Assembly: GCF_002198715.1 (NCBI RefSeq)
Contig: NZ_MWLK01000034.1
Location: 39,182-103,181 of the forward strand
Source of the DNA: Rhodomicrobium sp. R_RK_3
GTDB taxonomy: Bacteria; Pseudomonadota; Alphaproteobacteria; Rhizobiales; Rhodomicrobiaceae
Direction: 5' to 3'
Length of the DNA: 64,000 nt
The stretch's first letter is position 1; each line of letters begins with the position of its first letter. The notes below the pieces were generated by a model that saw only the letters and a program-made list of their open reading frames with translations, ran no database searches and was not told the origin of the DNA. Made by a program: the position numbers and the translations under genes. Below, one piece after another: positions 1-64,000 of the stretch.

Positions 1-50
1 GCGGAAATATGATTGGGTCCCGGCTCGGCCTGACGGCCGTCCGGGACGAC
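1..50. repeat. Truncated copy of the 105-107 bp double-hairpin repeat (family 2)
   Basis: Bases 10-50 match the right half of the complete element at 62635-62740 almost base for base (GGGTCCCGGCTCGGCC followed by a hairpin ending in CCGGGACGAC). The left half lies outside the window. Similarity continues weakly to about base 90 (a CGATACGCAAA word is shared with the sequence after 62740), so the duplicated unit may be longer than the element core. Confidence 0.8.
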
Positions 51-92
51 GGGGAGAGGACCTTCGATACGCAAAGGTCTCGCGCGGCTAAG

Positions 93-132
93 GCATTACC
101 CCTCACCTAACCCTCTCCCCATGGGAGCGGGG
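93..132. repeat. CCCTCTCCC/GGGAG hairpin repeat (family 3)
   Basis: Contains CATTACCCCTCACC followed by CCCTCTCCCC-AT-GGGAGCGGGG, an imperfect hairpin. The same words recur at about ten other intergenic sites in this window. Confidence 0.7.
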
Positions 133-190
133 CTCGGCGGCGGATTGGGTTGGGGTCCGAATTGTGCCGTCCGGTTGATCCACTCAAGCC

Positions 191-628
191 TCAATGTCTG
201 GCAATCGCCTCGACCAGCTTGTTGGCGTGTTCGGCGAGCGCGGATTCATCGCCCTTGATGCCGGCAGGGCGCAGATCGACGCCGGCATGGCGCGGCAGGA
301 CGTGAATGTGGGTGTGGAAGATCACCTGACCGCCGGCCGCCTCGGAAAATTGCGAGATCGTGACGCCGTCCGCCTTGAACGCCTCCTTGCCGGCGCGCGC
401 CACTTTCTGCGCCACCACGATCAGATGCTGCAAATCCTCCGGCTTGGCGTCGAGGATGTTGCGCGACGGCGCCTTTGGGATCACCAGCGCATGGCCGTCC
501 GAGCGCGGCATGATGTCGAGGATGACGAGGCTCTTCTCGTCCTCATAGATCCGGTGGCAGGGCAGCTCGCCGCGCAGGATCTTTGCGAAGATATTACTGT
601 CGTCATAGGCGGGGGAATTTTCGGCCAT
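191..628 (-). CDS. HIT family (histidine triad) hydrolase
   Basis: A small cytosolic nucleotide-binding protein of the histidine-triad superfamily, whose members hydrolyse nucleoside phosphoramidates or dinucleotides. At 145 residues it has the usual single-domain length. The triad HTHIH lies at residues 105-109, followed by VLPR, and the N-terminal IFAKILRGELP segment is typical of the Hint-like branch. The start is an ATG. It is the last gene of a leftward run (RidA-like, GDPD, FemAB-like, HIT), 59 bp beyond the FemAB-like stop codon, so co-transcription is likely but not proven. The natural substrate cannot be read from the sequence. Confidence 0.93.
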   Translation of the reverse strand: MAENSPAYDDSNIFAKILRGELPCHRIYEDEKSLVILDIMPRSDGHALVIPKAPSRNILDAKPEDLQHLIVVAQKVARAGKEAFKADGVTISQFSEAAGGQVIFHTHIHVLPRHAGVDLRPAGIKGDESALAEHANKLVEAIARH

Positions 629-687
629 CGGAGCGCATCCCTAAATCATCCGTTTGGCCGAACGGTACGGGCGAGCGGGAGCGACGG

Positions 688-1875
688 TCAAGCCTCACCG
701 TCCTCGGCCTCGGACTTCTTGAACGGCCCGAGCTCCGTCAGCATCCGCGCCTGTTCGGCGACGGCGCAGCGCTCCTGCTCCAGATAGGCGGCGACGGCGC
801 GGCTCAGCCCCGGATGGGCGAGGTAATGCAGGCTGTAGGTCGTCTGCGGGAGATAGCCGCGGGCCAGCTTGTGCTCGCCTTGCGCGCCGGCCTCGACCCG
901 GCCGAGCCCATGCGCGATGGCGTAGTCGATGGCCTGGTAATAGCAGGTCTCGAAATGCAGGAACGGATGGTGCTCGATGGCGCCCCAATAGCGGCCATAC
1001 AGCGTGTCGCCGCCGATGATGTTGAGCGCGCCGGCGATGTAGCGGCCCTCACGCTTGCACATGATGAGCAGGATGCGCTCCGGCATCGAAGCGCCGATCA
1101 TGCCGAAGAAGCGGCGGTTGAGATAGGGATTGCCCCATTTCCGGCTGCCGGTGTCCTGGTAGAATTCGTAGAAGGCGTCCCAATGCGCCTCGGTGATGCC
1201 GGCGCCGGTGATGTGCTCGATGGTGATGCCGTCGGCAACGGCCTCACGGCGCTCCTTCTTCAGCGCCTTGCGCTTGCGGGAGGCGAGTTCGCCGAGGAAA
1301 TCGTCAAAACTGCCAAAGCCATGGTTGACCCAGTGGAATTGCTGATCCGTGCGCTGGAGCACGCGGCTGGAGGCATGGCGCTGCCACTCGTCCTCCGGCA
1401 GGAAGGTGATGTGAAGCGAAGACGCCCCATGCCGCTTGACCAGTTCGACCGCACCATTCATCAGCGCCGTCTCGATGGCCTCGGCATTCTCATGCGCGCC
1501 GGTCAGCAGGCGCTCGCCGGTGACAGGGGTGAACGGCACGCAGCTTTGCAGCTTGGGATAATAAGTGCCGCCTGCGCGCTCATAGGCATCCGCCCAGCCA
1601 TGGTCGAAGACATATTCGCCCTGGCTGTGCGATTTCAGGTAAAGCGGCATGGCGCCGAGCAACCCGCCATCCCAATCCTCGATCACCAGATGCTGCGGCA
1701 GCCAGCCGGTGCGCCGCGAGACGCAGCCGCTCGCTTCGAGCGCATGCAGGAAGGCGTGTGACAGGAACGGATTGTAGCGGGCAGGATCGGAATTGGCGCA
1801 GGCGTCCCAGATCTCGGGCGCGATCTGGCCGATGCCATCCTTGACCCGGATGATGATCTCGCGTTCCGTATTCAT
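688..1875 (-). CDS. FemAB-like / GNAT-fold peptidoglycan-biosynthesis-type protein (DUF482, PF04339)
   Basis: About 395 residues. The sequence matches the FemAB_like (DUF482) family of acyl/aminoacyl-transferase fold proteins common in Proteobacteria: an early PFLSHAFLHALE segment, then GWLPQHLV, and the characteristic AGGTYYPKLQSCVPFTPV stretch around residue 100, with a GNAT-type core (LYGRYWGA, FETCYYQAIDYAI) in the second half. No function has been proven for most members; a role in cell-envelope or amino-acid-linked acyl transfer is usually assumed. I chose ATG at 1875; an in-frame TTG two codons upstream is the alternative. It sits 12 bp after the GDPD stop codon in the same leftward run. 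Confidence 0.85.
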   Translation of the reverse strand: MNTEREIIIRVKDGIGQIAPEIWDACANSDPARYNPFLSHAFLHALEASGCVSRRTGWLPQHLVIEDWDGGLLGAMPLYLKSHSQGEYVFDHGWADAYERAGGTYYPKLQSCVPFTPVTGERLLTGAHENAEAIETALMNGAVELVKRHGASSLHITFLPEDEWQRHASSRVLQRTDQQFHWVNHGFGSFDDFLGELASRKRKALKKERREAVADGITIEHITGAGITEAHWDAFYEFYQDTGSRKWGNPYLNRRFFGMIGASMPERILLIMCKREGRYIAGALNIIGGDTLYGRYWGAIEHHPFLHFETCYYQAIDYAIAHGLGRVEAGAQGEHKLARGYLPQTTYSLHYLAHPGLSRAVAAYLEQERCAVAEQARMLTELGPFKKSEAEDGEA

Positions 1876-1887
1876 CGACAAAGTCCG

Positions 1888-2652
1888 CTAATCGTCTTGC
1901 CCTGCCATCTCGCGCGGCGATGGACGAAACCCTTCAAAGATCATGCCATCGGCGAAGTGCGCCGCCTTGCGCCGGTCCTCGGCGGTCCGGACCGTCCAGG
2001 TGATGATCGGCAAATCCGGATGACGGCGTCGGAGCGCCGGCCCCATGGCGGCAAGCCCGTTCACTTCATAGGTCAGAAAATCGGGTTTGATGGCGTCGAT
2101 GTCCAGCATGTGCGTCAAGCGGAAGCGGGCGCTTGGCGGGACGCCCGGCGGCAGATGCGTGAACCGCATGGCAGAGAGGCCGCGCGGCACGCCCGGGGCG
2201 AGGCGGCGCATGGCGATCATGCTGCCCGGATCGAAGGACATTACGCAGGCGGGGCCGGTGTAGCGCGCCAGTTGCTCGGCGATTTTGGCCTCCAGCGTGC
2301 GGTCGGCGCCGCCGGGGCTTTTGATCTCCAGATAGAGCGCGGCACGTCCCGCAACCAGCTCCAGCAGCTCGGCGAGCGTCAGGATACGGGCATCGGTGCC
2401 CTTCATGCGAATGCGGGCGAGCGCGTCCGGCGTCAGCGCCGCGACCGGGCCTTCGGCCTCCGTCAGCCGCTCCAGCGTCTCGTCATGGAAGACGACCGGC
2501 TCGCCGCCGGCCGCCGCCTGGAGATCCGTCTCGATCGCATAGCCGCCACGGATCGCGGCGAGGAAGGCCGCGCCGGTATTCTCGATCACGCCGCGCCTGA
2601 CATCGTGAAGGCCGCGATGGGCGATGGGCCGGATCGGTTCGGACACTCCCAT
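1888..2652 (-). CDS. Glycerophosphodiester phosphodiesterase family protein
   Basis: A 254-residue GDPD TIM-barrel enzyme that would hydrolyse glycerophosphodiesters to sn-glycerol 3-phosphate and an alcohol. The catalytic signature is visible: HRGLHD at residues 13-18, the metal-binding ETDLQ around residue 38, and FHDETLERLT around residue 55; EIKSPG supplies the later acidic ligand. No signal peptide is seen, so it is probably cytosolic and may recycle phospholipid head groups. ATG start; only 6 bp separate it from the upstream RidA-like gene, implying one transcript. Confidence 0.93.
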   Translation of the reverse strand: MGVSEPIRPIAHRGLHDVRRGVIENTGAAFLAAIRGGYAIETDLQAAAGGEPVVFHDETLERLTEAEGPVAALTPDALARIRMKGTDARILTLAELLELVAGRAALYLEIKSPGGADRTLEAKIAEQLARYTGPACVMSFDPGSMIAMRRLAPGVPRGLSAMRFTHLPPGVPPSARFRLTHMLDIDAIKPDFLTYEVNGLAAMGPALRRRHPDLPIITWTVRTAEDRRKAAHFADGMIFEGFRPSPREMAGQDD

Positions 2653-2658
2653 GCTGCC

Positions 2659-3123
2659 TCAGTTCACGGCCAGGACGGCATCGACCTCGACGGCGAAGCC
2701 GAAGGGCAGGCTGGCCATGCCGACCGCCGCGCGCGCATGGCGTCCGCGATCGCCGAACACGGCGACCATCAGGTCGGAGGCGCCGTTGATGACCTGCGGG
2801 TGGTCGACGAAATCGGGCGTCGAATTGACGAAGCCGGTCAGCTTGAGCACCTGCCCGACCCGCTCCAGCGAGCCAAGTGCCGTCTTGATCTGCGCGAGCA
2901 GGTTCAAGCAGGCGGCTTCGGCCGCTTTCTGGCCCTCCGCGATGGACAGATTTTCGCCAAGCCGGCCCTTTATGCCGTTGCCATCGGCGGCCCGCGAAAC
3001 CTGCCCGGCCATGAACAGCAGACCGTTCGACAGGCAGAAAGGCACGTAGTTGGCGGCCGGGGCCGGGGCGTCCGGCAAGGTCAAACCGAGTGCGGCAAGC
3101 CGGGCTTCGCAGTCATCCGCCAT
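2659..3123 (-). CDS. RidA family (YjgF/YER057c/UK114) protein
   Basis: 154 residues of the RidA superfamily, whose archetype deaminates reactive enamine/imine intermediates from PLP enzymes. Family landmarks are LLFMAGQVSR (about residue 35), the central LVxxTGFVNSTPDF-like strand region, and the C-terminal RAAVGMASLPFGFAVEVDA segment in which the RidA arginine normally contacts the substrate carboxylate. The length is slightly above the 130-residue archetype, fitting a divergent subgroup, so imine deaminase activity should not be assumed. First gene of the leftward RidA-GDPD-FemAB-HIT run. Confidence 0.88.
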   Translation of the reverse strand: MADDCEARLAALGLTLPDAPAPAANYVPFCLSNGLLFMAGQVSRAADGNGIKGRLGENLSIAEGQKAAEAACLNLLAQIKTALGSLERVGQVLKLTGFVNSTPDFVDHPQVINGASDLMVAVFGDRGRHARAAVGMASLPFGFAVEVDAVLAVN

Positions 3124-3327
3124 GCTTCAGATCCTCCAAAATATTGCGCTTCTCGTATTTAGCAGCCGGCCCGGCCGAAACAAAGCGCGGCGGAACGGTT
3201 TCGGCAATGGCAACGGTTTACGTTGTTTAGAAAGGATATTGCCATTTCCAGCGCGATGAGTTGTCCTAAAGGAGAGAGCATATTGCAGCGCGGCATAATC
3301 GACAGGGCACGGGGCCGATGGGTGGTC

Positions 3328-4209
3328 ATGAATAGACATGTTTTGAGGGCGCTTGTTCTGGCTCTGGCCATCTTCCCCGCGGCGCGCATCGCCGAGGCGC
3401 TGCCGCAGGGCGCAGCCATCGATCTGGTGCCGCATCGCGCGATTTACGACATGACATTGAAGAAGGCCGTCGCGGGCTCGAACGTCTCGGAAATCCGGGG
3501 CAGGCTGGTGTTCGATTTCGCGGGCTCGGCCTGCGACGGCTATTCGCTCAAATCGCGCCTCGTCACCGAGCTGATCGACCGCGAGGGCAACGCCACCGTC
3601 ACCGATCTGCGCTCGACCACCTGGGAACAGGCCGATGGCGGCAAATTCCGTTTCAACAGCGCGCAATATGTCGACCAGCGGCTGAGCGAGCGGCTGGAGG
3701 GAAGCGCCGCGCGGCGCAAGGCCAATGAGGCGATCGACGTCACCATCGACAAGCCGCAGCGTCAGGCGCTGAACTTCCGGGGCACGCCGCTTTTCCCGAC
3801 CCAGCACTCGCTCGCCATCCTCGAAGCCGCGCAGCAGGGCACGAACATGGTCCAGGCCGACATTTACGACGGCTCGGAGAAGGGCAACAAGCTGCTCTCC
3901 ACCACCACCGTGATCGGCCGGCCGTCGCTGCCGGGACCGCGCGCGCATCCGGCCGGCATGAAGAATTTCGAGCGCCTGGACGAGTTGGTCTCCTGGCCGG
4001 TCTCGATCAGCTATTACGAGACGCCCGCCGAGGCCAATCGGGACGAAGGCTTGCCGACCTATGAGCTGTCCTTCCGGCTGTTCGCGAATGGAGTCAGCCG
4101 CGATCTGCTGATCGACTACGGCAATTTCTCCATCCATGGCGAGCTGAGCCGCATCGACTTCTATCCTCCGGCGGCCTGTCCGGGGCCGGCTGCGGTGAAG
4201 AAGAAATAG
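3328..4209 (+). CDS. eipB: Cell-envelope integrity protein EipB (DUF1849)
   Basis: About 293 residues after choosing ATG 3328, which gives a clean signal peptide (a basic MNRHVLR followed by a hydrophobic stretch and an AEA cleavage region); in-frame starts upstream would bury this. The mature protein begins with the family's LVPHRAIYDM motif. The Brucella homologue EipB is a periplasmic spiral beta-barrel protein needed for envelope integrity and stabilised by a disulfide; the two cysteines expected for that bond are present here, in SACDGY and near the C-terminus in PPAACPGP. It is encoded alone, convergent with the ROK kinase gene 13 bp away. Confidence 0.9.
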   Translation: MNRHVLRALVLALAIFPAARIAEALPQGAAIDLVPHRAIYDMTLKKAVAGSNVSEIRGRLVFDFAGSACDGYSLKSRLVTELIDREGNATVTDLRSTTWEQADGGKFRFNSAQYVDQRLSERLEGSAARRKANEAIDVTIDKPQRQALNFRGTPLFPTQHSLAILEAAQQGTNMVQADIYDGSEKGNKLLSTTTVIGRPSLPGPRAHPAGMKNFERLDELVSWPVSISYYETPAEANRDEGLPTYELSFRLFANGVSRDLLIDYGNFSIHGELSRIDFYPPAACPGPAAVKKK

Positions 4210-4222
4210 CCTTCCCGGCCGC

Positions 4223-5161
4223 TTAGTCCGCATCCCACAGGCGCGCGGCCCCACGGCCGCCGCTGGCGTCGCCATGTTTCGGCGGGCGGATGGCCACGTC
4301 GCGGTCGTCGGCGAAGATGAAGGGGCGCATCAGCGGCGGCAGATCCGTGTAGAGATGCGCCAGCCGCGACAGGCCGCCGCCGAGCACGATCACCTCCGGG
4401 TCGAAGATGTTCACCACCATGGCGAGGCCACGGGCGACCCGCGATGCGTGCCGGGCGAGCGCCGCGTTCGCGACGGCATCGCCTTCATCCGCGCGGGCGG
4501 CAATATCCTCGCCGGTCGCAGCGCGCGCCGCATCGCCCCCGCCCGCCAGAAAATCGCGATGCAATGCGGGGCCGGAGATCCAGGTCTCCATGCAGCCGCG
4601 CAGACCGCACCAGCACTCAGGTCCCGGGATCTCCGACGGCTCCGCCCAGGGCAGCGGGTTGTGGCCCCACTCGCCCGCATTGCCGCGCGGTCCATCGATC
4701 AGCCGGCCCCTATAGACCAGCCCGCCGCCGCAGCCGGTTCCGATGATGACGCCGAACACCGAGCGCGCGCCCTTCCCCGCGCCATCCGCCGCCTCCGAAA
4801 GTGCCAGGCAATTGGCGTCATTGGCGAAGCGTACCGGCCGTCCGAGCACCCCGGCCAGATCGGCATCGAGCGCGCGGCCGTTCAGCCAGGTCGAATTGGC
4901 GTTCTGCACCCGCCCGCTCACCGGCGAGAGCGACCCTGGCATCGCCACGCCGACGCTCGCCAGCCCCGCGCAATCCAGATGTTGTTCTGCTTCCGCGACA
5001 AGGTCGGCGATCAATGCGAGGCTGGCTTCGTAATCGCCGCGCGGCGTGGGGCGGCGGCGGGCGAAAAGCTCGGCATCGGCATCGCCGAGCGCGGTGATGG
5101 CGATCTTGGTGCCGCCGAGATCGACGCCGATACGGGCGCGCGCCGCCATCGTCAGCCCCAT
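4223..5161 (-). CDS. ROK family sugar kinase (fructokinase / N-acetylhexosamine kinase type)
   Basis: 312 residues with an N-terminal phosphate-binding loop GVDLGGTKI, the catalytic region NDANCLALSEA around residue 115, and the ROK zinc motif CWCGLRGCME around residue 185. These identify an ATP-dependent sugar kinase of the ROK family; with no neighbouring transporter the sugar cannot be named. The start is either ATG 5161, overlapping the DUF3572 stop by 10 bp, or ATG 5149 (MAARARIG), leaving a 2-bp gap. Both arrangements imply translational coupling with the upstream DUF3572 gene. Confidence 0.92.
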   Translation of the reverse strand: MGLTMAARARIGVDLGGTKIAITALGDADAELFARRRPTPRGDYEASLALIADLVAEAEQHLDCAGLASVGVAMPGSLSPVSGRVQNANSTWLNGRALDADLAGVLGRPVRFANDANCLALSEAADGAGKGARSVFGVIIGTGCGGGLVYRGRLIDGPRGNAGEWGHNPLPWAEPSEIPGPECWCGLRGCMETWISGPALHRDFLAGGGDAARAATGEDIAARADEGDAVANAALARHASRVARGLAMVVNIFDPEVIVLGGGLSRLAHLYTDLPPLMRPFIFADDRDVAIRPPKHGDASGGRGAARLWDAD

Positions 5162-5460
5162 TCGGCGGCGGGATCGGGCGCAAGCTCGGCGCGGGCGGCG
5201 GCGAGGGAGGTCGGATCGATGCCGCTATGGCCGGCAAAGACCAGCAGCAGGGATTCGTCGTTCATGAGGAACTCGAGCACCCCGGCCAGGAATTCCGGCG
5301 AGCCGGCCTCGGCGCGGATGCTGGCGAGGTCGGTGCCGGTCGCGCCGAGGAACTGCACGAAGCGTGTCTCGTCGGCGGCGAGAAAGGTCAGCGCCTCGAT
5401 GGCGAGCTGCTCGGCGTCCTCGCGGCTGATGCGCCGGCGCTTGTTCGAGAATGGGTCCAT
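5152..5460 (-). CDS. DUF3572 family protein
   Basis: A 102-residue alpha-helical protein matching DUF3572, a family nearly confined to Alphaproteobacteria and often encoded beside divK. The core EALTFLAADETRFVQFL and the later FLAGVLEFLMNDESLLLVF are the recognisable parts. The function is unknown. ATG start. It is divergent from divK with a 187-bp spacer and is followed by the ROK kinase. Confidence 0.85.
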   Translation of the reverse strand: MDPFSNKRRRISREDAEQLAIEALTFLAADETRFVQFLGATGTDLASIRAEAGSPEFLAGVLEFLMNDESLLLVFAGHSGIDPTSLAAARAELAPDPAAEWG

Positions 5461-5647
5461 GGCGACGGATTTTAACGCATTCCCACCAGATTCACATTAG
5501 GTCGCGGCGCCGGGTTAGGCTTTTGTTACCAGATTGACGTGTAAAGATGGGCGAAATCCAGCATACTGAAACCATTCACGAGTCATGATGTATTCTCAAT
5601 GTGAATTTGAGTTTCCACGCTCGTCCAACCGGGCCAGAAGCGGCACG

Positions 5648-6028
5648 ATGTCCAAAACAGTTCTCATCGTCGAAGACAACGAGCTGAACATGAAGCTGTT
5701 TCGTGATCTGCTCGAGGCTCACGGCTATCAGACGCTGCAGACACGCAATGGCATCGAGGCCCTCTCGCTCGCCCGCGAGCACCTGCCCGACCTGATCCTG
5801 ATGGACATCCAACTGCCGGAAGTGTCCGGGCTCGACGTGACCAAATGGCTGAAGGAAGACGACCAGCTTCGCCATATCCCCGTCATCGCCGTCACCGCCT
5901 TCGCCATGAAGGGCGACGAGGAGCGCATCCGGGAAGGCGGCTGCGAGGCCTATATTTCGAAGCCGATCACCGTTTCGATGTTCCTGGACACCATCCGCCA
6001 ATTCATCGGCGGCAGTGAACTGCGTTAA
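5648..6028 (+). CDS. divK: Single-domain response regulator DivK (cell-cycle / polarity)
   Basis: 126 residues, a lone receiver domain. [14 protein letters not shown] at the N-terminus, the phosphoacceptor Asp in [11 protein letters not shown] (Asp53), and [17 protein letters not shown] plus YISKPI at the C-terminus are nearly invariant in alphaproteobacterial DivK. DivK relays phosphate from DivJ/PleC to control CtrA activity. I chose ATG 5648 because homologues start [12 protein letters not shown]; an ATG at 5585 would add 21 unmatched residues. Two GANTC (CcrM methylation) sites, GATTC at 5489 and GAGTC at 5580, lie in the upstream region. In related genomes the diguanylate cyclase gene pleD normally follows; here it does not. 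Confidence 0.95.
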
Positions 6029-6596
6029 GAATTATCGAGGATTTGGACGGCCGACGGATGCGGCGGAATGACGCGTGCGCGGCTCATTCCTGCGTTTAGG
6101 CAATTTACCTTATCTGCAATTCTTGTTTGTGTTTTTTATCGTCAGACGGCTTAATAGTGTTGTGGCTGGCCATCGGCGAAAGAGATTTCGACCCACAAAA
6201 GCGCCTCAGAGGCGATTTTCCCCGGTGGCTGGGACGGCGAGAGCGCGGTGTGACGGGGAGTTAACTTGCAATTCGAGCGCTTTTTCGCTTAATGATTGAA
6301 TGAATTAGAGTTCCCTGCGGTTCGCTCAGGTCCGCCGCATCTCCTGGGTCCGTAGGGTTCGGCCGGCAAAGATGGTTTGAGTGGCCTCCTCGTTACTGCC
6401 ATCGCTGTCGGCCAACAAGTCTGTGGCCAATGCCCTCTTTGGTCTAGGCTTGCGGACCAGCCCCGTTGCTCATGTCGGATTTACCCCGCTGCCGATAGGG
6501 CGCGGGGCTGGTCACTTTCCCCGCTTCAATCCAACATCTCAGATGAACGTTCGATGATCGGCCAAGGCCGGCGGCGCCCGCATGGGGCGCCTCGCC
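6029..6596. other. Gene-free gap between divK and rpmG (usual site of pleD)
   Basis: 568 bp without a convincing reading frame; six-frame translations show nothing resembling the receiver or GGDEF domains of PleD. The first 270 bp are AT-richer than the surroundings. The second half has several inverted repeats, including an 11-bp perfect one at 6455/6503 and a GATGG/CCATC pairing flanked by GGCCG/CGGCC near 6365-6415, so it could encode a structured RNA. Confidence 0.6.
6455..6513. ncRNA. Candidate structured RNA or regulatory hairpin
   Basis: GACCAGCCCCG at 6455-6465 is exactly complementary to CGGGGCTGGTC at 6503-6513, enclosing a 37-nt loop that itself contains pairing segments (ACCCCGCTGCC). 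No coding frame covers it. I cannot assign it to a known RNA family, and the strand is undetermined. Confidence 0.3.
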
Positions 6597-6764
6597 TTAT
6601 TTGATCTTGGCTTCCTTGAACTCGACATGCTTGCGCACGACCGGATCGTATTTCTTCAGCGCCAGCTTCTCGGTCATGTTGCGCGGATTTTTCTTCGTCA
6701 CGTAATAGAAGCCCGTGCCAGCCGAGCTGACGAGCTTGATCTTTTGGGTTACGGGCTTAGCCAT
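6597..6764 (-). CDS. rpmG: 50S ribosomal protein bL33
   Basis: A 55-residue basic protein read directly from the complement: it starts [19 protein letters not shown], continues with [10 protein letters not shown] and ends FKEAKIK. This is the standard cysteine-free bL33 of Alphaproteobacteria, a structural component of the large ribosomal subunit near the E site. Length and termini match the family, and the position between divK and a Nudix gene is the conserved rhizobial order. A GC-rich hairpin (GGCGCC...GGCGCC, 6572-6592) follows the stop codon but lacks a U-run. Confidence 0.96.
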
Positions 6765-6853
6765 CGCATTACATTCCTAATGGGTCGCGGAAAGCGACGA
6801 ATTCGAGTTCGCAACTTACCGTGCTTCGGTCTTGTGTCAAGGGTTTGCGCGGG

Positions 6854-7582
6854 TCAGAGCAGCTTGCGGTGAAAACAGGCGCCGCGGGCGAAATAGAACG
6901 GCACCGGCGCGTCCGGATCGCCGATGCGGCCGGCATTGATGCGGTGCTCCAGGTCTTCCAGGATGATGCGGGTAATCGAGGGCAAATCCAGCTCGCGAGC
7001 CTCGGCGAGCGTGAGCCATTTCACCGCGACGAACTCGCCGTCGATGATGTCGGTATTGCCGGTGATCTCGTCGGCCGAGACGACGAAGAACCGGGTGTCG
7101 AAGCGCCGGGGGCGGCGGGACGGCGTGATGGCGCGGGCAAGCAGCGTGAAGCCGCCGAAATGCGGCACGCCGCGCCCGGCGTCCGTGGTCCTGGCTCCCG
7201 CGCCGATGATGATGCCGGTCTCCTCCTGCGTCTCGCGCAGCGCCGCATGGGCGAGCGCATAGGCGCGCTGCGGATGGGCGGTGCCCTTGAGGCCGCGCAA
7301 CAGTTTCGACCGCATCGGCGCCGGCATGGTGCTGCCGATGGTCGCCAGATAGTCGCGCGCCTCGACGCGCCCGCCGGGGAAGACGAATTTGCCGGGCATG
7401 AATTTCAGCCCGAACTGGCGCTGGCCCATCAGCACTCTCGGCTCGGCGCCGGAGAGATCGAGCACGAGCAGGGTCGCGGCGTCGCGCGGATGCGAATTGG
7501 GATAGCTGCCGGTGTCGGTTCCCGAGCCGCGAAGGCGCTGCATATGGGCGTTGTTCGAGGGAAACAGCTCGTCAGAGTGCAT
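6854..7582 (-). CDS. Nudix hydrolase
   Basis: 242 residues. The Nudix box is present but split: GKFVFPGGRVE around residue 70 and, after an insertion of roughly 40 residues, AALRETQEETGI, whose RExxEE glutamates bind the catalytic metal. The insertion is typical of the larger Nudix proteins encoded between rpmG and DUF983 in rhizobia. A nucleoside-diphosphate-linked substrate is likely but unspecified. ATG start at 7582; the DUF983 gene ends 19 bp upstream, so the two are probably co-transcribed leftwards. Confidence 0.9.
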   Translation of the reverse strand: MHSDELFPSNNAHMQRLRGSGTDTGSYPNSHPRDAATLLVLDLSGAEPRVLMGQRQFGLKFMPGKFVFPGGRVEARDYLATIGSTMPAPMRSKLLRGLKGTAHPQRAYALAHAALRETQEETGIIIGAGARTTDAGRGVPHFGGFTLLARAITPSRRPRRFDTRFFVVSADEITGNTDIIDGEFVAVKWLTLAEARELDLPSITRIILEDLEHRINAGRIGDPDAPVPFYFARGACFHRKLL

Positions 7583-7601
7583 GGCGACCTAATCCCAAGT
7601 G

Positions 7602-8036
7602 TCAGCCCCTGGCGAGTTCGGCCTCATCCGGGGAATCGGGGTCGAAGCCGTGCATGTAGAGCGCCCATTGCAAGCCGACGATCGCGCCCTTGACCACCGG
7701 CAGCAGCGCCATGCAGAGCAGGATGGTGACAGGGATCCAGATCAGCGCGTGCACCCAGAGCGCCGGGTGATAAGCGACCTCGAAGGCCAAGAGCACCGGC
7801 ACCAGCAGATGGCCGGCGATGAAAATGGTGAAATAGGGCGGCGCGTCGTCGGCGCGCTGATGGAACAGCGCCTCGCCGCAGGCCGGGCAGTGGTCCGCGA
7901 CCTTGAGATAGCGCCGGAACAAATGACCTTCGCCGCAAGCGGGGCAGCGCCCGAGCGCGCCGCGCAGCATGGCCGGGAAGACGGCGCGCGGTGTCTTGGC
8001 GGCGTGGATCGCGCCCACGGAAGCTTTAGTGTTCAT
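7602..8036 (-). CDS. DUF983 family zinc-ribbon membrane protein
   Basis: 144 residues from ATG 8036 (an ATG three codons upstream is also possible). The N-terminal part has LRGALGRCPACGEG and, 20 residues later, DHCPACGEALF, a four-cysteine zinc ribbon; two hydrophobic helices follow (FTIFIAGHLLVPVLLAF and ALIWIPVTILLCMALLPVV). This is DUF983, a small inner-membrane family of unknown role, in its usual alphaproteobacterial place between rnr and the Nudix gene. An inverted-repeat element lies between it and rnr. Confidence 0.9.
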   Translation of the reverse strand: MNTKASVGAIHAAKTPRAVFPAMLRGALGRCPACGEGHLFRRYLKVADHCPACGEALFHQRADDAPPYFTIFIAGHLLVPVLLAFEVAYHPALWVHALIWIPVTILLCMALLPVVKGAIVGLQWALYMHGFDPDSPDEAELARG

Positions 8037-8181
8037 TGTGTGCATGCCCAAAAGATAGACTGATCCCCACCCGATTGAAATGGTTATGTCCCGACCGGGA
8101 CACAATGCGGCGGAAAGCCCCTTGGCAGCGGATACCTTGCTCATTCGGGACAGGGATTGGATCGCTCACCACACCCTCAGA

Positions 8182-8292
8182 CGACATCCCCGCGAAGGCG
8201 GGGCCCCCAGTAAAGGGCAATCTTCGCCGCGAGACTGTGCCTCAAACGCGAATACTGCGGCGTACTAGATCCCCGCCTTCGCGGGGATTTCG
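8182..8292. repeat. 111-bp inverted-repeat element, copy 1 (family 1)
   Basis: The ends are CGACATCCCCGCGAAGGCGG and its near reverse complement CCGCCTTCGCGGGGATTTCG. The right inner edge carries the CTGCGGCGTACT word shared by the other copies at 24630, 55123 and 60083. It sits in the 283-bp spacer between the DUF983 start and the rnr stop. Confidence 0.88.
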
Positions 8293-8319
8293 CAGAAGAG
8301 CGATATGATCTTGCCGATG

Positions 8320-10581
8320 CTACCGCCGCCGCCGGGCATGGCGGCCAGGTGCGGGGCCACGCTTGCGCCGCGACAGCTTCAGGTCGAACCGGCCGTCGCT
8401 CACCAGGGTGAACCGCAGCGCGCCCGCCGACGGATGCGCCTCGACCAGCTTCACCTCGACCTTGTCGCCGAGCCGGAACGCCTCGCCGGAGCGCTCGCCG
8501 ATCATGGCGTGGTCGGCTTCGGAATAGATGTAATAGTCGCGCCCGATGGTCGAGGCCGGGATGAAGCCGTCCGCGCCGTTCTCGTTCAGCTTCACGAACA
8601 GGCCGGAGCGGGTGACGCCGGAAATGCGGGCCGGGAAGGTCGCGCCGATGCGGCTCGCAAGATGGATGGCGATCAGCCGGTCGACGGTCTCGCGCTCGGC
8701 GGACATGGCGCGGCGCTCGGCCTGCGAAATCTGCTCGGCGACGCTGTCCAGCTCGGCGATTTCCTCATCCGCGAGACCGCCCGGCCCGAGCTTCAGCGAG
8801 CGGATCAGCGAGCGGTGCACGATCAGATCGGCATAGCGGCGGATCGGCGAGGTGAAATGGGCGTAGCGGCGCAGGTTGAGGCCGAAATGGCCCAGATTGT
8901 TCGGGCTGTATTCGGCCTGGGCCTGCGAGCGCAGGATGACTTCGTTCACCAGCTCGGAAACGTCGCTGTCCTTCATCTTGTCGAGGATGCGGTTGAACTG
9001 GGACGGCTGCATCAGCACCCCCTTGGGCAGCGAAATGCCGAGCGTCGCGAGGAAATCGACCAGCGAATTCAGCTTCTCCTCGCCCGGCGCGTCGTGGATG
9101 CGGTAGAGCAGCGGCGACTTCACCTGCTCCAGCGTCTCCGCCGCCGCGACATTGGCCTGGATCATGAATTCCTCGATCAGCCGGTGCGCGTCCAGCCGCT
9201 CGGGCGTGATCACCCGGGCGACGCGCCCCTCCTCGTCGAGGATGATTTTGCGCTCCGGCAGGTCCAGCTCCAGCGGCCCGCGCTTGTTGCGCGCCCGCCG
9301 CAGCGCCTCATAGGCCGCCCAGAGCGGCCGCAGCACCGGCTCCAACAGCGGTTTGCTGTGCTCGTTCGGCTGGCCGTCGATTGCGGCCTGGGCTTCGGGA
9401 TAGGCGAGCTTGGCGGCGGAGCGCATCATGGCGCGGGCAAAGCGGTGGTCGCGCTTATGGCCGTCGGCGCTGAACACCATGCGCACGGCAAGGCAGGGCC
9501 GCTCGACGCCCTGCTTCAGCGAGCACAGGTCGTTCGACAGCGCCTCGGGCAGCATCGGCACGACCTGGTCGGGAAAATAGACCGAATTGCCGCGCTTCAG
9601 CGCCTCCGCGCTCAGCGCGGTGCCGGGGCGGACATAGTAGGAGACGTCGGCGATGGCGACGATGACGACGAAGCCGCCCTTGTTCGAGGCATCCTCGTCG
9701 GGGCCGGCCCAGACGGCGTCGTCATGGTCCTTGGCGTCGGCGGGGTCGATGGTGATCAGCGGCAGCTTGCGCAGATCCTCGCGGCCGCGCAGGGTCGGCG
9801 GCTTCAAACCCGCGATCTCGGCCTCGACACTTGCGGGGAAGAGGTTCGGCAGGCTGTAATTCTCGATGGCGATCATGCTGATCGCGCGTTCGCCTTCCGG
9901 ATGGCCGAGCCGCTCGATGATGCGGGCGCGCGGGGCGAGCGTCTGCCCGGTCTTGGTCACCTCGAAGCGGACCAGCTCGCCGTCCTTGGCGCCCTCGGTC
10001 TCACTGGGGCCGAGCCGCCATTCGCGCAATTGCTTCTTATCGGTCGGCTCGATGACGCCGCCATCGCCCACTTTTCGGAAAATGCCGAGCTGGCGCGTGC
10101 GCTCGCGCGGCAAAATCTTGATCGGCATCGCGGTGTAGTCGAAGCCGTCGGGCTCGGCGACCGGCTCGATGCGGGAGAGCACATGGTCGCCGATACCGGG
10201 CATCCGACCCGGCTTCAGCCTCATCAGGATGCGCGGCGGCGGCCCTTCGGAGGCCTCGTTCCAATCCAGCGGGATGGCAATCAGCTCGCCATTGGCGTCA
10301 TTGCCGGAGACCTCGACGACGGTCACCGAGCGAAGCTGCGCGGTGCCGCGCACGCGCTTGCGCGTCTTGGTGATGCGGCCGGAGGCGGTCAGCTCGCGCA
10401 GCAATTCCTTGAGCAGGATGCGGTCGTCGCCCTTCAGACCGAAGGCGCGCGCGATCTCGCGCTTTCCGACCTTGACGGGCGACGTGCGGATGAATTCGAG
10501 AATCGCGTCCTTGCTGGGGAGGGGCGGCGCGGTGCCACCCCTGGCCTTGGCCTTGCGGCCCGACTTTTGCCCCTCTTTCAA
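8320..10581 (-). CDS. rnr: Ribonuclease R (RNB family 3'-5' exoribonuclease)
   Basis: 753 residues, the usual length for RNase R. Order of parts: N-terminal helix-turn-helix (KREIARAFGLKG, about residue 40), cold-shock-type domains, the RNB catalytic core with ITIDPADAKDHDDAVWAG around residue 270 (the aspartates bind Mg2+) and RRYADLIVHRSL, an S1 domain (RISGVTRSGLFVKL), and a basic C-terminal tail ending RRKRGPAPGRHARRRR. It degrades structured RNA processively. The only plausible start is TTG 10581, whose bases overlap the TGA of topA (TTGA), suggesting translational coupling. Confidence 0.95.
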   Translation of the reverse strand: MKEGQKSGRKAKARGGTAPPLPSKDAILEFIRTSPVKVGKREIARAFGLKGDDRILLKELLRELTASGRITKTRKRVRGTAQLRSVTVVEVSGNDANGELIAIPLDWNEASEGPPPRILMRLKPGRMPGIGDHVLSRIEPVAEPDGFDYTAMPIKILPRERTRQLGIFRKVGDGGVIEPTDKKQLREWRLGPSETEGAKDGELVRFEVTKTGQTLAPRARIIERLGHPEGERAISMIAIENYSLPNLFPASVEAEIAGLKPPTLRGREDLRKLPLITIDPADAKDHDDAVWAGPDEDASNKGGFVVIVAIADVSYYVRPGTALSAEALKRGNSVYFPDQVVPMLPEALSNDLCSLKQGVERPCLAVRMVFSADGHKRDHRFARAMMRSAAKLAYPEAQAAIDGQPNEHSKPLLEPVLRPLWAAYEALRRARNKRGPLELDLPERKIILDEEGRVARVITPERLDAHRLIEEFMIQANVAAAETLEQVKSPLLYRIHDAPGEEKLNSLVDFLATLGISLPKGVLMQPSQFNRILDKMKDSDVSELVNEVILRSQAQAEYSPNNLGHFGLNLRRYAHFTSPIRRYADLIVHRSLIRSLKLGPGGLADEEIAELDSVAEQISQAERRAMSAERETVDRLIAIHLASRIGATFPARISGVTRSGLFVKLNENGADGFIPASTIGRDYYIYSEADHAMIGERSGEAFRLGDKVEVKLVEAHPSAGALRFTLVSDGRFDLKLSRRKRGPAPGRHARRRR

Positions 10582-13244
10582 ACCGCTGCCTCGGAACCGG
10601 ATTTCGCCTTGGATTTTGCTTTCGCCTTCGGCTTGGCGTCGGCCTTCTTGGTCTCGGCCTTCGGCTTTGCCTCGGCTTTGGTCTTAGCCTCCGCCTTGGG
10701 CTTCGCCTCGGCCTTGGCTTTTGCCTTGCCTTTCGGCGCCTTGCCATTGGCGGCGCGGGCGGCGAGCAGCGGGATGGCTTCCTCGAGCGTGATCTTCTCC
10801 GGATCGGCGTCCTTGGGGATGGTCGCGTTGACCTTGCCGTGCTTCACATAGGGGCCGTATTTGCCGGAAAACACCTCGACCTTGCCGCCATCGGGATGGT
10901 CGCCGAGATTGCGCAAAGCGCTCTGCGCCGACCCGCCCCTGCCCTTTTTCGGCTCGGCGAGCAGGCTGACGGCGCGGTTGAGGCCGACCGTGAAGACTTC
11001 GTCGGGGCTGTCCAGATTGGCGTAGCGCTTATCGTGCTCGATGAACGGGCCGAAGCGGCCGAAGCCGGCGACGATCGCTTTGCCGGTTTCGGGATGCTTG
11101 CCGATCTCGCGCGGCAGCGACAGGAGCTTGAGCGCCAGCTCGAGATCCAGTTCGGCCTGGATGCCTCTCGGGATCGAGCCGCGCTTGGGCTTTTCGCCTT
11201 CCGCCGGTTCGCCGAGCTGCACATAGGGCCCGAAGCGCCCGGTCTTCAGCAGCACCGGCAGGCCGGATTCCGGATCGATGCCGAGCTGCTTGTCGCCGGC
11301 CACGACCGGGGCCTCGCCGTCGCTGCTGTTCTGGAACTGGCGGGTGAAGCGGCATTCGGGATAGTTCGAGCAGCCGACAAAGGCGCCGAACTTGCCGATC
11401 TTCAGCCCCAACTGGCCATTGCCGCAGGAGGGGCATTTGCGCGGATCGCCGCCATCGGCGGTCGCCGGGAAGATATAGGGCCCGAGGATTTCGTTCAGCG
11501 CGTCGAGGACATGGGTGACGCGCAGCTCCTTGGTGGCGTTCACCGCCTCGATGAAATCGCGCCAGAAATCGCGCAGCACATCCTTCCAGGCGAGCTTGCC
11601 GTCCGAAATCAGGTCGAGCTGTTCCTCGAGATCGGCGGTGAAATCATATTCGACATAGCGCTGGAAAAAGCTCTCCAGGAAGGCGGTGACCAGCCGGCCC
11701 TTATCCTCCGGGATCAGCCGCTTCTTCTCGAAGCGCACATATTCGCGCTCGCGCAGCACGTTGAGCGTCGTCGCATAGGTCGAGGGACGGCCGATGCCGA
11801 GCTCTTCCATCTTCTTGATGAGCGTGGCTTCGGTGTAGCGCGGCGGCGGCTCGGTGAAATGCTGGTCGGCCTTGATGGCATGGCGGGCGAGATTTTCGCC
11901 CTGCGTCAGCTTCGGCAGCCGGGCATCGCCCTCGGCCTCGCTGTCGTCTACGCCCTCCTCGTAAAGCTTCATGAAGCCGTCGAACAGCACGACCGAGCCG
12001 GTCACGCGCAAGCCATAGGACTCTGCGCCCTTGACGGCTTCGATATCGACGGTCGTGCGCTCCATCTCGGCGCTGGCCATCTGGCTGGCGACGGCGCGCT
12101 GCCAGACGAGCTTGTAGAGCGCGATCTCATCCGGCTTCAGGGCTTTTGCCAGATCCTGCGGCAGCCGGCCGAAATCGGTCGGACGGATGGCTTCATGCGC
12201 TTCCTGCGCATTCTTCGCCTTGGTCTTGTAGTCGCGCGGCTTGGCCGGCACGTAATTCTGGCCGAACTGGCGCTCGACCACGCCGCGGCACTGGGCGATC
12301 GCCTCGGGCACGATCTGGACGCCGTCGGTTCGCATATAGGTGATGACGCCGACCGTCTCGCCGCCGATATCGACGCCTTCATAGAGCCGCTGGGCGACCT
12401 GCATGGTCTGCCGGGCCGAGAAACCGAGCTTGCGCGAAGCTTCCTGCTGCAAGGTCGAGGTGGTGAAGGGCGGCGCGGGATGGCGCTTATAGCCGCTGAC
12501 GTCGATGGCGTTGACCTTGAAGTCGCACGCCTCCAGCGCGGCCTTCAGCCGGAAGGCTTCCGCTTCGGTCGGAATGTCGAACTTGTCGAGTTTCTTGCCG
12601 AGCGCGCTGACCAGCCGCGCCTCGAAATCCTGGCCGAGCGAGGAGCCGAGCTGGGCGGCGATGGTCCAATATTCGCGGGAAACGAAAGTCTGGATTTCGG
12701 TTTCGCGGTTGCAGACGAGCCGCAAGGCGACCGATTGCACCCGGCCGGCGGACTTGGCGCTCGGCAGCTTGCGCCAGAGCACCGGCGACAGGGTGAAGCC
12801 GACCAGATAGTCCAGCGCGCGGCGGGCGAGATAGGCGTCGACCAGCGGGATGTCGATCTCGCGCGGATGCGCCATCGCATCCATGATCGCGTCCTTGGTC
12901 ACCGCGTTAAAGGCGACGCGCTCCACGTGAACGCCCTTCAGCGCGTGCTTTTCCTCAAGAATCTTCAGAAGGTGCCAGGAGATGGCCTCGCCTTCACGAT
13001 CCGGGTCAGTCGCGAGGATCAATCGCTCGGAGCCTTTCACCGCCTTGGCGATTTCGTTCACGGTTTTGACGGCGTCCGTGTCGACGGCCCACAGCATGGC
13101 GAAATCGTCGTCGGGAAGTACCGAGCCGTCTTTCGCGGGCAAATCTCGGACATGACCAAAGGATGGGATGACTTTGTAGTCATCACCCAAATATTTGTTG
13201 ATTGTTTTAGCTTTCGCCGCCGACTCAACGATGACGATATTCAT
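10578..13244 (-). CDS. topA: DNA topoisomerase I
   Basis: 888 residues, a type IA topoisomerase relaxing negative supercoils. The Toprim domain (IVESAAKAKTINKYLG at the N-terminus; ATDPDREGEAISWHL around residue 117) and the catalytic-tyrosine segment VITYMRTDGVQIV (about residue 300) are intact. One four-cysteine zinc module (CPSCGNGQ...CSNYPEC) is followed by Topo_C repeats and an unusual Lys/Ala/Glu-rich tail of about 55 residues built from KAKAEAKPKAEAK-like units, probably DNA-binding and disordered. ATG start; cotranscribed with rnr. Confidence 0.97.
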   Translation of the reverse strand: MNIVIVESAAKAKTINKYLGDDYKVIPSFGHVRDLPAKDGSVLPDDDFAMLWAVDTDAVKTVNEIAKAVKGSERLILATDPDREGEAISWHLLKILEEKHALKGVHVERVAFNAVTKDAIMDAMAHPREIDIPLVDAYLARRALDYLVGFTLSPVLWRKLPSAKSAGRVQSVALRLVCNRETEIQTFVSREYWTIAAQLGSSLGQDFEARLVSALGKKLDKFDIPTEAEAFRLKAALEACDFKVNAIDVSGYKRHPAPPFTTSTLQQEASRKLGFSARQTMQVAQRLYEGVDIGGETVGVITYMRTDGVQIVPEAIAQCRGVVERQFGQNYVPAKPRDYKTKAKNAQEAHEAIRPTDFGRLPQDLAKALKPDEIALYKLVWQRAVASQMASAEMERTTVDIEAVKGAESYGLRVTGSVVLFDGFMKLYEEGVDDSEAEGDARLPKLTQGENLARHAIKADQHFTEPPPRYTEATLIKKMEELGIGRPSTYATTLNVLREREYVRFEKKRLIPEDKGRLVTAFLESFFQRYVEYDFTADLEEQLDLISDGKLAWKDVLRDFWRDFIEAVNATKELRVTHVLDALNEILGPYIFPATADGGDPRKCPSCGNGQLGLKIGKFGAFVGCSNYPECRFTRQFQNSSDGEAPVVAGDKQLGIDPESGLPVLLKTGRFGPYVQLGEPAEGEKPKRGSIPRGIQAELDLELALKLLSLPREIGKHPETGKAIVAGFGRFGPFIEHDKRYANLDSPDEVFTVGLNRAVSLLAEPKKGRGGSAQSALRNLGDHPDGGKVEVFSGKYGPYVKHGKVNATIPKDADPEKITLEEAIPLLAARAANGKAPKGKAKAKAEAKPKAEAKTKAEAKPKAETKKADAKPKAKAKSKAKSGSEAAV

Positions 13245-13531
13245 GAGCTATTCCGGTGCTTATGTGAGGCGCGATGGCGTTCATCTCAGTAGGATTGAGT
13301 GAGACACGATCGAAGCCAATCCGTTGCAGGAAACTGGGCCGAGCATGTCGCTGAGTCGGCCTACAGTAAGGGCAAAAGTGCAGGAAACTGTCAAATAGAG
13401 AATGATAGGGGTTGAAACGCCTTGCGGGGTGCAACCAAAGGGCGTATTCGGAGAACCCTATGATATTTAAGCTTATGCGCGTTCCAACTCATTCCCGATG
13501 ACATCTCCGGACTATAATTAGAGGGAAGCCA

Positions 13532-13783
13532 ATGATAAGTGGCCAGGCCGTGACCCATTTGAGAAAAAGCCATATTTTAAACATGAGCGAAGCAGATTCC
13601 GCGGCCCCGATCACGCCCGAAGCGGGTCCGGTGGGGGCCAAAGCCGTCGCCGAATATTCAGCCGAGATCCTCACAGAATTGCGCGATTTGGCGAGTGGGG
13701 CGGGGCTTACTTTCCTCGCCTACCTCATACAAGTGGCGGTTGAGGAGTCAAAAATTCAAGCTGCCGATCCCGAACAAGGCTGA
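13532..13783 (+). CDS. Small conserved hypothetical protein
   Basis: 83 residues from ATG 13532, which is preceded by a good ribosome-binding sequence (GAGGGA, 6 nt spacing); an internal ATG at 13583 is an alternative. The C-terminal half, AEYSAEILTELRDLASGAGLTFLAYLIQVAVEE in two parts (residues 39-57 and 58-72), follows the pattern of a short helical protein found widely in Hyphomicrobiales. The function is unknown. It lies between the divergent topA and convergent dprA genes. Confidence 0.65.
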   Translation: MISGQAVTHLRKSHILNMSEADSAAPITPEAGPVGAKAVAEYSAEILTELRDLASGAGLTFLAYLIQVAVEESKIQAADPEQG

Positions 13784-13837
13784 TTTACCCAGTCAACCGG
13801 CCAATTCTGAGGCGGTTGCGTTGCGTTTCGGCGCGCA

Positions 13838-15019
13838 TCACGCCGCCGGAACGGGCTCGGGCCGGAGTGAGATGCATGCATTGTCGTGCCGCTCGATCCG
13901 CCCGGCGAGGTCGAGTTCGAGCAGCGCGACGGCAAGCTTGCGCGGGCTAAGACCGGCCATGCGCAGCAGCATGTCCGGATGCTCGGGGGCGAAGCTGAGC
14001 GAGGCAAGCAGAGTCTCGCGGTCCTCAGACGTAGGCTCGTCGCTTCCGCTTGCCGGCACCGAGGCGATCCAGGCCGGCGATTCGGCGGGCTCCTCCAGGC
14101 GCGACGGCCGGCGGAAACCAGAGAACAGCTCGGCGACGATCTCCTCGGCGGCCATGACCAAATGCGCGCCGCTCTGGATCAGTTTGTTGGTGCCGATGGC
14201 GCGGGGGTCGAGCGGGTGGCCGGGCACGGCGAAAACCTCGCGATTTTGCTCCAGCGCCATCCGCGCCGTGATCAGTGAGCCCGATTTCTGCGCCGCCTCG
14301 ACCACCACCACGCCGGCGGAAACGCCGGATATGATTCGGTTTCGCCTCGGAAAATCCTGGCCGCGCGGGGCAAATCCGGGTGGGCATTCGGTCAGCAGCA
14401 GGCCGCTTAGGGCGATGGCTTCGTGCAGCGCGGCATTTTCCGGTGGATAAATCATGTCGATGCCCCCGGCGACCACCGCGATCGTGCCGGTCGGCAGCGC
14501 GGCTTCATGCGCCGCCGTGTCGATGCCCCGCGCCAATCCCGAAGCGACCGCTATATCGGCACGGCCCAGATCTCGTGCAAGGGTCGCCGCGAAATGGCGC
14601 CCCGCCGCCGAAGCGCCGCGCGAACCGACGATGGCAACGGTCTTGCCCGCCGCCAGCTCGGTCCGGCCGCGCGCGAAAAGGATTGGCGGCGGACCGGGGA
14701 TCTGCTTGAGCAGGCGGGGATAATCGGTCTCGGGCAGCGCGATGATGCGCGCGCCCGCCTTCTCCACCGCCTCCCATTCGCGCATCGCCAGGTCGCGGCG
14801 ATGCGCCGGGCCATGGCGCTGCAAGCCACCGCGCCGGCGCAATTCGGGCACGGCCTCAAGCGCAGCGCGGGCATTGCCGAAATAGTCGATGAGTTCGCGG
14901 AAGGTGATCGGGCCGACATTTTCGGTGCGAATGAGCCGGATCCAGTCGAGCTTTTCCTCGTCGCTCAGCCTGCCGCGACCGCCGGAAAATGCCCGTGCCT
15001 CAGCCCTTTCCTCCGCCAA
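13838..15019 (-). CDS. dprA: DNA-processing protein DprA
   Basis: 393 residues. The Rossmann-like core shows [12 protein letters not shown] around residue 130, [13 protein letters not shown], and the family motif [13 protein letters not shown] around residue 185. A C-terminal winged-helix domain ([21 protein letters not shown]) follows. DprA loads RecA on incoming single-stranded DNA during natural transformation. TTG 15019 appears to be the start and lies inside the 3' end of plsY (20-bp overlap), with GGGGAAAG upstream; homologues begin a few residues before [20 protein letters not shown], which fits. Confidence 0.95.
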
Positions 15020-15620
15020 TCTTGCTTTCCCCGCCGCTCATGAGTCGCGAAATATTGGCATGATGGCGGATGAAAACCAGGATTGTCAGCACCGTGAAAA
15101 GACCTACGGCCAGCCATTTGCCGAGCCCAAGCAGGATCAGGGGCGTCGCGGCGGCGGCGGTCAACGCGGAGAGCGAGGAATAGCGGCTGATCCAGGCGAC
15201 GCCGAGCCAGATCGCGCAGAAGGCGACCGCCACCCAAGGCGCGATGCCGGCGAGGACGCCGATATAAGTCGCGACGCCCTTGCCGCCTTTGAAGCGTAGC
15301 CAGACCGGGAAGAGGTGCCCCAGAAATGCGCCGAGCCCGGCCACCGCGCCGAGTTCCGGCCCTGCCTCGGATGCGATCAGAACGGCGGCGAGGCCCTTGG
15401 CGAAATCGCCCAGCAGGGTCAGCGCGGCGAGGCCCTTGCGGCCGGTTCGCAGCACATTGGTCGCGCCGATATTGCCCGAGCCGATGGCGCGGATGTCGCC
15501 GGCACCGGCAAGGCGCGTCAGGATCAGGCCGAACGGGATCGAGCCCAGCGCGTAGCCGAACAGCAGAGCGAGCGCGATATCGGCCGGCCCGCCCAAAATC
15601 GCGGCGGCATTCGTGACCAT
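15000..15620 (-). CDS. plsY: Glycerol-3-phosphate acyltransferase PlsY
   Basis: 206 residues from ATG 15620. It is a polytopic inner-membrane protein transferring acyl groups from acyl-phosphate to glycerol 3-phosphate, the first step of phospholipid synthesis. Family motifs are [28 protein letters not shown] and [12 protein letters not shown]. The C-terminus ends in a short soluble tail. It is downstream of pyrC' (31-bp gap) and overlaps dprA, forming the leftward group pyrB-pyrC'-plsY-dprA. Confidence 0.96.
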
Positions 15621-15651
15621 GTGACAGTCCCCACTAAAACCGCCCGTCGCG

Positions 15652-16986
15652 TCAGACGCGCAGCGGCAAATCCGCATAGCTATAGACGCAGCGCCCCGCC
15701 ACGAAAGTTTTCAGCGCCCGCCCCTGCAGCACCATTTCATCGAACGGCGAATTCTTCGATTTCGACGCCAGCGTCTGCGCGTCGACCCGCCACGGCATTT
15801 CCAGATCGACGAGGCAGAGATCGGCCGGCGCGCCGATGGCGAGCCGCCCACCCGGCAGGCCCAGCAATTGCGCGGGCCGGATGGTCATGGCGGCGAGCAG
15901 CGGCTGCAAGGCGGTCGCGCCATTATGATAGAGCTGCAAGGCGGCGGGCAGCAGCGTTTCGAGGCCCAGCGCGCCGTCGGCGGCTTCGGCGAAAGGCCGG
16001 CGCTTCATGTCGGCGTCCTGTGGGTCATGCGCGGAGACGATGACGTCGATATCGCCGCGATGCACGCCGTCGACCATGGCGCGGCGGTCGCTTTCGGGGC
16101 GCAGCGGCGGCTTGATCTTCAGATAGGTGCGGTAGGAGCCGATGTCGTTCTCGTTCAGCGTCAGATGGTTGATGCTGACGCCGCAGGTGACCTTCAGCCC
16201 GCCCTTGCGCGCCTCGCGGATGACCTCCAGCGAGGCGGCGCAGGAGATGCCCGCCGCGTGATAGCGCCCGCCGGTCAGCGCCGCGAGCCGCAGATCGCGC
16301 TCCAGCATGATGGTCTCGGCTTCGGCCGGGATGCCGGGCAGGCCGAGGCCGGATGAGACCTCGCCCTCGTTCATCACGCCGACATCGGCCAGATGCGGGT
16401 CCTCGATGAAATGCACGATCAGCGCGTTGAAATCCTTGCCGTAACTCAGGATGTTGCGCATCACCTGCGCATTGGCGACGCTGCGCTTGGCATCGGTGAA
16501 GGCCAGCGCCCCGGCCTGCCGGAGCAGGCCGATCTCGGTCATTTCCTTGCCGGCGAGGCCCTTGGTCATCGCCGCCATCGGGTGGACGTTGACAATGGCG
16601 GTGTCGCGCGCCCGCCGCTCGATGAAATCCACCAGCGAGACGTCGTCGATGGCCGGCTTGGTGTCGGGCATGCAGATGATGGTGGTGACGCCGCCGGCCG
16701 CCGCCGCGCGGCTCGCCGTCGCCAGCGTCTCGCGGTGCTCCTCGCCGGGCTCGCCGGTCGAGACCTGCATGTCGATCAGGCCGGGGATAAGGAGATGGCC
16801 TTCGCAGTCGATGAGCTGCGTGTCGGGTTCGTCGGAGCCGGTGAGGTGCGGGCCGATATCGGCGATCGCCCGGCCCTCGATCAAGAGCCCGCCGCGCTCG
16901 TCGCGCCCGGACATGGGGCACAGGAGCCGCGCATTGGTCAGGATGGTGCGGCCGCTCGAAGGAGGCATTTTTTCTGGTGCGTTCAT
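15652..16986 (-). CDS. pyrC: Non-catalytic dihydroorotase-like protein (PyrC'/PyrX type)
   Basis: 444 residues with the overall type I dihydroorotase fold ([31 protein letters not shown]). The metal site is lost: the DxHxH near residue 72 reads DMQVS, the histidine expected in YHxxHVS reads YHAAGIS, and the aspartate of the late DHAPH motif is replaced (SAHDPQD). In several bacteria a non-catalytic DHOase homologue encoded beside pyrB is a structural partner of aspartate transcarbamoylase; that is the likely role here. A catalytic PyrC must then be encoded elsewhere. Eight bp separate it from pyrB. Confidence 0.9.
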
Positions 16987-16994
16987 GATGGCGA

Positions 16995-17948
16995 TCAGCC
17001 TCGCAGGTGGCGGGCGAGGACTTGCAGCACGGCCATGCGGACGGCGACGCCCATCTCGACCTGCTCGCGGATGACGCTGCGCGGATGGTCGGCGACGGCG
17101 GAGGAGATTTCGATGCCGCGGTTGATCGGGCCGGGATGCATGACGAGTGCGTCGGGCTTGGCCTTTTTCAGCTTCTCGTTGTCGAGGCCGAAAAAGTGGA
17201 AATATTCCCGCGTCGAGGGCACCAGCGAGGTGGTCATGCGCTCGCGCTGCAGCCGCAGCATCATGATGATGTCGGCGCCGGCGATGGCATCGTCGAGCTT
17301 GGTGTAGACTTCGACGCCCATGCGCTCGGTGGCGGGCGGAAGCAGGGTCGAGGGTGCGGCAACGCGCACATTGGCGCCGAGCGCATTGAGGAGGAGGATA
17401 TTCGAGCGCGCCACCCGGCTGTGCAGAATATCGCCGCAGATGGCGACGATCAGGCCGTCGATGCGGCCCTTGCGTCGTCGGATGGTCAGCGCATCGAGCA
17501 AAGCCTGCGTCGGGTGCTCATGCTCCCCGTCGCCCGCATTGACCACGGCGCAGTCGACCTTCTTGGCCAGCAATTCGACCGCGCCCGCCGCATGATGGCG
17601 CACGATCAGAATATCCGGCCGCATGGCGTTGAGGGTGACGGCGGTGTCGAGCAGCGTCTCACCCTTCTCGATGGACGAGCTTTTGATCGCCATATTCATC
17701 ACGTCGGCGCCAAGCCGCTTGCCGGCCAGCTCGAAAGAACTTTGGGTCCGCGTCGATGATTCGAAGAAAAGGTTGATCTGCGTCCGCCCGCGCAAAATAT
17801 CGCGCTTCGCGGTGACGCGCCGATTGTAGTCCGCATCCGCATCGGCCAAATCCAAAAGGCCGATGATTTCCGCCGGGCTCAATCCTTTGATGCCGAGCAG
17901 ATGCTTATGCGGGAAGTAGAATTTTTGAGAAGCCAGGGCGACATTCAT
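16995..17948 (-). CDS. pyrB: Aspartate carbamoyltransferase catalytic subunit
   Basis: 317 residues from ATG 17948; upstream in-frame starts would add an unmatched leader. It condenses carbamoyl phosphate with L-aspartate in pyrimidine synthesis. The carbamoyl-phosphate loop [20 protein letters not shown] lies around residue 60, [11 protein letters not shown] and [15 protein letters not shown] follow, and the aspartate-binding region has [10 protein letters not shown] and [11 protein letters not shown]. It heads the pyrB-pyrC' pair; a TATAAC hexamer about 25 bp upstream of the start may be part of its promoter. Confidence 0.97.
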
Positions 17949-18080
17949 TAAAGCGCTGTTATACTGATGTGAGTAAAGCGGGGCAAGCGCGAAGATCAAA
18001 TTGGGAGCAGTTTGTACGCCAAAATGCGGGATAGCTCTAGCACGCTGTTAAGGACGGGACGGAATGGCGCAGATGAGGCC

Positions 18081-19709
18081 ATGAATCAGAGCCCGATATT
18101 CGAGAATGTGAACCTGTTCGCGACCGACCGCGCGCTCGCCGAGGCCACCGAGCGCGAAGGCGCGGGCTGGGCCAGCGAGGAGCTTTCCGCGCTCGGACGG
18201 CTCGCCGGCAGCGCGCATGTGCTGGAGCTGGGCCGGCTTGCCAATGAGAATCCTCCGAAGCTGAAACTGATCGACCAGAAGGGGCGGCGGCTCGACAAGG
18301 TCGAGTTCCATCCGGCCTATCATGAATTGATGTCGATCTCCTTCGAGCACGGGCTGCATTGCGGCGAGTGGGCCGAACGGGCTGAGGGGCAGGAGCCGCG
18401 CCGGGGCGCCCATGTCGCGCGCGCGGCGCAGATGTTTTTGATGAACCAGGCCGAGTCCGGTCATCTCTGCCCGATCACCATGACCCACGCCGCCTTTGCC
18501 ACGCTCGGCTTCAACGAGGCGCTGCTCGCACGGCTGATGCCGAAAATGGTCAGCCGCGATTACGATCCGGCTTTTGCGCCGATCGGGGAAAAGACCTCGA
18601 TCACCATCGGCATGGGCATGACCGAGAAGCAGGGCGGCACCGATGTGCGCGCCAACATCACCGAGGCCGCGCCGCTCGGCGGCGGGCTCTATTCCATCAC
18701 CGGGCACAAATGGTTCATGTCCGCGCCGATGTGCGACGGCTTCCTCGTGCTGGCGCAGGCGGCGGCCGGCCTCTCCTGTTTCTTCATGCCGCGCTTCCGG
18801 GCCGACGGCAGCCACAACGCCATCCGCATCGAGCGGCTGAAGGACAAGCTCGGCAATCGCTCCAACGCTTCTTCCGAAGTGACGTTTCTCGGTGCCGAGG
18901 CAACGCTGGTCGGCGAGGAGGGGCGGGGCGTTCCGGCCATCATCGAGATGGTGACGCTGACCCGGCTCGATTGCGCCGTGTCCTCCGCCGGGCTGATGCG
19001 CTTCACCCTCGCCAACGCGCTGCGGCACGCCAAATACCGCACGGTGTTCCAGCGCAAGCTGATCGACCAGCCGCTGATGGCCAATGTGCTCGCCGATCTC
19101 GTCCTCGAATCGGAAGCCGCGACCGCGCTCGCCTTTCGCCTCGCCAGAAGCTTCGACCGCGCGGGCGATGACCCGCAGGAGGCCGCCTTCCGCCGCCTGA
19201 TGACGCCGGTCACCAAATATTGGATCTGCAAATCCGTGCCCGCCTTCGCCTATGAGGCGATGGAATGCCTGGGCGGCAATGGCTATGTCGAGGAGGGCCC
19301 GCTCGCCCGCGCCTATCGCGAAGCGCCGCTGAACGCCATCTGGGAAGGCTCGGGCAATGTGATGTGCCTGGACATCCTGCGCGTCATGCAGCGCGAGCCG
19401 GAAGCGGTCGAGGCCGTGCTGGCCTCCATCGAACCGGCGGCGCGGGACGATGCCCATCTGCGGGCGGCGCTGGACGGGCTGAAGGCTACGCTCGCGGCGG
19501 GGCCGATCCCCGAGGCCGATGCGCGCGCGCTGGCCGAGAGGCTGGCGCTGATCGTCGCCGCCTCGCTGCTGACGCGGCACGCACCCGCCGCCATCGCCGA
19601 GCCTTTCGCGGCGTCACGGCTCGCGGGCGGCTGGCGCAGCAGCTTTGGCGCCGGGCTGAAGGGGGCCGACCATCAGGCGATCCTTGCGCGCGCGGGCGAA
19701 GGGCTGTAG
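18081..19709 (+). CDS. aidB: Acyl-CoA dehydrogenase family protein, AidB type
   Basis: 542 residues from ATG 18081 (GAGG upstream). The sequence follows AidB, an FAD-containing isovaleryl-CoA dehydrogenase-like protein of the E. coli adaptive response to alkylation: LICPITMTHA-like region, GMGMTEKQGGTDVRANIT, GHKWFMSAPMCDGFLVLAQ, FFMPRF, and ERLKDKLGNRSNASSEVTF. The C-terminal helical domain contains AMECLGGNGYVEE and ILRVMQREPEA. Binding to DNA and dehydrogenase activity cannot be told from sequence. Divergent from pyrB; the CinA-domain gene follows after 9 bp, probably in the same transcript. Confidence 0.92.
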   Translation: MNQSPIFENVNLFATDRALAEATEREGAGWASEELSALGRLAGSAHVLELGRLANENPPKLKLIDQKGRRLDKVEFHPAYHELMSISFEHGLHCGEWAERAEGQEPRRGAHVARAAQMFLMNQAESGHLCPITMTHAAFATLGFNEALLARLMPKMVSRDYDPAFAPIGEKTSITIGMGMTEKQGGTDVRANITEAAPLGGGLYSITGHKWFMSAPMCDGFLVLAQAAAGLSCFFMPRFRADGSHNAIRIERLKDKLGNRSNASSEVTFLGAEATLVGEEGRGVPAIIEMVTLTRLDCAVSSAGLMRFTLANALRHAKYRTVFQRKLIDQPLMANVLADLVLESEAATALAFRLARSFDRAGDDPQEAAFRRLMTPVTKYWICKSVPAFAYEAMECLGGNGYVEEGPLARAYREAPLNAIWEGSGNVMCLDILRVMQREPEAVEAVLASIEPAARDDAHLRAALDGLKATLAAGPIPEADARALAERLALIVAASLLTRHAPAAIAEPFAASRLAGGWRSSFGAGLKGADHQAILARAGEGL

Positions 19710-19718
19710 CCAGTCGCC

Positions 19719-20507
19719 ATGACCGAGACCCCCGAAACGACCGCTACGCAGCCCGAAATCGTCACCGCCGCCATCCTGGTCATCGGCGACGAAATCCTGT
19801 CGGGCCGGACCAAGGATAAGAATATCGGCACCATCGCCGACCATCTGACCGCCATCGGCATCCGCCTGCGCGAGGTGCGCGTGGTCGCCGACGAGGAGGC
19901 CGACATCATCGCCGCGCTCGACGCGCTGCGCGGGCGGTACGACTACGTCTTCACCACCGGCGGCATCGGGCCGACGCATGACGACATCACCGCCGATGCG
20001 GTTGCGAAAGCCTTCGGCGTCAGCATCGACGTCGATCCGCGCGCCCGGGCGATGCTGCGCGAGCGCTTGAGCGAAGCCGATCTCACGCCGGCCCGCCTGC
20101 GCATGGCGCGTATTCCCGCCGGGGCCGAATTGGTCGACAACCCGGTTTCGCGCGCGCCGGGCTTTTTCATCGGCAATGTGATCGTGATGGCGGGCGTGCC
20201 GCGCATCATGGAGGCGATGCTGGCGAGCGTCACGCCGCGTTTGCGAACGGGCGCAAAACTGCTTTCGCTCAGCCTGCATGTGGATGCGCCCGAGGGCACT
20301 ATCGCCCCGCATCTGTCGGCGGCGCAGGATGACAATCGCGACGTGCAGATGGGCAGCTACCCCTATTTCGAGAATGGCCGCCCCGCTGTCTATCTGGTCC
20401 TGCGCGCGACCGACCCGGCCCGCCTGGAGCAAGCCGCTCAGGCGCTGGAGGCGCGGCTCACCGGCGGCGGGCTTCCGCATGAGCGGCGCGCGCCGGACGC
20501 CACGTAG
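19719..20507 (+). CDS. CinA-like MoaB/Mog-domain protein (competence/damage-inducible type)
   Basis: 262 residues made of a single MoaB/Mog molybdopterin-binding-like domain: ILVIGDEILSGRTKDKN near the start, TTGGIGPTHDDITADAVA around residue 85 and IVMAGVPRIMEAML around residue 150. The C-terminal PncC (NMN amidohydrolase) domain of full CinA is absent, the usual state in Alphaproteobacteria, so this half would be the ADP-ribose pyrophosphatase-like COG1058 part. It lies directly after aidB on the same strand and is convergent with the SDR gene across a GGCCGG-AAT-CCGGCC hairpin. Confidence 0.88.
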   Translation: MTETPETTATQPEIVTAAILVIGDEILSGRTKDKNIGTIADHLTAIGIRLREVRVVADEEADIIAALDALRGRYDYVFTTGGIGPTHDDITADAVAKAFGVSIDVDPRARAMLRERLSEADLTPARLRMARIPAGAELVDNPVSRAPGFFIGNVIVMAGVPRIMEAMLASVTPRLRTGAKLLSLSLHVDAPEGTIAPHLSAAQDDNRDVQMGSYPYFENGRPAVYLVLRATDPARLEQAAQALEARLTGGGLPHERRAPDAT

Positions 20508-20536
20508 AGGCCGGAATCCGGCCCGACGCGAAACGG

Positions 20537-21460
20537 TTACGAACGCACCGCGTAGGGCGCCAGGGCGCGCCGGAGGATGTCGCTGGGCTGGTCATGGGCG
20601 AAGGTGAAGCCTTGCTCCAGCGCACGCACCGGGCGGATGTCGTAGCTGAGCAGGAAATAATCGGCGCTGCCCCCCAGAAGCGGACGGGCGAGCCATTCCG
20701 GGATCGTCCCGCGGATGGGCTTGCGCAACACCCCGGCGATGGTCTCGGCCACCTCGCGGAAGCGGGGCAGGTTCGGCGAGACGCAATTGATGATGCCCTC
20801 GCCCGCGCCGCCCTCTGCCGCCCAGCGCATCATGCGGACCGCATCGTCGAGATCGACGAGGGGGACGATCTGCTCGCCGTCGCCGACGATCAGGCCGCCG
20901 ACCCGGCCGAACAGGCGCACCAGGCGCTTGGGATAGCCGTCCGGGGCGCAGACCATGCCGAAGCGGATCACGCTGACCTTGGTCTCGCCGCCCGACGCCG
21001 CCAGCGCCGCATTTTCCCAGGCCCTGAGCGTCGAGCGGATGAAGGAGCGCGCTTGGCCGTCGATCTTGCTGGCCTCGGTATAGGTTTCGCCGCGCTTGCC
21101 GGGATAGATGCCGAAGGAGGAGGCCGAGATCAGCCGCGCCGCCCGGCCGCTCATGGCGCGGCCGATCATCTGGGCGGCGGTGACGCGCGAGGTGATGATC
21201 CGCGACTTCTTCCGCTTGGTCCAGCGGCCGCCGACCGGCTCGCCCATCAGGTGGAACACGGCGTCGACGCCATCCAGCGCGCGTTCGGGGAACTCGCCCT
21301 CGGCCGGGTCCCAGGTGAAGATCCTGGCCCGGTCGCCATAAAGCGCCCGCAACGTCCTGGCGTCGCGGCCGATCACATGCACGACGGCGCCGTCCGAGAG
21401 ATAGCTTTTCGCGACGGCGCGGCCCAAAAACCCCGACGCGCCCGTAACCAAAACCACCAT
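20537..21460 (-). CDS. TIGR01777 family epimerase-like SDR protein
   Basis: 307 residues from ATG 21460; the 61 codons upstream in frame do not resemble the family and were excluded. The N-terminal VTGASGFLGRAVA is the NAD(P)-binding motif, FHLMGEPVGGRWTKRKK around residue 80 is the hallmark of the TIGR01777 (YfcH-like) group, and SASSFGIYPGKRGE carries the modified active-site serine/tyrosine region. The C-terminal DUF1731-like part has KPIRGTIPEWLARPLLG. The substrate is unknown. Confidence 0.9.
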   Translation of the reverse strand: MVVLVTGASGFLGRAVAKSYLSDGAVVHVIGRDARTLRALYGDRARIFTWDPAEGEFPERALDGVDAVFHLMGEPVGGRWTKRKKSRIITSRVTAAQMIGRAMSGRAARLISASSFGIYPGKRGETYTEASKIDGQARSFIRSTLRAWENAALAASGGETKVSVIRFGMVCAPDGYPKRLVRLFGRVGGLIVGDGEQIVPLVDLDDAVRMMRWAAEGGAGEGIINCVSPNLPRFREVAETIAGVLRKPIRGTIPEWLARPLLGGSADYFLLSYDIRPVRALEQGFTFAHDQPSDILRRALAPYAVRS

Positions 21461-21693
21461 GAACGTCTCGCATCCCTCTGTTACGCAGCTCTCGGCGCCT
21501 ATCGGACCGGGAGCCCGCGAAACTAATCGCCTTGCGGAATTTTCTAAACCGAATTCCGTTATTTTCCCGGCAATAAGCGTGCTGCGTTCAGATCGGGAGA
21601 ATGCGTACGCGGCGGAGGGTCGCTCCGCCGTGCTTTTGGTCACAAAACGCTTCGGGCGGGATATCTCTCCCGCTCGTGCTCATCCGCTCTGTT

Positions 21694-22569
21694 TCAGCGG
21701 AAGCGCGTCATGTCGAAATTGGTGTAGCAATCGCGGCTTGGCAGGTTGGATTTGCCGCTGATCGCATCGGCGAAGGCTTCGCTCAGATTGACGCCCTCCT
21801 GCTGCGAATGGATGCCGACGATGATCACCGGCCGCTGCCAGCTCGTGTCGGCGGTCTCGTTCGCCGCCTGGCAGCCGCCGCGGAACTGGCCGAGATTGAG
21901 CGTCCAGATCGGCGTGTCCGCGCCGACCGAGGTGCTCAGCCAGCCGGCCGCCGAGGCCGCGCGCTGACGGGCGCGCTCGGTCTCCTCCTCGACCTGCCCC
22001 TCCTGAGAGGCCAGCCCGACCGCGATCAGCGCCGCCGAGCGCGACAATCCTTCGCGAAGCTCGGGCGTGAAGATGCGCGCGGGGGCCTCGCTCGCCGGGA
22101 TGGCCTCGTCGGCCTGGGCAAGGTCGGTGGCGCTCTTGCGCGCCCAGGTCAGGTCCTTCGGCAGCACGGCGACGTCGAACGAGGCCCGGCGCTGCGCCAA
22201 ATCCTTGCCCTCGATCGGGAAGATCACCGAGGAGCCCCAGCGCTGCGTCGTCACCGCGACCGGCTCGGCCGGCATCGCCGCGACGGGCTGCTCGACCTTC
22301 TCCACCTGCTTCGGCGGCAGCCAGCGATCCCTGAGCTCGGGATTGCTCAGCACCACCGCCCCACCGACCGCGACCGCCGCGACGCCGGTCGTGGCGACCG
22401 TCGCGACCGTGTGGGCCTTGAAGAAGCCCATGATCCAGTTGAACCAGTCATAGCGGCCGCTCCAGGTGTCGTAACGGTCGTACCAGCGATAGAGCCAGCC
22501 GAAAATGCCGCGATCTTCGTCGTCTTTCTTCTTCGCCTCGGCCGCAATCTGATTGTCGTCCGTGCTCAT
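21694..22569 (-). CDS. Hypothetical single-pass membrane protein
   Basis: 291 residues that I do not recognise. An acidic/basic N-terminus (AAEAKKKDDEDRG) precedes an aromatic segment (LYRWYDRYDTWSGRYDWFNW) and one predicted transmembrane helix at about residues 54-74 (VATVATTGVAAVAVGGAVVL); the remaining 215 residues would be periplasmic. These contain a repeated ELREGLSRSAALIAVGLASQ-type helix region and two cysteines near the C-terminus (GGCQAA, RDCYTN) that could form a disulfide. ATG start. It stands alone between the SDR and AraC genes. Confidence 0.75.
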   Translation of the reverse strand: MSTDDNQIAAEAKKKDDEDRGIFGWLYRWYDRYDTWSGRYDWFNWIMGFFKAHTVATVATTGVAAVAVGGAVVLSNPELRDRWLPPKQVEKVEQPVAAMPAEPVAVTTQRWGSSVIFPIEGKDLAQRRASFDVAVLPKDLTWARKSATDLAQADEAIPASEAPARIFTPELREGLSRSAALIAVGLASQEGQVEEETERARQRAASAAGWLSTSVGADTPIWTLNLGQFRGGCQAANETADTSWQRPVIIVGIHSQQEGVNLSEAFADAISGKSNLPSRDCYTNFDMTRFR

Positions 22570-22648
22570 GATCCGCCCCCAATGATTTGCCGATAACCCC
22601 CATGCAACGAGTGAATTATCAGGCCCAAGGGCAGGCGAACAACCGTTT

Positions 22649-23479
22649 TTATGTCACCAGCCGGGGAGCGGCGGCGGCGCGATAGGCGGCCGGCGTGACG
22701 CCGATCAGACGCTTGAACACCGTCGTCATGTGCGGCTGGCTGCTGAATCCGGTCAGGTGCGCGATTTCGCCAGCGCTGTCGCGCGTTTGGCGGAGCAGGC
22801 GGCGCGCCTCGGCGACGCGGCGGCTCATCAGCAGATGATGCGGCGTCTGGCCGGTGGCGGCCTTGAAGGCGCGCAGGAAGAATCCGGTGGACAGATCGCA
22901 GGCCGCGGCCATTTCGGCAATGCCGAGGGGGCGGGAAAATTCGGCGTCGATCAGCGCTTCGATTCGGGCGATGCGGCGCGGCGTCATCGAGCGGGCCGGC
23001 GGGGGCCGCCGCCAGCCCGGCGCGCCCGCTTCGGCGAGTTCCCCGGCGAAGGTGGCGACCGCGGTTCCGATGGCGGCGGGATCGGCGACGCCGCCGAGCA
23101 GAGAACGGCGCAATGCGTGGGCCGCCGCGATGCCATCTTCAGCCACGCGGCCGGAGAAGCGCTCGGCGGGCAGTTTCTGGTCTTCGCCGGCCAGCATGTC
23201 AACAAGCCGGGCGGCGGGTCCGGTCAGCGTCAGATATTCGCCGCCCTCGCGGGCCTCGGAATAGATCGAGCAGCCGGCAGGCGTGAACGCCATGCCGTTG
23301 GCGACGGCTTGAAATGGGCGCACGCGATCGGAGGCGAAGGCGTGCTGGCCACTCTGGCTCTCGAAGGCAAAGCCCGCGACCGGCATATCCGGCGTGTATC
23401 GCGCACAATAAGCGCCGCGCGGCCAGAGCCGCAGCGTCAGGCCGTTGACCGAAAGCGCGCGTGATGGGCAGGCGTCCAT
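22649..23479 (-). CDS. AraC family transcriptional regulator
   Basis: 276 residues. The C-terminal 100 residues form the double helix-turn-helix of the AraC family: LGIAEMAAACDLSTGFFLRA, then GQTPHHLLMSRRVAEARRLL and AHLTGFSSQPHMTTVFKRLIG. The N-terminal effector part has no clear cupin motif. I prefer ATG 23479 over the in-frame GTG one codon earlier. It is divergent from the PLP dehydratase gene (135-bp spacer), so local control of that gene is plausible but inferred. Confidence 0.9.
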   Translation of the reverse strand: MDACPSRALSVNGLTLRLWPRGAYCARYTPDMPVAGFAFESQSGQHAFASDRVRPFQAVANGMAFTPAGCSIYSEAREGGEYLTLTGPAARLVDMLAGEDQKLPAERFSGRVAEDGIAAAHALRRSLLGGVADPAAIGTAVATFAGELAEAGAPGWRRPPPARSMTPRRIARIEALIDAEFSRPLGIAEMAAACDLSTGFFLRAFKAATGQTPHHLLMSRRVAEARRLLRQTRDSAGEIAHLTGFSSQPHMTTVFKRLIGVTPAAYRAAAAPRLVT

Positions 23480-23613
23480 CACGCAAAATTACCCCGGCCG
23501 CGCGGCCTTCGCAAATGTCGTGGCGGCGCGGCGTGGCAATAGGTCAATTTCGTGAAAGGGTGGATGGCACGGCTTGCGGCATGATAGGCGGGCACTCAAG
23601 GAGATCGACGCAA

Positions 23614-24588
23614 ATGCCCCTGTTCAGCCTCGACGATTTGCATGCCGCCGCCCGCCGGATCGCGCCGCTGGTGCCGCCGACGCCGCAATATGCCTGGCCG
23701 CTGCTGGCCGAGCGCACCGGCTGCGAGGTCTGGCTGAAGCACGAAAACCATACCCCGGCGGGCGCCTTCAAAATTCGCGGCGGCATCATCTATCTCGACC
23801 GGCTGCTGGACACCTCGCCCGGCCTGAAGGGCGTCGTCACGGCGACGCGCGGCAATCACGGCCAGTCGATCGCGCTGGCGGCCTCGCGGCTCGGCCTTGC
23901 CTCGGTGATCGTGGTGCCGGAGGGCAATTCGGAGGAGAAGAACACCGCGATGCGCGCTTTCGGCGCCGAACTCCATATTGCGGGCCGCGATTTCGACGAG
24001 AGCCGCGTTCACGCTGCCCGGATCGCGGCGGAGCGCGGCTTCGCCATGGTGCCCTCCTTCCACGCCGATCTGGTGAAGGGCGTCGCGACCTATGCGCTGG
24101 AGCTGTTCACCGCGCAGCCGGAGCTGGATGCTGTTTATGTGCCCATCGGCATGGGATCGGGCATTTGCGGGTTGATCGCCGCGCGCGACCTGCTCGGGCT
24201 GAAGACGCAGATCATCGGCGTGGTGGCGGAGGCCGCGCCCGCCCTGGCCGACAGTTTCGAGGCGGGGCGGCCCATGCCCGCCAAGAGCGCCGCGACCTTC
24301 GCCGACGGCATGGCCTGCCGCGATCCCGATGCGGATGCCTTCGCCATCATCTGCGAGGGCGCGGCGCGCGTCGTCCGTGTCAGCGAGGACGAGATCGCAG
24401 CGGCGATCCGCGCGCTTTTCGCCGACACGCACAATACGGCCGAAGGGGCAGGAGCCGCGGCATTGGCGGCGCTGCTGAAGGATGGCGCCGCGATGCGCGG
24501 CCGACGCGTCGGCCTGATCCTCAGCGGCGGCAATATCGATACGGATCGGCTGGCCACGGTTTTAGGAGGCGGAACGCCGAAGCCTTAG
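23614..24588 (+). CDS. Threonine/serine dehydratase-like PLP enzyme (fold type II)
   Basis: 324 residues from ATG 23614, which has a strong AAGGAG ribosome-binding site 10 nt upstream. The PLP lysine lies in HTPAGAFKIRGG, the substrate loop in TATRGNHGQSIALAA, and the phosphate-binding loop in IGMGSGICG. The family eliminates water from threonine, serine or related hydroxy amino acids; hydroxyaspartate dehydratases, serine racemases and EutB-type enzymes look alike, so the substrate is open. No regulatory ACT domain is present, which points to a catabolic enzyme. Confidence 0.87.
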   Translation: MPLFSLDDLHAAARRIAPLVPPTPQYAWPLLAERTGCEVWLKHENHTPAGAFKIRGGIIYLDRLLDTSPGLKGVVTATRGNHGQSIALAASRLGLASVIVVPEGNSEEKNTAMRAFGAELHIAGRDFDESRVHAARIAAERGFAMVPSFHADLVKGVATYALELFTAQPELDAVYVPIGMGSGICGLIAARDLLGLKTQIIGVVAEAAPALADSFEAGRPMPAKSAATFADGMACRDPDADAFAIICEGAARVVRVSEDEIAAAIRALFADTHNTAEGAGAAALAALLKDGAAMRGRRVGLILSGGNIDTDRLATVLGGGTPKP

Positions 24589-24629
24589 GGCGGTGAAGCA
24601 TTGAATGGCGGCAGCCGACACACCCACTC

Positions 24630-24740
24630 TTGTCATTCGAGCGAAAGCGGGAATCCAGTACGCCGCAGCGTTCGCTCTAACACTCTGCCGAACGGTTAGG
24701 TTTGCCATTTACTGGATTCCCGCTTTCGCGGGAATGACAA
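24630..24740. repeat. 111-bp inverted-repeat element, copy 2 (family 1)
   Basis: The left end TTGTCATTC..GCGAAAGCGGGAATCCAGTA and right end TACTGGATTCCCGCTTTCGC..GAATGACAA are complementary at 29 of 31 positions. The inner left edge CGCCGCAGCG is the reverse complement of the CTGCGGCG found at the inner right edge of copies 1 and 4, so this copy is in the opposite orientation. It fills the spacer between the dehydratase gene and the metalloprotease-like gene. Confidence 0.92.
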
Positions 24741-24766
24741 TCATTGGGGGTTTTAGACTACTCCCC

Positions 24767-25318
24767 CTACCGCTCCGGCCCGCCGCCTCCAGCGGCGCAG
24801 TCGCGGATCAGCGTGGCGCGCATGTCGCCGGCCGGGTAGCCGCCGGCGCCGGTCGGCATGGCGCCGAAGGACTGCATCCGGCGCACCGCCTCGCGGATCG
24901 CGTTGCGCCGGTTGGCGCGCGCCAGTGCGACCCCCGCGCAGCAATCCGCGTCCAGCTCGACGCTGCGGTTGACGAAAGACATATCCAGCAATGCCTGCTC
25001 GCGCCGCTTCTGGCGGAGCCGCTGCAGATGGCCGCGCGTGTGATGGCAGCATTCATGCGCCATCAGGAAATCGCGATAGGCAAGATCGCCCGCCGCATTT
25101 TCCGGATTGATGTAGATGACCGGGCGCCCGTTCGCGTCGATCCTCGCCTGAGCCTGGGTGAGAATATCGCGGCGGACAAAGGTCGCCACGCTGCAAAACG
25201 GGTTGTGCAGGCGCGGCCCATGCGCATCGGCCTCGTCGGCCCGCGAGGCGCCGCCCGCCGACAGCGAGAGGATGAAAATCGCCGGCATCAACAGCCGGAC
25301 CAAACCGCGACATTCCAT
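24767..25318 (-). CDS. Secreted minigluzincin-like metalloprotease-fold protein
   Basis: 183 residues with an N-terminal signal peptide (hydrophobic LLMPAIFILSLSAGGASRA). I do not recognise a named family, but the zinc-protease pattern is clear: HECCH at residues 88-92 fits HExxH, and ELDADCCAG at 121-129 supplies the third ligand of a gluzincin (ExxAD-like). Both motifs carry paired cysteines, giving CC in each, so the two helices could be disulfide-linked or bind a second metal. Activity is inferred only. Convergent with the upstream element and divergent from the LysR gene. Confidence 0.72.
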   Translation of the reverse strand: MECRGLVRLLMPAIFILSLSAGGASRADEADAHGPRLHNPFCSVATFVRRDILTQAQARIDANGRPVIYINPENAAGDLAYRDFLMAHECCHHTRGHLQRLRQKRREQALLDMSFVNRSVELDADCCAGVALARANRRNAIREAVRRMQSFGAMPTGAGGYPAGDMRATLIRDCAAGGGGPER

Positions 25319-25512
25319 AAGACCATATCATGGCACGGACCGGGCGAGGCGAACAGCGCCGGGGCTTTACGGGCCTCTTGCGGAATTTTCCTAGGCCTAC
25401 GGGCAAGTCCATCTGGACCTTGTGGCCGCAAACGGCTCATACTGTGGAGAATTCGGCAGGCTCAAAAAATAATGAAGCACAAGCCGGCCACTGGATCTGG
25501 GAGGATCTCGTA

Positions 25513-26433
25513 ATGGACGTCCACGGAATGCGGGTGTTCGCCCGCGTCGCAGCCCTCAGCAACATCTCCGCTGCCGCCTGCGAATTGGAAATGACCCCCG
25601 GTAATGTCAGCAAGCGCTTGCAGACGCTGGAAAACTCGCTCGGGGTCCGGCTGTTCGATCGCAATACGCGCATGATCCGCATCACCGAGGAGGGCGAGAT
25701 GCTGCTCCGGTCGGTGACGCGCATTCTGGCCGAGATCGACGAAGTGCGCGAGACCTTGGCGGAGTCGGCCACCCATCCGCGCGGCACGCTGCGGGTCACG
25801 GCGCCGGCCGCGCTCGGGCGGCAAATCCGGCCCGGCATCTGCGAATTTCAGCAAAAACACCCAAATGTGACCATCGACCTCAACCTGACCGACCGCATCC
25901 TCGACATTCTGGAGGAAGGCTACGACGTCGCCATCCGCACCGGCCCGCTGCCCGACAGCCAACTCATCGCCAAGCGCCTCGCGCCGGACAAATATTACAT
26001 CCTCGCCTCGCCGAAATATGTCGCCAAGAATGGCGGGCCGAAAGTGCCCAACGACCTCAACGGACATAATTGCCTGGTGCAGGGCGAGAATTCGGTCTGG
26101 CGTTTCTCGAACGGCAATTCCGAATTCGCGGTGCGGGTCAGCGGCAACCTGTCGAGCAACAGCACGGAAATGCTGATCGACGCCGCTCTCTACGGCCTCG
26201 GCCTCGTGCGCATTTCCAGCATGAAGACGCACGACGTCATCCAGAGCGGACAGCTCGTGCGGGTGCTGGAGGATTATGACGTGGCGGGCGATACCGCGAT
26301 CTGGGCGCTGTTCCCATCCTCGCGGCACATCTCGCCCAAGGTCAGGACCTTCCTCGACTTCTTCGCCGATCGCTTCCGGCGTCACCAGAATGACAGCGCC
26401 GACGCGACCATGTGGCTGAAGGCGGCCGAGTGA
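25513..26433 (+). CDS. LysR family transcriptional regulator
   Basis: 306 residues from ATG 25513 (GGGAGGA 8 nt upstream). The N-terminal winged helix-turn-helix (FARVAALSNISAAACELEM, SKRLQTLENSLGVRLFDRN) is typical; the effector domain continues with RGTLRVTAPAALGRQ and DVAIRTGPLPDSQLIAKRL, as in the CrgA/DsdC-like subgroup that commonly regulates oxidoreductase genes. It lies 147 bp before pqqA on the same strand; a link to PQQ is possible but unproven, because pqqA has its own promoter-like sequence and terminator. Confidence 0.93.
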   Translation: MDVHGMRVFARVAALSNISAAACELEMTPGNVSKRLQTLENSLGVRLFDRNTRMIRITEEGEMLLRSVTRILAEIDEVRETLAESATHPRGTLRVTAPAALGRQIRPGICEFQQKHPNVTIDLNLTDRILDILEEGYDVAIRTGPLPDSQLIAKRLAPDKYYILASPKYVAKNGGPKVPNDLNGHNCLVQGENSVWRFSNGNSEFAVRVSGNLSSNSTEMLIDAALYGLGLVRISSMKTHDVIQSGQLVRVLEDYDVAGDTAIWALFPSSRHISPKVRTFLDFFADRFRRHQNDSADATMWLKAAE

Positions 26434-26496
26434 GCAGTGATCCGTTCCGGTTTGGCACGGGTTCATTGACACAAAACTGGAACGAAACGTGGCCAA

Positions 26497-26524
26497 TTGA
26501 CTTTCGCCGCGCCGAACCTAGATC
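26497..26524 (+). promoter_or_regulatory. Candidate sigma-70-type promoter of pqqA
   Basis: TTGACT at 26497-26502 and TAGATC at 26519-26524, 16 bp apart, 57 bp before the pqqA start. A short hairpin (GCGGAC/GTCCGC, 26539-26558) lies in the predicted leader. Confidence 0.45.
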
Positions 26525-26580
26525 TAGGATGTGAAATGGCGGACCGTAAGCAGTCCGCATGGCAAATTGGAGATGCGCCA

Positions 26581-26673
26581 ATGCAGAAGAAATCCTGGCA
26601 GAAGCCGCAGGTCACTTCGACGGAAACCAGCCTTGAAGTCACCGCCTATCTGCCGGCTCAGCTCAGCCGCTAA
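26581..26673 (+). CDS. pqqA: Orphan PQQ precursor peptide PqqA
   Basis: A 30-residue peptide whose C-terminal part reads LEVTAYLPAQLSR. PqqA is the ribosomal substrate from which pyrroloquinoline quinone is made: PqqE cross-links a glutamate and a tyrosine spaced ExxxY, here Glu19 and Tyr23. The LEVTxY core is the same as in the Klebsiella peptide, and the N-terminal KKSWQKPQV resembles the usual xWxKP start. GGAG precedes the ATG at a good distance, and a U-run terminator follows. No pqqB, C, D or E is present within the window, so the maturation enzymes must be encoded elsewhere. Confidence 0.88.
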   Translation: MQKKSWQKPQVTSTETSLEVTAYLPAQLSR

Positions 26674-26737
26674 ATTCTAGGCGGCGGCGCGCCCCTGTCG
26701 AATGGGAAGGCGCGCCCGGCTTCATATCCTGCATGGG

Positions 26738-26773
26738 CCCTGCGTCCGGCAACCTGCCGACGCGGGGTTTTTT
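26738..26773 (+). terminator. Rho-independent terminator after pqqA
   Basis: CCCTGCGT-C-CGGC pairs with GCCG-ACGC-GGGG (one bulged C), followed by six T residues (26768-26773). A second palindrome, GGCGCGCC repeated at 26686 and 26709, forms an additional hairpin between the pqqA stop codon and this terminator. Confidence 0.85.
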
Positions 26774-26794
26774 GTGCCTGGCAGGGCAGGGGTG

Positions 26795-27586
26795 CTATTG
26801 CACGACGACCTTGCGGTAGAGGTGCCAGGTCGAATGGCCCAGGATCGGCAGCACGACGGCAAGGCCGATAAAGGCCGGCAGCGAACCGATCAGCAGCGAC
26901 GCCGCAATGATCAGTGCCCACACCGCCATGGTGAAGGGGTTGGCGGCGCAGGCTTTGGCAGAGGTGGCGATCGCCATCGCCGCGCCGACATCGCGATCGA
27001 CCAGCAGCGGAAACGACACCACGCTGATGACGAAGGTAACCGCCGCAAAGAAGAACCCGACGCCACAGCCGATCAGGATGAGCTGCCAGCCCGCATCCGT
27101 GGTGAGGATGGCGCGGACGAAGGCGCCGAGGGATGGCGGGTTCCAGCCGCCGAAAGTGGTCTCATAGAGTGCGAGGGCGGTCGCCTCCCACAGCAGGAAC
27201 AGCGCCATTAGCACCAGCGCCAGCAGGGCGATCGAGCGGACGCGCAGCAGGGTGAACACGTTCAGCGCGGCCCAGGAGAAGGGCAAGCCTTGCTCGCGCC
27301 GCCGGCTGAGTTCGTAAAGGCCGATGGCCGCGATCGGTCCGAGCAGAGCGAAGCCGGCGACCAGCGGGAAGGTCAGGTAGATCAGATTATAGCCGAAGGT
27401 AATCCACAGCAGCAGCAAGCCGACGACCGGGTAGATGAAGATCAGAAACACCGAATAGGTCGGCATCGCCTTGAAATCCTCGAAGCCTAGTCTCAAGGCG
27501 TCCTGAAGGTCGTTGATGCCGATCTTGCGGATGCGAGGCAGGGGGGTGTCGATGGGGACGTCGAAATCCGAATTCACGCTCGCCAT
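26795..27586 (-). CDS. DUF2189 family integral membrane protein
   Basis: 263 residues from ATG 27586. The IRKIGINDLQDALRLGFEDF start and MPTYSVFLIFIYPVVGLLLL first membrane segment are those of DUF2189; about six transmembrane helices follow, including FPLVAGFALLGPIAAIGLYE with the ELSRRREQG loop. The family is common in Alphaproteobacteria and of unknown function. It is convergent with pqqA, whose terminator lies 21 bp beyond its stop codon. Confidence 0.9.
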   Translation of the reverse strand: MASVNSDFDVPIDTPLPRIRKIGINDLQDALRLGFEDFKAMPTYSVFLIFIYPVVGLLLLWITFGYNLIYLTFPLVAGFALLGPIAAIGLYELSRRREQGLPFSWAALNVFTLLRVRSIALLALVLMALFLLWEATALALYETTFGGWNPPSLGAFVRAILTTDAGWQLILIGCGVGFFFAAVTFVISVVSFPLLVDRDVGAAMAIATSAKACAANPFTMAVWALIIAASLLIGSLPAFIGLAVVLPILGHSTWHLYRKVVVQ

Positions 27587-27874
27587 GATGGGCCTCTTCT
27601 CTCGCTCGTTGAGCGAATGGGGACGGTTTGCTGGGATACGCAACGCTCGGTGCGCCAGGCAGCCGCCGACCCGTTCAAAGACCGCAAACCGGCGCCCGCG
27701 TCGATTGTTCCGACCCGCAGCGCGAGAAAGGGATAAGGAATTTTACGTAACGCCGGCTCGGGCGGCGATGCCGTACACGTCTGATGAACCGAGCAATAGC
27801 AGCGCCAGCCTTGCGCGGAGCTTATGGGTCCGAAGCGGCTTAGACCAGGAGCCGTTACAAAATTCACAGCCGAG

Positions 27875-28010
27875 TTCCCTCTCCCATGGTGAGAGGGTTA
27901 GGGTGAGGGGGTAATCCCTCTCGGTTGGACGGACATCGCCTCACGGAGTGGCATTACCCCCTCATCCGGCGCTGGCGCGTGCCGCCCTCTCCCCCTGGGA
28001 GAGGGCTAGG
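27875..28010. repeat. Two CCCTCTCCC/GGGAGAGGG hairpin repeats (family 3) in a gene-free spacer
   Basis: CCCTCTCCC-ATGGT-GAGAGGG with GGGTGAGGGGGTAAT lies at 27875-27915, and the inverse arrangement CATTACCCCCTCA...CCCTCTCCCCCTGGGAGAGGG at 27951-28010. They fill most of the 490-bp spacer 27587-28077 between DUF2189 and the His-rich gene; nothing coding was found there. Confidence 0.75.
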
Positions 28011-28077
28011 CTGCGGCGACTGAAGGGCTGAGAAAGACCACGACGCCGTGGCCATTTCCATCTCACGCCGTGCCGCT

Positions 28078-28581
28078 CTATGCGGTGGTCAGGGCCAGCG
28101 CTTCGGTGAAGCTCAGCGAACGGATGCGGACGCCGTCGAAATAGATGAAGGCGAGGTTGCGCCGCCGGGAGACCATCTTGGCGGGCAGCGGGTCGTAGCG
28201 CATGGAGCCGCCACCGAGCTGCGGCGTCACTGCGCCGACATCGACGGCCTCTTCGGTCTCCACGCGCAGCAATTTCAACTCGTCGCCCTCGGCGGTGCGT
28301 CCCGCGAAGGGGATGCGGGCGAGGCGCAGGAAGCTGGTCGGGTCGGGCGCGGCGGAGAAGCCGGTCAGGAAGGCGGACTCGACGAGGTCGAAATCGGGCT
28401 CGCCTTCGGCAGCGTGGGAATGATTGGCGGAGGGGTCGTGCGGCGTCTGCCATTGCACGGCGGCCTGACGGCCCTTGGCATTGTGGCCGATACGGTGCGG
28501 CTGGGCGTGCTCATGATCGTGGTCGTGGCCGGCGTGATCGTGATCATGATCGTGCGAATGATGGGCATGGTCGCGGTGCAT
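28078..28581 (-). CDS. Histidine-rich protein encoded with guanidine hydrolase (candidate nickel carrier)
   Basis: 167 residues of no family I recognise. Thirteen of the first 30 residues are histidine (HHSHDHDHDHAGHDHDHEH), a pattern seen in nickel storage or delivery proteins; a second H-containing stretch (NHSHAAEGE) follows. The remaining 110 residues look folded and include SFLRLARIPFAGRTAEGDEL and RRRNLAFIYFDGVRIRSLSF. It lies 98 bp downstream of gdmH on the same strand. GdmH enzymes need nickel and, in cyanobacteria, dedicated HypA/HypB-like chaperones; none is visible here, so this protein may do that job. That role is inference. Confidence 0.75.
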   Translation of the reverse strand: MHRDHAHHSHDHDHDHAGHDHDHEHAQPHRIGHNAKGRQAAVQWQTPHDPSANHSHAAEGEPDFDLVESAFLTGFSAAPDPTSFLRLARIPFAGRTAEGDELKLLRVETEEAVDVGAVTPQLGGGSMRYDPLPAKMVSRRRNLAFIYFDGVRIRSLSFTEALALTTA

Positions 28582-28624
28582 TGCGGTTCTTTCTTATCCT
28601 GCGCCCTCGAGCGGCGGCGTCCGC

Positions 28625-28648
28625 GCCCTCTCCCGCGGGAGAGGGCAA
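28625..28648. repeat. Family 3 hairpin repeat between gdmH and the His-rich gene
   Basis: GCCCTCTCCCGCGGGAGAGGGC is a perfect palindromic hairpin without a U-run on either side. It may lower readthrough or stabilise the upstream gdmH message. Confidence 0.7.
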
Positions 28649-28679
28649 GAAACGTCTGCCTTATGTTGTGTTCCGATCC

Positions 28680-29900
28680 CTAAAACGCCACCGGCTTGTC
28701 GATGATGGCCTTGTGCTTGCCGAGCTTGCCATGCGCGACCATCGAGCCGAGCGCTTCGACCACGACGCGGACGCCGAGCAGCGCGGTGATGTCCGACGTG
28801 TCATAGGGCGGGCTGACTTCGACCACTTCAAGGCCGCAGAGCCCTTCCGCCGCGACCAGCCCGAGCAATTTCAGCGCCTCGCGCGGCAGGAAGCCGCCCG
28901 GCTCCGGCCAGCCGGTGCCCGGCACGAAGCCGCAATCGACCGAGTCCACGTCGAAGGAGATGTAGACCGCGTCGGTGTCCTTCCAGGCGAGCTCCAGCGC
29001 GATTTCGGCGGTTTTCTCGAGGCCGATCTTCTCGATGTCCTCGATGGTGAGCACATTGGTCTGCCGCCGGCGCGCCTCGGCGACGCCGTAGCGGGGCACC
29101 TGCCAGCCGCCGATGCCGAGCTGCACGAGATTGGTGGCCGACACATTCGGCATGTTGGTCGCCCAGAACCAGGGCGTGGTGTGCATGCGCTCGTCGAGAT
29201 CCTTTTCCTGGATGTCGATATGGCGGTCGAAATGGATGATGCCGATGCGCTTGGAGGTGCATTCGGCGATGCCGCGCACGCAGGGGAAGCCGATCGAATG
29301 GTCGCCGCCGAGCATCACCGGCAGCGCGCCCGACGAAAACACATGGCTGACGCCCTTCGAGATCTGGTCGAAGCTTTTCTCGAGGTTCGCCGGGATGGTG
29401 AAGACGTCGCCCGCATCGCACAGCGTCATCTGCTCGCGCAGGTCGACGCCCATCTCGTAATTGTACGGCGTGTAGAGCGCGGAGATGCGGCGGATGCCCT
29501 GCGGGCCGAAACGGGTGCCGGGCCGATAGGTGGTGCCGCTGTCGAAGGGAATGCCGACGACGGCCGCATCATATTTGCCGACATCTCGGACATTCTCGAC
29601 ATAGGGCGCCTTGAGGAAGGTATTGATGCCGGCGAAATGCGGCAGCTCCCCGCGCGCAAAAGTCGGGATCGATTTGTCGGTCAGGCAGTCCGCGCCGGGC
29701 AGGCCCATGTCGAGCGCCCATTGCTGCTCGCGCCGCCAGCCATCCTCCGACAGCCGCCCCTCGGCCTCGATGGCCTTCCAGCCGCGCGTCTCGCGGGCGT
29801 TGAAATCGGGGTGATGCGCGCGGGCGCGGCGGGCGTGAAGGGGAAAGCCGGGGCTGCGCCGGGAGACGGCGCGGAAGGGGTCAGACATGGACTGCTCCAT
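28680..29900 (-). CDS. gdmH: GdmH-type guanidine hydrolase (agmatinase/ureohydrolase family)
   Basis: 406 residues, longer than ordinary agmatinases through an N-terminal extension of about 100. The ureohydrolase metal site is complete: GGDHS (His201), HFDRHID (His223, Asp225, His227, Asp229) and SFDVDSVD (Asp317, Asp319). IDIQEKDLDERMHTTPW following the metal site and SVDCGFVPGTGWPEPGG are features I associate with Sll1077-like Ni-dependent guanidine hydrolases, which split guanidine into urea and ammonia. The strongest support is context: the same leftward unit encodes a TIGR03427-type ABC transporter and begins with a guanidine-I riboswitch. Start is ATG 29900 or 29888; both overlap the ATPase stop. 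Confidence 0.85.
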   Translation of the reverse strand: MEQSMSDPFRAVSRRSPGFPLHARRARAHHPDFNARETRGWKAIEAEGRLSEDGWRREQQWALDMGLPGADCLTDKSIPTFARGELPHFAGINTFLKAPYVENVRDVGKYDAAVVGIPFDSGTTYRPGTRFGPQGIRRISALYTPYNYEMGVDLREQMTLCDAGDVFTIPANLEKSFDQISKGVSHVFSSGALPVMLGGDHSIGFPCVRGIAECTSKRIGIIHFDRHIDIQEKDLDERMHTTPWFWATNMPNVSATNLVQLGIGGWQVPRYGVAEARRRQTNVLTIEDIEKIGLEKTAEIALELAWKDTDAVYISFDVDSVDCGFVPGTGWPEPGGFLPREALKLLGLVAAEGLCGLEVVEVSPPYDTSDITALLGVRVVVEALGSMVAHGKLGKHKAIIDKPVAF

Positions 29901-30678
29901 CTTGGTTGATGGTCTGTTCGGCCAAGAATTCGGCGGCGCGGAAACTGTCCAGCGCGGTGCCGTCCTTCAGCTTCAGATCATAGGTGATAGTGGCGCCGAA
30001 AGCTGTCGGATGCTGCGGGTCGTGGCGCACCTTGTCGAAGACGATGAGGCGCGTGCCGAGCCGGAAGGCCTCGGAAATATCATGGGTCACCATGAAGATG
30101 GTCATCCCGGTTTCACGCCAGATGTTTAGCAGAAGCGTCTGCATATCCAAGCGAATTCCGGGATCGAGGGCGCCGAAGGGCTCGTCCATGAGCAGGATTT
30201 TCGGGCGCTTCAGCAAGGCTTGCGCGATGGCGAGGCGCTGCTGCATGCCGCCGGAAAGCTGCGCCGGATAGCGGTCGCGCGCATGGCTGAGGCCGATTTT
30301 CGCCAGCATGGCGTCGGCGGCTTCTTCCGCCTCGCGCCTCGCCTTGCCGAATAGGCGGCCGAGGAAGGGCGACTGCTCGAAGGCGGCGGGGAGCGTCAGG
30401 TTCTGCATCGCCGTCAGATGCGGGAACACCGAATAGCGCTGGAAGACGATGCCGCGGTCGGGCGTCGGCTCGGCCGGAATAACCGCGCCTTCCATCAGCA
30501 CGCGGCCGCGCTGCGGGCGCTCCTGGCCGAGCAGCAGGCGCAGGAAAGTGGATTTGCCGCAGCCCGAAGCGCCGACGATAGTGCAGAAGCTGCCGCGCTC
30601 GACGGCGATCGACACGCGCTCCAGGATCGGCGCATCGCCATAGCGGACCCAGATGTTCTGCGCCTCGACGAAACTCAT
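29881..30678 (-). CDS. ABC transporter ATP-binding protein (guanidine uptake)
   Basis: 265 residues of the nitrate/sulfonate/taurine-type ATPase class: Walker A VGASGCGKST, signature QLSGGMQQRLAIAQALL, Walker B ILLMDEPFGALD, and the H-loop VTHDISEAF. The true start is ATG 30678, which overlaps the permease stop (ATGA); a longer frame upstream is only shadow of the permease. The C-terminal 60 residues (AATITYDLKLKDGT-like region) extend beyond the core. It energises uptake with the permease and binding protein encoded upstream; guanidine as substrate is inferred from gdmH and the riboswitch. Confidence 0.92.
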   Translation of the reverse strand: MSFVEAQNIWVRYGDAPILERVSIAVERGSFCTIVGASGCGKSTFLRLLLGQERPQRGRVLMEGAVIPAEPTPDRGIVFQRYSVFPHLTAMQNLTLPAAFEQSPFLGRLFGKARREAEEAADAMLAKIGLSHARDRYPAQLSGGMQQRLAIAQALLKRPKILLMDEPFGALDPGIRLDMQTLLLNIWRETGMTIFMVTHDISEAFRLGTRLIVFDKVRHDPQHPTAFGATITYDLKLKDGTALDSFRAAEFLAEQTINQDGAVHV

Positions 30679-31622
30679 AGCGCGCCGCCCTCGATATGCG
30701 CCCAGGCGTAGCGGCGCTTGGAGTAGAGATAGAGCAGCCGGTCGAGCGCGAAGGCGATCAGCGTGATCCAGGCGACATAGGGCAGGATGACGTCCATGGC
30801 GAGATAGCGGCGAACGAGGAAAATGCGGTAGCCGAGCCCGCCGGTCGAGGCGATGGCCTCGGCGGAGATCAGGAAAATCCACGCGGGCGCGAGGCTCAGC
30901 CGGATGCAAGTGATGAGCTTGGGCATGATCTGCGGGAAGACCACGCGCAGAATCATCTGCCAGGTCGAGGCGCCGAGCGTCGCCGCCTTGATGATCTGCT
31001 CCTGCGGGATTTCGGTCACCATTTGCGCCATGTAGCGCACCATGACGGGCGCGGTGCCGATGACGATGAGGACGATTTTCGAGGTCTCGCCGAGGCCGAA
31101 GATGATGAACAGGACGGGCAGGATGGTGATCGGCGGGATCAGCGAAATCGCGGCGACGAAGGGGGCGAGCGTTGCCCGGGCGCGCGGAATGAAGCCGGCG
31201 GGCACGCCGAGGCCCACGGCGATCATGGCGGAGATGGCGATGCCGCTGAACAGGCGCCCGAGGCTGGCGGCGGTGTCCGACCAGAGCAGGTAGTCGCCGG
31301 AGCGCACATCGGGCACGAAGGCGAATTCGTACATCGCCCGCGACATTTGCGCGAGCGAGGGCAGCAGCTTGTCGTCGGGGTTTGCCGAGAGGCGCAGATA
31401 GCTGCCGATGGAATAGGCGATGATGAGCGCGACGAAAAGCAGCGCGCCGAGCAGGATTTTTTCGCCCCGGCCGGGGTGCTGGTTGATCAGGCGCATGCGG
31501 CCGGACGCGGCGGCGGGAGCGTAAGCGGGCGCGGCGGCCGGTTCGCGGCTGCGCGGCAGGGGGCTGAGCGGCAGGGACGCTGGCTCATCGGCACCGATTT
31601 GCGAAATGGGACCAACCGACAT
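30675..31622 (-). CDS. ABC transporter permease (guanidine uptake)
   Basis: 315 residues from ATG 31622 (a TTG further upstream is less likely). After a proline/alanine-rich cytoplasmic start, a first helix ILLGALLFVALIIAYSIGSY and about five more follow. The EAA loop is TLGASTWQMILRVVFPQIMP, as in the SsuC/TauC/NrtB class. It is translationally coupled to the ATPase (ATGA). A 394-bp spacer holding a repeat element separates it from the binding-protein gene, so it may receive reduced readthrough or have an additional promoter. Confidence 0.9.
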   Translation of the reverse strand: MSVGPISQIGADEPASLPLSPLPRSREPAAAPAYAPAAASGRMRLINQHPGRGEKILLGALLFVALIIAYSIGSYLRLSANPDDKLLPSLAQMSRAMYEFAFVPDVRSGDYLLWSDTAASLGRLFSGIAISAMIAVGLGVPAGFIPRARATLAPFVAAISLIPPITILPVLFIIFGLGETSKIVLIVIGTAPVMVRYMAQMVTEIPQEQIIKAATLGASTWQMILRVVFPQIMPKLITCIRLSLAPAWIFLISAEAIASTGGLGYRIFLVRRYLAMDVILPYVAWITLIAFALDRLLYLYSKRRYAWAHIEGGAL

Positions 31623-31815
31623 GAAATCTACGCGGCCTTGCCGCCCCTTGTCATCCTGCAAGCTGCGGGACGCGATTGTTCCGAATGTGCAAACATCGCG
31701 CTTGATCCGATGCCGTGCTCGGCATCCCCCTCACCGTCAAGGAAACGGCCCAAACGAGAGGCGCCGAACTCGCCCCCATTTGCTGCCTTCGCGCTTCGTC
31801 GGGCCTCCCCCTCCC

Positions 31816-31920
31816 GTCGTCCCGGGCGGCCGTCAGGCCGGACCGGGATCCACTCGCAGATCAGCAAGCACAGTGCCAGCCGAGAGGCTAGTAGGCCCCG
31901 GCTCTGACGGCCGGGGCGAC
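31816..31920. repeat. 105-bp double-hairpin repeat, copy in the guanidine operon (family 2)
   Basis: Begins GTCGTCCCGGGCGGCCGTC and ends CTGACGGCCGGGGCGAC, so GTCGYCCCGG and its complement form terminal inverted repeats, each opening a local hairpin. It lies within the spacer 31623-32016 between the permease start and the binding-protein stop; apart from this element I see no feature there. Confidence 0.85.
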
Positions 31921-32016
31921 GGGATTGAGGTTGCCTGATGGTGCAAAGGTCTCCTTGCGGGAGGGAGGCCTAGCTGCATCCGAGCAAAGCACAATGCTAG
32001 AAGCGAAAACCCTGTC

Positions 32017-33075
32017 CTACAGCTTGCCGCCCGCCGCCAGCTCCATATAGCTCGGATCGAAGCGCAGGTTGACCTTCGACTTGTCGCCGATGATCTTGCC
32101 GCCGGGGAACTCCATGCCGACATCCTCCGCGCTCTTGGCGCCGGTGCCAAGAATGCCGTGGTCGAACAGGAACTTGGCCACGAACTGCATGGTCTGCGGC
32201 AGCTTGGCGTCCTTGGTGAACGCCACGCCCTCGGCCGGCTTGTAGAACATCTGCGTGGTCTTGAGCTGCCCGTCGAAGCCGGCCAGATCCGTGCCGGACG
32301 CCTTGGCCATCTCCTCTTTCGCGGCCTTGGCGGCGGCGTCGCTGCCCGACATGATGCCCATCAGCTCGTACCACGCGCCGACCAGCGCCTTGCCGAAATC
32401 GGGGTTGTCCTTCAGCGTCGCGGTGTTGACCATCATGATGTCGATGATCTCGCCGGGGATCGCGGAGGAATTGAACACCAGCTTGGAATTCGGCATCGCC
32501 GCGATCTCGGACAGCAGCGGGTTCCAGGTGACGACGGCGCTGACATCGGCGGTCGAATAGGCGGCGACCATGTCGGCGTCGGAGGTGTTGACGACGGTGA
32601 TATCCTTCTCCGACAGCTTTGCCCCTTCGAGCGCCCGCGCCAGCAGATAATGCGACACCGACAGCTCGACCAGATTGACCTTCTGGCCCTTGATGTCGGC
32701 GAGCTTGTCCTTGCCCTTCAGGATGATGCCGTCATTGCCGTTGGAATAATCGCCGACGATCAGCGCGGTGGTGTCGACGCCGCCACCGGCCGGGATGGAC
32801 AGCGCGTCCATATTGGTCATCGAGCAGCCGTCATAGGCGCCGGCGGTGTATTGGTTGATCGATTCGACGTAGTCGTTGATCTGCACGATGTCGACGGTGA
32901 TGCCGTATTTGTCGGCCCATTTCTTCATGATGCCGGAGCTTTGCAGATGGCCCCAGGGCATCCAGCCGACATAGATCGACCAGCAGACCTTGAAATCTTT
33001 TTTCGGCGCGGCCTCGGCGGGCGCGGCGCTGATGAGGAAGAATGCGGCGAGTATCAGGCCTAGCATGCGGCGCAT
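32017..33075 (-). CDS. ABC transporter substrate-binding protein (TIGR03427-like, guanidine uptake)
   Basis: 352 residues with a signal peptide (LGLILAAFFLISAAPAEA). The mature start KDFKVCWSIYVGWMPWGHL is that of the periplasmic binding proteins annotated 'urea carboxylase region' (TIGR03427), now understood to belong to guanidine-linked gene clusters. MTNMDALSIPAGGGVDTT and VGDYSNGNDGIILKGKDKL are further conserved stretches of NMT1/SsuA-like folds. ATG 33075 has an AAGGAG site 9 nt upstream and lies about 95 nt beyond the riboswitch, making this the first gene of the operon and the one most directly controlled by it. Confidence 0.92.
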   Translation of the reverse strand: MRRMLGLILAAFFLISAAPAEAAPKKDFKVCWSIYVGWMPWGHLQSSGIMKKWADKYGITVDIVQINDYVESINQYTAGAYDGCSMTNMDALSIPAGGGVDTTALIVGDYSNGNDGIILKGKDKLADIKGQKVNLVELSVSHYLLARALEGAKLSEKDITVVNTSDADMVAAYSTADVSAVVTWNPLLSEIAAMPNSKLVFNSSAIPGEIIDIMMVNTATLKDNPDFGKALVGAWYELMGIMSGSDAAAKAAKEEMAKASGTDLAGFDGQLKTTQMFYKPAEGVAFTKDAKLPQTMQFVAKFLFDHGILGTGAKSAEDVGMEFPGGKIIGDKSKVNLRFDPSYMELAAGGKL

Positions 33076-33169
33076 CGGTCAGCTCTCCTTATTCGTTTGC
33101 GACCAGCGGTTGTCTTCGCAAGCGGTTTGGAGCGCGACCGGGAGTTGAGGTTTGCGCCCGCAAACCTGT

Positions 33170-33287
33170 CGTGCAGTCCTCTCCCGGGATTTTGGCCCGC
33201 CGTGTCTCCGGGCAACACACCCGGTCTGCGCCTCTCGGACCAGCGCCGCTTTTTGGGATGCGGCCGGAACCCTAGACGCTCTGCACG
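33170..33287 (-). promoter_or_regulatory. Guanidine-I (ykkC) riboswitch
   Basis: Read on the minus strand, the RNA contains the ykkC conserved words in order: CUAGGGUUCCGG, then a hairpin, CUGGUCCGAGAGGCGCA, a GCCCGG hairpin, and ACACGGCGGG-CCAAAA-UCCCGGGAGA. A seven-base P1 stem closes it (CGUGCAG at 33287-33281 with CUGCACG at 33176-33170). Directly after P1 there is an 8-bp hairpin (AGGUUUGC/GCAAACCU, 33167-33148) without a U-run. It senses guanidinium and normally turns on genes for its export or breakdown; here it precedes the importer and gdmH. Confidence 0.95.
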
Positions 33288-33297
33288 GCAGGCAAGA

Positions 33298-33313
33298 AGC
33301 AAGTCCGGTGCCA
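33298..33313 (-). promoter_or_regulatory. Sigma-54 (-24/-12) promoter of the guanidine operon
   Basis: The minus strand reads TGGCACC-GGAC-TTGCT, matching the consensus TGGCACG-N4-TTGCW at all but one position with correct spacing. Counting 12 bases on from the GC places the transcription start at about 33287, the first base of the riboswitch P1 stem. This implies NtrC-type (nitrogen limitation) activation; no enhancer site was identified with confidence. Confidence 0.8.
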
Positions 33314-33395
33314 AGCTGGGAATGGGGGTGTCGCGGGTGCAAGTGGATGATGCCCCGGCAGCTTATCCGCAGGCGCCGAACCGGGCCGCAGCCGA

Positions 33396-33440
33396 ACTCC
33401 CTCTCCCAGGGGAAGAGGGTTGGGGTGAGGGGGTAATGCC
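33396..33440. repeat. Family 3 hairpin repeat
   Basis: CCCTCTCCCAGGGGAAGAGGG followed by TTGGGGTGAGGGGGTAATGCC. One of three repeat copies that occupy most of 33314-33772, upstream of the guanidine operon promoter; no gene is seen in this stretch. Confidence 0.7.
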
Positions 33441-33465
33441 TATCCGTAGTTCGATGCCCCAGATC

Positions 33466-33572
33466 GTCGTCCCGGACGCCGCGCAGCGGCGAGCCGGGAC
33501 CCAATCCCGCATCCGCGAGCACTGCGGCAAGTGGATAAGCGAGTGGGCCCCGGCTCTTACGGCCGGGGCGAC
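33466..33572. repeat. 107-bp double-hairpin repeat (family 2)
   Basis: Starts GTCGTCCCGG and ends GGCCGGGGCGAC. Its reverse complement aligns with the copy at 62635-62740 through the middle as well (CCACTTGCCGC and GATTGGGTCCCGGCTC are shared), so the two are the same element in opposite orientations. Confidence 0.9.
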
Positions 33573-33628
33573 GGCGGTGGGGATCTTGGCGAGGACTGGG
33601 ATGGCCCGCTGTGCCTTACCGATCGTTT

Positions 33629-33685
33629 GTTACCCCTCACCCGGCACGCTTCGCGCGCCGCCCTCTCCCACTGGGAGAGGGCAAG
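33629..33685. repeat. Family 3 hairpin repeat
   Basis: TTACCCCTCACCCGGC followed about 20 bp later by CCCTCTCCCACTGGGAGAGGG. Same arrangement as at 27951-28010. Confidence 0.75.
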
Positions 33686-33772
33686 TAGTGGCCACAGCGT
33701 CGGTCGTCGGCGCGAAGCGCCTAATCGATACGTTCGGCCTTTGATGAAAATTTAAGCAATCTCTGACCGCAT

Positions 33773-34162
33773 TCAGCGCAAAGCCGATGGGTCGCGCGGC
33801 TCGACCCGATAGTCTCCGGCGATGATCCAGCCCGAAAGTCCATAGGAGGATGAAAGCATGAAACCCTTCATCCCCTCATCCGCAAACAATTGCGCGGCGG
33901 AGGTCAGATCGGCTGCCCACGGTCCGGGCGCACCTGAAATGCGATAGGATTCAACGATCTGCCCACCATGCTCCGCCAGCAGCCGCTCAACACTGACTTC
34001 TTCGAGCGCGAAGATGATATTGCCAAAAGCGTCATTTAAGAGGTGATAGCCCGCGACGGCCGTGAAGACGACCGTTCGAACATCGCCCGCATCCACCCCG
34101 CCAGGCCGCCTGGCCGTCAATGCAATTGTTCGGGCCTCGCAATTGACCTCATAAGCGATCAA
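33773..34162 (-). CDS. Hypothetical protein
   Basis: 129 residues that I do not recognise. The frame opens at TTG 34162, 19 bp after the stop codon of the upstream secreted-protein gene, and no better start is available. The sequence looks like a compact alpha/beta domain (FTAVAGYHLLNDAFGNIIFAL; GWIIAGDYRVEP) without signal peptide or membrane segment. GC content is slightly lower than that of its neighbours. It is probably real because it is intact over 390 bp, has no competing frame and fits the leftward operon, but start and function are uncertain. Confidence 0.55.
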   Translation of the reverse strand: MIAYEVNCEARTIALTARRPGGVDAGDVRTVVFTAVAGYHLLNDAFGNIIFALEEVSVERLLAEHGGQIVESYRISGAPGPWAADLTSAAQLFADEGMKGFMLSSSYGLSGWIIAGDYRVEPRDPSALR

Positions 34163-34181
34163 GTAATTTCCGTCCAGCCTC

Positions 34182-35075
34182 CTACCCGTTCGACAATTGC
34201 TTCTCCAGGCTCTCGCGCATCTGGTCGGTGCAGGGGGCGCCGCGCTTCTTGTAGCCGTCGACGATGAAGCTGTGCATGGTGCCGTGCAGCATGCTGACGA
34301 TGGCGAGCTGGCGGTCGGACATCTTCAAGGTGCGGTCGTGATAGGCCATGAAGGGGTAGAAAATCCGCGCCTTCCAGTCGATGCCGCAAAATTCCGCCGT
34401 GCCCGACAGCAAGCCGACCTTCATCGCCCGCCGGGCCTCCTCGATGCTGACCGGCGGCTTGGCCTTCTCCTCGTCGGTGGCGGAGGCACAGAGCTCGGGA
34501 CCGCAGCGCGACTTGTGGATCTCGCCCAGAATGCGCTGCAGCATGCCGGCGACGCTCTCGTCGAGCAGCGCGTTGTTCACAGTGCCCTGCCACGGCGGCA
34601 ATTCGACGCGCGGATTGGCCTTGTCCAACGCCAGCTTGGTCTCCGGGGAGCAAGTCTTCAGCACCTGCAGATTGCCGTAGTCGCGGGCGAATTGGCCGGT
34701 GTGGATCAGTTGCAGAATGGCGAGCGCCCGGATGTTATGGATGCCCTTCTGCTGAAAGCCCTGCATCATCAGGGGGAAAGCGCGCTCCTTCCATTCCAGC
34801 CCGCACCACCGCAGCCGCGCCGAGCGCGCGCCGGTGATCAGCGCCACCCGCGCATCGTCCGCATCGACCGGCGGCTCGGCGAACTCCTCGGGCGTGGCCG
34901 CCGCGCATGGATCCTTGCCGCAATGCATGGTGGGCAGGCCGGCCATGGCCTGCTGGATGGCGGCCTCGGCGTCCCGGACGGTGAAATGCGGCAGCGCCTC
35001 CCCATCCTCAGCCATGGCGCGGGGCGGCATCGCCAACAGGATGCCGAGCAGAAAACCGATGAGCCGAAATGTCAT
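34182..35075 (-). CDS. Secreted cysteine-rich protein with an internal duplication
   Basis: 297 residues with a signal peptide (LIGFLLGILLAMPPRAMA). Two halves are homologous: CGKDPCAAAT / CGPELCASAT, RWCGLEWKERAFPLMM / EFCGIDWKARIFYPFM, LAILQLIHTGQF / LAIVSMLHGTMH, and a later CSPE / CTDQ. Each half of about 115 residues therefore carries four aligned cysteines, suggesting two disulfide-bonded helical domains in the periplasm. I know no function for this domain. ATG start; followed by the hypothetical gene at 33773. Confidence 0.8.
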   Translation of the reverse strand: MTFRLIGFLLGILLAMPPRAMAEDGEALPHFTVRDAEAAIQQAMAGLPTMHCGKDPCAAATPEEFAEPPVDADDARVALITGARSARLRWCGLEWKERAFPLMMQGFQQKGIHNIRALAILQLIHTGQFARDYGNLQVLKTCSPETKLALDKANPRVELPPWQGTVNNALLDESVAGMLQRILGEIHKSRCGPELCASATDEEKAKPPVSIEEARRAMKVGLLSGTAEFCGIDWKARIFYPFMAYHDRTLKMSDRQLAIVSMLHGTMHSFIVDGYKKRGAPCTDQMRESLEKQLSNG

Positions 35076-35175
35076 GAGCGCCTTTCCGATTGCCGGGCAA
35101 GGCTAGCACTGTGAGGAAGCGCATGAAAGAGGTCAACGCCCGCGGCGCCGCGATCCGACCTTGCCCGGGTCCTTC

Positions 35176-36501
35176 TTACTCCGCCGCGGAATATTCGACA
35201 ATCTGCTCGCGATCCTGGTGCAGGCTGCGATAGGGCAGCGCGCCGCGCGCCTTGTTGCCGACCATCCGCTTGAACTGGATGGTGCGGATGAATTCGCGGA
35301 TGCGCGGCTGGATCTCGGTGCGCCAGCGCGTGCCGTTGAAGACGCCATAATGGCCGACGCCCGGCTGCACATAATGATATTTCTCATCGACCGGGATGTT
35401 GCGGCACAGGTCATGCGCCGCCTCGGTCTGGCCGAGCCCGCAAATATCGTCCTTCTCGCCCTCGACCGTCATCAGCGCCGTCTGGGTGATGGCGGCGCAA
35501 TCGACGCGCTCGTTGCGGTGCACCAGCTTGCCGTCGGGCAAGGCGTGCTCCTGGAACACGGTGGCGACGGTCTGGAGGTAGAACTCGGCCGGCAGATCCA
35601 TCACGGCCAGATATTCCTCATAGAAGGTCTGGTGCTGCTGGACGCTGTCGCAGTCGCCCTTGACGAGGTTCTGGAACAGGTTGCGGTGGGCGTTCACATG
35701 CCGGTCGAGATTCATCTGCATGAAGCCGGTGAGCTGCACGAAGCCGGGATAGACCTTGCGCATGAAGCCCGGATAGGGAAACGGCACGTGCGAAATGACG
35801 TTTTTCTCGAACCATTCGATCGGCCGCGTCTTGGCGAGCTTGTTGACGACGGTCTCGTTGCGGCGGGTGTCGATCGGGCCGCCCATCAGGGTGATCGAGG
35901 CGGGCTGCATCTCGTCCTTGCGCGCCGCCATGATCGCGGTCGCTGCAAGCACTGGCACGGCCGGCTGGCAGACGGCAATGACATGGGTATTCGGCCCGAG
36001 GAAATGCACGAATTCGATGATGGTATCGATGAAATCGTTGAGGTCGAAGGGCCCATTGGTCATCGGCACGTTGCGCGCGTCGGCCCAGTCGGTGATGTAG
36101 GTGTTGTGCTCGCGGATCATCGCCTCGACGGTGCCGCGCAGGAGCGTGGCGTAATGGCCCGACATCGGGGCGACGATCAGCACCTTGGGATCGTAGCGGC
36201 GGCCGATAACGTTTACGTCGCGGTCGAAATGCAAAAGATTGCAGAAGGGCGTCTTGTAGACGATCTCCTCGTTGATCGGCACCGGCATGCCGAAGATCTT
36301 GGTTTCCTTGATGCCGAATTTGGGCTTGGCGTAGCGGCGGGTGACGTTTTCGAAGACTTCGCAGCTCGCCGCGATCATGCGCGGCAGGAGCATATCGCGG
36401 AAGGGATTGAGCGGGGATTGGAGCTGCATCTTGAGCCCCTGGGCCCCCCAGCGCAAGGGCGTGACCGCCGCGTGGGCCAGCTCATAGGAATGGTAGTTCA
36501 T
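35176..36501 (-). CDS. phaZ: Intracellular polyhydroxyalkanoate depolymerase
   Basis: 441 residues from ATG 36501, giving the standard N-terminus MNYHSYELAHAAVTPLR; a longer upstream frame is unmatched. The PHB_depo family (TIGR01849) shows LIVAPMSGHYATLLRGTVE, ITDWADARNVPM, the catalytic cysteine in HVIAVCQPAVPVLAAT, and the C-terminal YVQPGVGHYGVFNGTRWR with the catalytic histidine. It mobilises stored poly-3-hydroxybutyrate granules to hydroxybutyrate oligomers, so the organism stores PHB. No phasin or synthase gene is adjacent. Confidence 0.95.
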   Translation of the reverse strand: MNYHSYELAHAAVTPLRWGAQGLKMQLQSPLNPFRDMLLPRMIAASCEVFENVTRRYAKPKFGIKETKIFGMPVPINEEIVYKTPFCNLLHFDRDVNVIGRRYDPKVLIVAPMSGHYATLLRGTVEAMIREHNTYITDWADARNVPMTNGPFDLNDFIDTIIEFVHFLGPNTHVIAVCQPAVPVLAATAIMAARKDEMQPASITLMGGPIDTRRNETVVNKLAKTRPIEWFEKNVISHVPFPYPGFMRKVYPGFVQLTGFMQMNLDRHVNAHRNLFQNLVKGDCDSVQQHQTFYEEYLAVMDLPAEFYLQTVATVFQEHALPDGKLVHRNERVDCAAITQTALMTVEGEKDDICGLGQTEAAHDLCRNIPVDEKYHYVQPGVGHYGVFNGTRWRTEIQPRIREFIRTIQFKRMVGNKARGALPYRSLHQDREQIVEYSAAE

Positions 36502-36776
36502 CGCGTCATGCCCTCCCAGGCACCGGCTCCGCCGGCTTGTATGCAACCGCGATCTCAGAGTATGCGGCAGCATTTTGTGCAGCGCAATAGCCATTCTTGG
36601 CGGCGGGAAGCCCTTTGTACGCATGGCCTAAAAGCAAATTTCGCGATGGCGCCCGGTAGATTTTTCCAAGTATTGCGGGGCTATTCTTTCGCAGTGCGAA
36701 ACGCTCATCGCCGATGACCAGGAAGGTTTGGCCAATGCTGCGCCTGTCCAAAACTTGCGGCGGAATCGCACGCGGC

Positions 36777-37934
36777 TTACGCCAAGGCGGCGGTTGATGA
36801 CCGCTCGCGGCGCCCCCGGTTGCCGGTCAGCACGCGCAGCAGGTCGGGACACGCCACCGAGAAGGCCAGATACGAGGCCCTGAGCCCGGCGAAGGTGACG
36901 GCGAAGGCGAGGACGAAGAACAGCGGGTAGAAGGCCGGTCCGAGCTCGAGCTTCTCCCACACCATCCATTCGGCGACCAGCACCGGGTAGTGGGCGCAGA
37001 AAATCCAGAAGCTGAAACGTCCCGCCTCGGCCATGGTGGCCCCGAACGGGCTGGCGGCGATCAGGGCTCCGGCCGCCCATGCGCCCAGAATGCCGAAAGC
37101 GCTGAGCAGCTTGACGGCGCTCATCAGCAGGGCGTGATGCTCTTGCGGCCAGACCAGCATCCAGGTCGCCAGCGCCAGCGAGCCGAGCAGAAACGCCGCC
37201 AGCAGCTTCGGCGCATGAGGGTCGAGGCGGATCGGATCGATGCGGTGAATGGCGAGCGCGGCCCCGAGGGCGAAGCTGAACAGAATATCCGGACGCAGCA
37301 GGACATAGGTGCGAAGGCCGAGCACCGAGATCAGAAACAGCGCCGCGAGCGTCGGCCAGGGCGCGCGCTCGACCAGGAGCCCGATGACGGGCGCCAGGAG
37401 GCAGCACACCATCAGATCGCGCAGGAAATACAGGGGCAGGTTGACCGGGGCGTGCTCGATCGCGAAGAGCAGGTCGAGGGTCACCGGCGCCGGCGCCGCC
37501 GCAAGATTGGGGAAATGCCCCTCCCCGACTCCGATGCTCTCCCCGGCCAGCACCAGCGCATAAAGGCCGAAATTCCAGATCAGGAACGGCACCAGGATGG
37601 TGCGCGCCTTGCTGCGCAGCAGGCCGCCGTAATCGATCCGGTGCCCCTTGCGGAACACCAGATAGCCGGAGATCGCGCCAAGACACGGAACGCCCGCGCG
37701 GAAGACCACGTCGCGCAGCAAAAGATGCAGCGGCGTCCACAGATCCCGATGGCCGGCATAGGGCGAGGCGGCCGTGTCGAAAGGGATGTGGATGACCACG
37801 ACGCCGAGGATCAGCACGATCCGCATGATCTCGATGCGGGCCGAGACGCCTGCCGCATTCGATATGGTGTGTCCTATCGGTGGGGCTTCGAGATGCCCTG
37901 CGGGAACCAATCGCTGCGGGGCGGTGACTGCCAT
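36777..37934 (-). CDS. Acyltransferase 3 family membrane protein
   Basis: 385 residues with about ten transmembrane helices. The acyltransferase-3 (PF01757) catalytic region is recognisable: RIEIMRIVLILGVVVIHIPF, where the histidine of VVIHI is the likely active residue, followed by RAGVPCLGAISGYLVFRK. Such proteins O-acetylate or otherwise acylate surface glycans. The substrate is unknown, and no glycan gene is adjacent. The flanking spacers 36502-36776 and 37935-38154 show no feature I can support. Confidence 0.88.
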   Translation of the reverse strand: MAVTAPQRLVPAGHLEAPPIGHTISNAAGVSARIEIMRIVLILGVVVIHIPFDTAASPYAGHRDLWTPLHLLLRDVVFRAGVPCLGAISGYLVFRKGHRIDYGGLLRSKARTILVPFLIWNFGLYALVLAGESIGVGEGHFPNLAAAPAPVTLDLLFAIEHAPVNLPLYFLRDLMVCCLLAPVIGLLVERAPWPTLAALFLISVLGLRTYVLLRPDILFSFALGAALAIHRIDPIRLDPHAPKLLAAFLLGSLALATWMLVWPQEHHALLMSAVKLLSAFGILGAWAAGALIAASPFGATMAEAGRFSFWIFCAHYPVLVAEWMVWEKLELGPAFYPLFFVLAFAVTFAGLRASYLAFSVACPDLLRVLTGNRGRRERSSTAALA

Positions 37935-38154
37935 GGAGGACCACGCGAGCCGTGAAAGCCGGCCGCGAGACTGAGCCGAATGAACGCTTATGGAAAGTGG
38001 GGAATGTCACGTATTCACCGAATGAGGGATTGCTCCTAGCTAAAAGTTTTAGGTTGGACGCTGGATGCGACGCCGGAAACGGCTTTTTGGCGGTCCCGCG
38101 ACTCGATAAGATCCGCGCTTTGTTGGTTTGCCGACGCAACCATGGGGACTTGCT

Positions 38155-39108
38155 ATGAACAGGCGCGACGTCTTGAAACTCGGCACGGCGGCTTTCGCCG
38201 GCGGCGTCACTCTCAGCCTTCTCGGACCGGTCGCGATCGCGGACACCGTGGTGCAGGTCGCAGCGGCGCAGCGCTTCAAAATCGGCGACATCGTCGTCAC
38301 CGCGCTCTCGGACGGCCATATCATGCTCGATCCGGCGCTGTTCAGCGGCATCACGCCGGATGAATTTCAGGCGGCCCTGCGCGCGGCCTATCTGGCGCCG
38401 GGCAGTTATCGCGGATCGGTGAACGCCTTCGTCGTCGACACCGGGTCAAAAGTCTTCCTGATCGATTCCGGCACCGGCGCAGCGCTTGGGCCGGCGCTCG
38501 GCCGGCTGGAGCGCAATCTGATCGCGGCCGGCTACCAGCCCTCGGCGATCTCGGCGCTGCTTACCACCCACCTGCATCCCGACCATATCGGCGGCAGCCA
38601 TCGGGAGGGCAAGCCGGTGTTCGATAAGGCGGAATTCCTGGTCAGCCAGGCCGATCACGGCTTCTGGAGCGATGCCGGCATCCGCGCCAAGGCGCCCGCC
38701 GAGGCACAGATGTTCTTCGATCTCGCCGTCACCGCCGTAAAGGCCTATGGCGACCGCCTGCGCCTCGTCAGCGGCGAGGCCGAGGCGGTTGCGGGCATCA
38801 CCGCCGTGCCGCTGCCGGGACACACGCCGGGCCACACCGGCTACCGCGTCACCAGCGGCAAGGACACGCTGCTGATCTGGGGCGACATCATCCATGCCGG
38901 GCCGGTCCAATTCGCCCGGCCGGACGTCACGCTGTCCTTCGACGTCGACCAGCCGCTCGCCGCCAAGACGCGCAAGGCGGTGCTGGAGCAGGTGGCGCGG
39001 GACCGGGTGATGATCGCCGGCGCGCATATTCCGTTCCCCGGCGTCGGCCATGTCGAGGCGGCGGGGGCGGGCTATCGGTTCGTGCCGGCGGAGTGGGACT
39101 ATCTGTGA
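38155..39108 (+). CDS. Tat-exported metallo-beta-lactamase-fold hydrolase
   Basis: 317 residues from ATG 38155, which gives a twin-arginine signal (NRRDVLKLGTAAFAGG). The metal site THLHPDHIGG lies around residue 135, PLPGHTPGHTGY around 215 and WGDIIHAGP around 240, all typical of the MBL superfamily. The QFARPDVTLSFDVD stretch and overall layout match the AHL-lactonase/'MBL fold with Tat signal' proteins of Proteobacteria; the substrate (a lactone or similar ester) is not evident. Divergent from the acyltransferase. Confidence 0.9.
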   Translation: MNRRDVLKLGTAAFAGGVTLSLLGPVAIADTVVQVAAAQRFKIGDIVVTALSDGHIMLDPALFSGITPDEFQAALRAAYLAPGSYRGSVNAFVVDTGSKVFLIDSGTGAALGPALGRLERNLIAAGYQPSAISALLTTHLHPDHIGGSHREGKPVFDKAEFLVSQADHGFWSDAGIRAKAPAEAQMFFDLAVTAVKAYGDRLRLVSGEAEAVAGITAVPLPGHTPGHTGYRVTSGKDTLLIWGDIIHAGPVQFARPDVTLSFDVDQPLAAKTRKAVLEQVARDRVMIAGAHIPFPGVGHVEAAGAGYRFVPAEWDYL

Positions 39109-39129
39109 GCCGGTTTGCGCGCGGCCCGG

Positions 39130-39576
39130 TTAGTGCGACGCCGCGCGCAGATGATAGATATCGAGCGTATACCGGCCGGAGACGACCTGCTGCACGATCA
39201 TGCGTTTGCCCGGGCGGCGGATCAGCGTGATCGTGCTGGAATAGGGGGTGTTCTCGGCGCTGCAATCGGCGGTGAAGCTGATCTCGATCTTGGTCAGCTT
39301 CTCGATCGATTTGACGGTGCAGGCCCATTTCGGGCCCTGCACTTGGCTGCCGGTGATGCGAATGGCGTTGTCGTGGCCCGCGCCGTCCGTGTTCTCGGCC
39401 TTAGCGGAGACGCAATCCGACGCATCGGCCTTGGGCTTCCGCGCGTAGCTATATTTGAGATTGCAGCCGGCACCTTGAAACCGCGAGGGGATTTCCGTCA
39501 GGCGCGCGGCGGCGGCATCGCTCATGATGAATGGGGTGAAGACTGTCGCGGCTAGGCCGATAAGGCGTGATTTCAT
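39130..39576 (-). CDS. Hypothetical secreted protein
   Basis: 148 residues with a signal peptide (LIGLAATVFTPFIMSDAAAA). The mature part has four cysteines (GAGCNLKY, SDCVSA, WACTVKS, TADCSAEN) and looks like a small beta-rich periplasmic domain, possibly with two disulfides. I do not recognise a family. ATG start; convergent with the MBL-fold gene, 21 bp away. Confidence 0.7.
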   Translation of the reverse strand: MKSRLIGLAATVFTPFIMSDAAAARLTEIPSRFQGAGCNLKYSYARKPKADASDCVSAKAENTDGAGHDNAIRITGSQVQGPKWACTVKSIEKLTKIEISFTADCSAENTPYSSTITLIRRPGKRMIVQQVVSGRYTLDIYHLRAASH

Positions 39577-39651
39577 GACCCTGCGCCTCGCGCAATCCTC
39601 GCATCAGGCGACACGATAGTTTGCCGGACGTTTAAAGACCGTTAGATCAGG

Positions 39652-40104
39652 TCAATGGCTCGGCTGCTCACATCTCTCCTCGGCGCAAACGAGCTGCGGC
39701 TTGGGGATGGTCGTAAGGCACAGGACCTTCTGCGCCAGCCGATCCAGCGAAGAACAATTCGGGAATTCGCTGACATATTTATACTGTACGCAATATTTTT
39801 GGCAATCGCCGGCCTTGGCGTCGTTCTTCATGCCGCCGAACGATTGATCGATGAGTTGCCTGACATACAGCGCGCCATTCTCAATATTCGGCCACACCCA
39901 GCTTTTATTCTGCTCATAATATGACAAAAGGTCGAGGGCCAGCACAATCAAGGTAGAAAATGTAACGAGAGCCCAAAATATTCTGCTCAACACATCGGCC
40001 ACCCCAGAACCAAGCTCATCTTGGTAAATTATCGCACAGATGCTGGAAAATCTTGTTAGGGGATTTCGCGGCACAGTCCAGCCTATCCGGGGCACCTCCG
40101 CCAC
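39652..40104 (-). CDS. Small membrane protein encoded with a TAXI receptor
   Basis: The frame gives 150 residues from 40104, overlapping the TAXI gene by 89 bp, but a GTG at 40002 would yield 116 residues beginning just before the single transmembrane helix (IFWALVTFSTLIVLALDLLS) and avoid the overlap, so I regard the N-terminus as unsettled. The C-terminal 60 residues contain six cysteines (CQKYC, NCSS, VLCL, LVCAEERC) and would be periplasmic. The region is visibly AT-richer than its neighbours. Unknown function; probably works with the upstream receptor. Confidence 0.6.
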   Translation of the reverse strand: MAEVPRIGWTVPRNPLTRFSSICAIIYQDELGSGVADVLSRIFWALVTFSTLIVLALDLLSYYEQNKSWVWPNIENGALYVRQLIDQSFGGMKNDAKAGDCQKYCVQYKYVSEFPNCSSLDRLAQKVLCLTTIPKPQLVCAEERCEQPSH

Positions 40105-41092
40105 CGGCGAAGCTGCACTGCCGGTTCGATGATTTTACGACCTTTCTGTCGATATATTTGGAAACGCATTCATAAGTCTCGAGGCCGGATAATTTCATCG
40201 AGAGGTTGACTTCCGCCCATTTGGCGTGGCTGGAGGTCCCTGCGGTTCGCTTCAACTCCTCGATATTCGCCTTCACGCGATTGGCGACCATGCCGATGTT
40301 CAGGCAGTGTTCTTCCTGGAAATTGAAGGCGACCAGCACCGACATCACCGCAAGTGTCGGCACTGGCTCGCTGAGCCAGCGGTAATCGTCCTTGGTAATT
40401 TTGGCGACGAAATAGGGCTTTAAATTCGTCAACCTGGAATCTTCGATCGGCACCAGCGCGAGATTGCTGCGGTTCTTCTCCTCTTCCGTCAGCAGGGGAA
40501 TTGGCGCGCCGGCGACTAGGAAAATCGCATCGAGTTTCTGAGCATCTTCATTGGGTAGAAGGAGCCGCTGAAAGGCTTCCTTTCCATCCACCTCCGCCGG
40601 CCTGACGCTGACGCCGGCCGTCAGCAAGAGAAAGGTGGATGTCATATAGGTTCCGCTCTCCGGGCTTCCGAGCGCGACCCGTTTTCCCTGCAGATCGCCG
40701 AACGCCTTGATGCCCGAATCGGCTGTCGTGACGATGTGGATTTCTTCGGAATAGAGCGGAAACACATAACGCGTGGACGCTACCAGGCGCTTGATTTGCT
40801 TATCCTCGGACGCGAACCGGGTCAGATAGTTGATGACATCTTGCTGTACGATCGCCATCTGCACATAAGCTTCATCCCTCAAGCGCTGAAAACTATCCAG
40901 GGACCCGCGCGACTCCTTCACCTCCAGATTGGCCCCGCATTCCTTCTCGACGATCCTGGCGATATCACTGCCGATTTTATAGTATGTCAGCTCTTTCTTG
41001 CCGGTGAGAATTGCCAGATTGCGCATTTCTGGCGTTTGCGAACGGGAAATTGTGGGAATTAAAAGGAGGGCGAGAAAGACAACAACAAACAT
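40016..41092 (-). CDS. TAXI family solute receptor (TRAP-type binding protein)
   Basis: 358 residues with a signal peptide (FVVVFLALLLIPTISRS). The TAXI-TRAP receptor fold is supported by LAILTGKKELTYYKIGSDIA at the start of the mature protein, AIVQQDVINYL and the DLQGKRVALGSPESGTY motif. A C-terminal extension of about 60 residues contains four cysteines and has no counterpart in ordinary receptors. No TRAP membrane component is encoded nearby, so a transport role is doubtful; it may be a sensor partner of the small membrane protein downstream. AT-richer than its surroundings, suggesting acquisition. Confidence 0.8.
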   Translation of the reverse strand: MFVVVFLALLLIPTISRSQTPEMRNLAILTGKKELTYYKIGSDIARIVEKECGANLEVKESRGSLDSFQRLRDEAYVQMAIVQQDVINYLTRFASEDKQIKRLVASTRYVFPLYSEEIHIVTTADSGIKAFGDLQGKRVALGSPESGTYMTSTFLLLTAGVSVRPAEVDGKEAFQRLLLPNEDAQKLDAIFLVAGAPIPLLTEEEKNRSNLALVPIEDSRLTNLKPYFVAKITKDDYRWLSEPVPTLAVMSVLVAFNFQEEHCLNIGMVANRVKANIEELKRTAGTSSHAKWAEVNLSMKLSGLETYECVSKYIDRKVVKSSNRQCSFAGGGGAPDRLDCAAKSPNKIFQHLCDNLPR

Positions 41093-41274
41093 TTCAATGC
41101 TCTCTCAATATGGCAAATATGAGAGAAATTTACGAATAATGATATGTTATGTCAAGTCTAGGCTCGGACTGCAAGGGTTTCGCACGCCGGGCACTGATAT
41201 ACGAGATATCGTTGCTTGAGCAATTGTAGCGGACATCATGTCGGCGCCTCCGCACGGGGGCCCATGCACAGAAG

Positions 41275-44200
41275 CTACTCCATCCCCATCAACAACTCCG
41301 CATTGCCGCCGGCGGCGGCTGTGTTCACCGTCACCACCTGCTCGGTGGCGAACCGTGCCAGGTAATGCGGACCGCCCGCCTTCGGCCCGGTGCCGGACAG
41401 GCCGCTGCCGCCGAAGGGCTGCACGCCGACCACCGCGCCGATCATGTTGCGGTTTACATAGACATTGCCGGCGCCGAGGCGGCGGGCGATGCGGTCTGCG
41501 GTTTCGGTGATGCGGGAGTGGATGCCGAGTGTCAGGCCGTAGCCGGTCGCCTCGATGGCGGCGAGCACGTCGTCCAGGCCGCCCGCCCGCCAGCGCGCCA
41601 CATGCAGGACCGGGCCGAAGATCTCCTCCTTGAGCGCACGCGGGTCCGCCAGTTCGACAATGTGCGGGGCGACGAAATGCCCCTCGGCCGGCGTCTCGCC
41701 CGCATAAAGGATGCGCCCGGCAGTCCGCGCCTCCGCAAGATAGGCGTCGAGCTTGGCTTTGGCATCGGCGTCGATCACCGGGCCGATTTGCGTCGCGGGA
41801 TCGCGCGGGTCGCCGAGCTTCAGCTCGCGCGCCGCGCCGGCGATCATCTCGATCATGCGGTCCGCGACGTCCTCCTGCACACAAAGCAGGCGCAGCGCCG
41901 AGCAGCGCTGGCCGGCGGAGCGGAAGGCCGAGGTCACGACGTCGTCGGCGACCTGTTCGGGCAGGGCGGTGGCGTCGGCGATCATGGTGTTGATGCCGCC
42001 GGTCTCGGCGATCAGCGGCACGATCGGGCCGTCCTTGGCGGCGAGGGCGCGGTTGATGAGGCGGGCGACCTCGGTCGAGCCGGTGAAGGCGATGCCGGCG
42101 ACGCGGGGGTCGGCGACCAGCGCCGCTCCGACGCGGCCGTCGCCGAGCGCCAGATGCAGCGCGGTCTGGGGAACGCCCGCCTCATGCAGCAGCTTGACGG
42201 CTTCGAAGGCGATCAGCGGCGTCTGCTCGGCGGGTTTGGCGACGACGCTGTTGCCCGCCATCAGCGCCGCCGCGATCTGGCCGGTGAAGATGGCGAGCGG
42301 GAAATTCCACGGCGAGATGCAGAGGAAGACGCCGCGCCCGCGCAGCCGCAGGGTGTTCGACTCGCCGGTCGGGCCGGGCAGCGGCTGGCCGTCGGAGAAC
42401 AGCTTTCGGCCCTCGGCGGCATAGTAGCGGCAGAAATCGACGGCCTCGCGCAATTCGGAGACGGCGTCGTCGAGCGTGCGGCCGCCTTCGGTCTGGATGA
42501 GGTGGACGAAGCGGCCGCGCCGGGCTTCGAGCAGGTCGGCGGCGCGGTCGAGAGCTGCGGCGCGCCTGGCGGGGGGCGTCGCGGCCCAGGCGGCGAACCC
42601 GGCTTGGGCGGCGGCCATGATCTCGCCGGCGGCGGCTGGGTCGAGTTCAGTGATCTCGCCGATGGCGGTGCGGGCATCGATGGGGGTGATGGCGGGTCGG
42701 CCTGCGCCACCCAAGAGCTTGCCGTTGCTCAGCGACGCAGCCGAAACGCTCGGCTCGCGCGCGGCGGCAACATCCGCCAGCAGCTTCTCCAGCGCCACCC
42801 GGTCGCCGAATTCCGCCCCAGCCGAATTGCGCCGCGACGGTCCGTAAAGCTGCGGCGGCAGCGGGATGCCCTGGTGGCGCGCATTGTCGGCCTTCCCCAA
42901 AATTTCGCCGGGATGGCGCAGCAGCGTCTCGACGGGCACGTCCGGGTCGGCGGCGGCGGAGACGAAGGAGGAATTGGCGCCGTTCTCCAACAGCCGCCGC
43001 ACCAGATAGGCGAGCAGATCGCGGTGGCCGCCGACGGGCGCGTAGACGCGGCAGGCGGTCGCCGGATCGGTCTCGCGGAGACGAGCGTAAAGCGTCTCGC
43101 CCATGCCGTGCAGGCGCTGGAACTCAAAATCGCCGCTCCGCCCTGCCCGCTCCAGCACGGTCGCCACGGTCAGCGCGTTGTGCGACGCGAATTGCGGGAA
43201 GATGCGCGGGCGCAGCGCCAGGAGCTGGTCGGCGCAGGCGATGAAATTGAGGTCTGTCGTGGCCTTGCGGGTGAACACCGGATAGTCGGCAAGGCCGCGC
43301 TCCTGCGCGCGCTTGATCTCGGTATCCCAATAGGCGCCCTTGACCAGCCGCACCATCATGCGCCGGTCGAGGCTCGCCGCCAGCTCGCCGGTCCAGGCGA
43401 TGACCGCGCCCGCGCGCTTCTGATAGGCCTGGATGGCGAGGCCGAAACCGTCCCAGCCGGCAAGCGAGGGGTCGGCGAAGGCGGCGCCGATGACGTCGAG
43501 CGACAGCTCCAGCCGGTCGGCCTCCTCGGCGTCGACTGTGAAGTTGAGGTCAAAACCCTTCGCCCGCCGCGCCAGCTCGATCAGCAGCGGCACCAGCTCG
43601 CGCATCACCCGCTCGCGGCTGACCGCCTCGAAGCGCGGATGCAGCGCGGACAGCTTCACCGAAATCCCCGGCCGCTCGGGCAGCGGGCGGTTGCCGGCGG
43701 CGCGGCCGATGGCGTCGATGGCGGCGGCGTAGGAGGCGTGATAGCGCTCGGCGTCGCCGGCGGTGCGCGCGCCCTCGCCGAGCATATCGAAGGAATAGCG
43801 GTAGAGGCCGCCCGAGCCGGAGCGGGCGCGCGACAGCGCCTCCTCGATGGTCTGGCCGAGCACGAAATGATTGCCGAGCACGCGCATGGCCTGGCGCGTC
43901 GCGGTGCGCAGCGCTGGCAGGCCGAGCCGCTTGGCGAGCTGGCCGATGATGCTGTCCGGCGTCTCGCCCGGCCGGATGATGCGGGCGGAGAGGCCCAGCG
44001 CCCAGGCGGAAGCGTTGACCAGGAGCGCGCTGGATTTGGACTCGTGGCGGACGAAATCGCCCTGGCCGAGCTTGTCCTCGATCAGCCGGTCGGCGGTGCC
44101 GCTGTCGGGCACGCGCAGCAGCGCCTCTGCAAGCACCATCAGCGCGAGTCCTTCGCGCGTGGAGAGCGCATATTCCCGCAGCATCTCCTCGACGCCGCCG

Positions 44201-44358
44201 AAGCCGCCGCCGCCCGCCCGGATCGCGGCGATGAAGTCGCGCGCGCGGGCCTTGATCGCGGCCTCGCCCTCGGGCGACGTGCTGGCCGCCCCGAGCAGGC
44301 GGCGCGCGATGGCGACGTCATCGGGGGCGTAGGCGGACACAAAGCTTGGCGGCATCAT
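41275..44358 (-). CDS. putA: Bifunctional proline dehydrogenase / L-glutamate gamma-semialdehyde dehydrogenase
   Basis: About 1027 residues from ATG 44358 (GAGGGGG upstream). It oxidises proline to glutamate. The PRODH barrel has FTVDAEEADRLELSLDVI and LVKGAYWDTEIKRAQERG; the aldehyde-dehydrogenase half has FTGSTEVARLINRAL, PLIAETGGIN and the catalytic cysteine in SAGQRCSALRLLCVQ; an ENNAMIGAVVG-like end (NRNMIGAVVGVQPFGGSG) closes it. The N-terminal ribbon-helix-helix of trifunctional PutA is missing, so it is not its own repressor. Divergent from hicAB. Confidence 0.96.
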   Translation of the reverse strand: MMPPSFVSAYAPDDVAIARRLLGAASTSPEGEAAIKARARDFIAAIRAGGGGFGGVEEMLREYALSTREGLALMVLAEALLRVPDSGTADRLIEDKLGQGDFVRHESKSSALLVNASAWALGLSARIIRPGETPDSIIGQLAKRLGLPALRTATRQAMRVLGNHFVLGQTIEEALSRARSGSGGLYRYSFDMLGEGARTAGDAERYHASYAAAIDAIGRAAGNRPLPERPGISVKLSALHPRFEAVSRERVMRELVPLLIELARRAKGFDLNFTVDAEEADRLELSLDVIGAAFADPSLAGWDGFGLAIQAYQKRAGAVIAWTGELAASLDRRMMVRLVKGAYWDTEIKRAQERGLADYPVFTRKATTDLNFIACADQLLALRPRIFPQFASHNALTVATVLERAGRSGDFEFQRLHGMGETLYARLRETDPATACRVYAPVGGHRDLLAYLVRRLLENGANSSFVSAAADPDVPVETLLRHPGEILGKADNARHQGIPLPPQLYGPSRRNSAGAEFGDRVALEKLLADVAAAREPSVSAASLSNGKLLGGAGRPAITPIDARTAIGEITELDPAAAGEIMAAAQAGFAAWAATPPARRAAALDRAADLLEARRGRFVHLIQTEGGRTLDDAVSELREAVDFCRYYAAEGRKLFSDGQPLPGPTGESNTLRLRGRGVFLCISPWNFPLAIFTGQIAAALMAGNSVVAKPAEQTPLIAFEAVKLLHEAGVPQTALHLALGDGRVGAALVADPRVAGIAFTGSTEVARLINRALAAKDGPIVPLIAETGGINTMIADATALPEQVADDVVTSAFRSAGQRCSALRLLCVQEDVADRMIEMIAGAARELKLGDPRDPATQIGPVIDADAKAKLDAYLAEARTAGRILYAGETPAEGHFVAPHIVELADPRALKEEIFGPVLHVARWRAGGLDDVLAAIEATGYGLTLGIHSRITETADRIARRLGAGNVYVNRNMIGAVVGVQPFGGSGLSGTGPKAGGPHYLARFATEQVVTVNTAAAGGNAELLMGME

Positions 44359-44555
44359 CGCCCCCTCGTGGGAATGTGTGGTGTGAATGTGGGTGATCGC
44401 TACCACAGCGGATGGCTTGATCGTAACGCCAATTAAAGCGAATCTTGCCTTGAATGTGGAATTAGCAAAAGGGCGGTCTAGTGGGTCGAAAAGTAACCTA
44501 GCAAGCACTATGTAAATAAATCGACGACTGTCGGCAAATCAGCTATTGCCGATTG

Positions 44556-44819
44556 ATGGGGAAAGGTAAGAAACGGCTCGCGCAGATGCGCAATAATCCC
44601 AAGGGCGATTGGACGATCGACGATGTTCGTGTGGTTTGTCACGCATTTCATCTGGTCCTAGAGCCGCCCAGCGGCGGCAGTCACTGGACGGTGGCGCATC
44701 CGATCGAGAAAAGATTTCTGACAATTCCGGCTCATGGGCGCATTAAGCCGTTTTACATCAAGCAGTTCGTCGAGCTCATTGACGATTGCGCAGGAGGCTT
44801 CGATGACAGTGAGACATAA
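44556..44819 (+). CDS. hicA: HicA family toxin
   Basis: 87 residues from ATG 44556 (a TTG one codon upstream is possible). HicA toxins are mRNA interferases with a double-stranded-RNA-binding fold; the catalytic histidine is in PPSGGSHWTVAHP, followed by LTIPAHGRIKPFYIKQFVEL, both diagnostic. It overlaps the antitoxin gene by 17 bp, the usual coupled order toxin then antitoxin. It lies between the putA start and hicB. Confidence 0.88.
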   Translation: MGKGKKRLAQMRNNPKGDWTIDDVRVVCHAFHLVLEPPSGGSHWTVAHPIEKRFLTIPAHGRIKPFYIKQFVELIDDCAGGFDDSET

Positions 44820-45183
44820 TTATTCTGTGCTGCTGCGCCCACTCAGCGAAAGTGATGGCGGAGGCTGGGTCGCAATCGTGCCCGATCTGCCAGGTTGTCT
44901 TTCAGATGGCGCGACCCCCATGGAAGCGTTGGAGAATGTGGGCGGCGCGATCGAAGCATGGATCGCGGCCGCGCGAAAGCACCAGCACCCGATCCCCCGA
45001 CCGGACGACTTCATCGACCTGACCTTTTCCCAAGCGCTTCCGGATGAAATGAAGCGGCAAGCGGAGCAGATCGCGCGTCAAATGCACAATTTGCAGCCTT
45101 GGGAGCGGCCGGACCAGGAGCTGCTCTCCGCTATCTATGCGGAGATGGCGCGAACCACAATCCGGCGCGCGCATCTGAGCTAA
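44803..45183 (+). CDS. hicB: HicB family antitoxin
   Basis: 126 residues from ATG 44803, preceded by GGAGG. The partial RNase-H-like HicB fold is visible: YSVLLRPLSESDGGGWVAIV, PDLPGCLSDGATPMEALENV and AIEAWIAAARKHQHPIPRP. The C-terminal 60 residues lack a clear HTH or ribbon-helix-helix, so DNA binding for autoregulation is not evident. Its TAA overlaps the TAG of the convergent SDR gene. Confidence 0.88.
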   Translation: MTVRHNYSVLLRPLSESDGGGWVAIVPDLPGCLSDGATPMEALENVGGAIEAWIAAARKHQHPIPRPDDFIDLTFSQALPDEMKRQAEQIARQMHNLQPWERPDQELLSAIYAEMARTTIRRAHLS

Positions 45184-45947
45184 AACGAATTCACCCGATG
45201 CCCGCCATCAACCGAGATCGTGCTGCCGGTGATGTAGCTGCCGGCGTCCGACAGCAGCAGCAGCATGGGGCCGGTAAGCTCGTCATAATTGCCGGTGCGG
45301 CCCATGGGGATGCGGTTCGTCAGACGGATGCCTGCCTCGCTGGCCAGAAAGGCGCGGTTGAGGTCGGTCTCGAAATAGCCCGGCGCGACAGCGTTGACCC
45401 GGATGCCGTATTCGGCAAGCTCCAGCGCCATTTGCTGGGTCAATTGCACGACGCCCGCCTTCGACACCGCATAGGGCGTGGTGTTCTGAGTCTGGCGGAA
45501 GCTGAGCAGCGAGGCGATGTTGACGATGCTGCCGCCCTTGCCGCGCGCCACCATCGCCCGCGCGACCTCGGTGCCCACGGCGAAGACGCCCTTGAGATTG
45601 GCGTTCATCACCTTGTCCCAATTCGCCTCGGTCTGTTCCAGCAGAGGCCCGCGCGCGTTCACGCCGGCATTGTTGACCAAGCCGTCAAGGCCGCCCGTCA
45701 GCCGTACCGCCTCGGCGACACCGTCGCGCACCGAGCCCATGTCGGTGACGTCCATCTTTAAGGCATACGCCTTGCCGCCTGCGGCCCCGATCTCGGCGAC
45801 CAGGGCGGCAAGCGCGTCCTCGCGGCGGGCGGCACCGACGATAGCGGCGCCCGCCTTGGCGAGGCTCACGGCGAAGTGCCGGCCGAGCCCGCTCGAGGCG
45901 CCGGTCACGAGGATGGATTTGCCGGTCAGGTCGAAAATATTGTCCAA
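45180..45947 (-). CDS. SDR family oxidoreductase
   Basis: 255 residues, a classical short-chain dehydrogenase: TGASSGLGRHF cofactor motif, NNAGVNARGP, and the catalytic YAVSKAG with its Tyr and Lys; AVAPGYFETDLNR and SVDGGHRV near the end are those of 3-oxoacyl-reductase-like SDRs. TTG 45947 is the start, supported by GGGAGG 8 nt upstream. It is encoded 65 bp downstream of the acyl-CoA synthetase, so a role in fatty-acid or related acyl metabolism is plausible. Confidence 0.9.
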   Translation of the reverse strand: MDNIFDLTGKSILVTGASSGLGRHFAVSLAKAGAAIVGAARREDALAALVAEIGAAGGKAYALKMDVTDMGSVRDGVAEAVRLTGGLDGLVNNAGVNARGPLLEQTEANWDKVMNANLKGVFAVGTEVARAMVARGKGGSIVNIASLLSFRQTQNTTPYAVSKAGVVQLTQQMALELAEYGIRVNAVAPGYFETDLNRAFLASEAGIRLTNRIPMGRTGNYDELTGPMLLLLSDAGSYITGSTISVDGGHRVNSF

Positions 45948-46012
45948 GGGTGCCTCCCGTTAGGATCTGGCTCTGCGTCCGCGTTGGCGGATTAAAGGCA
46001 ATGGCTTCCGGC

Positions 46013-47644
46013 TTATAACGCCCGGGCCTGATCCCGCAGCACGAATTTCTGGATCTTGCCCGTCGCCGTCTTCGGCAGCGGTCCGAAGATGATGGTTTTG
46101 GGGATCTTGAAGCTTGCCATGTTCTGGCGGCAATAGGCGATCATGTCCTCAGCGCTGACGGTTCCGGCCGCTTCCGGCTTCAGCAGGATGAAGGCGCAGG
46201 GGCTCTCGCCCCATTTCTCGTCCGGCCGGGCGACGACGGCCGCCTCGACCACCATCGGATGGCTGTACAGCACCTCCTCGATTTCCAGCGAGGCGATATT
46301 CTCTCCGCCGGAGATGATGATGTCCTTGGCGCGGTCCTTCATCTCGATATAGCCGTCCGGATGCATGACGCCGAGATCGCCGCTATGCAGCCAGCCGTCG
46401 CGCAAAGCCTCGTCGCTGGCTTCGGGGTTCTTCAGATAGCCGCGCATGATGGTGTTGGCGCGCATCACCACCTCGCCGATGCTGACGCCGTCGGCCGGAA
46501 GCGGCTCGCCGGTCGCGACGTCGAGCACATCGGCGGCGGAATGGGTGACGATGGGCACGCCCTGACGCGCCATTTTCGCCGCGCGTTCGGCGAGCGGCAG
46601 CTCGCGCCATTCCTCGTGGAAGGCGCAGACCGTGGATGGCCCATAGCTTTCCGTCATGCCGTAAAGGTGGGTGACGTTGAAGCCCATCTCCTCCATCTGC
46701 GCGATGACGGCGCTGGGCGGCGCCGCGCCGCCGGTCGCGACTTCGACAGTGCCATGGCCGAAACGGCGCTTGGCCTCCGCGGGCGCATGAACGAGACCGG
46801 AGAGGATGACGGGCGCCCCGCAGATGTGGCTGACGCGGTGCTCCTCGATCAGCTTGAAGACCAGAGCCGGATCGAACTGGCGCAGGCAGACATGCTGCGC
46901 GCCGAGCGCCGTCACTGCCCAGCAATAGCTCCAGCCGTTGCAGTGGAACAGCGGCAGCGTCCAGAGATAGACGCTTTCCGGCTTGAGCGAAAAGGTCAGT
47001 GCCGAGCCGAGTGCGTTCAGATAGGCGCCACGATGGTGATAAACGACGCCTTTCGGATGGCCGGTGGTGCCGCTGGTATAGTTAACCGAGATGGCGTCCC
47101 ACTCGTCATCGGGCAGGGTAAACGGGCGCGTCGCATCGCCGGCGGCGAGAAACGCCTCATATTCGATCTCGCCGAGACCGGCGGGGCCGAGGCCGAGATC
47201 GTCGATCTCGATGATGCGCGGCTTTTCGGCGAGGCGGTCGACGGCGGCGCGCGCCACCTCGGCGAAGGCGGTGTCGACCAGCAGGACACGGCTCTCCGCA
47301 TGGTCGAGGATGTAGGCGATGGTCGCGGCGTCCAGCCGGATATTGATGGTGTTCAGCACCGCTCCGGCGCCGGGGACGCCGAAATGCGCCTCGATCATGG
47401 CCGGCGTATTGGCGGCGATGATCGACACCACTTCGCCATGGCCGACACCCATCCGCTCGAGCCCCGAAGCGAGCGCGCGGGCGCGGCGATAGACGTCACC
47501 CCAGCTCAAACGCCGCTGGCCGTGCACGACGCCGGTTTTGTTCGGATAGATCGTCGCCGCATGGCGCAGGAATTCCAGCGGGGTCAAAGGCACATAATTG
47601 GCGGCCCGCTTCTCGAGACCCGGCGACAGATTGATGTTGCCCAA
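46013..47644 (-). CDS. Medium/long-chain acyl-CoA synthetase (AMP-binding)
   Basis: 543 residues of the ANL superfamily, activating a carboxylic acid to its CoA thioester through an acyl-adenylate. The P-loop YTSGTTGHPKGVVYHHRGAY lies around residue 180, LYGMTESYGPSTVC around 325, and the C-terminal hinge and lysine in SGDLGVMHPDGYIEMKDRAK and PKTATGKIQKF. The sequence is of the AlkK/DmdB-like group. TTG 47644 has a strong GGGAGGA site upstream. Followed by the SDR gene; divergent from urtA. Confidence 0.92.
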   Translation of the reverse strand: MGNINLSPGLEKRAANYVPLTPLEFLRHAATIYPNKTGVVHGQRRLSWGDVYRRARALASGLERMGVGHGEVVSIIAANTPAMIEAHFGVPGAGAVLNTINIRLDAATIAYILDHAESRVLLVDTAFAEVARAAVDRLAEKPRIIEIDDLGLGPAGLGEIEYEAFLAAGDATRPFTLPDDEWDAISVNYTSGTTGHPKGVVYHHRGAYLNALGSALTFSLKPESVYLWTLPLFHCNGWSYCWAVTALGAQHVCLRQFDPALVFKLIEEHRVSHICGAPVILSGLVHAPAEAKRRFGHGTVEVATGGAAPPSAVIAQMEEMGFNVTHLYGMTESYGPSTVCAFHEEWRELPLAERAAKMARQGVPIVTHSAADVLDVATGEPLPADGVSIGEVVMRANTIMRGYLKNPEASDEALRDGWLHSGDLGVMHPDGYIEMKDRAKDIIISGGENIASLEIEEVLYSHPMVVEAAVVARPDEKWGESPCAFILLKPEAAGTVSAEDMIAYCRQNMASFKIPKTIIFGPLPKTATGKIQKFVLRDQARAL

Positions 47645-47893
47645 ATCGAACGTCCTCCCAATTCGCTCGGACGCTTTATCTGCCGCGCCGCTTTGGCCTC
47701 ATTGTCTGCGCAAGGTGGAACGGGAGCAAGGGGCGAGGCGAAGCCGCCGCTGCCTCAGAGACAGTCAGACGCCTGTTTGTGCGTCGGCACCTGCCTGCGG
47801 TTTAGGCAACTCGCCGTCTGCCCATCGGCGCGGCAGTGGGATTTCATATAATTTCAGCGCGTTGCCTGCGCCCGCCGCCGGGCGGAAACCGCA
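47645..47893. other. Divergent upstream region of the acyl-CoA synthetase and urtA
   Basis: About 250 bp without a supported gene. Apart from the sigma-54 site that follows, I see no clear operator or repeat; a GGGAGGA ribosome-binding site for the leftward gene lies at its left edge. Confidence 0.5.
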
Positions 47894-47909
47894 TGGCATA
47901 CGCTTTGCA
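47894..47909 (+). promoter_or_regulatory. Sigma-54 (-24/-12) promoter of urtA
   Basis: TGGCATA-CGCT-TTGCA matches TGGCACG-N4-TTGCW with exact spacing and two mismatches in the less conserved positions; GG and GC are intact. It predicts a start near 47920 and a leader of about 30 nt. Nitrogen-regulated transcription of the urea transporter is well known in other bacteria. Confidence 0.7.
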
Positions 47910-47951
47910 TAATCCCACTTCGCAATAATTAAGGAAGGGGAGCGTTCCCAT

Positions 47952-49250
47952 ATGTTAAAAAGCAGGCACGCGTTAAAGACTTTGGCAGCATCCGCAATCG
48001 TCGCCGGGATGCTTTCTGCGCCCGCCGCCGCGCAGGATACGATCAAGGTCGGCATCCTCCATTCTCTTTCCGGCACCATGGCGATCAGCGAGACGACGCT
48101 GAAGGACGTCATGCTCATGCTGATCGACGAGCAGAACAAGAAGGGCGGCCTTCTGGGCAAGAAGCTCGAAGCCGTCGTCGTCGACCCGGCGTCCAACTGG
48201 CCGCTGTTTGCCGAAAAAGCCCGCCAGCTCATCAGCCAGGACAAGGTCGCGGCGACCTTCGGCTGCTGGACCTCGGTGTCGCGCAAATCCGTGCTGCCGG
48301 TGTTCGAGGAGCTGAATGGCATCCTGTTCTACCCGGTGCAATATGAAGGCGAGGAAAGCTCCCGCAACGTCTTCTACACCGGCGCCGCGCCGAACCAGCA
48401 GGCGATTCCGGCCGTCGACTACCTGATGAGCAAGGACGGCGGCGAGGTGAAGCGCTGGGTCCTGGCCGGTACCGACTATGTCTATCCGCGCACGACCAAC
48501 AAAATCCTTGAGACCTATCTGAAGTCCAAGGGCGTCGCGCAAGAAGACATCATGATCAACTACACGCCGTTCGGTCATTCGGACTGGCAGTCGATCGTCT
48601 CCGAGATCAAGAAATTCGGCTCCGCCGGCAAAAAGACCGCCGTCGTCTCGACCATCAACGGCGACGCCAACGTGCCGTTCTATAAGGAACTCGGCAACCA
48701 GGGCGTCAAGGCGACCGATATTCCGGTCGTGGCCTTCTCGGTCGGCGAGGAAGAGCTGGCCGGCGTCGATACCAAGCCGCTGGTCGGGCATCTGGCCGCA
48801 TGGAACTACTTCATGAGCGGCGACACGCCCGACAACAAGGCCTTCATCGAGAAGTGGAAGGCCTATACGAAGAACCCCAAGCGCGTCACCAACGACCCGA
48901 TGGAAGCCCATGTGATCGGCTTCGCCATGTGGGTGAAGGCGGTCGAGAAGGCCGGCACCACCGCGCCTGACGCCGTCATCGACGCGCTGATCGGCGTCTC
49001 CGTGCCGAACCTGTCCGGCGGTTATTCCGCGATGATGCCGAACCATCACATCACCAAGCCGGTGCTGATCGGCGAAATCCAGGCGGACGGCCAGTTCGAG
49101 ACCGTGTGGAAGACGCCGGGCCTCGTCGTCGGCGACGAATGGTCCGACTTCCTGCCGGACTCCAAGGACCTGATCTCCGATTGGCGCAAGCCCCTGTCCT
49201 GCGGCAACTTCAACGTGAAGACCGGCAAGTGCGGCGGCAAGGCCAGCTAA
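47952..49250 (+). CDS. urtA: Urea ABC transporter substrate-binding protein
   Basis: 432 residues with a signal peptide (TLAASAIVAGMLSAPAAA). The mature start DTIKVGILHSLSGTMAISET and the segments FGCWTSVSRKSVLPVFEE, LFYPVQYEGEESS and PVVAFSVGEEELAG are specific to UrtA. It captures urea in the periplasm for UrtBCDE. First gene of the urt unit behind a sigma-54 promoter; a 212-bp spacer with repeats and a terminator-like hairpin separates it from urtB. Confidence 0.97.
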   Translation: MLKSRHALKTLAASAIVAGMLSAPAAAQDTIKVGILHSLSGTMAISETTLKDVMLMLIDEQNKKGGLLGKKLEAVVVDPASNWPLFAEKARQLISQDKVAATFGCWTSVSRKSVLPVFEELNGILFYPVQYEGEESSRNVFYTGAAPNQQAIPAVDYLMSKDGGEVKRWVLAGTDYVYPRTTNKILETYLKSKGVAQEDIMINYTPFGHSDWQSIVSEIKKFGSAGKKTAVVSTINGDANVPFYKELGNQGVKATDIPVVAFSVGEEELAGVDTKPLVGHLAAWNYFMSGDTPDNKAFIEKWKAYTKNPKRVTNDPMEAHVIGFAMWVKAVEKAGTTAPDAVIDALIGVSVPNLSGGYSAMMPNHHITKPVLIGEIQADGQFETVWKTPGLVVGDEWSDFLPDSKDLISDWRKPLSCGNFNVKTGKCGGKAS

Positions 49251-49300
49251 GGCAACGCGACTGACGATTGCGGCCGGGGCGTTCCACGCGCCTCGGCCCT

Positions 49301-49360
49301 CCTCATCCCTCTCCCGGTGGGGAGAGGGTGGCGCGCGCCAGCGAGCCGGGTGAGGGGTTA
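49301..49360. repeat. Family 3 hairpin repeat between urtA and urtB
   Basis: CCTCATCCCTCTCCCGGTGG followed by GGAGAGGG and, 20 bp later, CCGGGTGAGGGGTTAC. A second copy follows at 49375-49424. Confidence 0.75.
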
Positions 49361-49395
49361 CAAACGATCGGTGAGGCATTACCCCCTCACCCCAA

Positions 49396-49423
49396 CCCTC
49401 TTCCCATGGGAGAGGGGGTTTTT
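49396..49423 (+). terminator. Terminator-like hairpin between urtA and urtB
   Basis: CCCTCTTCCC-AT-GGGAGAGGG (one bulged T) is followed by GG and five T residues. It arises from a family 3 repeat and could act as a partial intrinsic terminator, giving more urtA than urtBCDE transcript. Confidence 0.55.
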
Positions 49424-49462
49424 GAATGCCACCGTCGGCAGACGGATCATGCGGGAGAGTCA

Positions 49463-51070
49463 ATGAAGCGGGCCGCTTTCCTCCTCTTACTGGCGCTGGC
49501 CGTCTTGGTGCCGCGCCCCTCCTTCGCCCAGGACATCGAGGCGGCCATCAACGCCCTCGGACAGGGAAGTTTCAACGAACGCACCAGCGCCGCCAACGCG
49601 CTCGCCCAAACCGGCGACCAGCGCGCGGTGCCGGTCCTGAAAGCGCTCGGCGACCGCGAGCTTTACCTGCGCAAAGCTGACAATAAGGTCTTCATCGGCC
49701 GCACCGTCTCCGGCACCGTGACGCTGATCGACCCGGTGACCGGCAAGGAAGCCGGCGTCTCCACGGGCGGCGATATCGAGGGCGTCAAGGTCAACAACGC
49801 GCTGCGCCGGACCATCGAGGCGCTGCTTGGCGGGCTGACCTTGCTCAGCTCCGACCCCGCCGTGCGGCGCGATGCGGCGACCGCCATGTTCAACCAACCC
49901 GATCCGGAAGCGCTCGGCACGCTTGACGCCGCCATCGCCAAGGAAACCGACCCGGCCATCAAGGCCAAGATGGATGAGGCGCGCGCCGCCGCCGTGCTGA
50001 AAAGCAGCCGGCCGGACGCGGAGAAGATCGCCGCCGTCAAGATCCTCGGCGCGCGCGGCGACCAGGCCTCGCTCAGCCTCCTGCAAAATCTCGAAGCGTC
50101 GGCGCAGGGCGATCTGAAGGCCGCCGCCGCCGAGGCCATCGAGGACGTCTCCGGCGCCCTGGCGCTGTGGAACAACGTCCAGAACCTCTGGTACGGCATC
50201 TCGCTCGGCTCGGTGCTGCTGCTCGCCGCGATCGGCCTCGCCATCACCTTCGGGGTGATGGGCGTCATCAACATGGCGCATGGCGAGATGGTGATGATCG
50301 GCGCCTACACCACCTTCTTCGTGCAGGAGCTGTTCCGCGCCCACGCGCCGGAAGCCTTCGACTATTCGCTGTTCGTCGCGCTGCCCGCCGCCTTCGCGGT
50401 CGCCGGCCTTGTCGGCATCGCCATGGAGCGCGGCATCATCCGCTTCCTCTATGGACGCCCGCTCGAAACCCTGCTTGCCACATGGGGCATCAGTTTGATG
50501 CTGCAGCAGACGGTGCGCTCGCTGTTCGGCCCGTCCAACCGCGAAGTCGGCACGCCGTCCTGGATGAGCGGCACGGTCGAGATCACCAACGGCCTGACGC
50601 TGACCTCGAACCGCATCGCTATCGTGGTCTTCACGGCCATTGTCTTCATCGCGCTGATGCTGGTGATGCGCTTCACCCGCTTCGGCCTGCAGATGCGCGC
50701 CGTCACGCAGAACCGGCCGATGGCCAATTCGGTCGGCATCCGCTCCGGCTGGGTCGATGCGATGACCTTCGGCCTCGGCTCGGCGATCGCGGGCGTCGCG
50801 GGCGTCGCTCTGAGCCAGATCGACAACGTTTCGCCGAACCTTGGCCAGTCCTACATCATCGACAGCTTCCTGGTCGTGGTGTTCGGCGGCGTCGGCAATC
50901 TCTGGGGCACGCTGGTCGGCGCCATGTCGCTCGGCATCCTGAATAAATTCCTCGAACCTTGGGCGGGCGCGGTGCTCGGAAAGATCCTGATCCTGGTGAT
51001 GGTGATCCTGTTCATTCAAAGGCGCCCGCGCGGTCTGTTCGCGCTCAAAGGCCGGTCGGTGGAGGCATGA
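49463..51070 (+). CDS. urtB: Urea ABC transporter permease UrtB
   Basis: 535 residues from ATG 49463 (GGGAG upstream). A signal peptide and a 220-residue periplasmic HEAT-like helical domain (DIEAAINALGQGSFNERTSA, ALGDRELYLRKADNKVF) precede the LivH-type membrane part, which begins LWYGISLGSVLLLAAIGLAI and contains VMGVINMAHGEMVMIGAYTT. This two-part structure is normal for UrtB. Its TGA overlaps the urtC ATG (ATGA). Confidence 0.96.
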   Translation: MKRAAFLLLLALAVLVPRPSFAQDIEAAINALGQGSFNERTSAANALAQTGDQRAVPVLKALGDRELYLRKADNKVFIGRTVSGTVTLIDPVTGKEAGVSTGGDIEGVKVNNALRRTIEALLGGLTLLSSDPAVRRDAATAMFNQPDPEALGTLDAAIAKETDPAIKAKMDEARAAAVLKSSRPDAEKIAAVKILGARGDQASLSLLQNLEASAQGDLKAAAAEAIEDVSGALALWNNVQNLWYGISLGSVLLLAAIGLAITFGVMGVINMAHGEMVMIGAYTTFFVQELFRAHAPEAFDYSLFVALPAAFAVAGLVGIAMERGIIRFLYGRPLETLLATWGISLMLQQTVRSLFGPSNREVGTPSWMSGTVEITNGLTLTSNRIAIVVFTAIVFIALMLVMRFTRFGLQMRAVTQNRPMANSVGIRSGWVDAMTFGLGSAIAGVAGVALSQIDNVSPNLGQSYIIDSFLVVVFGGVGNLWGTLVGAMSLGILNKFLEPWAGAVLGKILILVMVILFIQRRPRGLFALKGRSVEA

Positions 51071-52248
51071 GCATGGAAGACGCGCCGCGCCGTACCCCGC
51101 TTTTCGGCATCCCGATCGATGGCGGCGGCTGGATTTTCCTCGCCGTCGTGATCGCCGTCACCATCGCCGTGCCGGTCCTGAACCTCGCGACCGAGCCCGG
51201 CTCGGCGTTTCACGTGCCGACCTATCTGGTGCCGCTGCTCGGCAAATATCTCTGCTATGCGCTGCTCGCCGTCGCGGTCGATCTGGTCTGGGGCTATTGC
51301 GGCATCCTGAGCCTCGGCCACGGCGCCTTCTTCGCGCTCGGCGGCTATGCCATGGGCATGTATCTCATGCGCGAGATCGGCCCGCGCGGCGTCTACGGCA
51401 ACGCCAACCTGCCCGATTTCATGGTGTTTTTGAACTGGAAGGAGCTGCCCTGGTTCTGGTACGGCTTCGACATCTTCCCCTTCGCCATGCTGATGGTCTT
51501 GCTGGTGCCGGGCGTGCTCGCGCTGGTCTTCGGCTGGCTGGCCTTCCGCTCGCGCGTGACGGGCGTCTACCTGTCGATCATCACCCAGGCGCTGACCTTC
51601 GCGCTGATGCTGGCCTTCTTCCGCAACAATATGGGCTTTGGCGGCAATAACGGCCTGACCGACTTCAAGGACATTCTCGGTTTCAACCTGCAATCGGACG
51701 AAACCCGCGCGGCCCTGTTCATCGCCTCCGGCATCGCCCTGGCGCTCGGCTATCTGGTGTGCCGCTATATCGTGACCTCGAAGCTCGGCCGCGTCGTCGC
51801 CGCCATCCGCGACGCCGAAAGCCGGACGCGCTTCCTCGGCTACCGCGTCGAGCATTACAAGCTGTTCGTCTTCGTCGTCTCCGCCGTGCTGGCGGGCATT
51901 GCGGGCGCGCTCTACGTGCCGCAGGTCGGCATCATCAATCCGAGCGAATTCTCGCCCGCCAACTCCATCGAGATCGTGGTCTGGGTGGCGCTCGGCGGAC
52001 GCGGCACGCTGTTCGGCGCGGCGCTCGGCGCGGTGCTGGTGAATTACGGCAAGAGCTATTTCACCGGCGCCTTTCCCGATCTGTGGCTGTTCATCCTCGG
52101 CGGGCTGTTCATCTTCGTCACGCTGTTCATGCCCAAGGGCGTCGTCGGCAGCATCCGCGAAGGACTGGCAGGCGGGCGCGGCCTCATCAGCCGGAAACGT
52201 GACGAGGCCCCCTCGCCCGGCGCTTTCGCCGGCAGCCCGGGAGAGTGA
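51067..52248 (+). CDS. urtC: Urea ABC transporter permease UrtC
   Basis: 393 residues, LivM-type permease with about nine helices. LVWGYCGILSLGHGAFFALG is the conserved second-helix region and RDAESRTRFLGYRVEHYKLF the cytoplasmic loop contacting the ATPases; LGGRGTLFGAALGAVLVNYG is typical near the C-terminus. Start ATG 51067 overlaps the urtB stop, with GGTGGAGG as ribosome-binding site. Longer in-frame extension upstream is urtB sequence. Confidence 0.96.
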   Translation: MSMEDAPRRTPLFGIPIDGGGWIFLAVVIAVTIAVPVLNLATEPGSAFHVPTYLVPLLGKYLCYALLAVAVDLVWGYCGILSLGHGAFFALGGYAMGMYLMREIGPRGVYGNANLPDFMVFLNWKELPWFWYGFDIFPFAMLMVLLVPGVLALVFGWLAFRSRVTGVYLSIITQALTFALMLAFFRNNMGFGGNNGLTDFKDILGFNLQSDETRAALFIASGIALALGYLVCRYIVTSKLGRVVAAIRDAESRTRFLGYRVEHYKLFVFVVSAVLAGIAGALYVPQVGIINPSEFSPANSIEIVVWVALGGRGTLFGAALGAVLVNYGKSYFTGAFPDLWLFILGGLFIFVTLFMPKGVVGSIREGLAGGRGLISRKRDEAPSPGAFAGSPGE

Positions 52249-52252
52249 GCTC

Positions 52253-53020
52253 ATGGAACCAGCGACCGGAAAAATCGTCCCCAATGAAACGCTGCTCTAT
52301 CTCGACGGCGTCAGCGTCAGCTTCGACGGCTTCAAGGCCCTCAACAATCTCAGCCTCTATGTGACGGCGGGCGAGATGCGCGCCATCATCGGCCCGAACG
52401 GCGCAGGGAAAACCACGATGATGGACGTCATCACCGGCAAGACCCGGCCCGATACCGGCGAAGTGCTGTTTCGCGGCGCCATCGACCTCACCCAGCGCGA
52501 CGAGGCCGACATCGCCCGCCTCGGCATCGGCCGCAAGTTCCAGAAGCCGACGGTGTTCGAGGGCCATACGGTGTTCGAGAATCTCGAGCTGGCGCTGAAA
52601 TCGCCGCGCGGCATCTTCGATACGCTGTTCGCCAAGCTCAAGGGCGAACAGGCCGCGCGCATCGCCGAAACACTGCAAATCATCGGCCTGGCCGCCGACC
52701 AGGGCCGCCCTGCCGGCGCGCTCTCGCACGGCCAGAAGCAATGGCTGGAAATCGGCATGCTGCTGATCCAGGAGCCGGATCTGCTGCTGGTGGACGAGCC
52801 CGTCGCCGGCATGACCGACGCCGAGACCGAGCGCACGGCAGAACTCTTGCGCCACATCGCCCAGACCCGCTCCGTCGTCGTCGTCGAGCACGACATGGAA
52901 TTCGTGCGGGCGCTCGGCGTGCGCGTGACGGTGCTGCACGAGGGGAGCGTGCTGTCGGAAGGCTCGCTCGACAAGGTGCAGAACGACCAGAAAGTCATCG
53001 AAGTCTATCTTGGAAGGTAG
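52253..53020 (+). CDS. urtD: Urea ABC transporter ATP-binding protein UrtD
   Basis: 255 residues from ATG 52253, 4 bp after urtC. LivG-type ATPase: Walker A GPNGAGKTTMMDVITGKTRP, signature ALSHGQKQWLEIGMLL (the LSHGQ variant typical of UrtD), Walker B LLLVDEPVAGMTD and VVEHDMEFVR. Pairs with UrtE to drive the transporter. Confidence 0.97.
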   Translation: MEPATGKIVPNETLLYLDGVSVSFDGFKALNNLSLYVTAGEMRAIIGPNGAGKTTMMDVITGKTRPDTGEVLFRGAIDLTQRDEADIARLGIGRKFQKPTVFEGHTVFENLELALKSPRGIFDTLFAKLKGEQAARIAETLQIIGLAADQGRPAGALSHGQKQWLEIGMLLIQEPDLLLVDEPVAGMTDAETERTAELLRHIAQTRSVVVVEHDMEFVRALGVRVTVLHEGSVLSEGSLDKVQNDQKVIEVYLGR

Positions 53021-53023
53021 GGC

Positions 53024-53719
53024 ATGCTAGAAGCGCGCGACGTCGAAGTGTTCTATGGCGCCAGCCAGGCGCTGCGCCGGGTGTCGCTGAAGGCCGAGAT
53101 CGGCCAGGTGACCTGCGTGCTCGGCCGCAACGGCGTCGGCAAGACGACCTTGATCCGCGCCATGGTCGGCCAGCAGCCGGTCAGGAGCGGGGCCATCCTC
53201 TATGACGGCCGCGACATTACCGGCCTGCCGGCCTATGAACGCGCCAGGAGCGGCATCGCCTTCGTGCCGCAGGGGCGGGAGATCTTTCCGCTGCTGACGG
53301 TGGAGGAAAACCTCAAATCCGGTTTTGCGGCGATCCCGCGCGCCGCCCGCAAAATCTCGGATGAGATCTTCGAGCTGTTCCCGGTCTTGAAGAACATGCT
53401 CGGCCGACGCGGCGGCGATCTCTCCGGCGGCCAGCAGCAGCAGCTCGCCATCGCCCGCGCGCTCATCATGCAGCCGCGCGTCCTCGTCCTCGACGAGCCG
53501 ACCGAAGGCATCCAGCCCTCGATCATCAAGGACATCGAGCGCGTGATCGCGCTGCTGCGGGATCGTGGTACGATGGCGATCGTGCTGGTCGAGCAATATT
53601 TCGACTTCGCCCGCCGCCTTGCCGACCGCTTCGCAGTGCTGGAGCGCGGGCAAGTTGTGCTTGCGGGAACCCGCGAAGATATGGTGGAAAGCGATGTCAG
53701 GCGGTATCTGACCGTCTGA
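53024..53719 (+). CDS. urtE: Urea ABC transporter ATP-binding protein UrtE
   Basis: 231 residues from ATG 53024, 3 bp after urtD with GGAAGG upstream. LivF-type ATPase: Walker A GRNGVGKTTLIRAMVGQQP, FVPQGREIFPLLTVEENL, signature DLSGGQQQQLAIARALI and Walker B VLVLDEPTEGIQPSI. Last gene of urtABCDE. The 208-bp spacer to ureD holds two repeat copies. Confidence 0.97.
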   Translation: MLEARDVEVFYGASQALRRVSLKAEIGQVTCVLGRNGVGKTTLIRAMVGQQPVRSGAILYDGRDITGLPAYERARSGIAFVPQGREIFPLLTVEENLKSGFAAIPRAARKISDEIFELFPVLKNMLGRRGGDLSGGQQQQLAIARALIMQPRVLVLDEPTEGIQPSIIKDIERVIALLRDRGTMAIVLVEQYFDFARRLADRFAVLERGQVVLAGTREDMVESDVRRYLTV

Positions 53720-53745
53720 GCGAATTCATTGGGTTGAAGACAAAG

Positions 53746-53870
53746 CCCCCTCACTTACCGGCGTGACGGCCGGAGCCCTTTCCCAGGGAAAGGGCAAGGA
53801 GGCACCTCTCGTTTTTTGCCCTCTCCCCTCGAGGGAGAGGGCGGACGCGAAGCGGCCGGGTGAGGGGGAG
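53746..53870. repeat. Two family 3 hairpin repeats between urtE and ureD
   Basis: CCCCCTCACTTACCGGCG...CCCTTTCCCAGGGAAAGGG at 53746-53798 and GCCCTCTCCCCTCGAGGGAGAGGGC...GGGTGAGGGGG at 53819-53870. The first hairpin lies just after urtE and could reduce readthrough into the urease genes, though the only T-run nearby is upstream of the second copy. Confidence 0.75.
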
Positions 53871-53927
53871 CCACAAGCCGGGGCCTATCCACGTAAGCGT
53901 CGACAAAAAGACGATCGGAGATAAGAT

Positions 53928-54773
53928 TTGACGGTGATCGTGCGGGACCGGGACTTGCAGCGCGTCGACGGTGCGGCGCGCATCGCCGTCAAGGGAGAGC
54001 TGCGCCGCGTGGCGATTACCGATCTCTATCAGCGCTCGCCCTGCAAGGTGCTGCTGCCGCGCATCGACGGCCAAGATCTGCGCGAGGCGGTCTTCCTCAA
54101 CACGACGGGCGGCATTGCGGGCGGCGACCGGCTGCGCTTCGAGGTCTCGGCCAGCGGCGACGCGACCTTCACGGCGACCACCCAGACCGCCGAGCGCGTC
54201 TACCGCGCCATCGACGCGGCCGGACGGGTCGAGACACGCATCGAGGCGCGCGATGCCGCGACGCTCGAATGGCTGCCGCAGGAAACCATTCTGTTCGACC
54301 GCGGACGGCTGCATCGCAGCACGGAAGTCCGCTTAAGCCATAGTGCCCGGCTGATCGCCATGGACTGGCTGCTGCTCGGCCGTAGCGCCTCGGGCGAGAC
54401 CGTGCGAAGCGGCGCGTTTCGCGACAATTGGCGCGTCTTTCGCGACGGTCGGCTGGTCTGGGCCGACGCCCTGCGCCTCGATGGCGACATTGCCGGACTC
54501 GCGTCGCGCGCAGCGCTGCTCGGCGGTCACACGGCCATCGCCACCATCCTTTACGGCGCCGCCGACGCGGCCGGCCAGCTCGACCGCGCCCGCGACCTGC
54601 TCGCGCGCCCCGGCTGCAAAGCCGGCGCAACCGTCGTCAACGGGCTGATGATCTGCCGCTTCGCGGCGAAGGCCGCCGCCGAGCTTCGGGCCGCGGTCAG
54701 TGATTTCTTGCGCGCCTTTCGTGACGGGCTGGACGGCTTCGCCGCGCCGCTGCCCCGCGTCTGGGCGTGCTGA
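53928..54773 (+). CDS. ureD: Urease accessory protein UreD
   Basis: 281 residues. UreD scaffolds the UreFG complex on apo-urease for nickel insertion. Family motifs: LYQRSPCKVLLPRIDGQDLR, FLNTTGGIAGGDRLRFEV, TATTQTAERVYRA and LEWLPQETILFDRGRLHR. The start is TTG 53928 with GGAG 7 nt upstream; no ATG is available before the conserved core. First gene of the urease unit, 208 bp after urtE on the same strand. Confidence 0.95.
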   Translation: MTVIVRDRDLQRVDGAARIAVKGELRRVAITDLYQRSPCKVLLPRIDGQDLREAVFLNTTGGIAGGDRLRFEVSASGDATFTATTQTAERVYRAIDAAGRVETRIEARDAATLEWLPQETILFDRGRLHRSTEVRLSHSARLIAMDWLLLGRSASGETVRSGAFRDNWRVFRDGRLVWADALRLDGDIAGLASRAALLGGHTAIATILYGAADAAGQLDRARDLLARPGCKAGATVVNGLMICRFAAKAAAELRAAVSDFLRAFRDGLDGFAAPLPRVWAC

Positions 54774-54791
54774 CATTGCGGGAGAGAGACC

Positions 54792-55094
54792 ATGAATCTG
54801 ACGCCACGGGAGAAGGACAAGCTGATGATCGCGGTCGCCGCGATGGTGGCGCGGGGGCGGCTCGCGCGCGGCGTCAAGCTGAACTACCCTGAAAGCGTCG
54901 CGCTGATCACCGACTTCGTCATGGAAGGCGCCCGCGACGGCCGCGCCGTCGCCGATCTGATGGCCGATGGGGCGAAGGTCGTCAGCCGCGATCAGGTCAT
55001 GGTCGGGATCGCCGAGATGATCCACGAAGTCCAGGTCGAAGCGACGTTCCCCGACGGGACGAAGCTTGTCACCGTGCATCATCCGATCCGCTAG
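54792..55094 (+). CDS. ureA: Urease subunit gamma
   Basis: 100 residues, the standard length. [20 protein letters not shown] at the start, [19 protein letters not shown], and [18 protein letters not shown] are nearly invariant. Structural subunit of the nickel enzyme. ATG with GGGAGAGAGA upstream, 18 bp after ureD. An inverted-repeat element and the DUF1272 gene separate it from ureB, an unusual arrangement. Confidence 0.98.
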
Positions 55095-55122
55095 GAGGTC
55101 GAACTTGAGAACCAACCTTATT

Positions 55123-55230
55123 CGCAATCCCCGCGAAGGCGGGGATCCAGTACGCTGCCGCGGGTGAGGTTGGGCAGAGTGCCAATTTAGACTTTGTGAT
55201 TACTGGATTCCCGCCTTCGCGGGAATTTCG
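55123..55230. repeat. 108-bp inverted-repeat element inside the urease operon, copy 3 (family 1)
   Basis: Left end CGCAATCCCCGCGAAGGCGG, right end CCGCCTTCGCGGGAATTTCG. The interior, reverse-complemented, aligns with copy 4 at 60083 (TCACAAA, TCTGCC and CTGCGGC at matching positions), so the two are opposite orientations of one element. It lies between ureA and the DUF1272 gene. Confidence 0.93.
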
Positions 55231-55288
55231 ACAGAGAGAAATGGCGGACGGATGACAGGTAAATCCCAAACCGCTCTTGGAGACGCCG

Positions 55289-55540
55289 ATGCTTGAACTC
55301 CGTCCATCCTGCGAATGCTGCGACCGGGACCTGCCGCCATCCTCGCCGGATGCGCGCATCTGCACCTACGAATGCACCTTCTGCGCCGATTGCGTGGAGA
55401 CGCGGCTCGCCGGCGGCCTCTGTCCCAATTGCGGCGGCGAGTTGGTGCGCCGCCCCGTCCGCCCAGACGCGATGCTGCAAAAACATCCCGCCTCGACCCG
55501 GCGCGTTCTCAAACCCGAAGGCTGCGGAGCCCCCACATGA
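55289..55540 (+). CDS. DUF1272 zinc-ribbon protein inserted between ureA and ureB
   Basis: 83 residues from ATG 55289 (TTGGAG upstream). The DUF1272 family is short and cysteine-rich: [20 protein letters not shown], then [13 protein letters not shown] and [15 protein letters not shown], giving nine cysteines that probably bind two zinc ions. No function is known. Its TGA overlaps the ATG of ureB (ATGA), so ureB translation is likely coupled to it. Confidence 0.9.
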
Positions 55541-55848
55541 TCCCAGGCGAAATTTTTACGGCCGATGGCGACATCGAGTTGAATGCCGGCCGTCCCTCGA
55601 TCACGCTGACCGTCGCCAATACCGGTGACCGTCCGGTGCAGGTCGGCAGCCATTATCATTTCTACGAAACCAACGGCGCGCTGAGCTTCGACCGCGAGGC
55701 CGCGCGCGGCATGCGCCTCGACATCGCGGCGGGGACGGCGGTGCGCTTCGAGCCCGGCCAGACGCGCGATATCCAACTGGTTCCCTATGCCGGGGCGCGC
55801 GAAATTTACGGCTTCAACCAACGGGTTATGGGCAGGCTTGACCCCTAA
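55537..55848 (+). CDS. ureB: Urease subunit beta
   Basis: 103 residues, standard length. [20 protein letters not shown], then [40 protein letters not shown] and [16 protein letters not shown] are the conserved stretches. Structural subunit; assembles with UreA and UreC. Start overlaps the DUF1272 stop. Confidence 0.98.
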
Positions 55849-55890
55849 AGCGATCCGTGTTCATGTTCACCTCCCGTTCTGGAGGAGAAG

Positions 55891-56112
55891 ATGTATACGG
55901 GTTATTGGATTGTTAATAATCGAATCTACGGCCCCCGAACACAGGGCCAATATTGGATTGACAAGGGCTGGATTTATGGTCCGAAGAATTCCGGCAAATA
56001 CTGGATCGAAGCTGGCCGCATTCTCGGCCCGAAGCAGAATCAGGAATATTGGGTGGAGGACGGCTATATTTATGGTCCGTCCGCACAGCTTCCATTCATG
56101 TCGGGAGAATGA
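55891..56112 (+). CDS. Small protein of four 16-residue YWI..IYGP repeats (beta-flower-like)
   Basis: 73 residues from ATG 55891 with a strong GGAGGAGAAG site. Almost the whole protein is four exact-length repeats whose first residues are Tyr5, Tyr21, Tyr37 and Tyr53, each of the form YW(I/V)x4IxGPx5. The pattern (aromatic-hydrophobic, turn, I-x-G-P) suggests short beta-hairpins arranged with fourfold pseudo-symmetry and resembles what has been called a four-fold beta-flower; that assignment is from memory of the fold, not a search. AT-richer codon use than ureB. Unknown role, between ureB and ureC. Confidence 0.8.
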   Translation: MYTGYWIVNNRIYGPRTQGQYWIDKGWIYGPKNSGKYWIEAGRILGPKQNQEYWVEDGYIYGPSAQLPFMSGE

Positions 56113-56136
56113 TCTGACTTTGGCGGGCGGGCGCTG

Positions 56137-56523
56137 ATGTCCGCCCGCCTCTTCCCCACGCACCGGGTGATGTGGCTGCCGCTCGGCTATCCATGGCGCC
56201 CGGCATTGGCGCGCGTGACGCATTGTTGCCAGCGCATGGCGATGGCGCTGGAATTCACCTGCACCCAGCACGCCGACCCGATGGACTGCCCCGACACGGC
56301 GCTGATCTATCACGAGCCCTTCGACGAATACGGCATCCCGATCCGCGACGGCGGCACGGGCTATCTGCTGATCGACAACTGCCCCTGGTGCGGCACCCGC
56401 CTGCCCGCCTCGCAGCGCGACCGCTGGTTCGACGAACTGGAGGCCGCCGGCCTCGACGAGAGCGACGCCGATGCGCTCCCCGCCGCCTATCTCACCGCGG
56501 AATGGCGCAGCCGGCGAGCATAA
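56137..56523 (+). CDS. DUF6980-like cysteine-containing protein
   Basis: The frame gives 128 residues from ATG 56137; family resemblance begins only at HCCQRMAMALEFTCTQHADP, so a start at the GTG just before it or the later ATG is possible. DCPDTALIYHEPFDEYGIPI, RDGGTGYLLIDNCPWCGTRL and PASQRDRWFDELE are the recognisable parts. CC near the start, CTQH and CPWCG could bind zinc. Function unknown. Next to the LysE gene (10-bp gap). Confidence 0.75.
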   Translation: MSARLFPTHRVMWLPLGYPWRPALARVTHCCQRMAMALEFTCTQHADPMDCPDTALIYHEPFDEYGIPIRDGGTGYLLIDNCPWCGTRLPASQRDRWFDELEAAGLDESDADALPAAYLTAEWRSRRA

Positions 56524-56533
56524 GAGGAAAATC

Positions 56534-57166
56534 ATGGATTTTGCCGCCGTTCTGGCGTTCGCGCTCACCACCTTCGTCATCGACATCACCCCCGGACCGG
56601 CCGTGCTGAAGGTGACGGGCGACGCGATGGGCAATGGCTGGCGGCCCGCGCAATTGGGCATCATCGGCATCCTCGCCGCCAACGCCATCTATGTCATGGC
56701 GGCGGCGCTCGGGCTTGCCGGACTTTTCCTCGCCTTCCCCGCGCTGTTCGACGTGGTCAAATGGGCCGGCGTCGCTTATCTGGCCTGGATCGGCATCGGC
56801 GAAATCGTGAGCGCGTGGCGCGCCTCGGAGACGGAACTGCGCACCCGCCCGGCGGCGACGCCGACGCAGCTATTCCGGTCGAGCTTCGTCATGCAGATCG
56901 GCAATCCGAAAGCCCTGCTCTATTACTGCGCCATCCTGCCGGCCTTCGCCGCTCTGACCAGTGCTCCGGCCTTCTGGATCGTCGCGCTCGGCTTCACGGG
57001 CCTGTTCACGGAATATGCGGTGCTGTTCATCTACAGCCTGCTCGGCAGCCGCCTTGGCCGTTTCGCCACGCGCGCGTCGGTCAAGCGGGTCATCGACGCC
57101 CTGGCCGGCATGCTGCTGATCGGCGCGGCGGCGATGATCGCCCGCACCTCCCTCCAGAGCCGCTGA
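56534..57166 (+). CDS. LysE/RhtB family amino-acid exporter
   Basis: 210 residues from ATG 56534 (AGAGGAAA upstream). Six predicted helices and the LysE motif near the N-terminus (TFVIDITPGPAVLKVTGDAM), then KWAGVAYLAWIGIGE and SFVMQIGNPKALLYYCAILP, match the RhtB/LysE superfamily. Such proteins export amino acids or small amines by proton exchange. Substrate unknown. It is inserted between ureB and ureC. Confidence 0.92.
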   Translation: MDFAAVLAFALTTFVIDITPGPAVLKVTGDAMGNGWRPAQLGIIGILAANAIYVMAAALGLAGLFLAFPALFDVVKWAGVAYLAWIGIGEIVSAWRASETELRTRPAATPTQLFRSSFVMQIGNPKALLYYCAILPAFAALTSAPAFWIVALGFTGLFTEYAVLFIYSLLGSRLGRFATRASVKRVIDALAGMLLIGAAAMIARTSLQSR

Positions 57167-57262
57167 GGTCGCGCCATGCCGCCAGACATCGCCAGCGCGG
57201 CCTGCATCGGAGCTTACGGCCGGGATGACAATTGCGCGGGCGGCGGGCATAGAGTGAATGCC

Positions 57263-58027
57263 ATGAGAGCCCCGACCGAGCCCTATTCACCCCGCCCGCG
57301 CCGCGCCACGGACGCCAAGCCGGTCGCCGTCCGCAAAAACCTCGGCCTCTTGGGCGATGGCGATGAAATGTACCTCCTCGCCGATATCGAACGCAGCTTC
57401 GGCGTCAGGCTGACCGACGCCGATCTGCGCAACGTGCGCAGTCTCGGCGACCTGGACGATGCGATCTGGCGTCGGCTCGGCAGGATCTATGCCGGGAATA
57501 CGCGCTGCATGGCCGCCATGGCCTTCTATGCCCTGCGCCGCACGCTGAAGACCGGCAACCCCGATTTCCGCATTACCCCGGCAACCCCGCTCAAAGCCTT
57601 CGACATGCCGCCGAAGGTGCTGGCATCCGCCCTTGAAAAACGCGAGGGCCTGCAAATGCGCTTCGACATCGGTTGGCTGGCGTGGATCGGCTGGCTGGCG
57701 CAATTCGGCTGGATTATCCTGCTCTGGACGCTGATTTCCGGCCCCTTCGATTGGGCGCTGCCTTCGATCCTTGCCGTCATCCTCGGCATCGCGGCGATGG
57801 GCGTGGACCGAGGCGCTTATGCGCGCGGCGATCGAGTCGGCGATCTCGCGATGCGGCTATCGCGCCAGAATTTCGCGGCGTTCGCGGCGAAGGGCGGCCG
57901 GGTCGACCGGACCGGCGCCTGGACCGCCCTGCGCCAGCTCGCCGCCGATCTGCAAAAACTTCCCCCAGATGAAATCGGGCGCGACACATTGCTGATTGGC
58001 AAGCCGCGCTGGTTCTCGCGAGAATAA
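57263..58027 (+). CDS. Hypothetical membrane protein with an acyl-carrier-like N-terminal region
   Basis: 254 residues from ATG 57263; codons upstream in the same frame are unlikely to be translated. Residues 35-70 (YLLADIERSFGVRLTDADLR, VRSLGDLDDAIWRRL) look like helices of an acyl-carrier-protein domain, but no DSL phosphopantetheine serine is present. Two transmembrane helices follow at about residues 138-180 (WLAWIGWLAQFGWIILLWTL and WALPSILAVILGIAAMGV). The C-terminal part (AFAAKGGRVDRTGAWTALRQ) is soluble. Unknown function; precedes ureC by 69 bp. Confidence 0.7.
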   Translation: MRAPTEPYSPRPRRATDAKPVAVRKNLGLLGDGDEMYLLADIERSFGVRLTDADLRNVRSLGDLDDAIWRRLGRIYAGNTRCMAAMAFYALRRTLKTGNPDFRITPATPLKAFDMPPKVLASALEKREGLQMRFDIGWLAWIGWLAQFGWIILLWTLISGPFDWALPSILAVILGIAAMGVDRGAYARGDRVGDLAMRLSRQNFAAFAAKGGRVDRTGAWTALRQLAADLQKLPPDEIGRDTLLIGKPRWFSRE

Positions 58028-58096
58028 ATCCCTCCGATGCAAGCCTTTACTGCCAAGAGTCCCCGGACATCCCACCATAGCCGTTGAGGTTCTCCC

Positions 58097-59809
<1,713 letters not shown>

Positions 59810-59863
59810 TCGGACGCGAATGCTGGCAGATTGCGGTGCAGCAACAACAAAAAGGAGCCAGCC

Positions 59864-60076
59864 ATGCTGCACGGAGCCCGCAACGACATCCCGGCCAAGA
59901 TCCTCTCCATCAAGCGCGGCGGCGTGATGTGCCAGGTCGAGGTCAAGCTGGAGGGGACCGAGTATCACATGACCTCGGTGATGACGAATGACTCGCTGGA
60001 CGCTCTCGGCGTGAAGGAAGGCGACAAGGTGCATGTGGTGGCGAAGGCGGTGAACGTGCTGCTGATGCGGGAGTAA
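59864..60076 (+). CDS. Mop-domain (molbindin-like) protein in the urease operon
   Basis: 70 residues from ATG 59864 with AAGGAG 10 nt upstream. A single Mop/TOBE domain: ARNDIPAKILSIKRGGVMCQ, VEVKLEGTEYHMTSVMTNDS, and LGVKEGDKVHVVAKAVNVLL. Such free-standing molbindins bind molybdate or tungstate oxyanions at subunit interfaces. Nothing else in the operon involves molybdenum, so the placement between ureC and ureE is unexplained; oxyanion storage or a chance insertion are both possible. Confidence 0.88.
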   Translation: MLHGARNDIPAKILSIKRGGVMCQVEVKLEGTEYHMTSVMTNDSLDALGVKEGDKVHVVAKAVNVLLMRE

Positions 60077-60082
60077 CAATTC

Positions 60083-60191
60083 TCGAAATCCCCGCGAAAG
60101 CGGGGATCCAGTAGTCACAAACTCGAAATTCGCGGTCTGCCTGACCTGGCGTGCTGCGGCGTACTGGATCCCCGCTTTCGCGGGGATTTCG
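60083..60191. repeat. 109-bp inverted-repeat element inside the urease operon, copy 4 (family 1)
   Basis: The 30-bp ends (60083-60112 and 60162-60191) are perfect reverse complements, beginning CGAAATCCCCGCGAAAGC and ending GCTTTCGCGGGGATTTCG. Each end also contains its own CCCCGC-GAAA-GCGGGG hairpin. The 49-bp interior ends in CTGCGGCG, as in the other copies. It lies 6 bp after the molbindin stop codon. Confidence 0.96.
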
Positions 60192-60294
60192 GTAGCGAAT
60201 GAGATGCCTCAGCGAGCCCAAATCCGTCGAAGGGCGGCTTTGAAAAGCCGGAATTAACTTGATAAACGAAGCGTTGCGTAATCCGGAGCGAGTG

Positions 60295-60798
60295 ATGCGA
60301 GCGATTGACTATCTGCCGAAGGGCGAATGGCCGGACCAGACCGGCACCGACAGCCTGCTGCTGGATTTCGACGCCCGCCACCGCCGCCGCATCAGCCTGA
60401 CCACCGTCGCCGGCGCTGAAATCCTGCTCGACCTGCCGAAGGCCGTCGCGATGGCGGATGGCGGCGGCCTCCGGCTCGAAGACGGTAGCTGGCTACGCGT
60501 CAAGGCCGCGCCCGAGCCGCTGCTCGAAGTCACCGCCGCCGATGCCGCACGGCTCGCCCGCGTCGCATGGCATCTGGGCAATCGCCATCTGCCCGCCGAG
60601 ATCACCGGCGGCGCCATCCGCATCCGGCCGGACCACGTCATCGAGGCGATGCTTATGCAGCTCGGCGCGGCGGTGGCGCATATCGAAGCCCCCTTCCAGC
60701 CGGAAGGCGGCGCCTATGGCGGCCAAGGCCAGACGGCGAGCCATTCGCATGGCCACAGCCACGGCCATCATCATCACCACGGTGATCATGAGCATTGA
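60295..60798 (+). CDS. ureE: Urease accessory protein UreE (nickel chaperone)
   Basis: 167 residues from ATG 60295 (GGAG upstream; TTG 60259 is a weaker alternative). The N-terminal part has LLLDFDARHRRRISLTTVAG and ILLDLPKAVAMADGGGL, the C-terminal metal domain WHLGNRHLPAEI and DHVIEAMLMQLGAAVAHIEA. The last 20 residues include eleven histidines (HSHGHSHGHHHHHGDHEH), a nickel-binding tail. It delivers Ni2+ to UreG. Overlaps ureF by 11 bp. Confidence 0.96.
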   Translation: MRAIDYLPKGEWPDQTGTDSLLLDFDARHRRRISLTTVAGAEILLDLPKAVAMADGGGLRLEDGSWLRVKAAPEPLLEVTAADAARLARVAWHLGNRHLPAEITGGAIRIRPDHVIEAMLMQLGAAVAHIEAPFQPEGGAYGGQGQTASHSHGHSHGHHHHHGDHEH

Positions 60799-61483
60799 CG
60801 CCGTAAAACTGCTGCGGCTGCAAAGCTGGCTGTCGCCCGCCTTTCCGACCGGCGCCTTCAGCTATTCGCACGCGCTGGAATGGGCCGTCGAGGACGGCAC
60901 GGTCACGGACCGCGCCGCGCTGGTCGACTGGCTCGACGCCGATATCCGCCACGGCTCCGGACGCAGCGACGCCATCCTGCTCGCCTGCGCCCACCGCGCC
61001 CTCGCCTTGCCCGGCCTCGACGACTTCCTCGCCGTCGCCGAACTGGCCGGCGCCCTGCGCGCGACCTCCGAATTCGCGCTCGAAGCCGGCCAGCAGGGCA
61101 CCGCTTTCCTCTCCACCATCCGCAAAGCCTGGCCCGGCGCCGCGCTCGACGCCGCCGCGACCGCCCTCGCCGCCCGCCGGATCACGCCTGCCCTTCCCAT
61201 CGCGACGGCCATCGCCTGCGCCGCCCACGCCATCCCGCTGAGCCTCGCCCTGCCCGCCTATCTGCACGCTACGGCGGCCAATCTCGTCAACGCCGCCGTC
61301 CGGCTCGTGCCGCTCGGCCAGACCGACGGCCAGATCGCCATCGCCGCGCTGGAGCCCGCCATCATCGACACCGCGCGCGAGGCCGAAGCCGCGAGGCTCG
61401 ACGAGATCGGCTCGGCCGCCTTCACGATCGACATCGCCTCGATGCGGCATGAGACCCAATATACGAGGCTGTTCCGCTCATGA
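60788..61483 (+). CDS. ureF: Urease accessory protein UreF
   Basis: 231 residues from ATG 60788, an all-helical protein linking UreD and UreG in the activation complex. LLRLQSWLSPAFPTGAFSYS with HALEWAVEDG is the diagnostic N-terminus, followed by ATSEFALEAGQQGTAFL and, near the end, RLVPLGQTDGQIAIAALEP. Overlaps ureE at the 5' end and the DUF3995 gene at the 3' end (ATGA). Confidence 0.96.
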   Translation: MSIDAVKLLRLQSWLSPAFPTGAFSYSHALEWAVEDGTVTDRAALVDWLDADIRHGSGRSDAILLACAHRALALPGLDDFLAVAELAGALRATSEFALEAGQQGTAFLSTIRKAWPGAALDAAATALAARRITPALPIATAIACAAHAIPLSLALPAYLHATAANLVNAAVRLVPLGQTDGQIAIAALEPAIIDTAREAEAARLDEIGSAAFTIDIASMRHETQYTRLFRS

Positions 61484-61920
61484 GTTTCGTCGCCGCCACG
61501 CTGACCGTCATCCTCGCCGCCATCGCCGCGCTGCACGCCTATTGGGCGCTCGGCGGGCTCTGGCCCGGCCGCGACCAGACCGAGCTCGCCCGCACCGTCG
61601 TCGGCAATGTCGGCGTCACCCATATGCCACCCGCGAGCCTCACCGCGATCGTCGCGGCCTTGATCGCCGCTGTCGCCGCATGGCCGCTGCTGATCGCGCC
61701 GCTTTTGCGCCTCGTGTTGCCGCATGTCGTCATCGCCGCCGCGACCATCCTGATCGGCGCGGTGTTCATGCTGCGCGGCCTGCTCGGCTATAGCGAGGCC
61801 ATGCGCCGCCGCCACGCGGCCGAGCCTTTCGCCACCTATAACCGGCTCTATTATTCGCCGCTGTGCCTGGCTTTGGGCGGCGGTTTTCTCATCCTGGCAT
61901 CGAGTGGAGGCATGGCATGA
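61480..61920 (+). CDS. DUF3995 membrane protein between ureF and ureG
   Basis: 146 residues with four predicted helices: [60 protein letters not shown] and a C-terminal one. [14 protein letters not shown] and [20 protein letters not shown] match DUF3995, a family of unknown role. It is linked by ATGA overlaps at both ends (ureF stop and ureG start), so it is clearly translated as part of the urease operon; a nickel- or urea-related membrane role is possible but inferred. Confidence 0.87.
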
Positions 61921-62549
61921 GCACGCCGCAGCATGGCCCTTTGCGCATCGGCATTGGCGGCCCGGTCGGATCGGGCAAGACGGCGCTGGTCGAGGCGCTA
62001 TGCAAGCGCATGCGCGGCGCCTACGACCTCTTCGTCATCACCAACGACATCTACACCAAGGAGGATCAGCAGATCCTCACCCGCGCCGGGGCGCTGGCGC
62101 AAGAGCGGATCATGGGCGTCGAGACCGGCGGCTGCCCGCACACCGCGATCCGCGAGGATGCTTCGATCAACCTCGTCGCCCTGGATGAGATGAACGCAAA
62201 ATTCCCGGCGGCGGAGTTGTGCCTGATCGAATCCGGCGGCGACAATCTGGCCGCCACCTTCAGCCCGGAGCTGGCCGACCTGACGCTCTACGTCATCGAC
62301 GTGGCGGCGGGCGAGAAAATCCCGCGCAAGGGCGGGCCGGGCATCACGCGGTCGGACTTGCTCATCATCAACAAGATCGACCTCGCCCCACTGGTTGGCG
62401 CGGACCTGGGCGTGATGGAGAGCGATACGAAACGGATGCGCGGCGAGCGGCCTTTCGTGTTCACGAATCTCAAGCTTGGGACGGGTTTGGACGAGGTCGT
62501 GAAGTTCATCGTGAAAGCGGGTGGTTTGGAGCAGAAGCCGCTTGGCTGA
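61917..62549 (+). CDS. ureG: Urease accessory protein UreG (GTPase)
   Basis: 210 residues from ATG 61917. SIMIBI-class GTPase energising nickel insertion: P-loop [18 protein letters not shown], nickel-binding Cys73-Pro-His75 in [23 protein letters not shown], and the base-specificity motif NKIDLAP. Last gene of the urease operon. Confidence 0.98.
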
Positions 62550-62634
62550 GCGCACGGCTCCGCTCCCCCGGTCGCCCGACGGCGCCCGCCCTCTCCCGCA
62601 AGGAGACCTATTGCAAAACTCCGCAATTTATTCC

Positions 62635-62740
62635 GTCGCCCCGGCCGTAAGAGCCGGGGCCCACTCGCCTCTCCACTTGCCGCCGCGATAGCGGACATAT
62701 GATTGGGTCCCGGCTCGGCCTGACGGCCTTCCGGGACGAC
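62635..62740. repeat. 106-bp double-hairpin repeat (family 2)
   Basis: Begins GTCGCCCCGGCCGTAAGAGC (hairpin to GGGGCC) and ends CTTCCGGGACGAC (hairpin from GTCCCGG). Terminal inverted repeats GTCGYCCCGG. Closest relatives in the window are 1-50 (same orientation) and 33466-33572 (opposite). It is the main content of the 366-bp spacer after ureG. Confidence 0.9.
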
Positions 62741-62789
62741 GAGGGGAGAGTTCGTACGATACGCAAATGTCTCCGCGAGGTAAGAGGGC

Positions 62790-62897
62790 AAGGACGGCCC
62801 TCTCGTTTCTGCCCTCTCCCGCGTGTCGTGAGCCTTTATGGCGAACGACCGAGTAAGACTCGGGAGAGGGCTCCCCGCCCCAAGGCGGGTGGGTGAG
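62790..62897. repeat. Degenerate family 3 repeats after ureG
   Basis: GGCCCTCTCGTTTCTGCCCTCTCCC, then GGGAGAGGGC about 50 bp later and GGGTGAGGGGCC at the end. A truncated CCCTCTCCC copy also lies near 62590. No gene seen here. Confidence 0.65.
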
Positions 62898-62915
62898 GGG
62901 CCTCCTATTTGAACC

Positions 62916-63404
62916 CTACATGCGCGAGCCGGTCTCCAGCAGCGACTTGAGATCGCTGAGCACCCACGGCCAGCCGCCGCCGCCCTGGGCCGGATCGCCC
63001 TGGCCCGCGACCATGCGCGCAACGATAGGCGCGCCCGTGACATCGTGGATGATGCTCACCGTGCAGATGCCGCTGGGGTGCTCCAGGATTTCATAGGTCA
63101 GGCGCGTCGGCTTCTCCGCGGCGCTGTCGGCGTCCCAGACCGGATGCCAGGTCTGCACCAGCTTCCTCGGCGGATCGCTCTCGATGACCTCGCCGAGGAT
63201 GATCTCGCCGACCAGGCCCACGGCCTCCATCTCCGCGCTTGCCTTGTGGGCATAACGCCCGCCCGATTTCAACTCATAGGCAGCGCGGCCGCCATAGCCG
63301 TAGCGCTCGGTCCATTCGGGCTTGGTGATCGCGTCCCAGATCGCCTGGGCGCTGGCCTTGATGACGATCTTGTGGACCTGGGTGGTCTCGGCCTTCTCCG
63401 TCAT
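62916..63404 (-). CDS. SRPBCC/AHSA1-domain protein
   Basis: 162 residues from ATG 63404, which overlaps the TGA of the ArsR gene (ATGA). An AHSA1-like START/Bet v1 fold: VHKIVIKASAQAIWDAITKP, TERYGYGGRAAYELKSGGRY, IILGEVIESDPPRKLVQTWH, and the C-terminal GGGGWPWVLSDLKSLLETG. Such proteins bind small hydrophobic ligands and are commonly paired with an ArsR regulator as here. Specific ligand unknown. Confidence 0.9.
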   Translation of the reverse strand: MTEKAETTQVHKIVIKASAQAIWDAITKPEWTERYGYGGRAAYELKSGGRYAHKASAEMEAVGLVGEIILGEVIESDPPRKLVQTWHPVWDADSAAEKPTRLTYEILEHPSGICTVSIIHDVTGAPIVARMVAGQGDPAQGGGGWPWVLSDLKSLLETGSRM

Positions 63405-63730
63405 GATGGGTCTTCCTTGTTTTCGAGCTCGGCTTTCAGCGCCAGCAGCGCTTCCACCTCGCGTTCCCGGTATTTGTCGATCCACCGGTCGTGAATCATC
63501 CGGATCGGCACCGCGTTCAGAAAATGCAGCTTCTCCCGGCCGGACCGGCGGGTGACGACGAGACCGGCGTCCTCAAGGATCTTCAAATGCTTCATGACGC
63601 CGAAGCGAGTCATCGCGAGCCCGGACTCCAGCTCCTTCAGCGTGCGGCCGTCACGCTGGAAGAGGAGGTCCAAGAGGAAGCGACGCGTCTTGTCGGCAAG
63701 CGCCTTGAAAATGAGGTCGTCGTCTGTCAC
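63401..63730 (-). CDS. ArsR family transcriptional regulator
   Basis: 109 residues starting at GTG 63730. A winged helix-turn-helix protein: FKALADKTRRFLLDLLFQRD, LKELESGLAMTRFGVMKHLK and ILEDAGLVVTRRSGREKLHF. No metal-binding cysteines (ELCVCDL-type motif) are present, so it probably does not sense arsenic or heavy metals; the group paired with AHSA1 genes senses other cues. A 20-bp palindrome lies 12 bp upstream of the start. Confidence 0.92.
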   Translation of the reverse strand: MTDDDLIFKALADKTRRFLLDLLFQRDGRTLKELESGLAMTRFGVMKHLKILEDAGLVVTRRSGREKLHFLNAVPIRMIHDRWIDKYREREVEALLALKAELENKEDPS

Positions 63731-63742
63731 GCGCCGGAGAAT

Positions 63743-63762
63743 AGGTGACTATATGGTCACCT
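63743..63762. promoter_or_regulatory. Palindromic operator upstream of the ArsR gene
   Basis: AGGTGAC-TATATG-GTCACCT, 7-bp perfect arms around a TATATG centre that may overlap the -10 region. The position just before the ArsR start suggests autoregulation. Confidence 0.65.
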
Positions 63763-63917
63763 GTCAAGCGCCGGGTGGAACCGGCGCCGCCAGGATGGGT
63801 TGTCGAGGACCGGCGTGCCGCTCAGTAAAAATTAGCGCGCGGCCAGTAAGCTGACCGCTCCGACCGATGCCTCGACGCGAGAGATGCCGAGCGTTCCCCG
63901 ATAGGCGAGACCGATCC

Positions 63918-64000
63918 ATGGGCCAGAGCCTCGTAGCGCTCAACGCGCTCAACTTCTTCATGGCGGACGTGCGCGACGGGCTTGGGCCGTTTCTCGGCGT
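63918..64000 (+). CDS. MFS transporter, 5' end only
   Basis: The first 27 codons from ATG 63918 read MGQSLVALNALNFFMADVRD followed by GLGPFLG, the conserved opening of a group of major-facilitator transporters in Alphaproteobacteria (NFFxADVRDGLGPFL). The rest lies outside the window, so substrate and completeness cannot be judged. Start support: no other in-frame start, GAGACC upstream is a weak ribosome-binding site. Confidence 0.7.
   Translation, partial: MGQSLVALNALNFFMADVRDGLGPFLG

Follow-up and report, generated by a model that had tools for sequence, protein, structure and literature searches.

A guanidine-I riboswitch aptamer, ABC transporter genes, a GdmH-type hydrolase and a candidate nickel-maturation partner in one operon of Rhodomicrobium sp. 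R_RK_3

Layout of the operon and its leader

We analysed a 64,000-nt stretch of the Rhodomicrobium sp. R_RK_3 genome (hereafter the window), in which a guanidine-I aptamer precedes genes for a TIGR03427-type binding protein, a permease, an ATPase, a hydrolase and a histidine-rich (His-rich) protein, in that order (Table 1). The preliminary description had placed these five genes in one leftward unit at 28078–33313, and all of them are found there on the minus strand, with the parts at essentially the coordinates it gave. Gene starts are predicted from our own reading of the sequence: the ATG of the ATPase gene overlaps the permease stop as ATGA, the ATPase open reading frame (ORF) as first listed (start 30909) begins too far upstream, and both possible starts of the hydrolase (29900 and 29888) overlap the end of the ATPase gene. 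Interspersed repeats lie inside the gap of about 395 nt between the binding protein and permease genes and inside the 98-nt gap between gdmH and the His-rich protein gene, the second of which holds a palindromic repeat.

Table 1 Features of the operon and of the urease gene cluster in the window
Feature	Positions	Strand	Basis
Guanidine-I (ykkC) riboswitch aptamer	33179..33286	-	Rfam RF00442
Leader, aptamer to first gene	33076..33178	-	Sequence and minimum-energy fold; putative switch function
Binding protein, periplasmic, TIGR03427 type	32017..33075	-	TIGR03427, 563.4 bits (cut-off 333.9); guanidine the probable ligand, from context
ABC transporter permease, TauC-like	30675..31622	-	PF00528, 77.5 bits; stop at 30675, probable ATG at 31622 read from sequence
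ABC transporter ATPase	29881..30678	-	PF00005, 113.8 bits (ORF taken as 29881–30666); start read from sequence
GdmH-type guanidine hydrolase	28680..29900	-	Solved relatives, T/W pair, tree; other possible start 29888
His-rich protein, 167 amino acids, proposed nickel-maturation partner of GdmH	28078..28581	-	Linkage and co-occurrence; putative function
Urease genes UreD, UreA, UreB, UreC, UreE, UreF, UreG	53928..62549	+	Pfam and NCBIfam matches; separate unit

The riboswitch that the preliminary description had recognized at 33170–33287 is borne out by the Rfam covariance model, which scores the aptamer at 71.7 bits against a gathering threshold of 63 (E = 8.9e-11 for the window), covers model positions 1–107 completely, and finds this single guanidine-I match in the whole 5.79-Mb genome. 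Using our own aptamer model R1, built from seven sequences that include the window (which itself scores 105.7 bits), we found a same-strand aptamer upstream of gdmH in 76 of 80 related loci, which argues that the window aptamer is more than a chance match. The other four are L037, L108, L072 and L110, and in the first two the stored DNA starts just before the operon. At 14 loci gdmH and the His-rich partner gene come straight after the aptamer with no ABC genes beside them, which makes this pair the smallest unit. The window leader contains CTCCCGG, able to pair with CCGGGAG of the aptamer, and this pairing is a possible switch element; the leader folds no better than shuffled sequences (z = −1.14). 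Shine–Dalgarno pairing averaged 0.7 across the 40 leaders where our script located a site, a figure without a control that we therefore leave unused.

Predicted guanidine uptake and breakdown

The hydrolase is 66% identical to GdmH of Synechocystis and 61% identical to the guanidinase of Nitrospira inopinata, and at most 34% identical to the other ureohydrolases compared. Its best solved relatives are 7esr/7oi1 and 9fek; 9FEK and 7OI1 are guanidinases according to the available part of PMC11410670, which also names T97 and W305 as the residues setting guanidinase specificity. These correspond to T124 and W331 of the window protein (numbering transferred by alignment, with a PDB chain index offset of 2), and the T/W pair is kept in all 80 relatives from genome contigs. 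In a tree of 29 rows the hydrolase groups with the characterized guanidinases, separated from six other ureohydrolases by a split of 99/98, with long outgroup branches. This placement upholds the earlier view of a GdmH-type enzyme apart from the agmatinases, as well as the warning that an agmatinase name would mislead: the protein scores 160.4 bits against the agmatinase model TIGR01230, under its cut-off of 174.3, and 202.2 bits against PRK02190, under a cut-off of 302, while the TIGR01230 cut-off is exceeded by two other proteins of this genome and the arginase cut-off by a third. Four plasmid-borne relatives carry the annotation 'agmatinase family protein'. The annotation of Limimaricola genes, deposited as an agmatinase family protein, a putative urea transporter and a hypothetical protein, is likewise corrected by this analysis.

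Together these comparisons support a GdmH-type guanidine hydrolase, with guanidine-hydrolysing activity and nickel dependence predicted for the window enzyme. It is very improbable that the enzyme acts mainly on another guanidino compound, such as methylguanidine, with guanidine merely the signal: ureohydrolases do switch substrate readily, and in a 57%-identical relative from one genome (G140) S stands in place of the W, but the T/W pair, the guanidine aptamer and the identity to two characterized guanidinases all speak against it.

The same ABC genes accompany gdmH in 62 of the 80 loci, and this context supports reading the transporter as a putative guanidine importer. The NCBIfam description of TIGR03427, 'putative urea ABC transporter substrate-binding protein', would instead make it a urea importer. 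We regard this as very unlikely, since the transporter genes stand behind a guanidine aptamer and recur with GdmH, and since an ABC guanidine importer has been assigned to Synechocystis in the available parts of PMC11410670 and PMC12186494.

The urease genes form a separate unit about 21 kb from the operon leader, and the UreE encoded there has a His-rich tail. ORFs for DUF6980 and DUF3995 proteins occur in this stretch as well. We do not count a match to RF02514 ('5_ureB_sRNA') as an RNA of its own, since it falls within ureC on the opposite strand and is again antisense to ureC in Rubrobacter.

A His-rich protein linked to GdmH

The last gene of the operon, which the earlier account had listed without further reading, is in our judgement its most informative part. 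Its product combines a His-rich arm with a folded core, conservation being stronger in the core. Searches of Pfam, NCBIfam and PDB sequences gave no family match for the protein, which belongs to no described family. The arm is mostly N-terminal, and a relative at locus L114 shows that it is kept in either terminal position. The partner genes have a purifying codon pattern; two of the 80 are interrupted in the assembly, by a frame change (L062) or by Ns (L052). Profile comparison of the core gave no match to HypA (0.2%) or UreG (0.15%), and comparisons with the unrelated binding protein and GdmH stayed below 1%. A likeness to UreE (46–55% over 30–33 columns) was no stronger with a UreE profile and fell to 0.4%, within shuffles, under another match-state setting. 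Structural searches with the predicted model returned a best Foldseek E value of 0.28 for the full protein and 0.50 for the core, none at or below 0.001, and best VIA-align Z scores of 6.3 and 4.5, respectively, which is a middling level. Tudor/SH3-like pieces recur among these weak matches, on which we claim neither a Tudor/SH3-like nor a new fold.

The partner gene immediately follows gdmH in 79 of the 80 relatives; in the remaining one the two are 7 kb apart. Other hosts of the pair include Sinorhizobium fredii and Bradyrhizobium sp. BTAi1. In a phylum sample of 398 genomes the protein occurs in exactly the seven that have gdmH, and in an order sample of 297 it occurs in all 30 genomes whose GdmH-like enzyme has the W, including one (G127) in which a single-sequence search missed it and reading of the locus revealed it. 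Weak His-rich matches (E = 2e-4 to 4e-4) arose in four genomes without GdmH: that in G241 proved on reading to be another protein containing a run of His, and those in G153, G209 and G268 were set aside with just 33, 30 and 68 query residues aligned, the last containing a stop. Peptide patterns serve this protein poorly because of its repetitive arm (591 pattern matches in the genome contigs yielded no confirmed relative), and genome sequence search was used instead. Within the Alphaproteobacteria sampled, GdmH and the His-rich protein occur together almost without exception. Beyond them, four GdmH relatives on actinobacterial plasmids, three of which have the T/W pair, gave no partner match, and the N. 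inopinata guanidinase works without known chaperones in the available part of its account, so GdmH does not always depend on this partner.

Tight linkage to GdmH and the lack of a described family make the His-rich protein a direct candidate for supplying the guanidinase with nickel. The genome, 99.5% complete, has no PF01155 match for HypA, and HypB was not found in it, the cobW-family matches being CobW, a YjiA-like GTPase, UreG and Era. A gene for a HupE/UreJ-like nickel permease lies near the gdmH–partner pair in 38 of the 80 loci; the window has none beside the operon, and four lie elsewhere in the genome. With moderate confidence we favour a nickel-maturation factor used in place of HypA/HypB. 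His-rich arms bind zinc, cobalt and copper too, and the protein could instead serve GdmH in a structural or regulatory role, or protect the cell by buffering metal, within an otherwise identical operon and with no part in nickel delivery. That reading would fit the stronger conservation of a core without a match to HypA or UreG, the absence of any metal preference in the sequence where this was tested, and the fact that 7 of the 30 genomes with the partner also encode HypA. We hold it to be the less likely reading, given that the gene is linked to a nickel enzyme and not to metal-resistance genes, that a HupE/UreJ-like neighbour is frequent, and that the arm is kept whichever terminus carries it.

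Proposed mechanism and comparison with known systems

The nickel-maturation reading completes a model in which guanidine would bind the aptamer and switch on the leftward unit, the ABC importer would take up guanidine, GdmH would split it into urea and ammonia, and urease would degrade the urea. The His-rich protein would most likely hold nickel on its flexible arm and deliver it to GdmH via its folded core, the job of HypA/HypB-type chaperones in Synechocystis, whose nickel-delivery proteins we take to be of that type, and for metformin hydrolase. We hold the guanidine part of this explanation, leaving the chaperone role aside, with high confidence, and consider it likely that the operon as a whole is a guanidine-nitrogen scavenging unit whose His-rich partner takes part in nickel delivery. 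The chances are evenly balanced for a further proposal, that the protein founds a new family of nickel-maturation factors serving the guanidinase alone, the arm capturing nickel and the core docking on GdmH, and that it replaced the HypA/HypB route along the enzyme's alphaproteobacterial branch. An equally overlooked partner may also exist in other lineages of the guanidinase that lack HypA/HypB, comammox Nitrospira among them.

Guanidine use is a recently recognized part of the nitrogen cycle, and a candidate partner for its nickel enzyme allows a simple co-expression test. For N. inopinata, the available part of PMC11410670 describes as unclear the way in which the guanidinase acquires its nickel, no HypA/HypB-type chaperones being known.

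Among known systems, the urease nickel chaperone UreE resembles the His-rich protein in placing a His-rich tail on a folded domain, but the two lack robust sequence homology and the arm in the window is mostly N-terminal. Metformin hydrolase operons of Aminobacter and Pseudomonas, as far as described in the available part of PMC11399263, likewise combine a nickel ureohydrolase with maturation genes and have HupE nearby; they differ in their HypA/HypB chaperones, heteromeric enzyme and substrate. The N. inopinata locus shares guanidine-I control and a related guanidinase, but in the available part of PMC11410670 it has an APC permease in contrast to the ABC importer of the window, and no known nickel chaperones. 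The gdmH operon of Synechocystis sp. PCC 6803, in the available parts of its descriptions, shares guanidine-I control, an ABC importer (PMC11410670, PMC12186494), GdmH and the T/W pair. According to the accessible part of a review, that operon carries two nickel-delivery proteins, whereas in the window, where HypA/HypB were not found, a His-rich protein of another family stands in their place.

Operon layout, leader and pathway

The leftward unit has the gene content proposed in the preliminary description, encoding a binding protein (TIGR03427, 563.4 bits against a cut-off of 333.9), a TauC-like permease, an ATPase, an arginase-family hydrolase (gdmH) and a histidine-rich open reading frame (ORF), hereafter the partner. 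Read from the sequence, the permease and ATPase genes overlap at ATGA and the end of the ATPase gene overlaps the start of gdmH, so these three genes are probably translationally coupled. A 98-nt gap containing a palindromic repeat separates gdmH from the partner. Interspersed palindromic repeats, of a GCCCTCTCCC-GGGAGAGGGC type and a second GC-rich type, sit before, inside and after the operon, both larger intergenic gaps included.

Features of the window and of related loci
Feature	Sequence	Coordinates	Strand	Details
Guanidine operon	window	28078-33313	-	
Guanidine-I aptamer	window	33286-33179	-	Rfam model matched in full
Histidine-rich partner	window	28078-28581	-	
Palindromic repeats	window	27877-28009, 28632-28649, 31875-31922, 33399-33419, 33527-33574, 33652-33685		interspersed
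PhaZ, polyhydroxyalkanoate depolymerase	window	35176-36624	-	TIGR01849, 611 bits; upstream of the operon, with which it has no obvious connection
ureC	window	58097-59809	+	
5_ureB_sRNA match (RF02514)	window	58249-58538	-	121.9 bits; antisense within ureC
UreE	window	60259-60798	+	C-terminal His-rich tail
EcpR1 small RNA (RF02500)	window	6310-6418	+	79.1 bits
Partner	L114	10154-10558		C-terminal, not N-terminal, His run
Hydrolase and HupE/UreJ locus of G140	L160	5584-7508		
Guanidine-urease gene row	Rubrobacter indicoceani plasmid L163	5792-13131		
5_ureB_sRNA match	L163	11154-11443		

The riboswitch claimed for the leader is borne out by the Rfam guanidine-I model, which scores 71.7 bits against a gathering score of 63; a search of the 5.79-Mb genome found no further guanidine-I aptamer. 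The leader contains CTCCCGG, complementary to the CCGGGAG of the aptamer, with which it could pair. Of 77 leaders (the window counted), 34 have CTCCCG within 120 nt, against 5.7 expected from shuffling, 16 of the 34 having one common offset and being apparently close kin. A pattern scan of the window leader found no terminator-like site.

Among the best 80 of 553 relatives, our own aptamer model (R1, built from seven sequences, the window among them) places a same-strand aptamer upstream of gdmH in 76 loci, and Rfam's own model matched six of the seven loci submitted to it. The three ABC genes lie upstream in 62 of these 80 loci. Two of the 18 loci lacking them directly upstream are contig ends (L037 and L108), and in 14 the aptamer immediately precedes gdmH (Ancylobacter, two Xanthobacteraceae MAGs and Hansschlegelia). 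In L039 the aptamer is 7.4 kb upstream and the ABC genes are more distant; L072 has neither upstream. Of six such genomes searched, the five that contain L039, L043, L045, L066 and L080 have one guanidine-I aptamer each and that of L072 has none.

Binding of guanidine by the aptamer would be the first step. From family knowledge, guanidine would be taken up by the importer and hydrolysed to urea and ammonia, and the urea would be broken down by the urease whose genes span 53.9-62.5 kb. The 5_ureB_sRNA match, antisense in ureC and recurring in Rubrobacter, probably reflects conservation of urease coding sequence rather than a separate RNA.

Identity of the hydrolase

Among solved structures, the hydrolase scores highest with 7esr/7oi1 (547 bits) and then 9fek (522 bits), followed by a guanidinobutyrase at 175 bits; PMC11410670 identifies 7OI1 as the GdmH of Synechocystis and 9FEK as the guanidinase of Nitrospira inopinata. 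Curated agmatinase models all score below cut-off on this protein, upholding the earlier view that an agmatinase label would mislead; two other proteins of the genome exceed the TIGR01230 cut-off and one the arginase cut-off. The proposed GdmH type also agrees with a 29-row tree, in which a GdmH-like group of 23 rows, including the window protein, is separated from six other ureohydrolases at 99/98. The window protein's own clade of 16 alphaproteobacterial rows (100/99) lies next to Synechocystis GdmH, the deep order being uncertain because of long outgroup branches.

Guanidine specificity in Synechocystis depends on T97 and W305, according to the same paper (PMC11410670); their aligned counterparts here are T124 and W331. 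Both residues are kept in all 80 relatives from the contig search, a set biased to close kin because it comprises the best 80 of 553 confirmed candidates (identity at least 77%). The closest hydrolase, at 92%, is from a Bauldia MAG (Kaistiaceae), which suggests that the window comes from an alphaproteobacterium close to this family.

The histidine-rich partner and its co-occurrence with GdmH

The partner matches no Pfam or NCBIfam family, and just one or two of 46 relatives give marginal family hits; a profile of these 46 has no match among PDB sequences at E up to 1. Within the set of the best 80 of 553 GdmH relatives, tblastn matches the gene in 80 of 80 loci, and in 79 it lies directly 3′ of gdmH on the same strand within 362 nt; in L084 it is on the opposite strand, 7 kb away. 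The ORF is interrupted in L062 (two frames) and L052 (Ns), leaving 78 of 80 uninterrupted, with 7 to 28 histidines each. Over 51 pairs, codons differ mostly in the third position (0.335, compared with 0.141 and 0.092), which supports a truly protein-coding gene.

A His-rich arm is followed by GHN, QWQTPH and a conserved core. Structure prediction gives the core pLDDT above 90 in the full model (mean 89.7 and pTM 0.74 alone) and the arm low confidence without secondary structure. The C-terminal His run of the L114 partner suggests that the arm is a portable metal-binding tail.

We surveyed two partially overlapping samples of genomes not picked by similarity. Of the 398 genomes in the phylum sample, seven contain GdmH (E up to 1e-100), and these same seven are the ones matched by the His-rich profile (E up to 1e-3). 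In the order sample, GdmH (E up to 1e-120) occurs in 31 of 297 genomes and a single-sequence His-rich search hits 33, with 29 in common. Reading the locus of G127 revealed a partner directly 3′ of gdmH that this search had missed, giving 30 of 31; four weak His-rich hits in genomes without GdmH were discounted, one after reading its locus. Fisher tests gave p 1e-33 on raw counts and 8e-42 after locus readings, values that are not corrected probabilities, given the shared ancestry of the genomes.

The hydrolase of the 31st genome, G140, is 57% identical, has S at the residue aligned with W305 and includes His-rich stretches, and its gene is immediately followed by one of the HupE/UreJ type; this genome has no His-rich partner hit, and the 14 kb read holds no guanidine-I match. 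An Embleya relative with T at this position clusters with the G140 enzyme, which may be a ureohydrolase that uses nickel, acts on a different guanidino compound and carries its own metal arm. The partner is present in 30 of 30 order-sample genomes whose GdmH-like enzyme has the W, the G072 match stopping short of the T position. Beyond Pseudomonadota the survey covered plasmid records. Of 11 plasmid records with a GdmH-like gene, all seven alphaproteobacterial ones match the partner and none of the four actinobacterial ones does.

Nickel supply and comparison with known systems

As described in PMC12186494, PMC11410670 and PMC11399263, Synechocystis GdmH is nickel-dependent and encoded together with nickel-delivery proteins, metformin hydrolase requires HypA/HypB co-expression and has HupE downstream, and N. 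inopinata has no such chaperones found, its nickel loading being unclear. HypA was not found in the window's genome, and its cobW-family matches (CobW, a YjiA-like GTPase, UreG and, weakly, Era) are all of other kinds, hence no HypB. Seven of 30 order-sample genomes with the partner encode HypA, as do 73 of the 267 others (p 0.83); in those seven it is on a different contig from gdmH or at least 256 kb off. In 30 of the best 80 of 553 loci the partner is followed on the same strand, at a distance of at most 1.5 kb, by a HupE/UreJ-like gene, and in eight further loci such a gene is upstream; family membership was tested with Pfam on one of these genes (L046). Four HupE/UreJ matches occur in the genome of the window, all of them away from the guanidine operon. 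On balance, we favour a role for the partner as a nickel-maturation factor.

The Rubrobacter plasmid carries, in a row, a guanidine-I aptamer, a GdmH-like gene, a sodium:solute symporter, a formamidase and urease genes, with no His-rich partner match; its transporter differs in type from that of the window operon. In the openly licensed literature, as far as its text was available, we found no guanidinase or guanidine riboswitch associated with a histidine-rich protein, and mention elsewhere is possible. The guanidine operon is of a known kind; what differs is its accessory protein.
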